Shown here: positions 1-64,000 of the stretch, piece after piece
How positions within the stretch are numbered: position 1 is the first letter of the stretch
How the letters are laid out: each line of letters opens with the position of its first letter
Source of the DNA: Branchinecta lynchi
Lineage: Eukaryota; Arthropoda; Branchiopoda; Anostraca; Branchinectidae
DNA length: 64,000 nucleotides
Direction of reading: 5' to 3'
NCBI GenBank assembly: GCA_023053575.1
Contig: JAKZAP010000054.1
Coordinates: 124,001 to 188,000, forward strand
Made by a program: the position numbers and the translations under genes
The notes under the pieces: model-generated
Database searches by the model: none
Told to the model about the DNA's origin: nothing
Seen by the model: only the letters and a program-made list of their open reading frames with translations

Positions 1-66
1 GCTGAATCCACATCTGAACTTGGTTTTCTCGTACGATTAGCTATTTGCCCTTAATCTATTTATCGC
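1..66 (+). repeat. G element 3' fragment
   Basis: The first bases match the segment near the right end of the G elements (compare about 9590-9650), including the words CTGAACTTGGTTTTCTC and GATTAGCTATTTG. The element's terminal palindrome is not adjacent: it reappears at 487-527, so about 420 bp including a minisatellite separates the two parts. The piece is truncated by the window edge. Confidence 0.6.
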
Positions 67-277
67 CATTGCTTATTGAGATAAATAATCATTGCTTATT
101 GCAGAGACAACCGGAAAAGAGGTTTGGTCTCCACTGTAACATGACACTATTCGTGCACGTCCTTTATCTTTTTAGGCGGCATGCCTTTCAACACCTTCGT
201 CTTTCTTGAAAGTCACGAATACCGAAGACCGCTGTTGTGAAATTATATTTTGGATGAGGAAAGTCCGAAAAATGACA

Positions 278-440
278 GACCATTCCTTATTATTCCTAAC
301 CATTCCGGATTATTCCTGACCATTCCGGATTATTCCTGACCATTCCCGATTATTCATTCCTAACTATTCCGGATTATTCCTAACTATTCCGGATTATTCC
401 TAACCATTCCGGATATTCCTGACCATTCCGGATTATTCCT
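278..440. repeat. 20-bp minisatellite
   Basis: About eight head-to-tail copies of a 20-bp word, CATTCCGGATTATTCCTGAC, with small variants (TATTCC for CATTCC, CTAAC for CTGAC, one 24-bp and one 19-bp copy). It sits between two parts of a G element and may be an expansion inside that element. Confidence 0.9.
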
Positions 441-486
441 TCGGGACATGTACACCATTCCGGGAGAGTCGTCGACCCCTCGCAAA

Positions 487-527
487 TATTAAACTTTTGG
501 GATCCTGTCGAAACCTTTGGTCTTGTT
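487..527 (+). repeat. G element right terminus
   Basis: Matches the consensus right end of G elements (GGGATCC, then a TCGAAACC-type word, then TTTGGTCTTGTT). The last base of the GGGATCCC palindrome is altered here (GGGATCCT). Confidence 0.7.
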
Positions 528-530
528 AGA

Positions 531-560
531 ATAGGCTGGTTACAAATAAATTACTTACTT
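531..560 (+). repeat. LINE 3' tail fragment
   Basis: GGTTACAAATAAATTACTTACTT is the same tail word that, in reverse orientation, starts the LINE 3' ends at 11457 and 62019. It directly follows a G terminus, as it also does at 19219-19252. Confidence 0.5.
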
Positions 561-1604
561 CCTGCATTAAACAATTAGCCATTAGTTTATGGCGAAAGCT
601 GAATTAAAAAGTTAATAATAATTACGGTTCAGCGCTTTCAAGGCGACTATTGTGAATATCCTCCACTTTCACATTATCAGCACTTACGATAGATATGGTA
701 ACGTAGATCAATCAACAATATTGTTGATTGGAAATCTGCAATCTGCTTTCGTTTCTAGGGGTGTTTTGCAACTTCTCTCGAGCAGAAAAATCAAATATAT
801 TATGTTCTGCTTATTAACTATCCATATTGTGCACAGTCTTAAGTGATCGAAGATAGGTAGATCTTTGGCGTTCGGATTACTGCGGATAACTGCCGCTCGT
901 TCCCTTAGCCTTTTCAGGACGCCCTGATTTTGACTAGTGACGGAAATGGAAAGTTCAGCAATGTTTACGCCGAACTCGGCCAGCCGTGTTCGCTTTCAAG
1001 TTCACAAGTCGTCTATGCTCACCTATTTCGGACTCTTCCGTTCCTGGAACAGACTGGTTTTGGAGTTCTTCGAAGAGCTCCGTCGTCGGTTGTCGGCTTG
1101 GGAAAATGATATTTTGACTGAGTTGTTCATTTTAGTACACCTGGAAGAGGAATAACCAATGAAAATATAACTATTTTTTTTACCTCTGCCGAGCCTAACG
1201 ATCCGTTATTCAAAACAAGTATTATTCAGTCATGTCATACAAAGACAACAAGAATAAAAGTAGAATAGCTAGGCTGTTGGGGCAGATTTCTTCAAGTCTG
1301 TTTTCAAGAATATTCCTGAACCTCTCGCCGCATGGCACAGATTTCTGTCAGTGGATATTTTGGTTTGATACAATCTCTTCACCTCGCAACAGGTGAACAT
1401 GGACTAGGCACTAGGCAGATGGACGCGGTTTTTGGTTTATAATTCCGGGTTTCTTGGTTTTGTAATTCCGTTCCTTTCAACCCTCTTTATCATTTTCATT
1501 ACTTATATATTCTAGCTTACACGGGATTTGTATGTATGACCATGAGCGTCTCCCCTGCATATTGATTACAGCAGCCTCCCTGCAAAATCTTCTCATCATA
1601 ATTC
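561..1604. other. Gene-free or unassigned stretch
   Basis: No recognisable gene. A 72-codon open frame at 937-1155 (+) has a coding-like, GC-richer composition, but I recognise no domain and see no convincing splice borders. A related sequence is not apparent elsewhere in the window. Confidence 0.4.
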
Positions 1605-1639
1605 TTAACTATATTTACTTAAATCATTGAGCATGCTCA

Positions 1640-1800
1640 AGTTCTGTATGGCAGTCTGTCGGTATTTCCCAGTTTTGCTGGTCTGACCACTTCCACATAA
1701 GCTAGGACGATGAAATTTGGCAGGCACACCAAGGACCTTACCAGATAACTTGGAAGTAATATTTTCACCGATCGAACCAAGTAGGGGGGTGGACACAATA
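1640..1800 (-). repeat. P repeat fragment
   Basis: Contains the P-family word AAGCTAGGACGATGAAA followed by TTGGCAGGCA, in the minus orientation, with the short run of G before GTGG typical of the family. It abuts the G array that begins near 1805. Confidence 0.6.
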
Positions 1801-1804
1801 TTAA

Positions 1805-2527
1805 ACCGGAAAGTTGGTTCAAAGTTAAAGTCTTATTTGAAGTTGATTAAATGGATGATTTCGAGGTAAAAATACATGCTAAACACGAAGGTGAAAATTA
1901 TTTTCTCGCCGAACTAGTAGTTTCGTCCGGAATCCGGCGAAACCCGGAAAGTTGGTTACAGTAAAAGTTTCATTTGAAGTTGATTAAATGTTAAATTTAG
2001 AGGTAAAAAGACACGATGAACACGATGGTGAAAAATATTTTCTCGCCGGACAGCTAGTTCTCCCGGAATCCGGCCCCAACCGAAAAATCTGTTAAAAGCA
2101 AAAGTTCGATTAGATGACAGATTGAGGGGTAAGAAGAGAGGCTGAGTCTGTATATGACAGTCATTTTTACTCGGACATATAATTAGTCCGGAATCCGGTT
2201 GTAATCGGAATTTTTTTTTAGTCGAACTTTTATTCAAAGATTAAATGCTGTTTATAGGGATAAAAAGATACGCATGATTTGTTTCTGAATTTTCTTTTTT
2301 TGCTGGACTAGTAGTTCACTAGGAATTCGGATCAAACCGGAAACTTGGCAGAAGTAAAGCAGGAAGTCTCGGTCAGTATCGTCAAAATAGATATGGCTTA
2401 TAGAGGTATGTCTGAACTTGGTTTTCTCTAATGATTAGCCTGGCGAAGACTGGATCTCGCGAAGACAAGACCCGATTGTCTAAATCAAATATTAGATTTT
2501 TGGGATCCCATCGATACCTTTGGTCTT
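1805..2527 (+). repeat. G element, array and right end
   Basis: Four to five diverged copies of the roughly 137-bp G unit, each with GGAATCCGG, an AAAGTT-type word, GTTGATTA and a GGGGTAAGAAGA-like word. These are followed by the G right terminus GGGATCCCATCGATACC and TTTGGTCTTG. The left terminus with its TCCG microsatellite is missing, so the copy is truncated. The units diverge more here than near 9 kb, so this copy looks older. Confidence 0.75.
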
Positions 2528-2781
2528 GTCTCTCGGCTTTGCGATGCAACTGCGTCTAGGACCCTAGGAATATTGGCTTCCATGAAATTGGTGAAGGAAT
2601 TGAATTTATCTTTCAGCCTGCTGCACATCATTTCGACACGTCGTAGATATCTGAAATAAGAAGAAAATAAGTATTTCTTGTGAGAGAGTGACGTGTCTTG
2701 GTTAATCGCGCAGAAAGGTCAATTCGGTGTATCTTTTTTTTGTGAATAGTGTGGGCTGCGAGGGGTTGCCCACTCTCAAAA

Positions 2782-3066
2782 TCGATGTACACCGGGTGGC
2801 GGGTGGCGCGCGTGGCGGAAGGGAGGTGCGCGTGGCGGATGGGTGGCGGAAGGTCGGCGCGCGTGGCGGGTGGGTGGCGCGCGTGGCAGAAGGGAGGCGG
2901 ATGGGTGGCGCGCGTGGCGAAAGAGAGGCGGATGGGTAGCGCGCGTGGCGAAAGAGAGGCGTATGGGTGGCGCGCGTGGTGGAAGGGAGGCGGGTGGGTG
3001 GAGCGCGTGGCGGAAGGGAGGTGGATTGGTGGCGCGGGTCGGGAAGGAGGCGGATGGGTTGCAAAG
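2782..3066. repeat. GC-rich minisatellite (GTGGCGCGCGTGGCGGA)
   Basis: About nine degenerate repeats built from GTGGCGCGCGTGGCGGAAG and GGAGGCGGATGG, period about 31 bp. Several overlapping open frames on both strands come only from the absence of stop-like words in the repeat; the arginine/proline- or glycine-rich translations should not be read as proteins. A related shorter array lies at 6650-6745. Confidence 0.9.
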
Positions 3067-3302
3067 ACCCCAAGTTTTCAACGGGTCACGACTATAAACG
3101 CTAGTCGAGTTTACTAGGTTTCCTGCAGCAGCAAAGTAATAACTAAAAACTTTCTAGGAAAAAATTTGAACTTCATCGTATCGTCAAGCGACAGAAAGAC
3201 GAGCTGTAGTAACCTTGATTTATCACTGTCGATTTTACATATCCATCTGAGTGATAAACAGAAACCACTGGCATAGACATCAGACGTCGGCACTGACAAT
3301 TA

Positions 3303-3332
3303 TTTCATTCATTCATTCATTCATTTATTTGT
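3303..3332. repeat. ATTC microsatellite
   Basis: Five to six tandem ATTC copies followed by AT-rich sequence. It may be a retroposon tail, but no recognisable body is attached. Confidence 0.8.
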
Positions 3333-3439
3333 ACTACATAGACTACATAAAATAAATATAATGCGATAAGCAAGACCCCCTGAAGATTTCTTGTTCCATT
3401 TCATTATATTCACGTACTCGTGAGCCATTCAGTGACCCA

Positions 3440-3850
3440 AACTCAGTGAAGGTGAGGCTTCACCTTCCAGATTTTTCTTCCGGGATCCAGACAGCCGTTT
3501 TTCCTCGAGACGGATCTGGAAGGTGAAGCCAGGCCAAAAACGTCTGGAAGTCCGGGGTGTTGGACACCCCAGACTCCGGATTTCTGGAAGGTGCCATAGA
3601 GGCAACCGTTCGAGAGACACAACATATATGCAAATGGGGAAAGAAAAGGGAAAGTGATTGACAGTTCTGACTGGGATGCAAGAGATATATAAGGGGACGA
3701 AATATATGAAATATATGAAATATAAGGGGACATCTAGGAAATGTTGAAGAACAGCACGTTTAGTTGTCATCATTATCATGAGAATCTGGAAGGGTTGGGT
3801 GGAAGCCCCGGAAGTCTGGGAATCTGGAAGGTGAAGCCTGGCTTTGACTC
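3440..3850. repeat. Inverted repeat cluster (CTGGAAGGTGAAGCC)
   Basis: The word GGCTTCACCTTCCAGA at about 3451 is inverted at about 3517 (TCTGGAAGGTGAAGCC) and again at about 3822. Further partial copies of CTGGAAG lie at about 3545, 3585, 3785 and 3800. The two strands therefore fold into several alternative stems. No gene is supported. Confidence 0.6.
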
Positions 3851-3899
3851 TTCCGACCAAAATGCCCTCTAAGACGTGTTAAGGGCCGAACTGATGAAC

Positions 3900-5320
3900 G
3901 TTAGCTCTTCAAAAAAACACACCAGTCACCAATTTTAATACTCTGCTGCAAGCCATCCGCCACTGAATCGTTCTTACGAAAGGCCAAATCACCAGCTTGC
4001 CGAGCCGAAATCATCACACGTCTTAGATTCGAGGGATCAGGATGAAACTTGGTGGGAAGAACAAGCACATATCCTTGATACATCGTTGACATAAACGGAT
4101 CGGATCCGGTCACTGCGGGGGGGGGGGATGCTGGATTCCGGAATTCTGGTTATCACGGGTTAAGGTACTTCCAGATGTGCTAGGTTGTTGAAACTTGTCA
4201 GTCATATCAGGGGCTCCACCAAACTGACTTGGAAATAGTCACTTCCCCGATTCCACCATCGTGGGGGAGTGAAAGGAGGGGGAATCCGGAATACTGAGGC
4301 TTGCGTAACCTTCAAACGGGTGATCGGATCTGAATGAAACTTGGTATGTAGAAAGAACACATACCTCACATGTCCCATTTTACGTCCAGACCAGATCACA
4401 CAACTGTGGGGGGAGTGTGAGGGAGGGTACCGGAAATATACTGACACGCTTAGAGAGGAGGGATCAGGATAAAACTTTCTCGGAAGAGCAATCACATATC
4501 CTTGGTACATCGTTGACATAACCAGATCGGGTCCGGCACTGTGGGGGGGGGGGAGATTCTGGGTCCCGGATTTCCGGTTATCACGGGTTAAAGTACTTCC
4601 AGTTTGTGCTAGGACGATGGAACTTGGCAGACATATCAGGGACCCGACCAGATTGACTTAAGAAAAGTCACTTCCCCGATCCAACCATCGGAGGGGGGGG
4701 AGGTAATCCGAGATCTTGAGGCAAGCATAACTTCGAACGGGCCATCGGACACAAACGAAACTTGACAGTTGGAAAGAACTGGTGCCACGGATGTTACATT
4801 TCGTGTCCGGACCGGATCCGATAACTCTGGGGGGGGGGGATTGGAGGGGGATCGGAAACCTCGGAACAGGCTTAGAACAAGGACAAGTTGTAAATACATT
4901 TTTGACAGAAATGGACCGGATTGGCGCACTGTGGGAGTCTTGGAAGGGGTTTTCCGGAAATCCAGTGATCGCGATTGAAGGTGCAAATGCAAATGCACTT
5001 GGACGGTGAAATTCGGCTGATTGGAGACCCGATCAGGTTGACTTGGAAGCAGTCAGTTCCTCGATCCAACTATCTTCAGGGGAGCGATGGGGATTGGAAT
5101 CCGGACTACCAGAATTTCCTGCATAACTTTTGAACGGTTGGTCGGATCCGAAGGAACTTGACAGTTGACTAAAGGACGTGTTTCTGATCTCATGAATACG
5201 TTCATAACCCCCCCAACTGCCATGATCATTTGTACTTCAAGTATATGAATTTTAGCCCCCTTAAAGTGCGTAACTGCAAAGTGAAAAATACTTTTGACCA
5301 AAAGATCCATTTCCCGATTC
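3900..5320 (-). repeat. P repeat array
   Basis: At least three consecutive P units in minus orientation. Recurrent landmarks are the GATGAAACTTGG-type word, ACAAGCACA-like words, CCGGATCGG/GATCCGA words, runs of 7-10 G at equivalent places (about 4116, 4541, 4690, 4830), and CAGGCATATCAGGGACCCGA-like junctions. No protein is supported; the proline/serine-rich open frames are repeat-derived. Confidence 0.8.
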
Positions 5321-5329
5321 CCAAGGGCC

Positions 5330-5720
5330 AGTGATAATTTTTACAAATGACTTTCCAGCATATTTAAAGCACCAATGTTACCGCAAATTTGAAAAAACAT
5401 TTTTAAGAAACTAAATATTTTTAGGATCCCCAAGGGCCCATGATCATCTGTGCCCTAAGTATTTTGCTTCCAAGTTCAGTTTGAGCCCCTTAAATTGCGA
5501 ATCTCAGCCGGAAAATGCAAAAAAAATAATACTTTCGAGCGAATGATGTGCTTTCGTGAGCCAAAGGTACATTTGTGTACCAGTGCATTGGCTTACAAAA
5601 CGGATTCGTAGCCCGCTTAAACTGCGCATTGTGACCGCGAATTGCATGGCATATTTTTAATAACCATACATTTACAGGAATCCTAAAGGTCCATAACCGT
5701 CTGTTCCTCAACACAGCAAG
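5330..5720 (-). repeat. Degenerate repeats related to 45.05-45.34 kb
   Basis: Three loose repeats of about 130 bp with CCCTTAAA followed by TGCG, and AAGGGCC near CCATGATCAT. Inverted relatives are at 45050-45340 (CACTTTAAGGG followed by CTAGAAATTC). In both places the block is next to P units, so it is probably part of a longer P-bearing element. Confidence 0.5.
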
Positions 5721-6207
5721 AATTTTAGCTGTTACTATTACATACTGCGTATGCTTGCAAGTGCCATATGAGCTTACAGCTCTTGTTCGTATAGGTACGG
5801 GTGAATCGTTCTCGGATTTGCGGACTAGGTAAAAGTCGCTACGTTTCAACAGTTCGATGTTACTCGCGCTAAAATTTGCAAATTTACTAATATTATTTGC
5901 GAAAATAGGGATATCTTCACAAACTTCCGACTCCCGAGTAACAATGGGTCACAAATTGTAGGCTAGCCAAGACAAATATTTTGCTATGAAATTAAAGATT
6001 CTTGGAATAGCTGTAGCTTAGGCTACACCATATATGGTATATGATGTCTACAGAAATACAAATAAAACAAAAGAAGAGTTAAAAGGATAATTAACGAAAA
6101 ATATATTATTATTTACACAAGACCAAGATGCAACTTCTTCTTGATTCCCGTTGCACTGCTTGTCATCGCTAGATGGCGAGAATTCGGTAGGTAAAAATGA
6201 TCGCTAG

Positions 6208-6622
6208 AGGCGTAATCTCGCCGTTCCTCGAGGACTCCTCCGGGAATCAAAGGGAACGGCGAGAATAGAGGGAGTCACTCCACGTGGACTCCGCGGACAG
6301 AAACAGCGAGAACACGGGGACTGGTTCCAACATGGATTTTTTTCGAAAAATAAATAAGCCGTCCACGAAATTAGTCTGGAGCCAATTTATTTTTAGTTTT
6401 GTTTATTCTGATTATTTTTAATTAGTTTTACCTTGTACCAACACCAGCAAAAATGGATTCCCCTCCGAATCTGAAAGGGAGTCCTTTTTGATGATGGTTA
6501 TGATAATGAGAGCATTCCCCGTCCGTGGGGACTCGCGAGAAGACGGGGAGTGAGTCCCCGGGACAAACAAAAACGCGGGGACTCCTCAAGTGGAGTCCGC
6601 GGGGAATGGCGAGAGTACGCCT
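6208..6622. mobile_element. 415-bp MITE-like element, 3-bp TSD
   Basis: The ends AGGCGTAATCTCGCCGTTCC (left) and the reverse complement of the right end match at 18 of 20 positions. The flanking bases are TAG on both sides (6205-6207 and 6623-6625), consistent with a 3-bp target-site duplication. The interior has repeated GGGGACTC/GAGTCCCC palindromes and no coding capacity. CACTA or PIF/Harbinger-type elements make 2-3-bp duplications, but the class is not certain. Confidence 0.6.
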
Positions 6623-6649
6623 TAGATCGAAAATAGCTATTTTTTAGCA

Positions 6650-6745
6650 AGAGGCGGGTGGGTGGCGGATGAGTGGCGCGCGTGGCGGATGGGTGGCGGA
6701 TGAGTGGCGCGCGTGGCGGGTGGGTGGCGCAACATGGTAAGTGGC
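6650..6745. repeat. GC-rich minisatellite, second array
   Basis: Three to four copies of the GTGGCGGATGAGTGGCGCGCG word, clearly related to the array at 2782-3066. It ends just before the C module that starts near 6803. Confidence 0.85.
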
Positions 6746-6802
6746 GGAGAGTGGGCAGCCCCTCGGTGGGCTGTCGGCGATTTTACATTGAAGAAAATGT
6801 GA

Positions 6803-7170
6803 ACTTTGTTTACACTAATCAAACACTGTAAACCATGCCCGCACTCAAACCCTTTTTTGACACTAATAGATAAGATTCTTCGCCCTTTTGCTAGGCCCCC
6901 TTTGTTATCATGTTTGACAAAGATAAGAAACGAGCGTGAAAGCGACAGAAAATCAATTATAAAGGACACTTTTGTTTGTCAAGAGGGTTGGCTAAACTTG
7001 ATAAGGAACAGCCCAAGTACCATAGGCCAATACCCAATACAAAGTGACTAATTCCATCAGCGATGAGTCGCTGACTTCATAAATACAGGGTATACGGTGT
7101 ATTTGTGTGGAAATCGCAGACATCAGAGGAGCGAATTCAATGACTTTTTGTTTAAAAAGTCACTATGTGA
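6803..7170 (+). repeat. C module
   Basis: About 370 bp shared with 24621-24990 in the same orientation and, inverted, with 42356-42640 and 53195-53460. It contains a perfect 6-bp hairpin CAGCGA-TGAG-TCGCTG, an AAATACA/TGTATTT stem just after it, and a 3' part with self-complementary GACTTTTTG words. It is followed by one P unit and an H palindrome, so the three travel together. Confidence 0.7.
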
Positions 7171-7436
7171 GTGGAGAGATCCGGATGAAACTTGGTGGAA
7201 AGAACAAGCACAAGTCCTAGATACGTGACGGATATAACCGGAACGGATCCGATCACGTTTGGGGGGGGGGGGAGTCCGAATTTCTAGTGATCCCGCGAGT
7301 TTGGTGCTTCCTGATGTGCTGGGACGCTGAAAATCGGCAGGCATGTCCGGGACCAGACCAGATTAAATAGGAAATAGTCATTCCCTCGATCCGATCATCT
7401 GGGAGGGGGAGTGGAGGGAGGGGGAAGTCAAAATTT
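7171..7436 (-). repeat. P unit inside C-P-H composite
   Basis: Single P unit with GATGAAACTTGGTGGAAAG, ACAAGCACAAGTCCTAGATA, a 12-G run at about 7260, and CATGTCCGGGACCAGACCAG. Equivalent units lie at 24992-25264 and, inverted, at 42062-42355. Confidence 0.75.
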
Positions 7437-7498
7437 GAGGTATTTATTCAAACAATGTTTACAACGGATACGTCAGCTACTATTCTTCATCAGCGATA

Positions 7499-7530
7499 TT
7501 TCGGCCCTTCTTGGCAAGGGTCCTCGTCAG
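7499..7530 (-). ncRNA. Hammerhead-like ribozyme core (left arm)
   Basis: Read on the minus strand: CTGACGA, stem II with a ten-base apical region, then GAAA. Upstream is GATTGACAGC, whose last bases CAGC can pair with GCTG downstream of GAAA to form a short stem I. Stem III would be very short, so activity may need a dimer. Confidence 0.5.
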
Positions 7531-7618
7531 GCTGTCAATCTTATGGTTCAACTTCGGAGAAGGAAACAAACCTGTAATAATGTAATCCTGTAACAAACCT
7601 GTAAACCTGACCTCGAAC

Positions 7619-7650
7619 CTGACGAGGACCCTTGCCAAGAAGGGCCGAAA
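7619..7650 (+). ncRNA. Hammerhead-like ribozyme core (right arm)
   Basis: CTGACGA at 7619-7625 and GAAA at 7647-7650, enclosing the same stem II as the left arm. Here the bases before the core (CCTCGAAC) do not pair well with the downstream GCTG, so this copy is probably less able to fold than its partner. Confidence 0.45.
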
Positions 7651-7747
7651 TATCGCTGATGAAGAATAGTAGCTGACGTATCCGTTGTAAACATTGTTTG
7701 AATAAATGTTTCAAAGTCAGCTTGGGCTCAAAGAATATTTAATTTGA

Positions 7748-8345
7748 GGTATTTTTGGGATCCCAAAACGTAAGTGGAGGGATACCTATGACATCGCAAA
7801 ATTTGTCCGTCTGTTCGTCCGTCCGTCCGTCCGTCTGTCCGCCCGTCTGTAAGCACGATAACTCTCGAAGGGAATGAGATATTTTGATGAAACTTGGTGT
7901 GAGGGTTCGTTGTGTCGTCGGACCAGTCAAGTTCGTAGATGGGCTTTGTAGCTCTACATTTAGGGGTGGGGGAGGGGATTCAAATTAAGGGACTAACAAA
8001 ATATTTTGAAACAGCTAATGTGATAGTCGATTATGGGGTAAGAAGACATGCTGAACACGATGTTGAAAACTACTTGTTCGCCACGACGGGGGAACAAGTA
8101 GTTCGCCCGGAATCCGGCCAAAACCGGAAAGTTTGTTTAAAGTAAAAGTTTTATTTGAGGTTGATTAGATGTTCGATTTAGGGGTAGGAAGACATGCTTA
8201 AGACGATGGTGAAAACTATTTTCTCGATGGAAAAGTAGTTCGCCCGGAATCCGGCCCAAACCGGAAAGTTTGTTGAAAGTAAAAGTTTTATTTGAAATTG
8301 ATTAGATGTTCGATTTAGGGGTAGGAAGACATGCTTAAGACGATG
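7748..8345 (+). repeat. G element head, truncated duplicate
   Basis: Left G terminus TTTTGGGATCCCAAAACG, the CCTATGACATCGCAAAATTT word, a TCCG/TCTG microsatellite, then about two and a half 137-bp units. It stops abruptly at 8345-8348, where a truncated H element begins. Nearly the same stretch is repeated from about 8466 on, so unit 1 holds an extra 0.7-kb tandem piece lacking from unit 2. Confidence 0.75.
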
Positions 8346-8349
8346 GTGA

Positions 8350-8456
8350 CCCTTGCCAAGAAGGGCCGAAATATCGCTGATGAAGAATAGTAGCTGACGT
8401 ATCCGTTGTAAACATTGTTTGAATAAATGTTTCAAAGTCAGCTTGAGCTCAAAGAA
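8350..8456 (+). repeat. H element, truncated arm
   Basis: Starts inside stem II of the hammerhead-like core (CCCTTGCCAAGAAGGGCC, GAAA), lacking the CTGACGA part, and runs to CAAAGAATAT. It lies exactly at the left edge of the duplicated unit. Confidence 0.7.
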
Positions 8457-8465
8457 TATATTTTT

Positions 8466-9768
8466 GGGATCCCAAAACGTAAGTGGAGGGATACCTATGA
8501 CATCGCAAAATTTGTCCGTCTGTCCGTCCGTCCGTCTGTCCGTCCGTCCGTCCGTCTGTAAGCACGATAACTCTCGAAGGGAATGAGATATTTTGATGAA
8601 ACTTGGTGTGAGGGTTCGTTGTGTCGTCGGACCAGTCAAGTTCGTAGATGGGCTTTGTAGCTCTACATTTAGGGGTGGGGGAGGGGATTCAAATTAAGGG
8701 ACTAACAAAATATTTTGAAACAGCTAATGTGATAGTCGATTATGGGGTAAGAAGACATGCTCAACACGATGGTGAAAACTACTTGTTCACCACGACGGGC
8801 GAACAAGTAGTTCGCCCGGAATCCGGCCCAAACCGGAAAGTTTGTTGAAAGAAAAGTTTTATTTGAAATTGATTAGATGTTCGATTTAGGGGTAGGAAGA
8901 CATGCTTAAGACGATGGTGAAAACTATTTTCTCGATGGACAAGTATTTCGCCTTGAATCCGGCCCAAACCAGAAAGTTTGTTGAAAGTAAAAGTTTTATT
9001 TTAAGTTGATTAAATGTTCGATTTAGAGGTAGGGAGACATGCTGAAGACGATGGTGAAAACTATTTTCTCGACGGACAAGTATTTCGACCGGAATCCGGT
9101 CCAAACCGGAAAGTTTGTCAAAATTAAAAGTTTTATTTGGAGTTTATTAGATGTTCGATTTAGGGCAAGAAGACATGCTGAACACTTATGTGAAAACAAG
9201 TTTCTACCCGGACATGTAGTTCGTCCGGAATCCGGCCAAAACCGGAAATCTGTTGGAAGTCAAAGTTTTATTTCTAGTTGATTAGATAAGCGATTTAGGG
9301 GTAAGAAGAGATGCTGAGTCCCTGTGTGACAATCGTATTTTACCCGGACATATAGTTCGTCCGGAATTCCGGCTGGAATCGGAAAATTTGTTATAAGCTA
9401 AATTTCGATTTGAAGTTGATTAGATTTTCATTACTAGGGAAAGAAGATACCCTGATTTCGTCTTTGAGCTTTCTTTTTTCGCCGGACAAGTAGTTCTGGA
9501 GTTCGGCCGGAACCGGGAAATTGGCAGAAGTGGCAGGAAGTTTTCGTCAAAACAGATATGACTTATAGGGGTAAACACACATGCTGAATCCAAATCTGAA
9601 CTTGGTTTTCTCAGGTGATTAGCTATTTGGCCTCAATCTGTTTCTGAATTTTAATTGTAAAAATCTTCAAAGAGTCTGGCGAAGACTGGATCTGGCTAAG
9701 ACAAGACCCAGTTGTCTGGATCAAATCTTAGATTTTTGGGATCCCATCGACACCTTTGGTCTTGTTTA
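8466..9768 (+). repeat. G element, full
   Basis: TTTTTGGGATCCCAAAACG terminus, CATCGCAAAATTTGTCCG and a TCCG/TCTG microsatellite of about 45 bp, a conserved leader (AGCACGATAACTCTCGAAGG), then about six to seven diverged units of 137 bp, a non-repetitive tail, and the right end GGGATCCCATCGACACC with TTTGGTCTTGTT. Array core plus microsatellite near one end is the layout of pearl/HINE-type nonautonomous Helitron relatives. No transposase is present. Repeat-derived open frames (threonine/aspartate-rich from the microsatellite) are not genes. Confidence 0.75.
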
Positions 9769-9771
9769 TCT

Positions 9772-10262
9772 TGCGAAAAGTGATCGTACAACAAACACAC
9801 AAAAGCACAAGTCCTAGATACCTGACTGACATAACCGGAACGGATCTGCTTACTTTTGGGGAGTTGGGGGGGGGGGGTCCAAATTTCTAGCGAGTTCGGT
9901 GCTTCCTGATGTTCTAGGACGACGAAAATTGGCAGGCATGTCAGCATCCCGACCAGATTGATTGTGGTCACGCTGATATGCCTGCCATATTTCATCGTCC
10001 TAGCACATGTGTAAGCATCTTAAGTCTGGATCACCTGAGTTCCAGAACCCTCCCTCCAGCTCCCCCCCATAGTGCTCGGATCCAGTCCGGTGTTTTCAAC
10101 TATGCACAATCTAGGGCTTATGCTTGTTCTTCTCACCAAGTTTCTTCCCGATCCGTCCACTCTGAACATGTCATACGATTTCCGGTTCCCGCCTCCAGCC
10201 CCCCCCCCCCACCCAAGTCACCGGATTCGTCATTCTCTCATATCTACCGCTAACTTTCTTTG
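9772..10262. repeat. Two P units, head to head
   Basis: 9772-9960 is a minus-orientation P unit with a G run at about 9867. 9961-10262 is a plus-orientation unit with GATATGCCTGCCATATTTCA and C runs at 10065 and 10200. The plus unit recurs at 45606-45890, and the whole pair recurs in unit 2 at 26905-27395. Confidence 0.75.
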
Positions 10263-10620
10263 TGAAGGTTGTCGTAAGATAACTGACCGTGGGTCATAGT
10301 ATGATACCTGCTCGAGAAAAATTATTAAAGGTTAACTTCCTACATAGAGGTTGGTATTGTAAAATAGCCTTGAGAAGGCCATTCAATGTAACCTATCCGA
10401 GTCGAAGGTGAGGTTAGTTATGAAATATCTACCGAGCGCAGCTAGGTTAATCTTTTTAAATGGCCATCGATTATTATTATAACCGTCATCAAGAAAGCTG
10501 GAGGTGGATCTCACTTATGTGATGATTGTCATAGTAAAGCTGACAGTGGGTCATAGGATGATACAACTTGGATAACTGTGCGAGAATAGTTATAATGCAA
10601 TTATATTATATCTTTATTAA
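10263..10620. other. Short intergenic or intronic stretch with a loose direct repeat
   Basis: Two similar segments (about 10274-10320 and 10535-10590) share GTGGGTCATAG, ATGATAC and CGAGAA words. Nothing coding is supported. Confidence 0.4.
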
Positions 10621-10667
10621 GTGTTAGTTCGGAAATATGGGCCGAAATCTTAAGTACATTATTTCAG

Positions 10668-10841
10668 ATCCGAACGAACAGATGCTTGCTTCAGCTCCGG
10701 CACCACCAACATATTCCAAGTCAACGCGACACGTTGCTGCTCCGCCGTTGTACTCCTGGAATCCTCAGTACTTTGGAAGAGGATATAATCATTTGGACTG
10801 GAGGCCAACTGTCTCAACGTTTGGTATATTCGGGCTTCTGG
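10668..10841 (+). CDS. Candidate internal exon, unassigned protein
   Basis: A 174-bp segment preceded by a good acceptor (CATTATTTCAG) and followed by a strong donor (GTACGT). In the frame entering at codon position 2 it is open throughout and leaves after codon position 1, a phase 1-1 exon. The peptide runs from DPNEQM through SAPAPPTYSK and a Tyr/Trp-rich middle (LYSWNPQYFGRGYNHLDW) to FGIFGLLG. The only difference from unit 2 (10696, T to C) is synonymous in this frame but changes a residue in the antisense open frame, which supports the choice. I do not recognise the family. The EB-like exon 3.6 kb downstream has the same strand and phase, so one secreted or membrane protein could use both, but this is inference. 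Other frames are also partly open. Confidence 0.45.
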
Positions 10842-10947
10842 GTACGTTAGCTGAGAGCCTCTCAAATTTTTACGTAAACTCCAATCCCAGTTGATAGAAA
10901 ACTAATTTGTTTGCCAAATTTCACTCGGAGCTCGCGTCTTCTATCAG

Positions 10948-12951
10948 CAGGGGCGTCGCAACCCCCCCCCCCCCCCTCCCCACCTTTTTAAGGTTCGGTA
11001 AAATTTTGGGCCTCCGCCCAAAATTTTACTAGAATTGTTTGGTATTTTTTCGATAGCACAACTGTTGGATATTTTTACGGGGATTCGGTAGTGATGAAGA
11101 ATCCTAAATAGGATACATGTACAAATCTCTTTGGTATAATGATTGGCATTCGGTATAATTGCGAGTATTCGGTAGTTATTATGAATTTGGTGAGAGAATA
11201 TACTGAAATCATTTGGTAGTTTTTCGATCCCGGAACTGTTCGGTATATTTATCGAGATTCCGTAGTTACACAGAATCCCGAATAAGCTACTGGTTCAAAA
11301 TTATTCGGTATTATGATCAGGATTCGGTAATTTATTCCGTATAATTTCTACGATTAGGAAGTTAACCACGAATCCCGACTTCGTTCCAGTTCCGACGAAA
11401 ATATACCGAATAAGAATATTGTTCGATAGTCTTTCGATACCAAAACAATTCGGTATAAGTAAGTAAGTAATTTATTTATAACCCGCCGTTTTCAGAAAGC
11501 GGAGTAAATGAAGAAAATAAATAAAACACATAAACATACACAAAAAGACACTTAATTTCAATCGTCGGCCAGGAAGCAGTGTAGAAGGTTCGTGCGCTGG
11601 TTGGGTTCTGTTGTCGATGATTTTTGATAGCGACGAAGAAACATCCAAAAGGGTAACACTTGCATCTTGAATTTAGAACTTCTCCGTCAAAGTATGGTTA
11701 TGGCATAATTTCGACAAGTGGAGCAGGTGCTTTGCATATTTAAAATAACATGATCTCATCTTTTTTATCTCCTTCTTTCGCAGAACATGAGTGACACCAG
11801 AACGAAATAGTATAGAAGGAGCGCAGAAGGTGCTGTACAATTTTCCCAAAGCTTTACGATTATAGCGCCCCCGGTTGGGGACGATGCGCCCATAGGCGGT
11901 ACGGATTGATCTAGAAACTTCTTGAACAACCGAAGACCAAAATTTTGACAACGAGGATTTGAATGTTATGCCAAGCCATCGTAGAGATTCTGTTGATCTG
12001 ACGACGAACGATCCAAGAGAGATAGAAGAATTAGCATTCAAACGATTTGACGATATAATAACCGGGTATAATAACCGGGATACGGTAGTTAAACAGAATC
12101 CCGAACATGCTATCGGTCTAAATTTATTCGGTATAATAAATCGGATTCGGTAATTGATTCGTTATAATGGCCAGGATTCGGAAGTTACCACGAATCTCGA
12201 AACTCAGAAGAGGTCAAGTGAAGCACTGGTCGCAGACAAAAGGGATGATCTATGATACCATCGATAGTCCTTACTCTTATTTTGGATCCCCCCAAAAATA
12301 TCTAATCACAAATATTTCGAAAATTCCGCCTGCAGCACTTTTCGTAATATTCTCTTGTGGAAGGGCGCGTCATTTGACGGGATTTTAAGCCAAACTTAGG
12401 ATTGAGATTTTGAAACATTAAAAGCTAGAATTTGGACGGAAATTAAATTTGGCAGGAAAAAGCAACAACAAAAATTTCGCCTGCGGCGCTCACTTTATGT
12501 GATTATGGGTAGTTTATTAACTAGGCTATAGTTGCTTCTGCTGCCGGAACGTCGCTCCATCCGGTTTCTGAAACGTCTTAGAGTATCGTTATTTAATCAA
12601 CGGTGATGGAAATTGTAAGAGAAACAGTCAAATTTTAGCCTACAGAAATAAAATGGATTTCAAAAAGTTTTGCCTGCGGCGCTTGATTTAGTTTTCTATT
12701 GGCTATAATAGATAGAAGCTGTTACTGCAATCATGCCCGGCAATATGTTCTACATGTGGGCTTCGCCGAAACGCCACCTAATAGTTGTCTTATCGTCTTT
12801 CATGCTGCCCTTTATTGTTACTCTTCCTACGTAATCGTTTCTATTCCATAAGCTCGAAATCTTAGTTCTAGGATTCGGTAAAAAATTTTAAAGATTAGGT
12901 AAAATTTTGACTCTGCACCCCTCCACCGAAAATGCACTTGCGACGCCCCTG
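10948..12951. mobile_element. hAT-like nonautonomous element (2.0 kb)
   Basis: Terminal inverted repeats CAGGGGCGTCGCAA and TTGCGACGCCCCTG bound the element. Flanks are TCTATCAG (10940-10947) and CCTATCAG (12952-12959), an 8-bp target-site duplication with one mismatch. CAGGGG-type ends with 8-bp duplications are the signature of hAT transposons. Subterminal parts repeat TTCGGTA and GGTATAAT words. No transposase is visible, and a LINE 3' end sits inside. It is inserted next to an older reverse-transcriptase fragment. Confidence 0.75.
11457..12060 (-). pseudogene. LINE 3' end with reverse-transcriptase C-terminal fragment
   Basis: Read on the minus strand, 12041 to about 11550 encodes a stretch resembling the region C-terminal to the catalytic domain of non-LTR reverse transcriptases: LRWLGITF, then YNRKALGKLYSTFCAPSILF, a KKEIKKMRS segment, and a closing SSTTEPNQRTNLLHCFLADD before a stop. 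A short 3' UTR follows, with the tail GGGTTATAAATAAATTACTT and TTAC repeats at 11457. The 5' part and the catalytic motifs are absent, as expected for a 5'-truncated copy. A second 3' end of the same family is at 62019-62235. The clade is not certain. Confidence 0.7.
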
Positions 12952-12959
12952 CCTATCAG

Positions 12960-13335
12960 AGAGGGTTTGCAGACAGAATGTCTTTAGGCTTTCTTCGTAG
13001 GACTCGAATTTCTGTCCAAGAATGATACAGCAGGCTCTCTTCTGAATCCCTTCCAACTTCTCGCTTTGCTGAACTTAGAGTCAAGCGTTCAACACGGAGG
13101 TGTACTCCATCAGGTCGGACGGTAGTTTTATAGCAGGTGACAAGATCAACTGGAGAGAGACCAAATCTTTTGATGCCCGCAAAGGATTTGAGCAGAATTG
13201 ACCCTTTTCTTACGAGGTTTCTTCCATATGGTCATCCCATTTTAGGTTGCTTTTAATAGGATGCCTAGAATTTTCGCAGAGCTGGTCACAAGAAATTGTG
13301 TGTCGTCTTCGAGGGAGTAGGAGTTTGTTTTGTGA
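12960..13335 (-). pseudogene. Non-LTR reverse-transcriptase relic
   Basis: Minus-strand translation gives SAKILGI, then after a frameshift NLKWDDHMEE, then LLKSFAGIKRFGLSPVDLV, CYKTTVRPDG and LLYHSWTEIRVLRRK. This is the typical C-terminal order of CR1/Jockey-like elements (LG, NLKWDDH, Y..T.VRP). At least one frameshift and one stop break the frame. The hAT element separates it from sequence at 10890-10947 that may be its continuation. It differs from the LINE at 11457-12060. Confidence 0.7.
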
Positions 13336-13508
13336 AGTTAAATCTTAGCACGACTCTTTGCTTATTTGTTCACTAGTTTATTGTATTATATTTTATTTTT
13401 ATATTTTTCTGAAGCGTGTAATGGAGTGGAACACGAGTATTTCTCTGTACTCATTATTTTTTGGAAAACAGAGATATAGCAGAATCTTTAATCAGAGTTC
13501 TTACAATA

Positions 13509-14353
13509 ACAACAAGACCTAAGGTTTCGATGGGATCCCAAAAATCTTGTATTTGATAAAGACAACTGGGTCTTGTCTTCGCCAGATCCAGTATTCGCCT
13601 GGCTAATCCTCTGAGAAAACTAAGTTCAGATATACGTCTATCAGCCATATCTATTTTGACAACACTGACCGAAACTTCCTGCTTTACTTCTGCCAAATTT
13701 CTGGTTTCGACTGAATTCCGAGCGAACTACTTGTCCAGCAAAAAAAACAACTCAGAAACGAATCCAGCGTATCTCCTTATCCGTTTAAAAGACATCTAAT
13801 CAACTTCAAATAAAACTTTCACTCAAAAAATTTCCGATTTCAACCGGATTCCAGACAAATTATATGTCCGGGTGAAAAATGATTGTCATATACAGACTCA
13901 GTGTCTTCTTAGCCCTAAATCTGTCATCTAATCAACTTCAAATAAAACTTTTTCTTTTAACAAATTTGCCGGTTTTCGCCAGATTCCGGGTGAACTATTT
14001 TTCCGGTGAGAAAATGGTTTTCATCATCGTGTTCAGCATGCCTTCTTACTCCTAAATCTATCATCTCATCAACTTCAAATAAACTTTTAATTTTAACCAA
14101 GTTTCCGGTTTTTGCCGGATTCCGGACGAAAGACTTGCCCGGCGAGGAAATGGTTTTCACCATCGTGGTCAGCATGTCCTCTTACTTCTAAATCGAACTT
14201 GACCTTACACTTGACCCAAAGAATCTTCACACCAAGTTTCATCGAAATATCTCATTCCCTTCCAGAATAATCGTGCTGACAGACGGACGGACAGACGGAC
14301 AACTTTTGCGATGTCATAGGTATCCCTCCACTTACGTTTTGGGATCCCAAAAA
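13509..14353 (-). repeat. G element, full, reversed
   Basis: Starts with the reversed right end (AACAAGACCTAAGG, GATGGGATCCCAAAAATC), carries three to four reversed 137-bp units (CAACTTCAAATAAA words at about 13800, 13938 and 14070), then the microsatellite (GACAGACGGACGGACAGACG) and the left terminus at about 14339-14353. It lies 46 bp upstream of the EB-like exon, inside the presumed intron. Confidence 0.75.
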
Positions 14354-14399
14354 CATGCTGAAAGAAAAGCAAAAAGTTGATAAGCAATTACATTTTCAG

Positions 14400-14513
14400 G
14401 TGACCCGTGTATAACGGACGGTGATTGTATCGGTCCATACGGTGCCTGCGTAAGCGGAGTTTGCGCATGTGCGGACGGATTTGCGGAAAGCGAGGATAGG
14501 AAAAGCTGCATAT
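14400..14513 (+). CDS. EB/EGF-like cysteine-module exon
   Basis: A 114-bp exon (38 codons) with acceptor TTACATTTTCAG and donor GTAAGT, phase 1 at both ends. The reading is DPCITDGDCIGPYGACVSG, then VCACADGF, ending near KSCI. Six cysteines are spaced C-x5-C-x6-C-x4-C-x1-C-x12-C, the order of EB or EGF-like modules found in extracellular parts of animal receptors and secreted proteins, where phase 1-1 modular exons are the rule. The frame is intact and identical in unit 2. No other exon of the same gene is certain; the candidate at 10668-10841 is the only one with matching strand and phase. The parent protein cannot be named. Confidence 0.75.
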
Positions 14514-14639
14514 GTAAGTACCACGAGGTTTCATCTCCAAACCTTTTTGGAGTTCCTAGGTTCCGTAATACTTTCTTTTTAATGTTATAAGCCGAAAACG
14601 ATCGGTTAAGTTTCTTCAAGTCCAAGTTTAATGTATGTT

Positions 14640-14980
14640 ATTATATAGGAAAAGCTATAGGCCTATTGTGCAATTTGATGGGCAATAAATATATCATTAT
14701 TATTATTATATTACAAAAAGCTGAATTACAAATAGAGGTCCGATGGGCCTGTGATGCCAGTAAAAATCAATAAATAATAGATCAATAAATAAGATCAATA
14801 AATAGCGAGGAACATAGCAAGAGCAGAAGAACCAAAAAATTAAAGTAATGAGAAAAAACACAAAAAAAAACATGGAGAAACCATGCAGCCGTTTTATCCA
14901 GACAAACAAAAATGAATTCAATCAATCAATCCTTATTATTCAAAAACACAGAATTAACAAATAAAACGGGATGATGTCTC
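14640..14980. other. AT-rich intronic stretch
   Basis: ATTATT runs, repeated AATAAATA and GATCAATAAATA words and AATCAATCAATC, then a run into the inverted array. No gene seen. Confidence 0.5.
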
Positions 14981-14983
14981 TAC

Positions 14984-15412
14984 GTAGACACGACAGTACA
15001 TCCAAACGAAAAAAGCGTCAGTACATGGACACGACACTACATGGACACGACGGTACGAGTACCGACACTACATGGACACGACGGTGCAAGTACCGACACT
15101 ACATAGACACGACGGTACAGGTACCGACAGTACGTGGACACTTTTTGATTTTCGACGTAGTGTCGGATTTTGTCCTCATAGTGACGTGTCCACGTAGTGT
15201 CGTTCGACGTACCGTCGTGTCTACGTAGTGTCGTTCGACGTACCGTCGTGTCTATGTAGTGTCGTTCGATGTACCGTCGTGTCTATGTAGTGACGCCATT
15301 TGGTTTTCGACGTTGTGACGTGTCTTCGTAGTGTCGGGCCTTTGTTTTTCTTCGTTCTGACGTGTCCATGTAGCGTCGTGTCCCTGTAGTGTCGGACATT
15401 TGTGTCTCTTCC
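14984..15412. repeat. Inverted array of ~31-bp words (foldback)
   Basis: The left half repeats GACACTACATGGACACGACG with GTAC-centred linkers. After a switch at about 15128-15165 (TTTTTGATTTTCGACG) the right half repeats the complement (GTAGTGTCG, TTCGACGTACCGTCGTGTC). All words are variants of one roughly 31-bp sequence that itself holds TACGTA and GGTACC-like palindromes, so the strand can fold at many registers. A second, diverged array is at 20463-20925. Confidence 0.85.
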
Positions 15413-15599
15413 ATGTCGAAATTCCAGCTTAGGATATTGTCCAGGATTTTTTTTTTTTTTACATGTTGAAGTTCAAAATAACAATAAAGTTTCTGCCTGC
15501 TCCCCTTTACGTACGCCAACACTTGAGTTTAAGTGAATTATAGACGCTAGATGACACCACTCCTTGTCTCTGTTAAAATTTGGCTTCGGCTTGTGCGTC

Positions 15600-16010
15600 T
15601 GCGGGATACGGATAGGACCGGAAATAGACAGAAACAAGTCCGGTTGCAATCTGACCCATAGGTTGGGGGAGGGCGGGGGATTTCCAGAATTCAATCATCA
15701 GCCCATAGACCCGAAAGGATGGTCGGGTCCAAGCCAAACTTGGTTGGAATTAAGAGCTAGGATTCTAGTTGTGTCCCTTTAGGGGTCCGAACCCAATCCG
15801 ACCTCTGTGAGGGAGCGAGTCTGTAAACTCTTGCCATCAGCCTATCTGGTAGGAGCGCTGTCGGAGTTCAAAGATGATACACGCGTAAAAAATACAAACT
15901 CAGCCACGTGCGTATTTTCATCGCATGATGGTGATTTGACGAGGATTATAAATACTTTGGGATGAGACCCTGGGGACAATCAGCAGACTGTAATTTAGGG
16001 TTTTCAGTCT
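15600..16010. repeat. Interspersed repeat with partner at 16.78-16.97 and 19.68-19.81 kb
   Basis: 15797-15893 resembles 16870-16965 (GAGTCTGT, TCTTGCCATCAGCC, CAAAGATGATA words). 15905-16010 resembles 19678-19795 (GTGCGTATTTTCAT, GGGGACAATCAGCAGACTGT, GGTTTTCAGTCT). No coding function is seen. Confidence 0.6.
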
Positions 16011-16012
16011 AA

Positions 16013-16761
16013 AAGCTTGTTCACACGGGACCGAAATAAACGCGTAAACAGCGGCTGACTTGTTAAATACGAGGGATCAACTGTTTGGGGTTGACGGGAT
16101 AATTAAAAAGAAAAACTTCCGAAATTCCAAATGTTCTCTTTGTTTGTAACAAAATGTATGAAATTAACAAAAAAAATCTTGTAGGTTTGTCACAGTCAAA
16201 TACAGTTGACAGATTATCAGGTAACTTAGCAATTTTTACTCACAAAGCAAATAAAATTAACTGAAATATTTTCGTTTTTAAATGAGAACATAAGAAATAA
16301 TTATCAATAAAATAAATAATGCAAAAATAGAATGCAACTTTTAGTGTTGTTCAGTCACTTCTGCGGGCTGAATGGGAAAATCATGTAAATTACTATTTTT
16401 TCTAAATAACAAAACAAAAAGCAAGCATCAACAGAACATCTCTTGATGTACCTTTTTCGAAATCGTTTAGTAATCCTCGGATGCTTAATATAAAAGCCAT
16501 GCTATGTTCAACATTGGTCTGACAGAATTTGAACTGGATTGACCTAACACTTACCAAGTTTGACCTAGTTCTCCTAAATACGGTTTGTATACTGTCCCCT
16601 GAGACATCAAAGGTCGCATTCCGAAGAATTCACCTTATCTCAATAATACGCGCCTATTTAGATGATCGGCCGCTGTTTTTTTTTTCCAACCGCTAATTAC
16701 GCGCGTAAATCAGCCGCTGATGGTGAACTGGCCGCTGTTTCGGCCCCGTGTTAGCAAGCTA
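16013..16761. mobile_element. Harbinger-like MITE with TAA duplication
   Basis: Inverted ends AGCTTGTTCACACGGGACCG and AGCTTGCTAACACGGGGCCG match well, followed by GAAA and CAGCGG words. TAA flanks both sides (16010-16012, 16762-16764). An uninterrupted relative of the host repeat at about 19790-19812 reads GTCT-CACTTGACG, with a single triplet where this copy has the insertion, an internal empty-site control. TAA/TTA duplications are typical of PIF/Harbinger elements. The interior is noncoding. Confidence 0.65.
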
Positions 16762-16764
16762 TAA

Positions 16765-17455
16765 CTTGACGATATTCAGGATAATCCAGTTCGGACCAAT
16801 CAAAACTTCCAAACAAAACTGTCCAACAAAACTTGGTGGGGGGCTCTAATTCTGCCTCTTTGGAGGTCAATTCTGCCTCTGTTGTGGGAGTGAGTCTGTG
16901 AATTCTTGCCATCAGCCCATCTGCTGGGAGCCCTGGCGGAATTCAAAGATGATATACGCGCACGCTTCACAAGTCATCTAGTCCGAACTGTATCAGGAAA
17001 TTAAAGAGTGTTTTGGTACTGAGTTCTATTTAAAGTTGAAAATCCCAGTAAAATTTATTCGTTTGTGGATCCAGGCAAGAGCAAACTGTCTACCAGTACT
17101 TGGAAAAAGCTTTTGGAAAAGGAAAAGCGCAGTATCCTTGTCCTTTTTGTAATTAGAGCGATGAGGCCATGTTCTCTTGAGGTGTGAGCAGCTTTCTAAT
17201 ATAAGGGGTACTCTTTTTCAGAATGGGGGGGATGAGCTACTTCTAGGTATCCTTAAGTCTACAAATGCTAGGTCTATAGTGTGTTTTGGCAACATGGTAG
17301 AAAAAGTTATTAGTTTAGCAGAAAGTCGGTAGGATATTAAGTTAAGAATGTGAGGTTGTTTGTTAGTAGAGATTGTTCTTTGTTTTGTTTTTCTGTATAT
17401 GGCTTAATCGCTTTCAAATACAGATATATATACGCGCTTAATTAACGGTAAAAAG
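16765..17455. other. Unassigned stretch
   Basis: Contains the repeat partner at 16870-16965 and otherwise unique AT-rich sequence. No splice-bordered open frame stands out. Confidence 0.4.
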
Positions 17456-17805
17456 AACAAGACCAAAGGTTTCGATGGGATGCCAAAACTTTAATATTTG
17501 ATCCATACAATTATGTCTTGCAGATAGGCCTATCCAGGAAACTTAATTCTTTAATTTTACCTATTAACATTTTTACTATTACAATTTAGATACAGATTAA
17601 TACCAATGGCTAGTCATCTGAGAAAACTAAGCTCAGATTCAGCATATGTGTTACCCCTACATGTCATATCTACTTTGACGAAATTGATCGAAACTTCCTT
17701 CCTGCCAAATATCCGGTTCCGGCCAGATTCCAGATGAACTACTTGTCGGGCAAAAAATTAAGCTCAAAACAAAATCAGCGCATCCCTTTATGGGATCCCA
17801 AAACG
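17456..17805 (-). repeat. G element, short, reversed
   Basis: Begins GAACAAGACCAAAGG, ends GGGATCCCAAAACGTAAACG. The 137-bp array is reduced to a fraction of one unit and the microsatellite is gone, so this is an internally deleted copy. The palindrome at its right end reads GGGATGCC. Confidence 0.7.
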
Positions 17806-18214
17806 TAAACGTCGGTGTAAAAGCGGGCTTTGTTCGTTATTATTGGCGATCGACAGCTATCTTATGGTGAAGCGCTTGCAAACTCAATCTCCCCACATTG
17901 GACCAAAGATACGAGCAGATTATCCTTAGGTTTGGGAAGTTTCTTCTCTCGAAACCCCAGCATCGAGACATCTTACCACCCACTGCACCGCCCAACAACC
18001 GTACGCGTCACCAAAATAAACTGGTTCCAGTAGCTTCGCGAACGAACCACCACGCAAATTCGTTTGTACCTTTTTTTTACGGATTTGCTAAACAAAGCCG
18101 AGTGATATTTTCTTCTTTTATTTTGTTTTTTATGTTAGATTGTTATTTAGTATAGTGAAGCAACGCAAATTAGCTGTCAGCTACGATGTTGTCTAAACAA
18201 ACCTATCTCTCTCT
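17806..18214. other. Unassigned stretch with overlapping open frames
   Basis: Two overlapping short + frames (17830-18033, 17898-18155) exist but show no domain and no clear splice structure. A CT microsatellite precedes the next G element. I see no supported gene. Confidence 0.4.
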
Positions 18215-19218
18215 CTAACTGGAGGGATACCTATGACATCGCAAAAATGTCTCCTCTCGAAGGGAACGAGATATTTTGATGAAACTTGTTGTTAGGATTC
18301 ATTTGGTCAAGGGTAAGGTCAAGTTCGTAGATGGGCTCTGTAGCCCTACATTTAGGGGTGGGGGAGGGGTTCAAATTAAGGGACAAGCAAAATATTTTTA
18401 AACAGCTAATGAGACAGTCGATTATGGGTTAAGAAGGCATGCTGAGCACGATATTGAAAACCATTTTCTCGCCGGACAAGTAGTTCGTCCGGAATCCGGC
18501 AAAAACCGGAAAGTTGGTTAAAAGTGAAAGTTTTATTTGAAGTTGATTAGATGTTCGATTTAGGGGTAAGAAAACATGTTGAATACGATGGTGAGAATCA
18601 TTTTCTCGCCAAACAAGTAGTTCATCCGGAATCTGGTGAAAACCGGAAATTTGGTTAAAAGTAAAAGTTTCATTCGAAGTTGATTAAATGTTCGATTTAG
18701 GGGTGAAAAGATACGCTGAAGACGATAGTAGAAACCATTTTCTAGTCGAACAACTAGTACGACCGGAATCCGGCCAAGACCGGAAATTTTTTTAAAAGCA
18801 AAAGTTTGATTGGATGACAGATTAAGGGGTAAGAAGAGAGGCTGAGTTTGTATAGGACAATCATTTTTTAACCGAACATATAATTAGTCCGGAATCCGGT
18901 TGTAACCGGAATTTTCTTTTAAGTCAAAGTTTTATTAAAGTTGATTACATGTTCTTTACAGGGATAAGGAGATACGCTAGATTCGCTTCTGAATTTTCTT
19001 GTTTTGCTGGACTAGTAGTTCTCTCGGAATTCGGACGAAACCGGAAACTTGGCAGAAGTAAAGCAGAAAGGCTCGGTCAGTATCGTCAAAATATATATGG
19101 CTTGTAGAAGTATATCTGAACTTCGTTTCTCTGATGATTAGCCTGGCGAAGACAAGACCCAATTGTCTGAATCAAATATTAGATTTTTGGGATCCCATCG
19201 ACACCTTTGGTCTTGTTC
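18215..19218 (+). repeat. G element, plus orientation
   Basis: Left end truncated at CTGGAGGGATACCTATGACA (terminal palindrome absent), no TCCG microsatellite, about four units of 137 bp, then the right terminus GGGATCCCATCGACACC and TTGGTCTTGTT. A LINE tail is attached directly to it. Confidence 0.75.
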
Positions 19219-19252
19219 AAAATGGCGGGTTACAAATAAATTACTGACTTAC
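19219..19252 (+). repeat. LINE 3' tail fragment
   Basis: AATGGCGGGTTACAAATAAA and TTACTGACTTAC match the tail of the LINE family at 11457 and 62019. Only about 35 bp of it is present, joined to the end of a G element as at 531-560. Confidence 0.5.
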
Positions 19253-19254
19253 TT

Positions 19255-19660
19255 TACGCCTATATCGAACCTCGAATCAACTTCAGATAAACTGTAACTT
19301 TTACCAAATTTTCCAGTTTTGACCGGATTCCGGGCGAACCATTTTTCCGGCGAGAAAATAAGCTTCAGATACGGGTTCAGCATGCCTCCTTATCACTACA
19401 TCGAACCTCTAATCAACTTCAGATAATACTTTTTAAGGTTTTCTGGTTAAGGCCGGATTTCGGGCGAACTACTTGTCCGGGTAGAAAAAACAATAGTCTT
19501 ATACGGATTCAGCATGTCTTCTTACCTCGAGATCGAAAATTTAATCAACTTCAAATGAAACTTTTCCTGAAACTTTCCGGTTTTCGCCAGATTACGAACG
19601 AAGTAATTGTCCGGCGAGAAAAAAAGTCATAGGTATCACGTTACTTACGTTTTGGGATAA
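19255..19660 (-). repeat. G element array, reversed
   Basis: Three reversed 137-bp units (CTAATCAACTTCAGATAA-type words) and the word ATAGGTATCACGTTACTTAC followed by GTTTTGGGAT of the left terminus. The other terminus and the microsatellite are missing. Confidence 0.7.
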
Positions 19661-19819
19661 AAAAAAAAACACTATTTGTGCGTATTTTCATTGTGTTCAC
19701 CGATGAGGATTGAGGATTATAAATCCTTGGAGATGTCACCCTTGGTGACTCTGGGGACAATCAGCAGACTGTGATTTATGGTTTTCAGTCTCACTTGACG
19801 ATATTCAGGATCACAGGCG

Positions 19820-20460
19820 TTACTAGCCAACACAAAAATATTGGGGGGGGGGGCAAGGTATTTGCCAAATGGCCAGTCATTCTACCGACTTTTTTTGCCG
19901 GGAGAAACACTGTTTGTAAGGAATGTTTTGAAAAAAAAATCTACTGATTTCAAGAAAAACCGACTGTCTTTAAGGAAAATCGCCATTTTTACTCCTTCTT
20001 ACTCCCAAACCAAGGATCACAAACCAGTTCACATCTAGACCAGTTTTCCATTTTTTTTCTCTATCCAGGCCGTCCTCAAGCTTTCTACAGACCGAGGATA
20101 TGGTCGCATCGGAATCCCAAAACTAAGGGAAGAAATGATGTTGGTGAATCGGTACTCTGGTCAGAATTCCAACCATCCTACCGTATTTTCCCCACCCCCA
20201 AACTACTAACCCACACTGCCCCACTAATGCTGAATCTCAGAGACATGCAATCCGGTTCCCATCGTCAAGCTTTCCATTATATAAAACGGCTTCCGCAAAC
20301 CCATAACACCATATAGTGTCCGGGCGCCCGAAATGACTACGAACATGGGCGGACTCAAACCAAGAAACAAAAGTGAAGCTAACTACAGCCTATATTCGTT
20401 AAAATAGAACCGCTGGGAATTTTAACAGACTGGCGACTCTACAAAGACAAAACACGCAGG
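19820..20460. other. Unassigned stretch
   Basis: A G run at 19844 and a short open frame (19841-20038) without recognisable motif; GGGCGCCC palindrome near 20332. No gene supported. Confidence 0.4.
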
Positions 20461-20462
20461 TG

Positions 20463-20925
20463 ACACTACGTAGACACGACACTACGAAGACACGACACTA
20501 CATCGAAACGAAAAAAGCGTCAGTACATCGACACGTCACTACAGAGACACGACGGAACGAAGACCGACACTACATGGACACGACGGTACAAGTACCGACA
20601 CTACATGGACACGACGGTACGAGTATCGACACTACATAGACACGACGGTACAGGTACCGACACTACGTAGACACTTTTTGATTTTCGACGTAGTGTCGGA
20701 TTTTGTCCTCGTAGTGACGTGTCCACGTAGTGTCGTTCGACGTACCATCGTGTCTGCGTATTGTCGTTCGATGTACCGTCGTTTCTACGTAGCGTCGTTC
20801 GATGTACCGTCGTGTCCACGTAGTGTCGGTTTTTTTGTCCACGTAGTGACGGGAAATCTGTCCATGTAGCGTCGGATTTTGTCCACGTACTGACGTGTCT
20901 ACGTAGTGTCGTGTCTATGTAGGGG
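20463..20925. repeat. Second inverted array of GACACTACGTAGACAC words
   Basis: Same design as 14984-15412: the left half repeats GACACTACATGGACACGACG, the switch is at about 20668-20695 (same TTTTTGATTTTCGACG core), and the right half repeats GTGTCGTTCGACGTACC. The two arrays share the centre but differ in copy number. A 232-codon minus open frame across the array is repeat-derived. Confidence 0.85.
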
Positions 20926-20934
20926 CGCGAACCC

Positions 20935-21300
20935 CTTTTGGCGAAGTTCGCATTGCATAACTCGCAAACTCGTCTTGGCCGTGAAAGCGCTAAGAAGTCG
21001 TAGTTACAAAACGAAACAATGTCGAAAGGCGGGGATTCCAGAAGCTTATGATTCCATAATGGAGCTAGAAATAATATAAAAGACAGAATAAGCAAGAGGG
21101 CTCCGTTAATGAACAAAGTCCGAGACAAGTCCGAGTCCTTGAAGAAGGCGTCTCGAGACCTTCTCGGGACGAGTCCAGAGTCCGAGTTCACAGCTCTAGC
21201 GGACGGACAGCTCCGTGAACGACGAGTCCGAGTGCTTGAAAAAGGTGTCTCGAGACGAATCGAGATTCCTGAGTCAACCAGCTTACAACCACAACACAAA
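20935..21300. repeat. Interspersed repeat shared with 44.69-44.89 kb
   Basis: 20935-21120 matches 44690-44885 at roughly three quarters of positions (GAAACAATG, GATTCCAGAAGCTTATGA, CAGAATAAGCAAGAGGG). The following 21120-21280 has an internal direct repeat of CGAGTCCTTGAAGAAGG and CTCGAGAC words about 100 bp apart. Open frames on both strands exist here; neither is convincing. Confidence 0.6.
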
Positions 21301-21960
21301 TCTGGGGAAAAAGGCGCAACTTATAATAATAATAATAAGAATAATATAATGCAAAAATAAGGCACATGGCGTCTACAAGAGATTCCCAACCAATCTTTCT
21401 TCTTTTGTTCTTTATTTAAAGTCTATCGATGTTCCCATCCTTGTTTAATTTTAATTATTATTTACTATTTATTTTTGTTTAATTGCGACTGTGCCTTGGC
21501 GTTGCTCTCGATTAACTGTATGATTATATAGCGGATGGATGCTATTGGGTATGATTCTTCATGTTTAAGATAATTTGGTTTTATTTATTTTTTCTGTGTG
21601 CGCTCGAGCTCTGCTCTCAGCAGCAGAAAGTGATAATGATAGATTTTCGTTTGCAAATAAAGATACTTGAACCCTCTTCAGAAACCTTATTTCACTGACA
21701 TTCTTGCATAATCGAACAACTCCAAAAACAGAGATGAGCATTTTCCCGACCCTTCCTCGTTTTTGGTTTATTTATTTCAAAAGATAGCTCACATCACATC
21801 ACAAATACTGGATAGAAAACCGATATAAGTAAGCCGAAAGAAGAAAAAAAAAGGAAAAGTAAGCCTGCTTCAATCAAGAATGGGTTGGAACCCAATAATA
21901 TGTTCTTTCCCCCAAGCTTCCTTGGGAACGCGGCTTTCCTCAAGGACCTAAGCCCCGATA
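21300..21960. other. AT-rich intronic stretch
   Basis: AAT microsatellite near 21328, ATTTATTTTTG-rich sequence and a TTTGCAAATAAAGATACTTG end, all upstream of the Bicaudal-C exon. No other gene seen. Confidence 0.5.
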
Positions 21961-21967
21961 TTTGCAG

Positions 21968-22186
21968 TCGTTGATGCCAATCGTCTTGAGTATTGATCTT
22001 CCCGAGAACTCACTACACCTGGAACCAAACTTCCAGTACGTCCAGAAAAAGTGCGGAGTCCAGATCCGGGTTCGACCGAGGGCCAGGGGCGTACCCGGCA
22101 GCATCTCCGTCAAAGGATCGGAGTTCGATGTCAGAAATTTGAAGGAGGCCGTTTTCAGGATTATGCAGCATGTTCTTCGGTCCATG
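21968..22186 (+). CDS. BICC1: Bicaudal-C homolog exon, KH-like region
   Basis: A 219-bp exon of 73 codons between acceptor ATATTTGCAG and donor GTAAGC, phase 0 at both ends. The peptide starts SLMPIVLSIDLP, continues with YVQKKCGVQIRVRPRARG and VKGSEFDVRNLKEAVF, and ends IMQHVLRSM. This fits the segment between KH domains of Bicaudal-C proteins, which have an L-P-VL-x3-LP strand, an I-V-R-x-R stretch, V-x-GS and a KEA helix followed by H-L-x2-S. Bicaudal-C is an RNA-binding regulator of maternal and ciliary mRNAs. The match is from memory of the family, not an alignment. No neighbouring exon of the gene is in the window, so introns are at least several kb. The identical exon recurs at 39102-39320. 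Confidence 0.7.
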
Positions 22187-22299
22187 GTAAGCCACATTTG
22201 TTATGTATTGACTTTGTTATTTTTTCTGTGCTTATTTTCTTTCCTTCTTTATAGTCTGTATCTTTGTTCTTCTTCTTCATCTTTTTGGAAAAGATGAAA

Positions 22300-24060
22300 T
22301 TGCGGGATCTAGCTATCCCGCGAGTATCTCGAACTTGTGTTTGTTCTTCCCACCAAGTTTCATCTCGATCCCTCCACTCTAAGCGTTTCACAAGATTTCT
22401 GGTTCCCTCCTCCAACTCCCACCAGTGTCATCGGATCCGGTCCGGATTTATAGTGGGACGTCTGAGACACAAGGTCATCCTAAATATCAAATTTCATCAA
22501 GATCCGATCACTTGTTCGCAAGATAAAAAATACCTCAAATTTTGGCTTCCCCTCCATCCATTCCCCCTCCCAGATGATCGGATCGAGGGAATGACTATTT
22601 CCTATTTAATCTGGTCGGGTCCTGGACATGCCTACCGATTTTCAGCGTCCCAGCACATCAGGAAGCACCAAACTCGCGGGATCACTAGAAATTCCGACCC
22701 CCCCCCCCCCAACTCCTCCAAAGTGAGCGGCCGTTCCAGTTATGTCAGTCAGGTATCTAGGACTTGTGCTTGTTCTTTCCACCAAGTTACCATCCAGATC
22801 TCTCCACTCTAAGCGTTTCTCAAGATGTCCGGTTCCCTCCTCCAACTCCCCCAGTGTCATCGGATCCGGTCCGGATTTAAAGTGGGACGTCTGAGACACG
22901 AAGTCATCCTAAATATCAACTTTCGTCAAGATCCGATCACCCGTTGGCAAGTTAAAAATACCTCAATTTTTCGGCTCCCCCCCTCCGTCCACTCCCCCCA
23001 GATGGTCGTATCGGGGAAATGACTTTTACCTATTTAATCTGGTCGGGACGCTGACATGCCTGCCAATTTTCGTCGTCCTAGCACATCAGGAAGCACCAAA
23101 CTCGCGGGATCACTAGAAATTCGGACTCCCCCCCCCCAACTCCTCCTCCAAAGTGAGCGGATCCGTTCCGATTATGTCAGTCAGGTATCTAGGACTTGTG
23201 CTTGTTCTTTCCACCAAGTTTCATCCAGATCTCCCCACTCTAAGCGTTTCTCAAGATTTCGGTTCCCTCCTCCAACTCCCCCCAGTGTCATCGGATCCGG
23301 TCCGGATTAAAGTGGGACGTCTGAGACATGAAGTCTTCCTAATATCAACTTTCGTCAAGATCCGATCACCCGTTCGCAAGTTAAAAATACCTCAATTTTT
23401 CGGCTCCCCCCTCCCTCCACTTCCCCCAGATGGTTGGATCGGGGAAGACCACCGAACTGGCAGGATCACTAGAAATTTGGACTCCCCCCCCCCCCCCAGC
23501 TCCCCCAAAGTGAGGGGATCCGTCAGTCAGGTATCTAGGATACCTGACTGACAGTTTCCACCAAGTTTCATCCAGATCTGTCCACTCTAAGCGTTTCCCA
23601 AGATTTCTGGTTTCCCCCTCCAACTCCACCCGATGTCACCGGATCTGGTCTGGATTTAAAATGGTTTCAGTTTCATTAAGATCCGATCACCCGTTCGTAA
23701 GCTAAAAATATCTAATTTTTCCTTATTTTTCTGGATTCCTCCTCCCCCCACTCCATCCCCAGATGGTCGGATTGGGGAAGCGACTATTTCTGATTTAATT
23801 TGGTCCGGTCCCTGATATGCCTGCCAAGTTTCATCGTCCTAGCTTATCTGGAAGTGCCCGAAGTAGCAAAAACGGGACCGACAGACCGACTGACGGACAG
23901 AAATTACAATCGCTATATGGCACTTGGCCGAAGGGCAGGTGAATATTTCCAAGTTTTATCGTCCTAGCCTGAAGTACCCTAACTCGAGAACAGTCGCCTG
24001 ACAGACCGACCGAAAAGTGATCGGTATATGGCACTTGAGCGAAGCTGCACGTGCCTTAAA
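22300..24060 (+). repeat. P repeat array with hairpin end
   Basis: Four tandem units of about 420 bp. Landmarks repeat in order: ATGCCTGCCAATTTTCG, AGCACATCAGGAAGCACC, a C run, GTCAGTCAGGTATCTAGGAC, CACCAAGTTTCATCCAGATC, GATCCGGTCCGGATT, AAGATCCGATCACC. The array ends at about 23860-24055 with GACCGACAGACCGACTGACGG-type stretches and the GGCACTTG / CACGTGCC hairpin at 24030-24055. It begins inside the intron downstream of the Bicaudal-C exon. Confidence 0.85.
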
Positions 24061-24200
24061 AACAGGCTCTGATTTCAACAACTTATCGATGAGTTTAGCT
24101 TAAGCCAGTCTCCAGGCTCTTTGACTTGAGCAACAGACGACAGAAAATAAGTTCTTCGGACGAGTGAGGTTCTGTCAAAAACTTGTCAAGAGCAGAATTA
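24056..24200 (+). repeat. T module next to P end
   Basis: AACAGGCTCTGATTTCAACA, GATGAGTTTAGCTTAAGCC and GACGACAGAAAATAAGTTC are repeated at 46130-46250 directly after another P end. The T sequence continues past the duplication edge to about 24360 and has a counterpart to about 46395. Confidence 0.65.
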
Positions 24201-24620
24201 GCGTCGAAAAAAGTAAAGCGGATTTGAAAACTAGTACGGGTTAGTGGTGGTACAATATACAGTAGGAAGATATTAGGTTTTCCGAGTTTATCCATCCTCT
24301 CTGGCTGACTCAAGTGCTACTTTGACGTTGACTCTTTTAGAACTGCATGGGACCTTCAGATTGATGCAAATAGAAAATATTGTTGGATATTCCCACATTT
24401 TATAGACAGACAGCGTTAGAACCAAGCCAAAATATTGAAATAATCTAATGGGAAAATCATCCCAGTTTAAAAGCTTTAAATGCAAACAAACCGCATTTAG
24501 AAACCCAAAGAAGATCTTCAAACTGTTGCAAGAACGTCCAGACACTTTAAACCTCTATTCGTTTTATTGCCTGATACCCCCTTGTCATAAAGTCATTAAG
24601 AACGGCATGTCATCGACCGT
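24201..24620. other. Single-copy spacer between duplication units
   Basis: 24201-24360 continues the T module (GCGTCGAAAAAAGTAAAGCG, CTCTCTGGCTGACTCAAGTG, also at 46270-46390). From about 24360 to 24620 I find no partner in the window and no gene. Confidence 0.5.
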
Positions 24621-25454
24621 AACTTTGTTTACACTAATCAAACACCTTTGTAAACCATGCCCGCACTTAACCCCTTTTTTGACGCTAATAGATAAGATTC
24701 TTCGCCCTTTTGCTAGGCCCCCTTTGTTATCATGTTTGACAACGATAAGAAACGAGCGTGAAAGCGACAGAAAATCAATTATAAAGGACACTTTTGTTTG
24801 TCAAAGGACGGTTGGGCAGATTTATTTTGGTCGCTAAACTTGATAAGGAATAGCCGAAGTAAACTAAATCCATCAGCGATGAGTCGCTGACTCATAAATA
24901 CAGGGTATACGGTGTATTTGTGTGGAAATCGCAGACATCAGAGGAGCGAATTCAATGACTTTTTGTTGTAAAAAGTCATTATGTGAGTGGAGAGGGATGA
25001 AACTTGGTGGAAAGAACAAGCACAAGTCCTAGATACGTGACGGATATAACCGGAACGGATCCGATCACGTTTGGGGGGGGGGGGGGGGGGGGGGGGGGGA
25101 AGTCCGAATTTCTAGTGATCCCGCGAGTTTGGTGCTTCCTGATGTGCTGGGACGCTGAAAATCGGCAGGCATGTCCGGGACCAGACCAGATTAAATAGGA
25201 AATAGTCATTCCCTCGATCCGATCATCTGGGAGGGGGAGTGGAGGGAGGGGGAAGTCAAAATTTGAGGTATTTATTCAAACAATGTTTACAACAGATACG
25301 TCAGCTACTATTCTTCATCAGCGATATTTCGGCCCTTCTTGGCAAGGGTCCTCGTCAGGCTGTCAATCTTATGGTTCAACTTCGGGGAAGGAAACAAACC
25401 TGTAATAATGTAATCCTGTAACAAACCTGTAAACCTGACCTCGAACCTGACGAG
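24621..25454 (+). mobile_element. Composite C-P-H module, second copy
   Basis: Same order as 6803-7735: C (24621-24990), one reversed P unit (24992-25264) with a 27-G run at 25073-25099, and an H palindrome with arms 25270-25359 and 25446-25535. It differs from the first copy by many substitutions and indels, in contrast to the near-identity of the duplicated units beyond 25455. Confidence 0.7.
25327..25358 (-). ncRNA. Hammerhead-like ribozyme core
   Basis: CTGACGA, stem II and GAAA intact on the minus strand. The upstream GATTGACAGC again allows a CAGC/GCTG stem I. Confidence 0.5.
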
Positions 25455-25478
25455 GACCCTTGCCAAGAAGGGCCGAAA
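25447..25478 (+). ncRNA. Hammerhead-like ribozyme core
   Basis: CTGACGA at 25447-25453 and GAAA at 25475-25478. The second duplication unit begins inside this core, at 25455. Confidence 0.45.
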
Positions 25479-25569
25479 TATCGCTGATGAAGAATAGTAG
25501 CTGACGTATCCGTTGTAAACATTGTTTGAATAAATGTTTCAAAGTCAGCTTGAGCTCAAAGAATATATT

Positions 25570-26902
25570 TTTGGGATCCCAAAACGTAAGTGGAGGGATA
25601 CCTATGACATCGCAAAATTTGTCCGTCTGTCCGTCCGTCCGTCTGTCCGTCCGTCCGTCCGTCTGTAAGCACGATAACTCTCGAAGGGAATGAGATATTT
25701 TGATGAAACTTGGTGTGAGGGTTCGTTGTGTCGTCGGACCAGTCAAGTTCGTAGATGGGCTTTGTAGCTCTACATTTAGGGGTGGGGGAGGGGATTCAAA
25801 TTAAGGGACTAACAAAATATTTTGAAACAGCTAATGTGATAGTCGATTATGGGGTAAGAAGACATGCTCAACACGATGGTGAAAACTACTTGTTCACCAC
25901 GACGGGCGAACAAGTAGTTCGCCACGACGGGCGAACAAGTAGTTCGCCCGGAATCCGGCCCAAACCGGAAAGTTTGTTGAAAGAAAAGTTTTATTTGAAA
26001 TTGATTAGATGTTCGATTTAGGGGTAGGAAGACATGCTTAAGACGATGGTGAAAACTATTTTCTCGATGGACAAGTATTTCGCCTTGAATCCGGCCCAAA
26101 CCAGAAAGTTTGTTGAAAGTAAAAGTTTTATTTTAAGTTGATTAAATGTTCGATTTAGAGGTAGGGAGACATGCTGAAGACGATGGTGAAAACTATTTTC
26201 TCGACGGACAAGTATTTCGACCGGAATCCGGTCCAAACCGGAAAGTTTGTCAAAATTAAAAGTTTTATTTGGAGTTGATTAGATGTTCGATTTAGGGCAA
26301 GAAGACATGCTGAACACTTATGTGAAAACAAGTTTCTACCCGGACATGTAGTTCGTCCGGAATCCGGCCAAAACCGGAAAACTGTTGGAAGTCAAAGTTT
26401 TATTTCTAGTTGATTAGATAAGCGATTTAGGGGTAAGAAGAGATGCTGAGTCCCTGTGTGACAATCGTATTTTACCCGGACATATAGTTCGTCCGGAATT
26501 CCGGCTGGAATCGGAAAATTTGTTATAAGCTAAATTTCGATTTGAAGTTGATTAGATTTTCATTACTAGGGAAAGAAGATACCCTGATTTCGTCTTTGAG
26601 CTTTCTTTTTTCGCCGGACAAGTAGTTCTGGAGTTCGGCCGGAACCGGGAAATTGGCAGAAGTGGCAGGAAGTTTTCGTCAAAACAGATATGACTTATAG
26701 GGGTAAACACACATGCTGAATCCAAATCTGAACTTGGTTTTCTCAGGTGATTAGCTATTTGGCCTCAATCTGTTTCTGAATTTTAATTGTAAAAATGTTC
26801 GAAGAGTCTGGCGAAGACTGGATCTGGCTAAGACAAGACCCAGTTGTCTGGATCAAATCTTAGATTTTTGGGATCCCATCGACACCTTTGGTCTTGTTTA
26901 TC
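25570..26902 (+). repeat. G element, full (unit 2)
   Basis: Counterpart of 8466-9768 with the same microsatellite and array, plus the 26-bp local duplication near 25920. Confidence 0.75.
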
Positions 26903-26904
26903 TT

Positions 26905-27395
26905 GCGAAAAGTGATCGTACAACAAACACACAAAAGCACAAGTCCTAGATACCTGACTGACATAACCGGAACGGATCTGCTTACTTTTGGGGAGTTGGG
27001 GGGGGGGGGGTCCAAATTTCTAGCGAGTTCGGTGCTTCCTGATGTTCTAGGACGACGAAAATTGGCAGGCATGTCAGCGTCCCGACCAGATTGATTGTGG
27101 TCACGCTGATATGCCTGCCATATTTCATCGTCCTAGCACATGTGTAAGCATCTTAAGTCTGGATCACCTGAGTTCCAGAACCCTCCCTCCAGCTCCCCCC
27201 CATAGTGCTCGGATCCAGTCCGGTGTTTTCAACTATGCACAATCTAGGGCTTATGCTTGTTCTTCTCACCAAGTTTCTTCCCGATCCGTCCACTCTGAAC
27301 ATGTCATACGATTTCCGGTTCCCGCCTCCAGCCCCCCCCCCCCACCCAAGTCACCGGATTCGTCATTCTCTCATATCTACCGCTAACTTTCTTTG
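26905..27395. repeat. Two P units, head to head (unit 2)
   Basis: Counterpart of 9772-10262. The G run near 27000 differs in length. Confidence 0.75.
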
Positions 27396-27800
27396 TGAAG
27401 GTTGTCGTAAGATAACTGACCGTGGGTCATAGTATGATACCTGCTCGAGAAAAATTATTAAAGGTTAACTTCCTACATAGAGGTTGGTATTGTAAAATAG
27501 CCTTGAGAAGGCCATTCAATGTAACCTATCCGAGTCGAAGGTGAGGTTAGTTATGAAATATCTACCGAGCGCAGCTAGGTTAATCTTTTTAAATGGCCAT
27601 CGATTATTATTATAACCGTCATCAAGAAAGCTGGAGGTGGATCTCACTTATGTGATGATTGTCATAGTAAAGCTGACAGTGGGTCATAGGATGATACAAC
27701 TTGGATAACTGTGCGAGAATAGTTATAATGCAATTATATTATATCTTTATTAAGTGTTAGTTCGGAAATATGGGCCGAAATCTTAAGTACATTATTTCAG

Positions 27801-27974
27801 ATCCGAACGAACAGATGCTTGCTTCAGCCCCGGCACCACCAACATATTCCAAGTCAACGCGACACGTTGCTGCTCCGCCGTTGTACTCCTGGAATCCTCA
27901 GTACTTTGGAAGAGGATATAATCATTTGGACTGGAGGCCAACTGTCTCAACGTTTGGTATATTCGGGCTTCTGG
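27801..27974 (+). CDS. Candidate internal exon, unit 2 copy
   Basis: Same acceptor, donor and phase 1-1 frame as 10668-10841. One synonymous change (GCT to GCC). As a symmetric exon it could be spliced in twice without breaking the frame if both units lie in one gene. Family not recognised. Confidence 0.45.
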
Positions 27975-28080
27975 GTACGTTAGCTGAGAGCCTCTCAAAT
28001 TTTTACGTAAACTCCAATCCCAGTTGATAGAAAACTAATTTGTTTGCCAAATTTCACTCGGAGCTCGCGTCTTCTATCAG

Positions 28081-30085
28081 CAGGGGCGTCGCAACCCCCC
28101 CCCCCCCCCCTCCCCACCTTTTTAAGGTTCGGTAAAATTTTGGGCCTCCGCCCAAAATTTTACTAGAATTGTTTGGTATTTTTTCGATAGCACAACTGTT
28201 GGATATTTTTACGGGGATTCGGTAGTGATGAAGAATCCTAAATAGGATACATGTACAAATCTCTTTGGTATAATGATTGGCATTCGGTATAATTGCGAGT
28301 ATTCGGTAGTTATTATGAATTTGGTGAGAGAATATACTGAAATCATTTGGTAGTTTTTCGATCCCGGAACTGTTCGGTATATTTATCGAGATTCCGTAGT
28401 TACACAGAATCCCGAATAAGCTACTGGTTCAAAATTATTCGGTATTATGATCAGGATTCGGTAATTTATTCCGTATAATTTCTACGATTAGGAAGTTAAC
28501 CACGAATCCCGACTTCGTTCCAGTTCCGACGAAAATATACCGAATAAGAATATTGTTCGATAGTCTTTCGATACCAAAACAATTCGGTATAAGTAAGTAA
28601 GTAATTTATTTATAACCCGCCGTTTTCAGAAAGCGGAGTAAATGAAGAAAATAAATAAAACACATAAACATACACAAAAAGACACTTAATTTCAATCGTC
28701 GGCCAGGAAGCAGTGTAGAAGGTTCGTGCGCTGGTTGGGTTCTGTTGTCGATGATTTTTGATAGCGACGAAGAAACATCCAAAAGGGTAACACTTGCATC
28801 TTGAATTTAGAACTTCTCCGTCAAAGTATGGTTATGGCATAATTTCGACAAGTGGAGCAGGTGCTTTGCATATTTAAAATAACATGATCTCATCTTTTTT
28901 ATCTCCTTCTTTCGCAGAACATGAGTGACACCAGAACGAAATAGTATAGAAGGAGCGCAGAAGGTGCTGTACAATTTTCCCAAAGCTTTACGATTATAGC
29001 GCCCCCGGTTGGGGACGATGCGCCCATAGGCGGTACGGATTGATCTAGAAACTTCTTGAACAACCGAAGACCAAAATTTTGACAACGAGGATTTGAATGT
29101 TATGCCAAGCCATCGTAGAGATTCTGTTGATCTGACGACGAACGATCCAAGAGAGATAGAAGAATTAGCATTCAAACGATTTGACGATATAATAACCGGG
29201 TATAATAACCGGGATACGGTAGTTAAACAGAATCCCGAACATGCTATCGGTCTAAATTTATTCGGTATAATAAATCGGATTCGGTAATTGATTCGTTATA
29301 ATGGCCAGGATTCGGAAGTTACCACGAATCTCGAAACTCAGAAGAGGTCAAGTGAAGCACTGGTCGCAGACAAAAGGGATGATCTATGATACCATCGATA
29401 GTCCTTACTCTTATTTTGGATCCCCCCAAAAATATCTAATCACAAATATTTCGAAAATTCCGCCTGCAGCACTTTTCGTAATATTCTCTTGTGGAAGGGC
29501 GCGTCATTTGACGGGATTTTAAGCCAAACTTAGGATTGAGATTTTGAAACATTAAAAGCTAGAATTTGGACGGAAATTAAATTTGGCAGGAAAAAGCAAC
29601 AACAAAAATTTCGCCTGCGGCGCTCACTTTATGTGATTATGGGTAGTTTATTAACTAGGCTATAGTTGCTTCTGCTGCCGGAACGTCGCTCCATCCGGTT
29701 TCTGAAACGTCTTAGAGTATCGTTATTTAATCAACGGTGATGGAAATTGTAAGAGAAACAGTCAAATTTTAGCCTACAGAAATAAAATGGATTTCAAAAA
29801 GTTTTGCCTGCGGCGCTTGATTTAGTTTTCTATTGGCTATAATAGATAGAAGCTGTTACTGCAATCATGCCCGGCAATATGTTCTACATGTGGGCTTCGC
29901 CGAAACGCCACCTAATAGTTGTCTTATCGTCTTTCATGCTGCCCTTTATTGTTACTCTTCCTACGTAATCGTTTCTATTCCATAAGCTCGAAATCTTAGT
30001 TCTAGGATTCGGTAAAAAATTTTAAAGATTAGGTAAAATTTTGACTCTGCACCCCTCCACCGAAAATGCACTTGCGACGCCCCTG
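28081..30085. mobile_element. hAT-like element (unit 2)
   Basis: Same inverted ends and the same imperfect 8-bp duplication (TCTATCAG before, CCTATCAG at 30086-30093) as 10948-12951. One extra base lies in the C run near the left end. The shared flanks show that it was present before the duplication. Confidence 0.75.
28591..29194 (-). pseudogene. LINE 3' end (unit 2)
   Basis: Same as 11457-12060: reverse-transcriptase C-terminal tail (29175 to about 28690) and TTAC-type 3' tail. I see no difference in the translated part. Confidence 0.7.
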
Positions 30086-30093
30086 CCTATCAG

Positions 30094-30469
30094 AGAGGGT
30101 TTGCAGACAGAATGTCTTTAGGCTTTCTTCGTAGGACTCGAATTTCTGTCCAAGAATGATACAGCAGGCTCTCTTCTGAATCCCTTCCAACTTCTCGCTT
30201 TGCTGAACTTAGAGTCAAGCGTTCAACACGGAGGTGTACTCCATCAGGTCGGACGGTAGTTTTATAGCAGGTGACAAGATCAACTGGAGAGAGACCAAAT
30301 CTTTTGATGCCCGCAAAGGATTTGAGCAGAATTGACCCTTTTCTTACGAGGTTTCTTCCATATGGTCATCCCATTTTAGGTTGCTTTTAATAGGATGCCT
30401 AGAATTTTCGCAGAGCTGGTCACAAGAAATTGTGTGTCGTCTTCGAGGGAGTAGGAGTTTGTTTTGTGA
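30094..30469 (-). pseudogene. Non-LTR reverse-transcriptase relic (unit 2)
   Basis: Counterpart of 12960-13335 with the same frameshift and stop, so it was already decayed before duplication. Confidence 0.7.
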
Positions 30470-30642
30470 AGTTAAATCTTAGCACGACTCTTTGCTTATT
30501 TGTTCACTAGTTTATTGTATTATATTTTATTTTTATATTTTTCTGAAGCGTGTAATGGAGTGGAACACGAGTATTTCTCTGTACTCATTATTTTTTGGAA
30601 AACAGAGATATAGCAGAATCTTTAATCAGAGTTCTTACAATA

Positions 30643-31487
30643 ACAACAAGACCTAAGGTTTCGATGGGATCCCAAAAATCTTGTATTTGATAAAGACAAC
30701 TGGGTCTTGTCTTCGCCAGATCCAGTATTCGCCTGGCTAATCCTCTGAGAAAACTAAGTTCAGATATACGTCTATCAGCCATATCTATTTTGACAACACT
30801 GACCGAAACTTCCTGCTTTACTTCTGCCAAATTTCTGGTTTCGACTGAATTCCGAGCGAACTACTTGTCCAGCAAAAAAAACAACTCAGAAACGAATCCA
30901 GCGTATCTCCTTATCCGTTTAAAAGACATCTAATCAACTTCAAATAAAACTTTCACTCAAAAAATTTCCGATTTCAACCGGATTCCAGACAAATTATATG
31001 TCCGGGTGAAAAATGATTGTCATATACAGACTCAGTGTCTTCTTAGCCCTAAATCTGTCATCTAATCAACTTCAAATAAAACTTTTTCTTTTAACAAATT
31101 TGCCGGTTTTCGCCAGATTCCGGGTGAACTATTTTTCCGGTGAGAAAATGGTTTTCATCATCGTGTTCAGCATGCCTTCTTACTCCTAAATCTATCATCT
31201 CATCAACTTCAAATAAACTTTTAATTTTAACCAAGTTTCCGGTTTTTGCCGGATTCCGGACGAAAGACTTGCCCGGCGAGGAAATGGTTTTCACCATCGT
31301 GGTCAGCATGTCCTCTTACTTCTAAATCGAACTTGACCTTACACTTGACCCAAAGAATCTTCACACCAAGTTTCATCGAAATATCTCATTCCCTTCCAGA
31401 ATAATCGTGCTGACAGACGGACGGACAGACGGACAACTTTTGCGATGTCATAGGTATCCCTCCACTTACGTTTTGGGATCCCAAAAA
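30643..31487 (-). repeat. G element, reversed (unit 2)
   Basis: Counterpart of 13509-14353. Confidence 0.75.
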
Positions 31488-31533
31488 CATGCTGAAAGAA
31501 AAGCAAAAAGTTGATAAGCAATTACATTTTCAG

Positions 31534-31647
31534 GTGACCCGTGTATAACGGACGGTGATTGTATCGGTCCATACGGTGCCTGCGTAAGCGGAGTTTGCGC
31601 ATGTGCGGACGGATTTGCGGAAAGCGAGGATAGGAAAAGCTGCATAT
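31534..31647 (+). CDS. EB/EGF-like cysteine-module exon, unit 2 copy
   Basis: Identical to 14400-14513 in splice borders, phase 1-1 and all six cysteines. If the duplication is real and intragenic, the transcript could gain a second module in frame. Confidence 0.75.
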
Positions 31648-32117
31648 GTAAGTACCACGAGGTTTCATCTCCAAACCTTTTTGGAGTTCCTAGGTTCCGT
31701 AATACTTTCTTTTTAATGTTATAAGCCGAAAACGATCGGTTAAGTTTCTTCAAGTCCAAGTTTAATGTATGTTATTATATAGGAAAAGCTATAGGCCTAT
31801 TGTGCAATTTGATGGGCAATAAATATATCATTATTATTATTATATTACAAAAAGCTGAATTACAAATAGAGGTCCGATGGGCCTGTGATGCCAGTAAAAA
31901 TCAATAAATAATAGATCAATAAATAAGATCAATAAATAGCGAGGAACATAGCAAGAGCAGAAGAACCAAAAAATTAAAGTAATGAGAAAAAACACAAAAA
32001 AAAACATGGAGAAACCATGCAGCCGTTTTATCCAGACAAACAAAAATGAATTCAATCAATCAATCCTTATTATTCAAAAACACAGAATTAACAAATAAAA
32101 CGGGATGATGTCTCTAC

Positions 32118-32546
32118 GTAGACACGACAGTACATCCAAACGAAAAAAGCGTCAGTACATGGACACGACACTACATGGACACGACGGTACGAGTACCGAC
32201 ACTACATGGACACGACGGTGCAAGTACCGACACTACATAGACACGACGGTACAGGTACCGACAGTACGTGGACACTTTTTGATTTTCGACGTAGTGTCGG
32301 ATTTTGTCCTCATAGTGACGTGTCCACGTAGTGTCGTTCGACGTACCGTCGTGTCTACGTAGTGTCGTTCGACGTACCGTCGTGTCTATGTAGTGTCGTT
32401 CGATGTACCGTCGTGTCTATGTAGTGACGCCATTTGGTTTTCGACGTTGTGACGTGTCTTCGTAGTGTCGGGCCTTTGTTTTTCTTCGTTCTGACGTGTC
32501 CATGTAGCGTCGTGTCCCTGTAGTGTCGGACATTTGTGTCTCTTCC
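32118..32546. repeat. Inverted array of ~31-bp words (unit 2)
   Basis: Counterpart of 14984-15412 with no copy-number change visible. That is notable for such an unstable structure and argues for very recent duplication or an assembly effect. Confidence 0.85.
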
Positions 32547-33146
32547 ATGTCGAAATTCCAGCTTAGGATATTGTCCAGGATTTTTTTTTTTTTTACATGT
32601 TGAAGTTCAAAATAACAATAAAGTTTCTGCCTGCTCCCCTTTACGTACGCCAACACTTGAGTTTAAGTGAATTATAGACGCTAGATGACACCACTCCTTG
32701 TCTCTGTTAAAATTTGGCTTCGGCTTGTGCGTCTGCGGGATACGGATAGGACCGGAAATAGACAGAAACAAGTCCGGTTGCAATCTGACCCATAGGTTGG
32801 GGGAGGGCGGGGGATTTCCAGAATTCAATCATCAGCCCATAGACCCGAAAGGATGGTCGGGTCCAAGCCAAACTTGGTTGGAATTAAGAGCTAGGATTCT
32901 AGTTGTGTCCCTTTAGGGGTCCGAACCCAATCCGACCTCTGTGAGGGAGCGAGTCTGTAAACTCTTGCCATCAGCCTATCTGGTAGGAGCGCTGTCGGAG
33001 TTCAAAGATGATACACGCGTAAAAAATACAAACTCAGCCACGTGCGTATTTTCATCGCATGATGGTGATTTGACGAGGATTATAAATACTTTGGGATGAG
33101 ACCCTGGGGACAATCAGCAGACTGTAATTTAGGGTTTTCAGTCTAA

Positions 33147-33895
33147 AAGCTTGTTCACACGGGACCGAAATAAACGCGTAAACAGCGGCTGACTTGTTAA
33201 ATACGAGGGATCAACTGTTTGGGGTTGACGGGATAATTAAAAAGAAAAACTTCCGAAATTCCAAATGTTCTCTTTGTTTGTAACAAAATGTATGAAATTA
33301 ACAAAAAAAATCTTGTAGGTTTGTCACAGTCAAATACAGTTGACAGATTATCAGGTAACTTAGCAATTTTTACTCACAAAGCAAATAAAATTAACTGAAA
33401 TATTTTCGTTTTTAAATGAGAACATAAGAAATAATTATCAATAAAATAAATAATGCAAAAATAGAATGCAACTTTTAGTGTTGTTCAGTCACTTCTGCGG
33501 GCTGAATGGGAAAATCATGTAAATTACTATTTTTTCTAAATAACAAAACAAAAAGCAAGCATCAACAGAACATCTCTTGATGTACCTTTTTCGAAATCGT
33601 TTAGTAATCCTCGGATGCTTAATATAAAAGCCATGCTATGTTCAACATTGGTCTGACAGAATTTGAACTGGATTGACCTAACACTTACCAAGTTTGACCT
33701 AGTTCTCCTAAATACGGTTTGTATACTGTCCCCTGAGACATCAAAGGTCGCATTCCGAAGAATTCACCTTATCTCAATAATACGCGCCTATTTAGATGAT
33801 CGGCCGCTGTTTTTTTTTTCCAACCGCTAATTACGCGCGTAAATCAGCCGCTGATGGTGAACTGGCCGCTGTTTCGGCCCCGTGTTAGCAAGCTA
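33147..33895. mobile_element. Harbinger-like MITE (unit 2)
   Basis: Counterpart of 16013-16761 with TAA on both sides. Confidence 0.65.
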
Positions 33896-34589
33896 TAACT
33901 TGACGATATTCAGGATAATCCAGTTCGGACCAATCAAAACTTCCAAACAAAACTGTCCAACAAAACTTGGTGGGGGGCTCTAATTCTGCCTCTTTGGAGG
34001 TCAATTCTGCCTCTGTTGTGGGAGTGAGTCTGTGAATTCTTGCCATCAGCCCATCTGCTGGGAGCCCTGGCGGAATTCAAAGATGATATACGCGCACGCT
34101 TCACAAGTCATCTAGTCCGAACTGTATCAGGAAATTAAAGAGTGTTTTGGTACTGAGTTCTATTTAAAGTTGAAAATCCCAGTAAAATTTATTCGTTTGT
34201 GGATCCAGGCAAGAGCAAACTGTCTACCAGTACTTGGAAAAAGCTTTTGGAAAAGGAAAAGCGCAGTATCCTTGTCCTTTTTGTAATTAGAGCGATGAGG
34301 CCATGTTCTCTTGAGGTGTGAGCAGCTTTCTAATATAAGGGGTACTCTTTTTCAGAATGGGGGGGATGAGCTACTTCTAGGTATCCTTAAGTCTACAAAT
34401 GCTAGGTCTATAGTGTGTTTTGGCAACATGGTAGAAAAAGTTATTAGTTTAGCAGAAAGTCGGTAGGATATTAAGTTAAGAATGTGAGGTTGTTTGTTAG
34501 TAGAGATTGTTCTTTGTTTTGTTTTTCTGTATATGGCTTAATCGCTTTCAAATACAGATATATATACGCGCTTAATTAACGGTAAAAAG

Positions 34590-34939
34590 AACAAGACCAA
34601 AGGTTTCGATGGGATGCCAAAACTTTAATATTTGATCCATACAATTATGTCTTGCAGATAGGCCTATCCAGGAAACTTAATTCTTTAATTTTACCTATTA
34701 ACATTTTTACTATTACAATTTAGATACAGATTAATACCAATGGCTAGTCATCTGAGAAAACTAAGCTCAGATTCAGCATATGTGTTACCCCTACATGTCA
34801 TATCTACTTTGACGAAATTGATCGAAACTTCCTTCCTGCCAAATATCCGGTTCCGGCCAGATTCCAGATGAACTACTTGTCGGGCAAAAAATTAAGCTCA
34901 AAACAAAATCAGCGCATCCCTTTATGGGATCCCAAAACG
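34590..34939 (-). repeat. G element, short, reversed (unit 2)
   Basis: Counterpart of 17456-17805. Confidence 0.7.
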
Positions 34940-35348
34940 TAAACGTCGGTGTAAAAGCGGGCTTTGTTCGTTATTATTGGCGATCGACAGCTATCTTATG
35001 GTGAAGCGCTTGCAAACTCAATCTCCCCACATTGGACCAAAGATACGAGCAGATTATCCTTAGGTTTGGGAAGTTTCTTCTCTCGAAACCCCAGCATCGA
35101 GACATCTTACCACCCACTGCACCGCCCAACAACCGTACGCGTCACCAAAATAAACTGGTTCCAGTAGCTTCGCGAACGAACCACCACGCAAATTCGTTTG
35201 TACCTTTTTTTTACGGATTTGCTAAACAAAGCCGAGTGATATTTTCTTCTTTTATTTTGTTTTTTATGTTAGATTGTTATTTAGTATAGTGAAGCAACGC
35301 AAATTAGCTGTCAGCTACGATGTTGTCTAAACAAACCTATCTCTCTCT

Positions 35349-36352
35349 CTAACTGGAGGGATACCTATGACATCGCAAAAATGTCTCCTCTCGAAGGGAA
35401 CGAGATATTTTGATGAAACTTGTTGTTAGGATTCATTTGGTCAAGGGTAAGGTCAAGTTCGTAGATGGGCTCTGTAGCCCTACATTTAGGGGTGGGGGAG
35501 GGGTTCAAATTAAGGGACAAGCAAAATATTTTTAAACAGCTAATGAGACAGTCGATTATGGGTTAAGAAGGCATGCTGAGCACGATATTGAAAACCATTT
35601 TCTCGCCGGACAAGTAGTTCGTCCGGAATCCGGCAAAAACCGGAAAGTTGGTTAAAAGTGAAAGTTTTATTTGAAGTTGATTAGATGTTCGATTTAGGGG
35701 TAAGAAAACATGTTGAATACGATGGTGAGAATCATTTTCTCGCCAAACAAGTAGTTCATCCGGAATCTGGTGAAAACCGGAAATTTGGTTAAAAGTAAAA
35801 GTTTCATTCGAAGTTGATTAAATGTTCGATTTAGGGGTGAAAAGATACGCTGAAGACGATAGTAGAAACCATTTTCTAGTCGAACAACTAGTACGACCGG
35901 AATCCGGCCAAGACCGGAAATTTTTTTAAAAGCAAAAGTTTGATTGGATGACAGATTAAGGGGTAAGAAGAGAGGCTGAGTTTGTATAGGACAATCATTT
36001 TTTAACCGAACATATAATTAGTCCGGAATCCGGTTGTAACCGGAATTTTCTTTTAAGTCAAAGTTTTATTAAAGTTGATTACATGTTCTTTACAGGGATA
36101 AGGAGATACGCTAGATTCGCTTCTGAATTTTCTTGTTTTGCTGGACTAGTAGTTCTCTCGGAATTCGGACGAAACCGGAAACTTGGCAGAAGTAAAGCAG
36201 AAAGGCTCGGTCAGTATCGTCAAAATATATATGGCTTGTAGAAGTATATCTGAACTTCGTTTCTCTGATGATTAGCCTGGCGAAGACAAGACCCAATTGT
36301 CTGAATCAAATATTAGATTTTTGGGATCCCATCGACACCTTTGGTCTTGTTC
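35349..36352 (+). repeat. G element, plus (unit 2)
   Basis: Counterpart of 18215-19218, followed by the same LINE tail at 36353-36386. Confidence 0.75.
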
Positions 36353-36388
36353 AAAATGGCGGGTTACAAATAAATTACTGACTTACTT

Positions 36389-36794
36389 TACGCCTATATC
36401 GAACCTCGAATCAACTTCAGATAAACTGTAACTTTTACCAAATTTTCCAGTTTTGACCGGATTCCGGGCGAACCATTTTTCCGGCGAGAAAATAAGCTTC
36501 AGATACGGGTTCAGCATGCCTCCTTATCACTACATCGAACCTCTAATCAACTTCAGATAATACTTTTTAAGGTTTTCTGGTTAAGGCCGGATTTCGGGCG
36601 AACTACTTGTCCGGGTAGAAAAAACAATAGTCTTATACGGATTCAGCATGTCTTCTTACCTCGAGATCGAAAATTTAATCAACTTCAAATGAAACTTTTC
36701 CTGAAACTTTCCGGTTTTCGCCAGATTACGAACGAAGTAATTGTCCGGCGAGAAAAAAAGTCATAGGTATCACGTTACTTACGTTTTGGGATAA
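36389..36794 (-). repeat. G array, reversed (unit 2)
   Basis: Counterpart of 19255-19660. Confidence 0.7.
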
Positions 36795-37596
36795 AAAAAA
36801 AAACACTATTTGTGCGTATTTTCATTGTGTTCACCGATGAGGATTGAGGATTATAAATCCTTGGAGATGTCACCCTTGGTGACTCTGGGGACAATCAGCA
36901 GACTGTGATTTATGGTTTTCAGTCTCACTTGACGATATTCAGGATCACAGGCGTTACTAGCCAACACAAAAATATTGGGGGGGGGGGCAAGGTATTTGCC
37001 AAATGGCCAGTCATTCTACCGACTTTTTTTGCCGGGAGAAACACTGTTTGTAAGGAATGTTTTGAAAAAAAAATCTACTGATTTCAAGAAAAACCGACTG
37101 TCTTTAAGGAAAATCGCCATTTTTACTCCTTCTTACTCCCAAACCAAGGATCACAAACCAGTTCACATCTAGACCAGTTTTCCATTTTTTTTCTCTATCC
37201 AGGCCGTCCTCAAGCTTTCTACAGACCGAGGATATGGTCGCATCGGAATCCCAAAACTAAGGGAAGAAATGATGTTGGTGAATCGGTACTCTGGTCAGAA
37301 TTCCAACCATCCTACCGTATTTTCCCCACCCCCAAACTACTAACCCACACTGCCCCACTAATGCTGAATCTCAGAGACATGCAATCCGGTTCCCATCGTC
37401 AAGCTTTCCATTATATAAAACGGCTTCCGCAAACCCATAACACCATATAGTGTCCGGGCGCCCGAAATGACTACGAACATGGGCGGACTCAAACCAAGAA
37501 ACAAAAGTGAAGCTAACTACAGCCTATATTCGTTAAAATAGAACCGCTGGGAATTTTAACAGACTGGCGACTCTACAAAGACAAAACACGCAGGTG

Positions 37597-38059
37597 ACAC
37601 TACGTAGACACGACACTACGAAGACACGACACTACATCGAAACGAAAAAAGCGTCAGTACATCGACACGTCACTACAGAGACACGACGGAACGAAGACCG
37701 ACACTACATGGACACGACGGTACAAGTACCGACACTACATGGACACGACGGTACGAGTATCGACACTACATAGACACGACGGTACAGGTACCGACACTAC
37801 GTAGACACTTTTTGATTTTCGACGTAGTGTCGGATTTTGTCCTCGTAGTGACGTGTCCACGTAGTGTCGTTCGACGTACCATCGTGTCTGCGTATTGTCG
37901 TTCGATGTACCGTCGTTTCTACGTAGCGTCGTTCGATGTACCGTCGTGTCCACGTAGTGTCGGTTTTTTTGTCCACGTAGTGACGGGAAATCTGTCCATG
38001 TAGCGTCGGATTTTGTCCACGTACTGACGTGTCTACGTAGTGTCGTGTCTATGTAGGGG
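37597..38059. repeat. Second inverted array (unit 2)
   Basis: Counterpart of 20463-20925, same number of words. Confidence 0.85.
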
Positions 38060-38068
38060 CGCGAACCC

Positions 38069-38434
38069 CTTTTGGCGAAGTTCGCATTGCATAACTCGCA
38101 AACTCGTCTTGGCCGTGAAAGCGCTAAGAAGTCGTAGTTACAAAACGAAACAATGTCGAAAGGCGGGGATTCCAGAAGCTTATGATTCCATAATGGAGCT
38201 AGAGATAATATAAAAGACAGAATAAGCAAGAGGGCTCCGTTAATGAACAAAGTCCGAGACAAGTCCGAGTCCTTGAAGAAGGCGTCTCGAGACCTTCTCG
38301 GGACGAGTCCAGAGTCCGAGTTCACAGCTCTAGCGGACGGACAGCTCCGTGAACGACGAGTCCGAGTGCTTGAAAAAGGTGTCTCGAGACGAATCGAGAT
38401 TCCTGAGTCAACCAGCTTACAACCACAACACAAA
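38069..38434. repeat. Interspersed repeat shared with 44.69-44.89 kb (unit 2)
   Basis: Counterpart of 20935-21300. One base differs near 38183 and one near 38450. Confidence 0.6.
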
Positions 38435-39101
38435 TCTGGGGAAAAAGGCCCAACTTATAATAATAATAATAAGAATAATATAATGCAAAAATAAGGCACA
38501 TGGCGTCTACAAGAGATTCCCAACCAATCTTTCTTCTTTTGTTCTTTATTTAAAGTCTATCGATGTTCCCATCCTTGTTTAATTTTAATTATTATTTACT
38601 ATTTATTTTTGTTTAATTGCGACTGTGCCTTGGCGTTGCTCTCGATTAACTGTATGATTATATAGCGGATGGATGCTATTGGGTATGATTCTTCATGTTT
38701 AAGATAATTTGGTTTTATTTATTTTTTCTGTGTGCGCTCGAGCTCTGCTCTCAGCAGCAGAAAGTGATAATGATAGATTTTCGTTTGCAAATAAAGATAC
38801 TTGAACCCTCTTCAGAAACCTTATTTCACTGACATTCTTGCATAATCGAACAACTCCAAAAACAGAGATGAGCATTTTCCCGACCCTTCCTCGTTTTTGG
38901 TTTATTTATTTCAAAAGATAGCTCACATCACATCACAAATACTGGATAGAAAACCGATATAAGTAAGCCGAAAGAAGAAAAAAAAAGGAAAAGTAAGCCT
39001 GCTTCAATCAAGAATGGGTTGGAACCCAATAATATGTTCTTTCCCCCAAGCTTCCTTGGGAACGCGGCTTTCCTCAAGGACCTAAGCCCCGATATTTGCA
39101 G

Positions 39102-39320
39102 TCGTTGATGCCAATCGTCTTGAGTATTGATCTTCCCGAGAACTCACTACACCTGGAACCAAACTTCCAGTACGTCCAGAAAAAGTGCGGAGTCCAGATC
39201 CGGGTTCGACCGAGGGCCAGGGGCGTACCCGGCAGCATCTCCGTCAAAGGATCGGAGTTCGATGTCAGAAATTTGAAGGAGGCCGTTTTCAGGATTATGC
39301 AGCATGTTCTTCGGTCCATG
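39102..39320 (+). CDS. BICC1: Bicaudal-C homolog exon, unit 2 copy
   Basis: Identical in protein sequence, splice borders and phase 0-0 to 21968-22186. With 219 bp and equal phases, two copies in one gene would keep the frame and double the KH-like segment, a layout I do not know in Bicaudal-C proteins. An uncollapsed haplotype or two partial gene copies are therefore more likely than a functional exon pair. No upstream or downstream Bicaudal-C exon is visible, so this cannot be decided here. Confidence 0.7.
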
Positions 39321-39433
39321 GTAAGCCACATTTGTTATGTATTGACTTTGTTATTTTTTCTGTGCTTATTTTCTTTCCTTCTTTATAGTCTGTATCTTTG
39401 TTCTTCTTCTTCATCTTTTTGGAAAAGATGAAA

Positions 39434-41193
39434 TTGCGGGATCTAGCTATCCCGCGAGTATCTCGAACTTGTGTTTGTTCTTCCCACCAAGTTTCATCTC
39501 GATCCCTCCACTCTAAGCGTTTCACAAGATTTCTGGTTCCCTCCTCCAACTCCCACCAGTGTCATCGGATCCGGTCCGGATTTATAGTGGGACGTCTGAG
39601 ACACAAGGTCATCCTAAATATCAAATTTCATCAAGATCCGATCACTTGTTCGCAAGATAAAAAATACCTCAAATTTTGGCTTCCCCTCCCTCCATTCCCC
39701 CTCCCAGATGATCGGATCGAGGGAATGACTATTTCCTATTTAATCTGGTCGGGTCCTGGACATGCCTACCGATTTTCAGCGTCCCAGCACATCAGGAAGC
39801 ACCAAACTCGCGGGATCACTAGAAATTCCGACCCCCCCCCCCCCAACTCCTCCAAAGTGAGCGGCCGTTCCAGTTATGTCAGTCAGGTATCTAGGACTTG
39901 TGCTTGTTCTTTCCACCAAGTTACCATCCAGATCTCTCCACTCTAAGCGTTTCTCAAGATGTCCGGTTCCCTCCTCCAACTCCCCCAGTGTCATCGGATC
40001 CGGTCCGGATTTAAAGTGGGACGTCTGAGACACGAAGTCATCCTAAATATCAACTTTCGTCAAGATCCGATCACCCGTTGGCAAGTTAAAAATACCTCAA
40101 TTTTTCGGCTCCCCCCCTCCGTCCACTCCCCCCAGATGGTCGTATCGGGGAAATGACTTTTACCTATTTAATCTGGTCGGGACGCTGACATGCCTGCCAA
40201 TTTTCGTCGTCCTAGCACATCAGGAAGCACCAAACTCGCGGGATCACTAGAAATTCGGACTCCCCCCCCCCAACTCCTCCTCCAAAGTGAGCGGATCCGT
40301 TCCGATTATGTCAGTCAGGTATCTAGGACTTGTGCTTGTTCTTTCCACCAAGTTTCATCCAGATCTCCCCACTCTAAGCGTTTCTCAAGATTTCGGTTCC
40401 CTCCTCCAACTCCCCCCAGTGTCATCGGATCCGGTCCGGATTTAAAGTGGGACGTCTGAGACATGAAGTCTTCCTAATATCAACTTTCGTCAAGATCCGA
40501 TCACCCGTTCGCAAGTTAAAAATACCTCAATTTTTCGGCTCCCCCCTCCCTCCACTTCCCCCAGATGGTTGGATCGGGGAAGACCACCGAACTGGCAGGA
40601 TCACTAGAAATTTGGACTCCCCCCCCCCCCAGCTCCCCCAAAGTGAGGGGATCCGTCAGTCAGGTATCTAGGATACCTGACTGACAGTTTCCACCAAGTT
40701 TCATCCAGATCTGTCCACTCTAAGCGTTTCCCAAGATTTCTGGTTTCCCCCTCCAACTCCACCCGATGTCACCGGATCTGGTCTGGATTTAAAATGGTTT
40801 CAGTTTCATTAAGATCCGATCACCCGTTCGTAAGCTAAAAATATCTAATTTTTCCTTATTTTTCTGGATTCCTCCTCCCCCCACTCCATCCCCAGATGGT
40901 CGGATTGGGGAAGCGACTATTTCTGATTTAATTTGGTCCGGTCCCTGATATGCCTGCCAAGTTTCATCGTCCTAGCTTATCTGGAAGTGCCCGAAGTAGC
41001 AAAAACGGGACCGACAGACCGACTGACGGACAGAAATTACAATCGCTATATGGCACTTGGCCGAAGGGCAGGTGAATATTTCCAAGTGTTATCGTCCTAG
41101 CCTGAAGTACCCTAACTCGAGAACAGTCGCCTGACAGACCGACCGAAAAGTGATCGGTATATGGCACTTGAGCGAAGCTGCACGTGCCTTAAA
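39434..41193 (+). repeat. P repeat array with hairpin end (unit 2)
   Basis: Counterpart of 22300-24060. C-run lengths differ in several units (for example near 40615), and one T differs in GATTTAAAGTGG. Confidence 0.85.
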
Positions 41194-41333
41194 AACAGGC
41201 TCTGATTTCAACAACTTATCGATGAGTTTAGCTTAAGCCAGTCTCCAGGCTCTTTGACTTGAGCAACAGACGACAGAAAATAAGTTCTTCGGACGAGTGA
41301 GGTTCTGTCAAAAACTTGTCAAGAGCAGAATTA

Positions 41334-41475
41334 ACTTGGACTTCCCCCCCCCCACCTCCCCAAAAGTGAGCAGATCCGTTCCGGTTATGTCAGTCAGGTA
41401 TCGAGGACTTGTGCTTTTGTGTGTTTGTTGTACGATCACTTGTTCGCAAGAAAAAAAATACCTCAAATTAAATAT
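41334..41475 (+). repeat. P fragment at right edge of unit 2
   Basis: Begins ACTTGGACTTCC with a C run, then GTTATGTCAGTCAGGTATCG and ACAAACACAC-type complement words as in the reversed unit at 26905-27095. It directly joins the duplicated sequence, so it marks a rearrangement. Confidence 0.65.
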
Positions 41476-41502
41476 TCTTTGAGCCCAAGCTGACTTTGAA
41501 TC

Positions 41503-41764
41503 ATTTATTCAAACAATGTTTACAACGCATACGTCAGCTATGATTCTTCATCAGCATATTTCGGCCCTTCTTGGCAAGGGTCCTCGTCAGGCTGTCAATC
41601 CTCTGGTTCAACTTCGGGGAAGGAAACAAACCTGAAATCCAGGTTTGTAATACAGGTTTGTGAGGACCGAGTGAGGACGAGGACCCTTGCCAAGAAGGGC
41701 CGAAATATCGCTTATGAAGAATCATAGCTGACGTATCCGTTGTAAACATTGTTTGAATAAACCT
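41503..41764. mobile_element. H palindromic element
   Basis: Left arm from ATTTATTCAAACAATG with an intact minus-strand hammerhead-like core at 41559-41590. The right arm has a degraded core (GAGGACGA replaces CTGACGA at about 41674). It is preceded by the tail word AATATTCTTTGAGCCCAAGC in reverse. Confidence 0.7.
41559..41590 (-). ncRNA. Hammerhead-like ribozyme core
   Basis: Intact CTGACGA and GAAA on the minus strand. One base is missing between GAAA and CTGATG compared with other copies. Confidence 0.4.
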
Positions 41765-41802
41765 TAAATTAAATATTCTTTGAGCCCAAGCTGACTTTGA
41801 AA

Positions 41803-42061
41803 CATTTATTCAAACAATGTTTACAACGGATACGTCAGCTATTATTCTTCATCAGCGATATTTCAGCCCTTCTTGGCAAGGGTCCTCGTCAGGTTCGAGG
41901 TCAGGCTTACAGGTTTGTTACAGGATTACAGGTTTGTTTCCTTCCCCAAATTTGAACCAGAGGATTGACAGCCTGACGAGGACCCTTGCCAAGAAGAGCC
42001 CAATATCGCTGATGAAGAATAGTAGCTGACGTACCCGTTGTAAACATCGTTTGAATAAATA
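41803..42061. mobile_element. H palindromic element, adjacent copy
   Basis: A second palindrome 40 bp from the previous one. The left arm keeps the core (41861-41892, minus) with one C-to-U change in stem II giving a G-U pair. The right arm keeps CTGACGA but has lost GAAA (CCCAAT at about 42000). Two H copies side by side form an array. Confidence 0.65.
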
Positions 42062-42355
42062 CCTCAAATTTTGACTTCCCCCTCCCTCCACTCCCCCTCC
42101 CAGATGATCGGATCGAGGGAATGACTATTTCCTATTTAATCTGGCCTGGTCCCGGACATGCCTGCCGATTTTCAGCGTCCCAGCACATCAGGAAGCACCA
42201 AACTCGCGGGATCACTAGAAATTTGGACTTCTCCCCCCCCCCCCCAACTCCCCAAAAGTGATCGGATCCGTTCCGGTTATATCTGTCAGGCATCTAGGAC
42301 TTGTGCTTGTTCTTTCCACCATGTTTCATCCGGATCTCTCCACTCACATAGTGAC
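42062..42355 (+). repeat. P unit of an inverted C-P-H composite
   Basis: Reverse complement of the P unit at 7171-7436, in the order H, P, C, so the composite at 41.80-42.64 kb lies in minus orientation. Confidence 0.7.
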
Positions 42356-42640
42356 TTTTTACAACAAAAAGTCATTGAATTCTGATGTCTGCGATCTCCA
42401 CATTAATACACCGTATACTCTGTATTTATGAGTCAGCGACTCATCGCTGGTGGAATTAGTCACTTATTTATTTTATTCCTTCGGGCGGCTTCACGTTTCT
42501 TCATTGGTCTTCGAAGTTAGAATTCACCCTCGTGATATTTGACATTTAGAAGATCTAGGTGTAGTAAACGTGCTGATAGCCTTGTTTGCAGGTTAGACCC
42601 GCACCGAAATAAAGATTATGATTGTTAACAATTTAAAGTT
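42356..42640 (-). repeat. C module, inverted
   Basis: TAGTGACTTTTTACAACAAA, TATTTATGAGTCAGCGACTC and ATCGCTGGTGGAATTAGTCA correspond to the reverse complement of 6990-7170. The part beyond the CAGCGA-type hairpin differs from the 6.8-kb copy but matches 53320-53460. Confidence 0.65.
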
Positions 42641-43070
42641 TCTGGAACGCAACCTATATAACTTTCACGGTCCAGGCCAGAGTTAAATGCGACTGTGGCA
42701 CGGTAGTGTGGTTCTTGGCCGTTCTCCGTGAGTAACTGCCAAAATTGTTCTGTATTCCGCCTTAGATACAATTCAATGCCCGGCTCATAATCCATAGCAC
42801 TCAAAATAAGACAGTTAGTAGTGTAATGGCGTATTGTAGAAAGCACATATCCCTATCCCTGCCCCCCACCCCGCCCATTACCACGATAGCCGGGCACATC
42901 CGGAACAGGCGTCCGACCGAGTGCGCTGTGGCGGGGGTCGAGAATCCGCCGAGCACGCGATTAGGTATGAGGGGTGCTTTAAGGAATTCCCTAAGACGAG
43001 TCCTGGAAGTTGCCGATGAGGACTCGTCGATTGTGTACATCCTATTAACCAAGTTCCCATCGCAACCCCT
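42641..43070. other. Unassigned GC-richer stretch
   Basis: Open frames on both strands at 42801-43112 overlap fully. None has a recognisable domain. The inner part has GACTCGTC and GACGAGTC inverted words at about 42990-43030. Confidence 0.4.
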
Positions 43071-43074
43071 CACA

Positions 43075-43180
43075 TCATAGTTCAACCTTGTGCAACCCTC
43101 GGTGCAACCCAAAAGGCAGGAACGCGGGATCGAACGTAGGACCTTTCGGTCTCAGGACTCACACCGAAGCCATTGGATCT
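43075..43180 (-). repeat. tRNA-derived repeat, copy 1
   Basis: The minus strand has an RNA polymerase III B-box-like word (TACGTTCGATCCCGCG) after a short hairpin GACCGAAAGGTC. The A-box region is shortened relative to copy 2. It forms a tandem with the next entry, about 155 bp apart, each preceded by CCTCACATNATAGTTCA. Confidence 0.55.
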
Positions 43181-43199
43181 TTTAATTAACCGATTCTGT

Positions 43200-43345
43200 C
43201 GATCCTAGTAAACCAAGTTTCCACCCCACCCCTCACATTATAGTTCATCCTTGTGCAACCCAAAAGGCGGGAACATGGGATCGAACGTAGGATCTTTCGA
43301 TCTCAAGACTCACGCTCTACCACCTAAGCCATTGGAGCTTTTAAT
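43200..43345 (-). repeat. tRNA-derived repeat, copy 2
   Basis: On the minus strand, AATGGCTTAGGTGGTAGAGC fits a tRNA A box and D arm, and CTACGTTCGATCCC fits a B box. The region between them cannot form a clean anticodon arm, so this is a tRNA-like SINE or relic rather than a tRNA gene. Confidence 0.6.
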
Positions 43346-43349
43346 TAAA

Positions 43350-44689
43350 TGCTAATGAAAGTATTGCAGAGACAGGTTCGAACCCACCCACACCTCCACC
43401 TATATATCCTGAACTCACATGCCAAGACCCGTCCAGCACCCTTCCACATTCCTTCTATACCTGCCTAGACATGATTTTGCAACCTCCCTACTCCCCGCAG
43501 ACCCCCAGTGCAGAAGCGATCAAGAGATGTATTTCCACAACTCGTCACCATTCGAGCCTCGACCTGTCCAACACCCTTTGCGGTGTCGTCATGTGCCGCA
43601 AGGGGTGTATCTCTCGCTAATGGAGCTTGTTATCATAAGTGAGATCTGTGGGGGGTGAGTGGGAACAGGTTTTGCCTTTAGGGTGTCATGAGACGGGAAA
43701 AGACTTCTCATGCTTAAGACGACCAGACCTGTCTATAGACAGGCCTAGCTCCTTAGCCTCGGCCCTCTGTCCCATCAGTCCAAGAGCAGAAAATGCCAGG
43801 AGATGCGTTACCCATCATCTTGACAAGCTTCGACCCATTCGCTTTCGGGTTCCTTAAAAATCTCTATGTCTCGCTAATGAGGGTTGTCGTGAACCGACGA
43901 GGGGGTGGAGCATTCAGGGGGATAAAGGGGCAATTTGAAAACCATACTCTCGAACTGGCGATACCTACCGAGCATCCTCAGCCTAACCCTTCATTTCTCA
44001 TTCTCTGACAAGCCTAATCCAGTATACAAAATCCAATCCTGATTTTGACACAAAACCTAAAACTGATCATGGCAGATTTTCCATCCCCTGCATCTTGCAA
44101 GGAGAAGGGTTGCGCACTCTCATCCCCTCTCACTAATAGGTTAGGACTTGTATAAATAATCAGTGTAACTGTGCAATTTGGCAACAACTCAGCGAATTCT
44201 TTTCTTTCCATGGTGGGATTTCTCTTCGATGAACAGTCCGAAACTCGTTCATTTGTTAGTTATTATGGTATTAACCCCTATGTAACGGGCCGTGGAGCTT
44301 TGTAGGGGTCGAAGTTTATTTTGTTCCTTTTGACCAGACAAGACCTATCCACTTGACTGATCTATTTCCAAACCCTTAACAAAGAGACCTCAACCTTTTC
44401 GTTTAATGATTGTCGTTTGAATTTTTTTTTTACTTAAAGCACAACTCCTACTAGAAATGATCTTCAGAAAAAAACTTCTCGAAAATACCATTACTTTACA
44501 TCTAAATTTAGCGATTTTCTTGTTAGCTCCTGACGACTCTGCACAGCATTCCTGCTCTCCAACGCGGAGGTTGGGCGCAAAAACTTGAAAACTTAACGCT
44601 CCGTTGATAACAAAGTACGAAATCTAAGCAAACAAAATTAGTCAAAAACAGAAGACTCTCATATCCTTGTGTGTGAAAGAGTTATCAGC
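43350..44689. other. Unassigned stretch
   Basis: C-rich sequence from 43380 to 43600, with the words CGACCTGTCCAACACCC and AAGACCCGTCCAGCACCC as a loose direct repeat about 140 bp apart, then ordinary sequence. Short frames at 43419, 43639, 43793 and 44014 have no recognisable motif. Confidence 0.4.
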
Positions 44690-44890
44690 GGACGTTTAAG
44701 ATTCTGGCAAACTTTGCGTTGTGTAACAGGCAAAACTCGGCACGGCCGAAAATGCACTAAAAATTCATAGGCACAAAATGAAACAATGAAGAAAGATGGG
44801 GATTTCAAAAGTTTATAATTCCATAACGGAGCTAGGTATATTATACAATGCAGAATAAGCAAGAGGGGTCCTTTAATGTCATGAATAAAT
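44690..44890 (+). repeat. Interspersed repeat, partner of 20.94-21.12 kb
   Basis: Diverged copy of the repeat at 20935-21120 (GAAACAATGAAGAAAG, ATAATTCCATAACGGAGCTA, CAGAATAAGCAAGAGGGG). The match stops at the ATGAATAAATAAA stretch. Confidence 0.6.
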
Positions 44891-45039
44891 AAAAAAAAAA
44901 ACAGGGTGAGATGCAAACTCAAAGATGCAAACAATTTTTAAGCAAGACCCTTGAGATAAGAATGACGGTGGACCCTTGGAAATCACGAGAGTATATTGTT
45001 TTATAATTTGTATTTATTTTTTCCCCACGGCTGTAACGA

Positions 45040-45340
45040 TGCGCACTTTAAGGGCCCTAGAAATTCATCTGTAATCAACACCCTTTCGGCAAAAATGATC
45101 CTAGGTCCTTTAGGATCATGAATGTACATGGTTTGGTCATAAGTATTTTTTTTTTTTACTTTTCGGTTAAGATGCGCACTTTAAGGGTGCTAGAAATTCG
45201 TTTTTAATACTTTAAGGGTGCTAGAAATTCATTTCTTATCAGAAGCGTTGAGGAAAAAATTATCATGGGCTCATGGGGAACATTAAAATGTAGGTTTTGC
45301 TTAAAAGTTTTTTTGTACTTTGCGGTTAAGCTGAGTACTT
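45040..45340 (+). repeat. Degenerate ~120-bp repeats before P array
   Basis: GCGCACTTTAAGGG followed by CTAGAAATTC occurs at about 45050 and 45175, with further partial copies at about 45210 and 45325. They are inverted relatives of 5330-5720, and in both places the block joins P units. Confidence 0.55.
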
Positions 45341-46115
45341 TAAGGGATGGTCGGATCTGGGAAGTGACAATTTCTAAGTCAACCTTGTCAAGTCTCTAAT
45401 GTTCAAGCCAATTTTCATCGTCCTAGCACATCTGGAAGTAGCCTACCCTAAACCGGAACCTTTCACCGGAATTCTGCCATCCCCCCTCTCCAACACCCCC
45501 ATGCAGAGTCATTTAATCCGGTGATCAAAATTCCGGATTCCCCTCCCTCCACTCCCCCCACGACGGTCAGATTGGAGAAACGACTGTTCTTAATTAAAAA
45601 TTTTGGTCACGCTGATATGCCTGCCATATTTCATCGTCCTAGCACATATGTGAGCATCTTAAGTCTGGATCACCTGAGTTCCAGAACCCTCGCTCTAGCT
45701 CCCCCCACAGTGCTAGGATCCAGTCCGGTGTTTTCAACTATGCACAATCTAGGGCTTATGCTTCCCACCGAGTTTCTTCCCGATCCGTCCAAGCTGAACA
45801 TGTCATACGATTTCTGGTTCCCGCCTCCAGCCCTCCCCCCCCCCCCCCAAGTCACCGGATTCATCCCAGACTTGAACTGTGACATCTGATATACATCATA
45901 TCAAGTTTCATGAGGATCCGATTCCCCATTCAAAAGTTACAAATAGGTCAATATTCGGGATTCCCCCTCCCTCCACTCCCCCGCGGTGGTCTGATCGGGA
46001 AAGTGAATATTTCCAAGTTTCATCGTCCTAGCACTTCTTGAAGTACCCTAACTCGGGATCAGTCGCCTGACAGACCGACCGAAAAGTGATTGGTATATGG
46101 CACTTGAGCGAAGCT
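45341..46115 (+). repeat. P repeat array with hairpin end
   Basis: Two units (C run at 45836, CATCGTCCTAGCACATATG, GATCCGATTCCCCATTC), then the GACAGACCGACCGAAAAGTG stretch and a degraded hairpin (GGCACTTG with AAATGCC) near 46098-46122. Confidence 0.8.
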
Positions 46116-46119
46116 GCAA

Positions 46120-46395
46120 ATGCCTTAAAAACAGGCTCTGATTTCAGCAACTTATCGATGAGTTTAGCTTAAGCCAGTCTCCAGGCTCTTTGGCTTGAGC
46201 AACAGACGACAGAAAATAAGTTCTTCGGACGATTGAGGTTCTGTCAAAAACTCGTCGAGAGCAGAATTAGCGTCGAAAAAAGTAAAGCGGATTTGAAAAC
46301 TAGTACGGGGTTATTCGAGTTTATCCATCCTCTCTGGCTGACTCAAGTGCTACTTTGACGTTGACTCTTTCAGACCTGCATGGGACCTTGCATGG
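46120..46395 (+). repeat. T module, second copy
   Basis: Same as 24056-24360, with a short internal duplication of TGCATGGGACCTTG at about 46376-46400. Confidence 0.65.
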
Positions 46396-46544
46396 GACCT
46401 TGAGAAAACCGTCCAGTTTCCAACTCATTAAGGAGATCATTAAAGAATACAGTACGCCGTGTGGTCTTTATTCGTTGATGTTGCACCATAATCCACAAAC
46501 ATATCCACAAGTATACAAGAGTTGAACATGACACATTTCATAGG

Positions 46545-46722
46545 ACTAGTATTTCACCCGGAATCCGCCTAAAACCGGAAAGCCTGTTAAAAGTAAAAGC
46601 TGTATCTGAAGTTGATTAGATATATCCGATTTAGGGGTAAGGAGACATGCTGAATTCGAATACGAAAATTATTTTGTCGCCGGACAAATAGTTCACCCGG
46701 AATCCGCCAAAAGCTGGAAAAT
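46545..46722 (+). repeat. G array fragment
   Basis: One and a half G units (CCGGAATCCGCCTAAAACCG, GATTTAGGGGTAAGGAGACA), cut by the truncated H arm that follows. Confidence 0.65.
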
Positions 46723-46724
46723 CT

Positions 46725-46838
46725 TCCCTTGCCAAGAAGGGCCGAAATATAGCTGATGAAGAATCGTCGCTGACGTATCCGTTGTATAAATTGTCTGAAT
46801 ATATGTTTCAAAGTCAGCTTGGGCTCAAGGAATATTTA
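46725..46838 (+). repeat. H element, truncated right arm with tail
   Basis: Begins inside stem II (CCCTTGCCAAGAAGGGCC, GAAA), so the core is incomplete, and runs through CAAAGTCAGCTTGGGCTC. The junction base in stem II is the same as at 8350. Confidence 0.65.
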
Positions 46839-47035
46839 TCATGGAATATGAGCATGTTCTCTGGGGTTCTTGAAATTTGATGCGTAGAAAATTTGGAGGA
46901 AATATAACTGCCAATAAAATCACTCGCGTCACCATCAGCAAAACAAAACCCGATACGACGAGCGATGCAGCTCTTGTTTCGAGGGTCTGCGCACTGCCAA
47001 AACAGGTGTACTCAGAGCGAAATAACACTAGGCAG
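46839..47035. repeat. Inverted partner of 61.42-61.59 kb
   Basis: ATCATGGAATATGAGCATG, GGAGGAAATATAACTGCCAA and AAACCCGATACGACG are the reverse complement of 61430-61590. In both copies an H arm lies immediately outside. Confidence 0.7.
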
Positions 47036-47040
47036 TAGGA

Positions 47041-47530
47041 GTGGTTCACGAGCTCTACCCAATATGCTTAAGGCATTTAAAGCGAGACAAACTTGCGGGC
47101 TTAGAAATTTCTGGTAAAGCTAAGATACTGCACACAGCGTGGAAACAGGGTAGATTCTATCTTTTTTTGCTGTGTTCAGAATATGAAGTTACTGGAGCCA
47201 GACCTGGTGGACGACTGATTGAGTTTCAGCAGGGACGTTCTCTATCGCTAGTGTCGCTGCTCTTCGAGTGTGTGTCTTTTTTCAAGTCTCGGCGCTACTT
47301 CCTAGTGTTATTTTGTTCTGGTTTATTCTTAAGTGCCCAGTACCTAGGTGAGACCAGTCTAGGGTTAAAGCCTAAATTTTGAATAATTTTTTTCTTTTAT
47401 AATTTTAAATAATTTTGAACGCCTCAAAATACGCTGGTCGCGATTAAAAGCTAGTCATAAAATAAAATTAATAACTGAAGTATCTACGAACTATAAATAT
47501 CTTATTATTCAATGTCAGCTTCACTGCACT
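47041..47530. other. Unassigned stretch with one open frame
   Basis: An open + frame at 47041-47382 (113 codons, ending in a hydrophobic Phe/Leu-rich stretch) has no recognised domain. It could be chance. Confidence 0.35.
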
Positions 47531-47548
47531 AAATTTAAAGACAACTAG

Positions 47549-47625
47549 ACCTACGTTGCCTGGGCAACGTGAAGTGTTGCGGCAACCTTTGTCCGGCTTC
47601 GTCGACTAAAGTGTTGCGAGAGCAA
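47549..47625. other. Pair of perfect hairpins
   Basis: ACGTTGCC/GGCAACGT at about 47550-47570 and AAGTGTTGC-GAGA-GCAACACTT at about 47607-47630. The second, with its TTGGTTTTGT flank, recurs at about 60118-60145. Helitron-like elements end in such short GC-rich hairpins, so these may be element ends. Confidence 0.5.
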
Positions 47626-47639
47626 CACTTTGGTTTTGT

Positions 47640-49080
47640 TTCTCCCCTGTCGGTTAAATGCTGAAGTTGCCAACTTATCGAAGCTTTTAAAAGGTATGTT
47701 CTATAAAAAGAATCATCACATGATCAAAAGCTATTGTTCAGCGTTGTAAACACAACAACAAAAGAATATCGGAAGAAGGGACTAAATTGAATTCGCAGTC
47801 AGTTGAACTTTAATCCTTTTCAATCGTAGACATCGTAACCGATGAAAAGTTGGAACGATATCTTATATAATCTAGTTGGTATTATAAAGCTATCCGTAAC
47901 TTTTCAGGATTAAAATACCGTAGATGACACTATTAACTATTACGAAACTACCTCATTGTTCTACATTATCGTTTGTACCCGTTGCGTTAACAGTTAATCC
48001 TAGGTTACAGCGACAGACCATCGATACGAACTTTCTACCGTCAGGTTTATAGAAATCGAATACAATGTGCACCAATTTACAAAAGTTCTAGCCCCTCGTG
48101 AACCGATTCTTACTTACAAGTCTCTCTCCCGTGATAGACATCAAGTTCACCGGATAAAAATAACGGGTACACCAGCGAGCAGAAGTTGTAAACCCCTCAT
48201 CCCTGAAGATGATTGTAGCATAACAGCCGCTTATTACGTAGAAGCCCCTTGCATGTCTTACAATTGAGAACCAAATTGTTCTTACCATCGAATACACCGG
48301 AAACAAATAACATGTACACCAACTAGCAAAAGCTGCAAACCACTCATTGCCGAAGATGATTATGAGCCAACAGTTGACTGTTGCATGCATGTTCCCTACA
48401 TGTCTCACAACTGATATTGCCTATTTTTGGTTTCAGTGTGTACGTTACTACTGAAGTTGTCAACCCCTTTAAACTTTCAAACTGTTTTTGTTTCTTCGCT
48501 GTCGCTTAATGCTGAAGTTGTCAACTTATCGAAGCCTTTTAAACAGGATGTTCTAAAAAATAATCATATAATCAAAAGGTATTCTTCAACGTTGTAAAAA
48601 CAACAACAAAATAATGTAGGAAGAAGGGACTATATTAACTTTGCAGTCAGTTGAACTTTATCCTTTTCAATCGTAGACATCGTGACGGATGAAAACTTGG
48701 AACAATATCTTAAATAATCTAGTTGGCATTAGAAAGCTATCCGTAACTTTTCAGGATTAAAATACCATAGATGACACTATTAATTATTATGAAACTACCT
48801 CATTGCTTTACATTTTCGTTCGTATCCGTTGTGTAAACAGTTAATCCTAGGATACATTGATAGACCATCGACACAAACTTTCTTACGTCAGATTTATAGA
48901 AATCGAATACAATGTGCACCCATTTGCAAAAATTCCTGGCCCCTCGTGAACCGATTCCTACTTACAAGTCCTTCTCCCGTGATATACATTAAGTTAACCG
49001 AAAACAAATAATGGGTACACCAGCTAGCAAAAGTTGCAAACCCATCATCGCAGAAGATGATTGTAGCATAACCAAAAAAA
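47640..49080. repeat. K repeats in tandem
   Basis: 47650-48235 and 48490-49080 are about 840 bp apart and similar throughout (GAAGTTGCCAACTTATCGAA, TCAGTTGAACTTTA, AGGATTAAAATACC, CGAATACAATGTGCACC). A shorter unit (ACACCAGCTAGCAAAAGTTG, GAAGATGATTGTAGC) occurs at about 48170, 48310 and 49015. No protein is supported. Confidence 0.75.
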
Positions 49081-49261
49081 TAAATTTGTTTGCTTTTTCA
49101 GAGCCCTGCTCACTGAGAAGTACCAAGCCAATAGCAGAGATGAATACATGTATTGAAAGCACAAGCTTCACTCTACTTGTCGTGCTGTCACAAGCACGTA
49201 ATTCAAGGGACTGACAGAGAAAAACAAATAAAACACTTTTTTATTTCAAAAAAATTGGAAA

Positions 49262-49412
49262 TTAGATGAGACTGTTGGTCTGAATTTGAGACTGTTGGTC
49301 TCGTTTCCGAGACTGCTGGTTCCCGGCGCCATTTTTATGAGACTGGTGGTTCGAAACAGTGAGACTGGTGTGTTCGATTTTCAAAACGGCCGTGAGACTG
49401 GTGGACCACATT
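49262..49412. repeat. GAGACTGGTGGT minisatellite
   Basis: Six copies of GAGACTG(T/G)TGGT separated by 10-20 bases of varying sequence, all in the same direction. It merges into the start of the open frame below. Confidence 0.75.
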
Positions 49413-49764
49413 CCCCACCCTGAACGTTGGCTTGAAAAGAGCAATCCAACCCTTGCTCATCCAAAGATCGTGTCAGCTCGTCAACCCGTGTTACGCTAAT
49501 TGGCCTTGCAAGTCCAATGCAAGGTTGCTTCGCTGACCAAAGACTATTTTCATAGAGGGTGCAGATATTCTTTGTCGCTGACCAACCAACCGTGCCAGTC
49601 TTGTTTGAAACGATTTTACAGGTGGATCTCGGGAAATTTTGCCCAGGAAATAGAAGGGTTGGTTTGGATATTTTGATTACCCTGCAAAAAGCTAAGCATA
49701 ACTTTCCCTGTTTGTGCGTTTCCCATGAGGTTGAGTTCACGCTGCTCCCAGTTATTATACTCAT
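49381..49764 (-). CDS. Open frame, 127 codons, unrecognised
   Basis: Starts at MSIITGSS and runs to a C-terminus encoded in the minisatellite (ECGPPVSRPF). It has segments such as LLFPGQNFPRSTCKIVSNKT and GTVGWSATKN with a fairly ordinary residue mix. No signal peptide, membrane helix or known domain stands out. The opposite strand is open over 49559-49795, and no splice sites or promoter are evident. It could be the end of a transposon-borne gene, a last exon, or chance. Confidence 0.3.
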   Translation of the reverse strand: MSIITGSSVNSTSWETHKQGKLCLAFCRVIKISKPTLLFPGQNFPRSTCKIVSNKTGTVGWSATKNICTLYENSLWSAKQPCIGLARPISVTRVDELTRSLDEQGLDCSFQANVQGGECGPPVSRPF

Positions 49765-50003
49765 GTCCTTGTATGCTTTGAGAGCGACGAACTGAGTTTC
49801 AGGGAACGAAAAGGACCGGATACTTCACTCTTCAGACCCAATCCGTACGATATATGGAATCCTGGCCTCGTATTTGTGGAGGGAGTTCAGCGTAATCTAA
49901 CAAAAAAGACTCATCTGTAGATCGCGTTCAGAGCTAAATTCCGATCTGGGTCATTTCCGATCTATCCAATCTTAAGCTAGACTCATAGATAAGTTTTGAA
50001 ATC

Positions 50004-50075
50004 AGAGCCCGTTTTTAAGGCACTTGCAGCTTCGCTCAAGTGCCATATACCGATCACTTTTCGGTCGGTCTGAAA
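50004..50075 (-). repeat. P end and T fragment, reversed
   Basis: AATCAGAGCCCG (T), then hairpin arms GGCACTTG (50019-50026) and CAAGTGCC (50037-50044), then CGATCACTTTTCGGTCGG (P microsatellite side). The order is the reverse complement of 24000-24075. Confidence 0.7.
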
Positions 50076-50079
50076 AAGT

Positions 50080-50812
50080 TGAACAAACGTTGGATCAATT
50101 AGCAAATTCGATAAAGAAAGGGAAACCAATAAACACGTTAAATCACTCAATTTCGAAATGCGGGGACAAACGATTTTATGAAAAGGGTATCACGCAGAAA
50201 TTTTGACCGAATGTCCAAAATGTAGGCGGGGGCGGCTCCTCCAACCCTGGTCACCACTCGACAGATCTTCCGGATTTCACCGGATTTTCTCACCAAAATT
50301 CCGGTAGATACCCTGAGCAAAATTCCGGTAGGTTCCCTAAGCAAGAATCCGGTAGACTCCATAAAAATGATCAAGTTCAGTTGAATTCGACAAATTTAAC
50401 GGATTTTCTTTCCACAGAACTTCTGGGGGGAGGTCCCCTTCGACACCCTCCTTCGGGATGCCCCTGGCATCAGACTACACTATTTATGCGATTCTCTGAT
50501 GACACACTACACTATTCCGCGATTCTCTGATGCAACGATAGCTTTGTAGTGCAGCTTTGAGGTCACTGATCGTTAATTAGTCGTTCAAGGGGGGTAGCAC
50601 GAGAGCTGCAGAAGGTTTAAAGAACTTTTCGAGACCAACTTTTTGTGCTGAGAATGGAAATCGTACCGCACCACTCCGCACCGATGTACGTCACCGACTT
50701 TTTAGCCTATAAAGGAAGATTAGCCCTATAAACCAACTGTAGAAAATAATATTCCTAGTGGGACAGCATAAACTAAATCAATTCTCTTTTTAAGGGCTAT
50801 CGAATGGTGAAT
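50080..50812. other. Unassigned stretch
   Basis: Three copies of a loose 33-base word with ATTCCGGTAGA at about 50300, 50328 and 50346. A direct repeat of CTACACTATT and GCGATTCTCTGATG lies at 50470-50535. No gene. Confidence 0.4.
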
Positions 50813-50815
50813 TTT

Positions 50816-51878
50816 ATTTTTGGGATCCCAAAACGTAAGTGGAGGGATACCTATGACATCGCAAAAGTTGTCCGTCTGTCCGTCCGTCTGTAAGCACGAT
50901 AACTCTCGAAGGGAATGAGATATTTTGATGAAACTTGGTATGAGGATTGTTTAGGTCAAGGGTAAGGTCGAGTTCGTAGATGGGCTCTATTTGGGGGTGG
51001 GGGAGGGGGTTCAATTTAAGGGACAAACAAAATATTTTGAAACAGCTAATGTGATAGTCGATTATGGGGTAAGAAGATATGCTGAACACGATGGTGAAAA
51101 CTATTTTCTCGACGTACAAGTATTTCGACCGGAATCCGGCCCAAACCGGAAAGTTTGTTGAAAGTAAAAGTTTTATTTGAAGTTGATTAGATGTTCGATT
51201 TAGAGGTAGAAAGACATGCTGAAGACGATGGTGAAAACTATTTTCTCGACGGACAAGTATTTCGACCGGAATCCGGCCCAAACCGGAAAGTTTGTCAAAA
51301 TTAAAAGTTTTATTTGGAGTTGATTAGATGTTCGATTTAGGGCAAGAAGACATGCTGAACATGTCTTCTGATATCAATTTTCTACCCGGACATGTAGTTC
51401 GCTCGGAATCCGGCCAAAACCGGAAAACTGTTGGAAGTCAAAGTTTTATTTCTAGTTGATTAGATAAGCGATTTAGGGGTAAGAAGAGATGCTGAGTCCC
51501 TGTATGACAATCATATTTTACCCGGACATATAGTTCGACCGGATTCCGGCTGGAATCGGAAAATTTGTTATGAGTTAAATTTTTATTTGAAGTTGATTAG
51601 ATGTTCATTATTGGGGAAAGAAGATACCCTGCGTTCATTTTTGAGCTTTTTTTTTCGCCGGACAATTAGTTCTGGAGTTTGGCCGAAATCGGGAAATTGG
51701 CGGTAGTGGCAGGAAGTTTTTCTCAGATGATTAGCTATTTGGCCTTAATCTGTTTCTGAATTTTAATTTTAAAAATGTTCAAAGAGTCTGGCGATGACTG
51801 GATCTGGCTAAGACAAGACCCAGTTGTCTGGATCAGATATTGAATTTTTGGGATCCCATCGAAACCTTTGGTCTTGTT
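50816..51878 (+). repeat. G element, best complete copy
   Basis: Left end TTTTTGGGATCCCAAAACG after an oligo-T flank, a short TCCG microsatellite (CCGTCTGTCCGTCCGTCTG), the leader, about five 137-bp units, the tail, and the right end GGGATCCCATCGAAACC plus TTTGGTCTTGTT. No obvious direct repeat flanks it. That suits insertion without target duplication, as for Helitron-like elements, but does not prove it. Confidence 0.8.
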
Positions 51879-51879
51879 C

Positions 51880-52488
51880 TTAAACCTACCTTTTTTTTCT
51901 TAGAAATGCCTTAGAAACCAAGAAAGAGCGAAAATTCTTTCTAACTAAATTGTCATTTTTCTCGGAAAAACTTCCAGCAAACTACATATTTTTATTATTT
52001 CACTAGAAAGATAAGTTCCTTACCAATCGCATCCACGTTTTCATCAATGAGTGACAGTGGAAATTTGAGCGAAATATATTCGTTTGAAGGTGAGTTTATG
52101 GATAGTTTTTCACGTGGAATCCAGTTATGACATAGTTTCTCTCTTGGGATGCATATTGAGCATAACGTCTGAATAGCCTATAATCACCAAATCCGTCGAA
52201 ATGCCAAATAAATTATTGAAAAAATTCCCCAAAACTACGTTTTTGTTTAAATCATTGTACTAGAAAGAGAAGCTCCTTGCCAACCGTTATTTGACGAGTT
52301 ACTAACTTAACAAAAAAATCTAAGGATTTCTGGAATTTATGTAAGAAGGGCATCCAAGTTGGTCAATGAGCTACAGCGGAAATTTCATACTAAATATATT
52401 GGTTTGACGATAAGTTTAGGGTAAGTGTTTGACGGGGAATCTAGTTATGACATTAGTTTCTCACGTAAGATAGCAAAGGTCATGTAGG
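51880..52488. other. Unassigned AT-rich stretch with a loose direct repeat
   Basis: 52005-52140 and 52260-52455 share words (AGAAAGA-AAGTTCCTTACCAA-like, GTGACAGTGGAAATTT versus CTACAGCGGAAATTT, TTTATGGATAGTTTTTCACG-like). Probably an old tandem. No gene. Confidence 0.4.
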
Positions 52489-52863
52489 CTATATAGCGTA
52501 CAGGGTCAATTGCCCGTAATAAACAAGTATTTGCAAAACTAAGTTTTTCCCACTCCCATAGGTCAGTTTTTTGTTCCAGCGTCTCATATAAACTCTAAGC
52601 CGTGACAACTGCGCCGTGTGCGATACAGTGGGGTTCACGGAAACAAGAACGGGAAGGTTGCAACGATAACGTGGGCAACGTTCCTTAACATTCAATATGC
52701 ATGCTGCATACATGTGGTGGTTCTCAGAAGAAAACAAAATTGTCAGCAATTCTGCTGACGTTGCTAGAGGAACGCTCGAGTCTTCAGCCCGCTCGCTGTA
52801 AAGGAAATCTATGACTATCCGCATCAGACAATAATTGATGCAGCCGCAGACGATCTGTTAGAT
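52489..52863 (-). pseudogene. Possible decayed BTB-like exon
   Basis: After a possible acceptor (CTAACAG read on the minus strand at about 52863) the frame reads NYCLMRIVIDFLYSERAED, then SAELLTILFSSENHHM and a cysteine-containing NVKERC. A hydrophobic strand before (I/V)xFLY(S/T), a helix with AxxLL, and then a C resemble the second half of a BTB/POZ domain, a protein-interaction fold. The preceding BTB half is absent and a C-P composite starts right at the acceptor side, so the copy may be broken. The similarity is weak and could be chance. Confidence 0.25.
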
Positions 52864-53460
52864 CACTAGAAATTTGGAATACCCCCCCCCCCCCAAAGTG
52901 ATCGGATCCGTTCCGGTTATATCCGTCACGTATCTTGGACTTGTGTTTGTTCTTTCCACCAAGTTTCATCCGGATCTCACTACTCAAAGTGTTTTCCGAG
53001 ATAGAAACATAAACATACAATTTTAAAAGATGATGCAAAAGGCCGTCGGCCATAATTTTGGCGACACCCGCTTTTAAACATGCTGATTTTAATGTTCTAA
53101 CAAATGGAAATCGATGCCGGCTGCCGGTACTCGGTACTTGCTGTAGGCCTCCACTAAATTCGAAAGTGGTTAAACCCTCGAAGAGTGGATGACATAGTGA
53201 CTTTTTACAACAAAAAGTCATTAAATTCGTTCCTCTGATGTCTGCGATCTCCACACAAATACACCGTATACTCTGTATTTATGAGTCAGCGACCCATCGC
53301 TGGTGGAATTAGTCACTTGTTTATTTTAGTCATTCTGGCGGCTCCACGTTTCTTCATTGGTCTTCGTTCGAATTCACCCTCGTGAAATTTGACATTTAGA
53401 AGATAGGGTGTCGTAAACGTGTTGATAAGCGGTGATAAGTGATCAAGTGATATTTATAGG
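52864..53460 (-). repeat. P fragment and C module, interrupted
   Basis: 52864-52990 is a P fragment (C run at 52880, GATCGGATCCGTTCCGGTTA). 53195-53460 is the C module (ACTTTTTACAACAAAAAGTC, GAGTCAGCGACCCATCGCTG). About 200 bp of unrelated sequence lies between them. H is missing. Confidence 0.65.
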
Positions 53461-53825
53461 TTTGGGAGGGCGATGGCGGTTTCTCCAGATGGACCGGAGA
53501 TCGATGCGTCATTGAGCCTTGTTTGCTTAAAACCTATTCAAACAGGGTTTAAAACGTGTTGGTTGCCTTGTTTGCTTAGGACCTAGTCAGACTGGGTTCA
53601 AAACATGTTGATAGCCTTGTTTGCTTAGAGCCTAGTCAAACTGGGTTCAAAACGCGGCCTATTTGACAAACGATTGAAAATCCCTAGGGGACGTGAGACT
53701 ATGTGACAGCTTGGGGATAATGAGCAGACTGCATTTAGGGGTGAATTAGGGTTCCTGTCCGCTGTTTTGCTCTAATTGATCTACTGAATTGAAACGACAA
53801 CATTCAGAATTAGATGTATTTTGTT
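53461..53825. repeat. Short direct repeats (CTTGTTTGCTTAGNACCTAG)
   Basis: Three copies of about 55-60 bp at 53517-53655, with GCCTTGTTTGCTTA, AGTCAAACTGGGTTCAAAAC and a GTGTTG-like link. After them, 53700-53750 resembles the repeat at 15980-16005 (GGGGATAATGAGCAGACTGC). Confidence 0.6.
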
Positions 53826-53829
53826 CTTT

Positions 53830-55770
53830 TTATTTTTTAGCGATTGTAATTGTCCGTCAGTCGGTCTGTCGGTCCCGTTTCTGCTAGTTCGGGCACTTCC
53901 AGATAAGCTTGGACCATGAAACTTGGCAGGCATATCAGGGACCGGACCAAATTAAATCAGTCGCTTCCCCAATCCGACCATCTAGAGGGAAATGGGGGAG
54001 GGGGAATCTAGAAACCTATGGAAAAATTAGATATTTTTAGCTTACGAACGGGGATCTTAAGGAAACTTGATATACGAAAGGACCTCGTTTCTCAGACGTT
54101 CCATTTTAAATCCAGACCAGATCCGGTGAAATTGGGGGGAGTTGGAGGGGGAAACCGGAAATCTTGGGAAACGCTTAGAGTGGACCGATCTGGATGAAAC
54201 TTGGTGGAAAGAACAAGCACAAGTCCTAGATACCTGACTGACATAACCGGAACGGATCCCCTCACTTTGGGGGAGTTGGGAGGGAGTCCAAATTTCTAGT
54301 GATCCTGCGAGTTCGGTGCTTCCTGATGTGCTAGGACGACGAAAATTGGCAGGCATGTCAGGGACCCGACAAGATTAAATAAGAAATAGTCACTTCCTCG
54401 ATCCGACCATCTGGGGGGAGTGGAGGGAGGGGGGAGCCGAAAAATTGAGCTGCCTTTAACTTGCGAACGGGGGATCGCATCTTGATGAAAGTTATTATAT
54501 AGGATGACTTCGTATCTCAGACGTTCCACTTTAAATCCGGACCGGATCCGAAGACACTGGGGGGAGCTGGATGAGAGAACAGGAAATCTTGAGATACACT
54601 TAGAGTGGAGGGATCGGAATAAAACTTGGAGGGAAGAACAAGCACAAGTCCTAGATACGTCATTGACATAATCGGACCGGATCGGGCACTGTGGGGGAGT
54701 TGGGGGGGGGGTCCGGATTTCTAGCGATCCCGCTAGTTCGGCATACTTCCTGATGTTCTAGGACGATGAACCTTGACAGGTATGTCAAGGATCCGAACAG
54801 ATTGACTTGAGAAGAGTAGTTTCCCCGACCCGACCATCGTGGGGGGGGAGTGCATGGATGGGGAGTCCGGAATCTAGTAGCACGGGTGATCTGATTTGAA
54901 TGAAACTTGTCACGCGGAAAGAGCTATCGCCTCAGATGTTTTGTGTCAAGTCCGGTTCGGATCCGATACCTGAGGTGGATGGGGGGGGGGGCAGAAAACT
55001 AAAAAAACGCTTAAAGCAGAGAAATTGGGACGGAACTTGACAGACAGAACAAGCATTCGGCCTCGATACGAAATTGACAGAGCCGGATGGTTTCGGGACT
55101 CTGTGGGGGGAGTTGGAGGGGGTTTCCCGGATGGTAGTCGCGAGTTATATAGTTCCAGATGTACTAAGACACGAAACTTTGCAGGAATATTAGTGACCCG
55201 ACTTAATTGACTTAAGAACCCGACACAACATATCCCCGGAAACTTCCGTTCCTAGATCCGAGCATTTTTGAAAAAGTTAGGGAAGGGAAATATGGAAATT
55301 GACTTCTGCAAATTGCACACGGGTCGTCTGATTCGAGTGAAACTTCATGGGTGATAAGAATTGATGACCTAGACATGTAAAACTTGATGGACGGGAAGAG
55401 AGGATTAAGTGACAGGACATTTATGTTTTCAAGTCCTCTTCGGCCACAGTGGGGGGAGTTGGAGGGAGATTGCCGGAAACTTTGAGACTCGCATAGGGGT
55501 CAAACCAGTGCACCAGTTTAAATGAAACTTGGAGTGTAGAGAGAGCATGTGCTATAGATGACATATTTTAGGGTCCGAACCGGATCCAAAAACGGTGAGG
55601 GGTGGTACCGGAATTTTCCAAAAATGCTCAGATTCGAGTAAAACTTGATAGATGGTATAAAAGTAGATGCCTTAGATGACCCATTTTTGAGCCGGAATCA
55701 GATTCGGCCACGGTAGGGGGAGTATCGGAAATCGTGTAGAAGGTCTACGGATCAAACGAGCAGATTTATG
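53830..55770 (-). repeat. P repeat array, reversed, with end
   Basis: Starts with the P end (GCGATTGTAATTGTCCGTCA, GTCGGTCCCG), then four or more units in minus orientation with G runs near 54136, 54270, 54410, 54700, 54840 and 54980. Units become more diverged to the right, and the G runs shorten in the oldest ones. Confidence 0.8.
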
Positions 55771-55879
55771 AGGCAGCAATCCGAGGCGATGCCGGAACTA
55801 CTCAGAACTGAGTGAAAATTAGTATCGTATTTCTATTTCCGAACCGCATTTTTGGATGGCGGGTATATTTTCTGACGTC

Positions 55880-55967
55880 TGGCACTTTACACAAGGGACT
55901 TGTACCGTGACCAATACCATACAGAATTTTTCGAATATAATTTAGAAGTCTAGGACTCCCTTGTCGG
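55880..55967 (+). repeat. 88-bp inverted repeat, left arm
   Basis: Matches the reverse complement of 56270-56357 at all but one position by eye (TGGCACTTTACACAAGGGAC ... ACTCCCTTGTCGG). The arms are about 300 bp apart. Confidence 0.85.
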
Positions 55968-56102
55968 AGCCAAGTAGACAAACCAAGACCCACAAGACGG
56001 GTCTCATGGTGAAAACCAAATGAAACCAAATATATAATTTTTAATGGGGAAAAACGCCCTTGAGATGGAAACATTTTATAAGTAGTGAACTGATAGACAA
56101 AA

Positions 56103-56168
56103 TGCTCCTCAGCCGGGATTTAAACCCAGGCCCTCTGTTTACAAGACTGAGCTACCGAGGGGCTTGTG
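56103..56168 (-). pseudogene. tRNA-Thr(TGT)-like relic
   Basis: On the minus strand: GCCCCTC at the 5' end pairs with GAGGAGC at the 3' end in six of seven positions; TAGCTCAG fits the D stem; the anticodon loop is CTTGTAA; GGGTTTAAATCCC fits the T arm with a changed B box. About 17 bases covering the rest of the D arm and the 5' anticodon stem are missing, so it is a relic. It lies between the 88-bp inverted arms. Confidence 0.55.
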
Positions 56169-56269
56169 AACAGAGTTCGCAAACCACTACAATAGTCTGG
56201 TGTTACGGATAGTATTAGGATATTGAATATCAAAGATATTCAAAACCACTACAATAGTCTGGTAAAAGC

Positions 56270-56357
56270 CCGACAAGGGAGTCCTAGACTTCTAAATTAT
56301 ATTCGAAAAATTCTTTATGGTATTGGTCACGGTACAAGTCCCTTGTGTAAAGTGCCA
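56270..56357 (-). repeat. 88-bp inverted repeat, right arm
   Basis: Partner of 55880-55967. Just to its left the word ACCACTACAATAGTCTGG occurs twice (about 56184 and 56246). Confidence 0.85.
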
Positions 56358-56359
56358 TC

Positions 56360-57588
56360 TATATTATTAATTTTCGTGACATGGGGATGTGAACTGATTA
56401 GATGAATTTGCCTTTAGGCGGGATCACTGTTCCTATGGCGATAGTCGACAAGCGTATCCGAATTTTTATCCCCAAGCTGCCATAAAGCCCATTAAATCTC
56501 ACGTCCGCTAGGGATTTTCAGTTGTTAGTCGAATAGGCGGCTTTTGAGCCCAGGTATGACCAAGGTCTTAGTCGAATACAGTAGTAACTGTTGCCACTGC
56601 ATGCTGCTACTGGCAAAACTGGATGCTACTATAGCAGGACTGGATTCTACAACGAAATATTTCATACTACTACAATTCAATACATGCAACTTTTTCGTAC
56701 AACTCCCATACGACTACACTATCTAAGACTTGTCCATCGGGTCATTTCGAATATGTCTTAAAATTATGTCATTGCTTTGCGTTTTGGCTATGAAAGCAAT
56801 TTTTTGGTAAAAGAAATAGTACAGCGAGTGGAAGTTTAATTGGGATGCCGTTGATAAAAGCTTCCGGAAAGCGAGCCAATCGCAGAAGACTTCTTTTTGG
56901 CAGCCGAACCAGTAAAACCGTGAGACAGGGGAACAAAAGGGCCCCCCACTACCTCTCCCTTTCACGACCTGTCACTCAGCCTGGGTCAGAGCGTTAACAG
57001 AGCGCCAATGGGAGACGTTTCTTTTCAGTAGCCAATGAATGCGTTCCTTTTGGATCTCGCCGAGCCAGTCAGCGGCTTACACGACTCCCGTGAGAACGTC
57101 TACCGAAAGAGCTTCTCACGATCCTTTGGCGCCGCACTGTCGCCGACGATTTTCTTGAGACCGAAATAAGTAGAATCTGCAGGATGCGTCAGAAAGGTTA
57201 AAACCGAATCTTCGAATATATTTTCTGATTTAAGACGGTCTCGGGATACTATGTTTCCGGCTAAGCCAACTCTACTTTAGCTTTTCTGCCACTTTTGACC
57301 TTTACTTCCGTGGAAGTTTTGTAATGGTATGACAAAACTGCACACACGTTTACTTACTGCAGTTGTTAATTGCAGGATGTTGAAGGCACATGTTCATTGC
57401 TTACCAATGTTTCCGCCCGATCCGTTGATCCCAGGATTCCTAAATTCCTGCTGCAAGCCGGATGAATAATTAGTAACAGCTCGTTTATGGCTTTTTAATA
57501 CCATGTTGTAAACAGTTAGTCCATGAGAACAGCATATTCATATTATTTTACATGTAAATCCGTATTAATTCATCAAGTTGATAAAAAC
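56360..57588. other. Unassigned stretch
   Basis: A loose series CTGCTACTGGCAAAACTGG, GATGCTACTATAGCAGGACT, GGATTCTACAACG near 56600-56660, otherwise unique. Short frames at 56544 and 56723 show no motif. Confidence 0.4.
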
Positions 57589-57591
57589 GAA

Positions 57592-57662
57592 AATGTCAGC
57601 TACGATGCTCTGGCAGCGATATTTTGGCCCTTCTTGGCAAGCGTCCTCATCAGGTGTCGGAA
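57592..57662 (-). repeat. H fragment, degraded core
   Basis: GATATTTTGGCCC, TTCTTGGCAAGCGTCC and TCATCAGG correspond to a minus-strand core in which GAAA has become CAAA and stem II has a mismatch. Confidence 0.6.
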
Positions 57663-57737
57663 GTCAGGGACAACCTTGGCGATTGGAAGAAACGAACTTA
57701 TAATAAATAACTGAAGCTTCTAATATGCACCAGACGG

Positions 57738-58390
57738 GTGGTTCCAAAAATGACCACAATCTTTTTGCCCACTCTATACGGTTCAGTGCTCACGGTTCAG
57801 AATGACCACGATCAAAATGACCACAAGTGAGGTCGCAGACCCAAAAAACGTCTGAAATGCCAACCTCGATGACGACTGGCTCATGAAGTGACAACGAGGG
57901 AGACTAAACTCGTCCTGGTTAAAATGCCGACGGCTCTTAAGTGTCCACAGGTGAGGGACTATGAGAATATAATCCTGGGACTATGAGAATATAAGAGACA
58001 GGATAATGACGGAAGATCAGTTCAGAATTATTTGCGCGAAAGAAGAGAAAGCGAAATGAGGCGAAACTAAGGTAAAAATTGTTCCTTAATGAAAAATAAC
58101 AGTTTTGTCGAAATGAGGTTTCGTGACTCAGCTAGTTTCTTATTCAAAATTATAGCCTTAAAGTAGTCATTGAGGTTATACTAGTTTAACATACGATCGT
58201 CGCCATTCTGATACTCAGACATATTTAAATAATTCAACCATGAGCATTCTGAACCGTGGGCATTTTGACTCATGGGCATTTTGACTCGTGAGCATTTTGA
58301 GCAGTCGGTATTATGAGTGGCTGGCATTTAGATTTTAGGTGGACTGAATAGTGGGTATCGTGATCGTCGGCGTTTTGAGTGTTAGCTGAC
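57738..58390. repeat. Degenerate inverted array (AAAATGACCAC / GTGGGCATTTTGAC)
   Basis: The left half repeats AATGACCAC, CAAAATGACCAC and AAAATGCCGACGG. The right half repeats GTGGGCATTTTGACTC and GTGAGCATTTTGAGC in the opposite sense. Words are about 21 bp. It has the same architecture as the arrays at 15.0 and 20.5 kb but a different word. Confidence 0.6.
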
Positions 58391-58534
58391 CAGACTATCC
58401 GAGAAGCCGTTGAGATAAAGATAAACCTAGAAGGCGTAAGCGAGCGTAAGCTAAGATACAGGCAAGTACTCCCTACTAGGAGTGTGGAACAACGTTATTA
58501 AAGCAAGAAAATTCAACAAGAGCTGGAAGCTCAT

Positions 58535-59785
58535 ATATCAGATGGTCAAAAGTTTCATCCTGATCGCTCCACTCTATGCGTGTCACAAGATGTCCGGTTC
58601 TCCCCTCCGACCCCCCCCCCCCCCCCCCTCCCAGTTCGTTGGATTCGTTCCGGACTTGAAGTGGGACAGGCTGAGACATGAGGTCTTTCAAGATATCAAG
58701 TTTCGTTAAGATCTGATAACCCATTCGAAATTTATGCATGCTACTAATTTCAAAGTGTTTCAAAGTTAATCTGGTCGGGTCACTGAGATGCCTGCCAAGT
58801 TTTATCGTCCTAGCCCTCCTGGAAGTATATTAACTACGGATCGCCGGAATTCCGGAACCCCCCTCCACCTCCCCCCACAGTGTCCGAATCCGGTCCAGTC
58901 CTGTCAGTGATGTATCTAGAGCGTGTGCTTGTTCTTCGCAGCAAGTTTCATCCCGATCGCTCCACTCTGACAGTTTCAGACGATTTCCGGTTCTACCCTC
59001 CGACCCCCCCCCCCCCCAGATTCGTCGGATCCGGCCCGGACTTGAAATGAGACATCTAAGACACGAGATCTTTCCAGATATCAAGTTTCATTAAGATCCA
59101 ATCACCCGTTCGAAAGTTATGCGTGTCCCTATTTTCCGGATTCCGCCACCTCCCCCCACGATCGAGCAAGTGACGCAAAAGTGATCGAGCAAGTGACGAC
59201 TTCCAAGTTAGTTTGATCGGGTCCCTGATATGCCTGCCAAGTCTTATCGTCCTACCCCACCTGGAAGTACATTAACTATAGATCACCAGAATTCCGGACC
59301 CCCCCCTCCAACTCCCACCACAGTGTCCGAATCCTCTCCAGTTCTGTCAGTGATGTATTTAGAGCTTGTGCTTGTTGTTACCACCAAGTTTCATCCCGAC
59401 CGGTCCACTCTGAGAGTTTCACATGAATTCCGATTCCCCCTTTCGACCCCCCCCCCCCCCCAGATTCGTTCCGGTCCGGACTTGAAATGAGACATCTGAG
59501 ACACGAGACCTTTCCAGATATCTAGTTTCATTAAGATCCGATCACCCGTTCGAAAGTTAGGAATGTCCCTATTTTCCAGATTCCACCACCTCCACCTCCC
59601 CCCACGATGGTCCGATCAGGCAAGTGACTATTTCCAAGTTAGTTTGGTCGGGTCCCTGATATGCCTGCCAAGTTTCATCGTCCTAGCATATCTGGAAGTA
59701 CCCTAACTCGCAAACACCGAACTAACCGACCGACCAACGGAAATGTGATCGGTATATGGCACTTGGCCGGAAGGCAAGTGCCTTA
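58535..59785 (+). repeat. P array with complete right end
   Basis: Two full units of about 430 bp plus partial ones. Landmarks: CATCCTGATCGCTCCACTCT, C runs at about 58612, 59005 and 59450, GGACTTGAAATGAGACATCT, GATATGCCTGCCAAGT. The end has GACCGACCAACGG and the hairpin GGCACTTG (59758-59765) with CAAGTGCC (59775-59782), then TTAAAAATC. Confidence 0.85.
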
Positions 59786-60958
59786 AAAATCAAAATCTCG
59801 ATCAAAATGCGAAAAAAACTTTTCCTATCATCGGCACAAACGAGCATCAGCAAAAAAGCAGTCGTTTCAAAAATCGAAGAAGTAATTGGCCCTGTTTTTT
59901 CTTTTTCTTTTTTTCTCGTCCCTTGTTTCCCTTTTTTCTCTCTTTTTCATTTAAAGTTGGAACCATTGGTTATTTTTTCGTCTCCTCCCTTTTTCTTTAA
60001 TAAGAGTATTCAGATAGTTGATTCTGTTTGTTGCTGAATTTATCGATTATTTTCCTGCCCTAGCCAACACTCCTTTTGTGCTTTCCTGGCAGGAATGTTA
60101 GTTGTGTATCTTTTTGTGTTGCGAGAGCAACACTTTGGTTTTGTCCTCGTTTTTTTTTTTTTTTTTTTTCTATGCCGCCGATTTCATTTTATTCCTGGTA
60201 ACTGGGAAGGGTCTAACCTGTGCGGTTTTTACGGAAAGTGTGGACCTTAGGCCGGATTGATGAATATGACATTACATTTTGGAAAGCTCCGTAGAACTCT
60301 TGCCTGGGGCCAATAGGGATGGTTTTTGCTTGTCCTCGAGCCAGAGCCTACGGTTTACGAAGTGAAGTGGAGTTGTATAGCCTATGTCAGAGAGGACTAT
60401 CTGAAGTTTTGTTGCGAACCTTTCGTTTCATTAAACCATGTTTCTGCTTTCGAGTGGAAAGCTCCGTTCTAGCACGCAAGCAAGCAGGCACCAGTTTCAA
60501 ATTGAAGATGGACTAAAATCTATAAGTGTTAAATATATGCGGCAGTTCCCCGGCCCCACAGCCAACATATCTTCTTTGAGTGATAAATAGAAAAATCTAC
60601 AGAAACAAAAAAGGGGCTTTTTCCCACGGGTCCGAAAGTGCTGCCATCTATTGTTTCTGTCCGTGTCTGCGACGATTTCAGCTGAGTTTATCATTTTTTT
60701 TTTGCACTTGGGTTTGGGGTAGAGTAACGGTATAAGATGTGAAAACTTTAACTTTAAAAGTTCTCTCATTGCTAAAGAAACTAGAGCTTATCCTTTGCTC
60801 CTTTCTAAGTCGTGACGTTAGAAAGTTGGCCTACGGCAAAAAAGTCAACTTTTGAACTAAGACAGGTAGAATTTTTTTTTGACGGCAATCGATAGCCGCT
60901 GATGAGCTGATCAAAGTATATGTCATCCATTTTTTGGTACAAAAATTCCTTCATGGTA
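59786..60958. other. Unassigned stretch
   Basis: T-rich run at 59895-59945, the GTGTTGC-GAGA-GCAACAC hairpin at about 60118-60139, and a long T run at about 60150. A short + frame at 60319-60516 has no recognised domain. Confidence 0.4.
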
Positions 60959-61002
60959 TACACCATTTTGAACATTTCAAAGGGGTTGACAACTTCAGTA
61001 GT

Positions 61003-61015
61003 AAGGTACATTGAA
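61003..61015. repeat. 13-bp target-site duplication, left
   Basis: AAGGTACATTGAA, repeated exactly at 61243-61255. Confidence 0.8.
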
Positions 61016-61242
61016 CATTTATTCCAACAATGAGCTTCTGTTATTTATAGTCGGTAGAAGCTTCAGTTATTTATTACAAGTTTGTTTCTTTCCCCGAAGT
61101 TGAACAAGAGGACTGAAAGCCTGACAAGGACCCTTGCCAAGAAGGGCCGACATATCGCTGATGAAGAATCGTAGTTGATGTATCCGTTGAAAATATTGTT
61201 GGAATAAATGTTTCAAAGTCAGCTTGGGCTCAAAGAATATTT
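61016..61242 (+). mobile_element. H element inserted in K, 227 bp
   Basis: Starts CATTTATTCCAACAATG and ends with the tail CAAAGTCAGCTTGGGCTC and AAAGAATATTT. One arm is reduced; the remaining core at about 61120-61151 has CTGACAA for CTGACGA and GACA for GAAA. It is bounded by the exact 13-bp duplication, so H moves as a unit that includes the tail. Confidence 0.8.
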
Positions 61243-61255
61243 AAGGTACATTGAA
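61243..61255. repeat. 13-bp target-site duplication, right
   Basis: AAGGTACATTGAA, partner of 61003-61015. Confidence 0.8.
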
Positions 61256-61423
61256 ACCAAAAATAGGCGATACCAGTTATGAGACATATAGGGGACTTTT
61301 AAGCAACAGTTGACTGTTGGCTCATAATCATCTTCGGTAATGAGGGGTTTGCAGCTTTGCTAGTTGGTGTACCTGTTGTTTGTTTCCGGTGCATTCGATG
61401 GTGATATAAATATAAATATAAAT

Positions 61424-61592
61424 CACCATAAATGTTAGTTTCGAAACAAGAGCTCCATCGCCCGTCGTATCGGGTTTTGTTTTGGTGATCGTGACGCTGG
61501 TGATTTTATTGCCAGTTATATTTCCTCCAAATTTTCGACGCTTCAAATTTCAAGAACCCCAGAGAACATTCTCATATTCCATGATAAATATT
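61424..61592. repeat. Inverted partner of 46.84-47.04 kb
   Basis: GTCGTATCGGGTTTTGTTTT, CAGTTATATTTCCTCCAAAT and CTCATATTCCATGATAAATA are the reverse complement of 46840-47005. An ATAAAT microsatellite lies at about 61405-61430. Confidence 0.7.
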
Positions 61593-61810
61593 CCTTGAGC
61601 CCAAGCTGACTTTGAAACATATATTCAAACTATGTATACAACGGATACGTCAGCGACGATTCTTCACCAGCTATATTTCGGCCCTTCTTGGCAAGGGTCC
61701 TCGTTAGAAGATTGACAGCCTGACGAGGACCCTTGCCAAGACGGACCGAAATATCGCTGATGAAGAATCGTCGCTGAAGTATCCGATGTATACATTATTT
61801 GAATACATAT
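61593..61810. mobile_element. H palindromic element with tail
   Basis: Tail (ATTCCTTGAGCCCAAGCTGA) first, then a left arm with a damaged minus core (CTAACGA) and a right arm with an intact plus core at 61720-61751. The short spacer between the arms (about 10 bp) distinguishes it from the 7.4-kb copy. Confidence 0.7.
61720..61751 (+). ncRNA. Hammerhead-like ribozyme core
   Basis: CTGACGA and GAAA intact. Stem II has one mismatch (GACGGACC). The upstream TTGACAGC and downstream GCTGATG can form stem I. Confidence 0.45.
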
Positions 61811-62018
61811 TCCATTGTCTCCATGTAACCATGCTGTGATAATTGAATTTAAAAAGAAATGGCCTAAAAGTGCCATCAATCCTGAATAAAGCGCGTCTGC
61901 ACTCATTTCTTTCAGGTTGCTACTTTGCTCACCACCTGGATGCGGATCGGCTTACTTGTTTTCCTTCCGTGGGCATGATGAATCATCATCCAATAATTGG
62001 CTACGTAATATATGAGTT

Positions 62019-62235
62019 CTAAGTAAGTAAGTAAGTAATTTATTTATAACCCGCCATTTTGAAAAAGCCTAGCAAATGAAAGAAAATAAATAAAACACAT
62101 ACACACACAGATTAGACACTTAATTTGCAATCTCCAGCTAGGAAGCAGTGGATCACGTCGTGCGCTGGTTGGGCCCTGGTGTCCATGATTTTTTATAGTG
62201 ACAACGAAACATCCAAAAGGGTAATGCAGCTTTTA
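62019..62235 (-). repeat. LINE 3' end, second locus
   Basis: Begins with AAGTAAGTAAGTAAGTAATT and matches 11457-11665 over the 3' UTR and the last codons (read on minus, AQPAHDVIHCFLAGD-like). TAAG repeats mark the tail. The rest of the element is absent. Confidence 0.75.
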
Positions 62236-64000
62236 CAAGGACAGGAAAACTTGAACAGAATCCGATCCTGGTGACAAGATTAGGTTTACACGCAGAGTGA
62301 AAAAATTAATTCTTCAAACCGAAATATCTGACATAAATAAACTGACTTTTGTCTAACTAGATCCATTTTACAGCTTCGTTATTTTTGCCCTTTTCTTAGA
62401 CATAAGGTTTATAACCTATCCTTCTAGCTTTTCCATGCACCCGGGTATGTTAGTTTTCATTGGGTCTTAGCTTTTGTTGTTCCGTTTTGCCATTGGCTAG
62501 TTGTTTCCGAGACAAGTGCTCTGCACTTCGGCGATGTATTGAACTCCGGGTCAGTCGGAAGCACTTTATAAACTACTTATCGCTTTGGCTTGAGATTATA
62601 GTTGTATGATTAAGAATTTTCTTGAGAAAAACAAAGGAAGGAACAGAAAGCATTGCAGATTTGTGTTTTGAACTTGGAAAAGTGAGTGAGAGAAATGAGA
62701 GCGATTACAAAGAAGAACTCCCAGAGATATGTGGACACGCAACATACCTACTCGGTAAGCTTGTTGAATTTGTTAACCTAGGCTGTCGCTGTCTTTTCTA
62801 GGGTATACCTGTTTTTCAAGGACGTTCCTTAAGGTTCGTGCTGACTCCTTGCGGAATAACTGTTTTCATTTTAGGTTCAAGTAGGGTTTATTTTGTATTA
62901 ATTAATCTCCATTTTTCTGTAAAGATGTAACGAAATTGATGGGGCTTCAAGTCTTCCAATTTTTTATCTATAATTTTAAAACCTGAATTTAAGTCTGTCT
63001 AGCGTTTTATTTTAAAAATAAGTTTGTCAGACGAGTCCTCGCCTACTTATCCTTGTTAAGTCAAACAATTTGATAGCGGTAACTCGATAACTCGGTTTTA
63101 GTTTAAATTTACAAAATACGAAATAGCCCGTGAAATGCCATCATTTCTAGAGTTATGGTTTGAATATTTTCCAGCCGTTGCTTGTAAAGGATCGGCTTAT
63201 ATGTTATAGCCGTAAACGTTAATATTTAGATATGATACGCATGTTATAATGTTAGAGATAATAGTTAGAATAATCTTATATTAAGTGCTTTTTTGTTTTT
63301 ATTGAAACGGTTTTCAACCAAGTACGGGCGCGGTGAGTTCCGACGGCACTATCGTATTTGGTTAGTTTTGCCTTTCCGTGGCTATTATTTATGTAACAAG
63401 TTGCCTTCCGGTCAGTGACCTTGACTAGACCACCCTTTCTTCTACCACCTTTCTGGATATGGTCATCTTCATTATTCTTCGAGTTTTTGAAGTTTTTCAC
63501 AGCTTGCGGCTTGGGAGATTTTTTTCCCGTCGGCCGCTTCTTCGAGTTTTAGAAATTTTTTACCAGCCTGCGGCTTGGTAGATTTTATTTATTAAGCCGA
63601 GCTGTTTTTTTCGGTGTCGACTAAGCTTTAGCCGATTAACTTTAGCTCCGTGACGTAAGTATTTATTTTCCATTTACTAACGGAATTGATAGTCCATAGA
63701 ACTCGCTGGCCGCGCGGCTCACAAATTTCAACATCGATTTAATCGAATTTTCCTATTTCTTTCATGACGTCATGTAAACTTCATGAGCGCTCGATAATAG
63801 GCTAAGGTGTGGTTTCTACCGTTTTTTCCCTTTGTAAATCTATTGTTTCTTTTCTTACGAACTGGAGAGAGCCAAAATCATAGTAATAGTAGCATGTTCT
63901 GGTACATTTTTTTTCGAAAGCAAGTCCTTCGAGTGCATCGATGGAATCTAATAAATAATTTTTCTAGCACTACGGTTCGAATAATGATTACGACAAATAC
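62236..64000. other. Mostly unique sequence
   Basis: A possible first exon is discussed in the findings (62695-62754: ATG with a GTAAGC donor). At 63480-63590 a 50-bp word (TTCGAGTTTT, TTTTTCACAGC or TTTTTTACCAGC, CTGCGGCTTGG) is repeated twice. No gene is established. Confidence 0.4.

Follow-up and report, generated by a model that had tools for sequence, protein, structure and literature searches.

The locus considered here raises the question of what kind of element combines a palindrome with the core of a hammerhead ribozyme in each of its arms. It lies within a stretch of 64,000 nucleotides from the genome of the anostracan Branchinecta lynchi (hereafter the window), in which related copies recur at several places. 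The palindrome is, very probably, a short, dead insertion of a Penelope-like element (PLE) that consists of two head-to-head copies of the end region, together with the small kind of hammerhead already known from such elements, so that the ribozyme and the palindrome would both be explained by a known class of retroelements.

The insertion, denoted element A, extends from 7446 to 7740 and is bounded by 14-bp target-site duplications, AATTTGAGGTATTT, at 7432-7445 and 7741-7754, which match each other exactly; the host repeat also occurs without the insertion, at 22528 and 39662, and there these letters are present only once. The inverted arms (7434-7531 and 7618-7715) span 98 nt with 97% complementarity, in line with the palindrome of the original prediction, but its extent, given there as 7442 to 7707, had to be revised because the right side is 33 nt longer. 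In the sense direction, the unit from which the arms are built consists of an upstream part, GATTGACAGC, CTGACGA, a 21-nt hairpin, GAAA, TATC and GCTGATGAAGAAT..., followed by either of two 3' ends. The left arm (7446-7531, minus strand) carries the unit in antisense, from the 3' end without the tail to the 5' edge of the hammerhead core, and adjoins the 5' strand of stem I, GATTGACAGC (7531-7540, minus strand), which is missing in the right arm. The spacer (7541-7617) comprises a more upstream part of the left, long unit and then a junction stretch of uncertain origin. The right arm (7618-7740, plus strand) runs in sense from position -1 of the core through a tail of about 35 nt and has the core without stem I.

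The family comprises 14 arms at nine places in the window and, in addition, a 17-nt arm at element F. Element B (25259-25566, plus strand) is a 99% copy of A located inside a larger duplication and has lost the right-hand target-site duplication, and element C (41771-42056, minus strand) is the same insertion as A. Because the left flank is common to all three (99% and 97% identity to the flank of A in B and C, respectively), A, B and C represent one insertion that was spread by larger duplications, and the seven intact cores described below therefore do not correspond to seven events. Element D (41470-41760, minus strand) is a separate insertion that adjoins C, with the duplication AATTTRAGGT (one mismatch) on both sides. 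Element F (61016-61242, plus strand) joins the 17-nt antisense left arm (61016-61032) to a long sense arm with a tail, between duplications AAGGTACATTGAA at 61003 and 61243; element G (61583-61805, plus strand) has the tail on the left arm and none on the right, between duplications CATATTCCAT at 61573 and 61806. Copy I (57562-57668, minus strand) is a single unit, the most diverged one, the borders of which are not readable.

The two remaining copies, E (a sense arm at 8348-8459, plus strand) and H (46726-46838, plus strand), are cut within stem II. Their interpretation as independent 5'-truncated retrocopies was rejected, given that E begins at a duplication breakpoint and that the 3' flank of H has 144 nt in common with the left side of G (46839-46982 and 61441-61584, 93% identity). 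Probably, H and G are one old insertion that was copied with its surroundings and later cut at stem II in H. The 14 arms would accordingly stem from at least five insertions, namely A/B/C (with E), D, F, G (with H), and I. The duplication at the edge of which E is located is direct (8348-24200 and 25455-41333), about 15.9 kb long and 99.7% identical, with 17.1 kb between the starts of its two copies, and its left breakpoint lies inside stem II of the palindrome, which may have been prone to breakage or have caused difficulties in the assembly. Two further repeats were encountered in the window: an isolated 34-nt stretch at 47466-47499 (minus strand) that matches the upstream part of unit F at 85% and is followed by no hammerhead, and an imperfect tandem repeat at 58550-59731, with a period of about 385-443 bp and C-rich tracts, parts of which resemble the left flank of A with 71-79% identity.

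The nature of the element is best read from its borders. Borders could be read in four insertions (A/B/C, D, F, and G), and in all of them the 3' end of the unit is found at both borders in inverted orientation; such inverted copies, similar to the pLTRs of PLEs, are present in A, B, C, D, G and, with the 17-nt arm, F. Counted by subtraction from C3 as +1, the border without the tail falls at +85 in A, +87 in D, +90 in F, and +86 in G, and the border with the tail at +122, +121, +122, and up to +125, respectively (the right arm of D is short of one base). Each of the four insertions has exactly one border of either kind, the tail being about 35 nt long (32-39), within the range of the optional 30-40-bp tail of PLEs. 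The target-site duplications measure 14 bp in A, 10 bp (with one mismatch) in D, 13 bp in F, and 10 bp in G, and the inner ends of the arms are variable, as in 5'-truncated copies. Empty sites at two loci confirm the borders: the joined flanks of F match 48300-48490 on the minus strand (154/186), and those of C and D taken together match 22440-22720 on the minus strand (158/171). Judged by eye, the short-arm inner ends of A, D, and G (7618, 41674, and 61707) lie within -1 to +3 of C3, a clustering that random stops would not predict and that counts against the reading proposed here.

This anatomy is that of Penelope, the published layout of which includes inverted pLTRs that contain the start of the ORF, a 31-bp tail optionally present on one of them, and a 9-bp duplication (PMC3846280); inverted pLTRs and short 3' extensions are also listed among the peculiarities of PLEs in a curation guide (PMC8969392). 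The link to Penelope-like terminal repeats that had been proposed for the palindrome is supported by this layout. Conversely, the palindromic carrier, which had been thought unusual, is not, given that an adjacent inverted pLTR is described as part of the 'typical Penelope structure' (PMC3846280). The palindrome would then be an unremarkable representative of a family already described, although its borders are informative on PLE insertion.

Two other types of mobile elements have to be weighed against these borders. A foldback or MITE-like DNA transposon that holds hammerhead-like letters by chance would be short and palindromic and would be flanked by target-site duplications, as the present elements are. 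However, in every one of the four readable insertions one end is about 35 nt longer than the other, the duplications vary between 10 and 14 bp instead of having a fixed length, and the arms are unequal on the inner side. With neither equal terminal inverted repeats nor a fixed duplication length in evidence, this reading was rejected as highly improbable. It is also very unlikely that the palindromes are animal retrozymes, that is, non-autonomous circular-RNA retroelements with type I hammerheads, inserted as inverted pairs. A length of a few hundred bp, a dispersed distribution, a type I hammerhead, and the possibility that retrozymes are moved by PLEs (PMC7761336) all speak for them. According to published descriptions, however, retrozymes form direct tandem repeats of 150-450 bp and contain canonical type I hammerheads (PMC7229834), whereas the units in the window alternate in orientation, even where those of C and D abut, and lack helix III. 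No direct tandem of the unit, and hence no direct tandem repeats bounded by hammerheads, is present within the window, and the retrozyme was rejected on these grounds.

The PLE assignment rests on anatomy because a shallow search of the window detected no PLE gene and no remnant of a reverse transcriptase or of GIY-YIG. A Pfam search of five ORFs yielded 0 families, and a tblastn search for GIY-YIG with one short motif returned only a 5-residue match with an E-value of 3.9, the elements themselves being too short for an ORF that encodes a telomerase-like reverse transcriptase and a GIY-YIG endonuclease. When GTDB genomes and IMG/VR, from which records of the window's own genome were possibly left out, were scanned for exact patterns, 0 and 0 matches were obtained. 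The 162-aa ORF at 11673-12161 had no homologue. One reading frame is open through the unit in the older copies H (46728-46838, LAKKGRNIADEESSL...) and G (61583-61805) and is interrupted by stops in the A family. The PLE ORF may begin with this frame; the 47-residue open frame of H, taken as a PLE N-terminus, had no match in the PDB and none in the protein database at an E-value of 1.

As for the hammerhead, the sense unit shows the layout of the minimal type I variety, with stem I CAGC/GCUG, the core CUGACGA and GAAA, and the cleavage triplet AUC; stem II has two pairs followed by a bulged A and then five more pairs, and there is no stem III beyond AUAU, which is pairable only with a second molecule. 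Hammerheads in PLEs were reportedly first described by Cervera and De la Pena in 2014. Minimal type I hammerheads without helix III are documented in the pLTRs of PLEs (PMC7761336; PMC6155905). The core order and the near-absent stem III had been correctly recognized in the original prediction, and the inventory of cores likewise stands: seven intact CTGANGA...GAAA cores are present, at 7619 and 7530 (plus and minus strand, respectively), 25447 (plus) and 25358 (minus), 41590 and 41892 (both minus), and 61720 (plus), together with five decayed ones, with C3 at 41674, 41973, 61121, and 61707 and in copy I near 57630.

The expectation of a complete hammerhead in both arms was not borne out. A descriptor that required the core, a stem II of at least 4 bp, an NUH site, and a stem I of at least 4 bp was run over the window and matched at two places, the long arm of A and that of B (7530 and 25358, both on the minus strand), the only arms in which CUGANGA, stem II, GAAA, NUH, and stem I all occur; in A, this is the left arm, with C3 at 7530. 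A working ribozyme on both strands is not supported and was rejected: the short arms are devoid of stem I, the core is broken or cut in 7 of the 14 arms, and the predicted fold of the whole-element RNA of A is one long hairpin that hides both cores (-181.6 and -186.2 kcal/mol for the two strands). The lesions are diverse: in C, the long arm lacks GAAA and the short arm has a G-U pair at the base of stem II; the left arm of D lacks the start of the core and the right arm lacks C17; in G, G5 is changed in one arm and stem II is weak in the other; the cores of F and I are broken; and the cuts within stem II in E and H were mentioned above.

Where the layout is complete, folding is consistent with a hammerhead. 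Without constraints, RNAfold predicts the hammerhead fold as the minimum for the 65-mer from the long arm of A (-14.8 kcal/mol), and within the 155-nt arm, pairing in stem I has a probability of 0.48-0.49 for A and of 0.56-0.57 for B. For the right arm of A, which begins one base before the core, the probability of the stem I pairs is 0.0; it is also 0.0 in the right arm of G, where the letters of the core and of stem I are present, stem II is weakened, and no hammerhead fold is obtained. For a composite of the arms, another fold is the minimum, 0.3 kcal/mol below the hammerhead, and in the predicted dimer of the long arm of A, stems I and II are swapped and the AUAU stem III is not formed. 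The adverse results among these leave the PLE assignment unchanged because they do not touch the border anatomy on which it is based. The hammerhead would belong to the source RNA and might require a dimer or the PLE protein.

Covariance models gave no support, an outcome that the original prediction had listed as refuting it: the Rfam hammerhead models had no match up to E=10, whether the entire window or only 7430-7760 was scanned. These models may be ill suited to the hammerheads of PLEs, which lack helix III. A match of the Rfam model MIR837 over the palindrome (37.8 bits, compared with a gathering score of 117) was dismissed as an effect of the long hairpin. Other sub-threshold matches to microRNA-precursor models, at 15035-15294, 32169-32428, 9908-10009, 27041-27140, 23506-23569, and 40639-40702, seem to reflect further strong inverted repeats of the window. 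When the window was shuffled 100 times with its dinucleotides preserved, the hammerhead descriptor still found a match in 4 of the shuffled sequences, and so the motif by itself is only modestly beyond chance and constitutes weak evidence; it is the PLE context that makes the hammerhead reading credible.

Nor is there any indication that selection has preserved the core. Relative to the majority letters, differences amount to 3/77 cells in CTGACGA (one of these in I, at the free position 7), 4/56 in GAAA, 3/56 in TATC, 5/287 in stem II with its loop, and 50/686 at the 49 sites after the cleavage site; in this count, gaps were scored as differences, the left arm of D as well as E and H were omitted from CTGACGA, the first columns of E and H were omitted from stem II, and the 14 rows are not independent. 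The core is therefore no better conserved than the remaining sites, and differences are scarcer only in stem II and its loop; with the same columns omitted, none of the 5 changes in stem II and its loop among the 14 arms is a two-sided compensatory one. Decay of the core at the rate of the rest had been named beforehand as an outcome that refutes the ribozyme, and it is largely what the 14 arms display; such decay would be expected of dead copies with or without a ribozyme in their source. In these copies, the hammerhead is mostly broken, with no sign of upkeep.

The same observations, along with the shuffled matches, the lack of an Rfam match, and the frame that is open in H and G, could be taken to mean that the likeness to a hammerhead is coincidental and that the stretch was conserved for coding, as the start of an ORF, or for protein binding. 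Against this stand the coincidence of core, stem II, stem I, and cleavage triplet at the very place where the hammerheads of PLEs are located, and the unaided folding of the long-arm RNA of A into a hammerhead; we consider a chance likeness improbable.

The pattern of the borders also bears on how the inverted pair arose. From their positions, we read the two fixed ends of the unit, about 85-90 and about 122 nt from C3, as candidate internal start sites of reverse transcription (RT). Under the mechanism that we propose, the enzyme of an intact PLE located elsewhere would cut both target strands about 10-14 bp apart, and each cut 3' end would prime cDNA synthesis at one of the two start sites, on PLE RNA of one source. 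The two cDNAs would stop at different upstream points and would then be joined, yielding an inverted pair with unequal arms and a single tail. The left arm of F favours such two-sided target-primed RT over fold-back self-priming: it is only 17 nt long, compared with about 190-210 nt for the long arm, and 16 of its 17 letters, a private variant included, match the no-tail end of F itself. We think that F is the strongest support for two-sided priming in the window, with further support from the tail being confined to one border in all four insertions, a pattern that has a chance of 1/16 if start sites are chosen evenly and independently. That the head-to-head palindromes of Penelope in general are the direct product of two-sided target-primed RT, with F, whose 17-nt arm lies precisely between the duplication and the no-tail start site, as an arrested example, seems to us evenly balanced between true and false.

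The alternative for the same PLE is that one strand folded back and primed itself, with the antisense strand as template, as was proposed in 2013 for rotifer Penelope on account of palindromes found where inverted copies join (PMC3846280). The identity of the arms of A over 85 nt and the single difference between those of B fit this scheme (the arms of G differ at 9 positions), as does an inverted repeat, CAAACCTG/CAGGTTTG, noticed by eye at the upstream end of the long arm of D. Self-priming is possible, in D above all and also in A. In F, however, the second arm does not begin at the fold-back point, as is apparent from the disparity of the arms, and copying one arm from the other would not yield a tail at one border only in four of four insertions. 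Overall, we regard self-priming as a serious but rather unlikely explanation. Whichever way the inverted pair is made, the useful part of the locus is the regularity of its borders, with both 3' ends used once per readable insertion and the arms of F very unequal, which bears on how PLEs make inverted copies.

Two-sided priming would draw on an activity that is on record for the PLE of the anole Anolis carolinensis (PAc, of the Poseidon type), the enzyme of which cuts and extends both strands in vitro, according to a 2024 study (PMC11167929). In the main text of that study, we found no statement that ties two-strand extension to inverted copies; coverage of the subscription literature being thin, we claim no novelty. 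The ORF of the anole element begins at stem II, the hammerhead is located at the junction of pLTR and ORF, RT most often starts 111-118 nt into the ORF, and the optional 30-40-bp tail spans two RT start sites (PMC11167929). The present elements resemble this arrangement: the distance from the start of stem II (7626) to the end of the tail (7740) in A is 115 nt, and the tail likewise lies between the two candidate start sites. Unlike in PAc, no protein was found here, and the likeness is one of anatomy. The anole hammerhead cleaved only when the PLE protein was present, its catalytic mutants left insertion unaffected, and the cleavage site did not coincide with the end of any RNA read (PMC11167929). 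It follows from these findings that neither activity of, nor need for, the ribozyme can be read from the sequence here.

Among the other known systems, Pen2a_Av and its relatives from Adineta vaga come close in that they have head-to-head inverted terminal units with unequal arms, a short tail optional on one unit, and, where the target-site duplications were read, lengths of 8-10 bp for these (PMC3846280); they differ in that the present insertions contain no ORF between the arms and are only about 223-295 bp long. The minimal type I hammerheads of PLEs and Terminons share with the putative hammerhead described here the absence of helix III and a short stem I (PMC7761336; PMC6155905), the bulged A in stem II being a possible difference of the present unit. 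The non-LTR retrozymes of animals are similarly short and non-coding and carry a type I hammerhead (PMC7229834), whereas the elements in the window are inverted pairs, not direct tandems, and their hammerhead is of the minimal kind.
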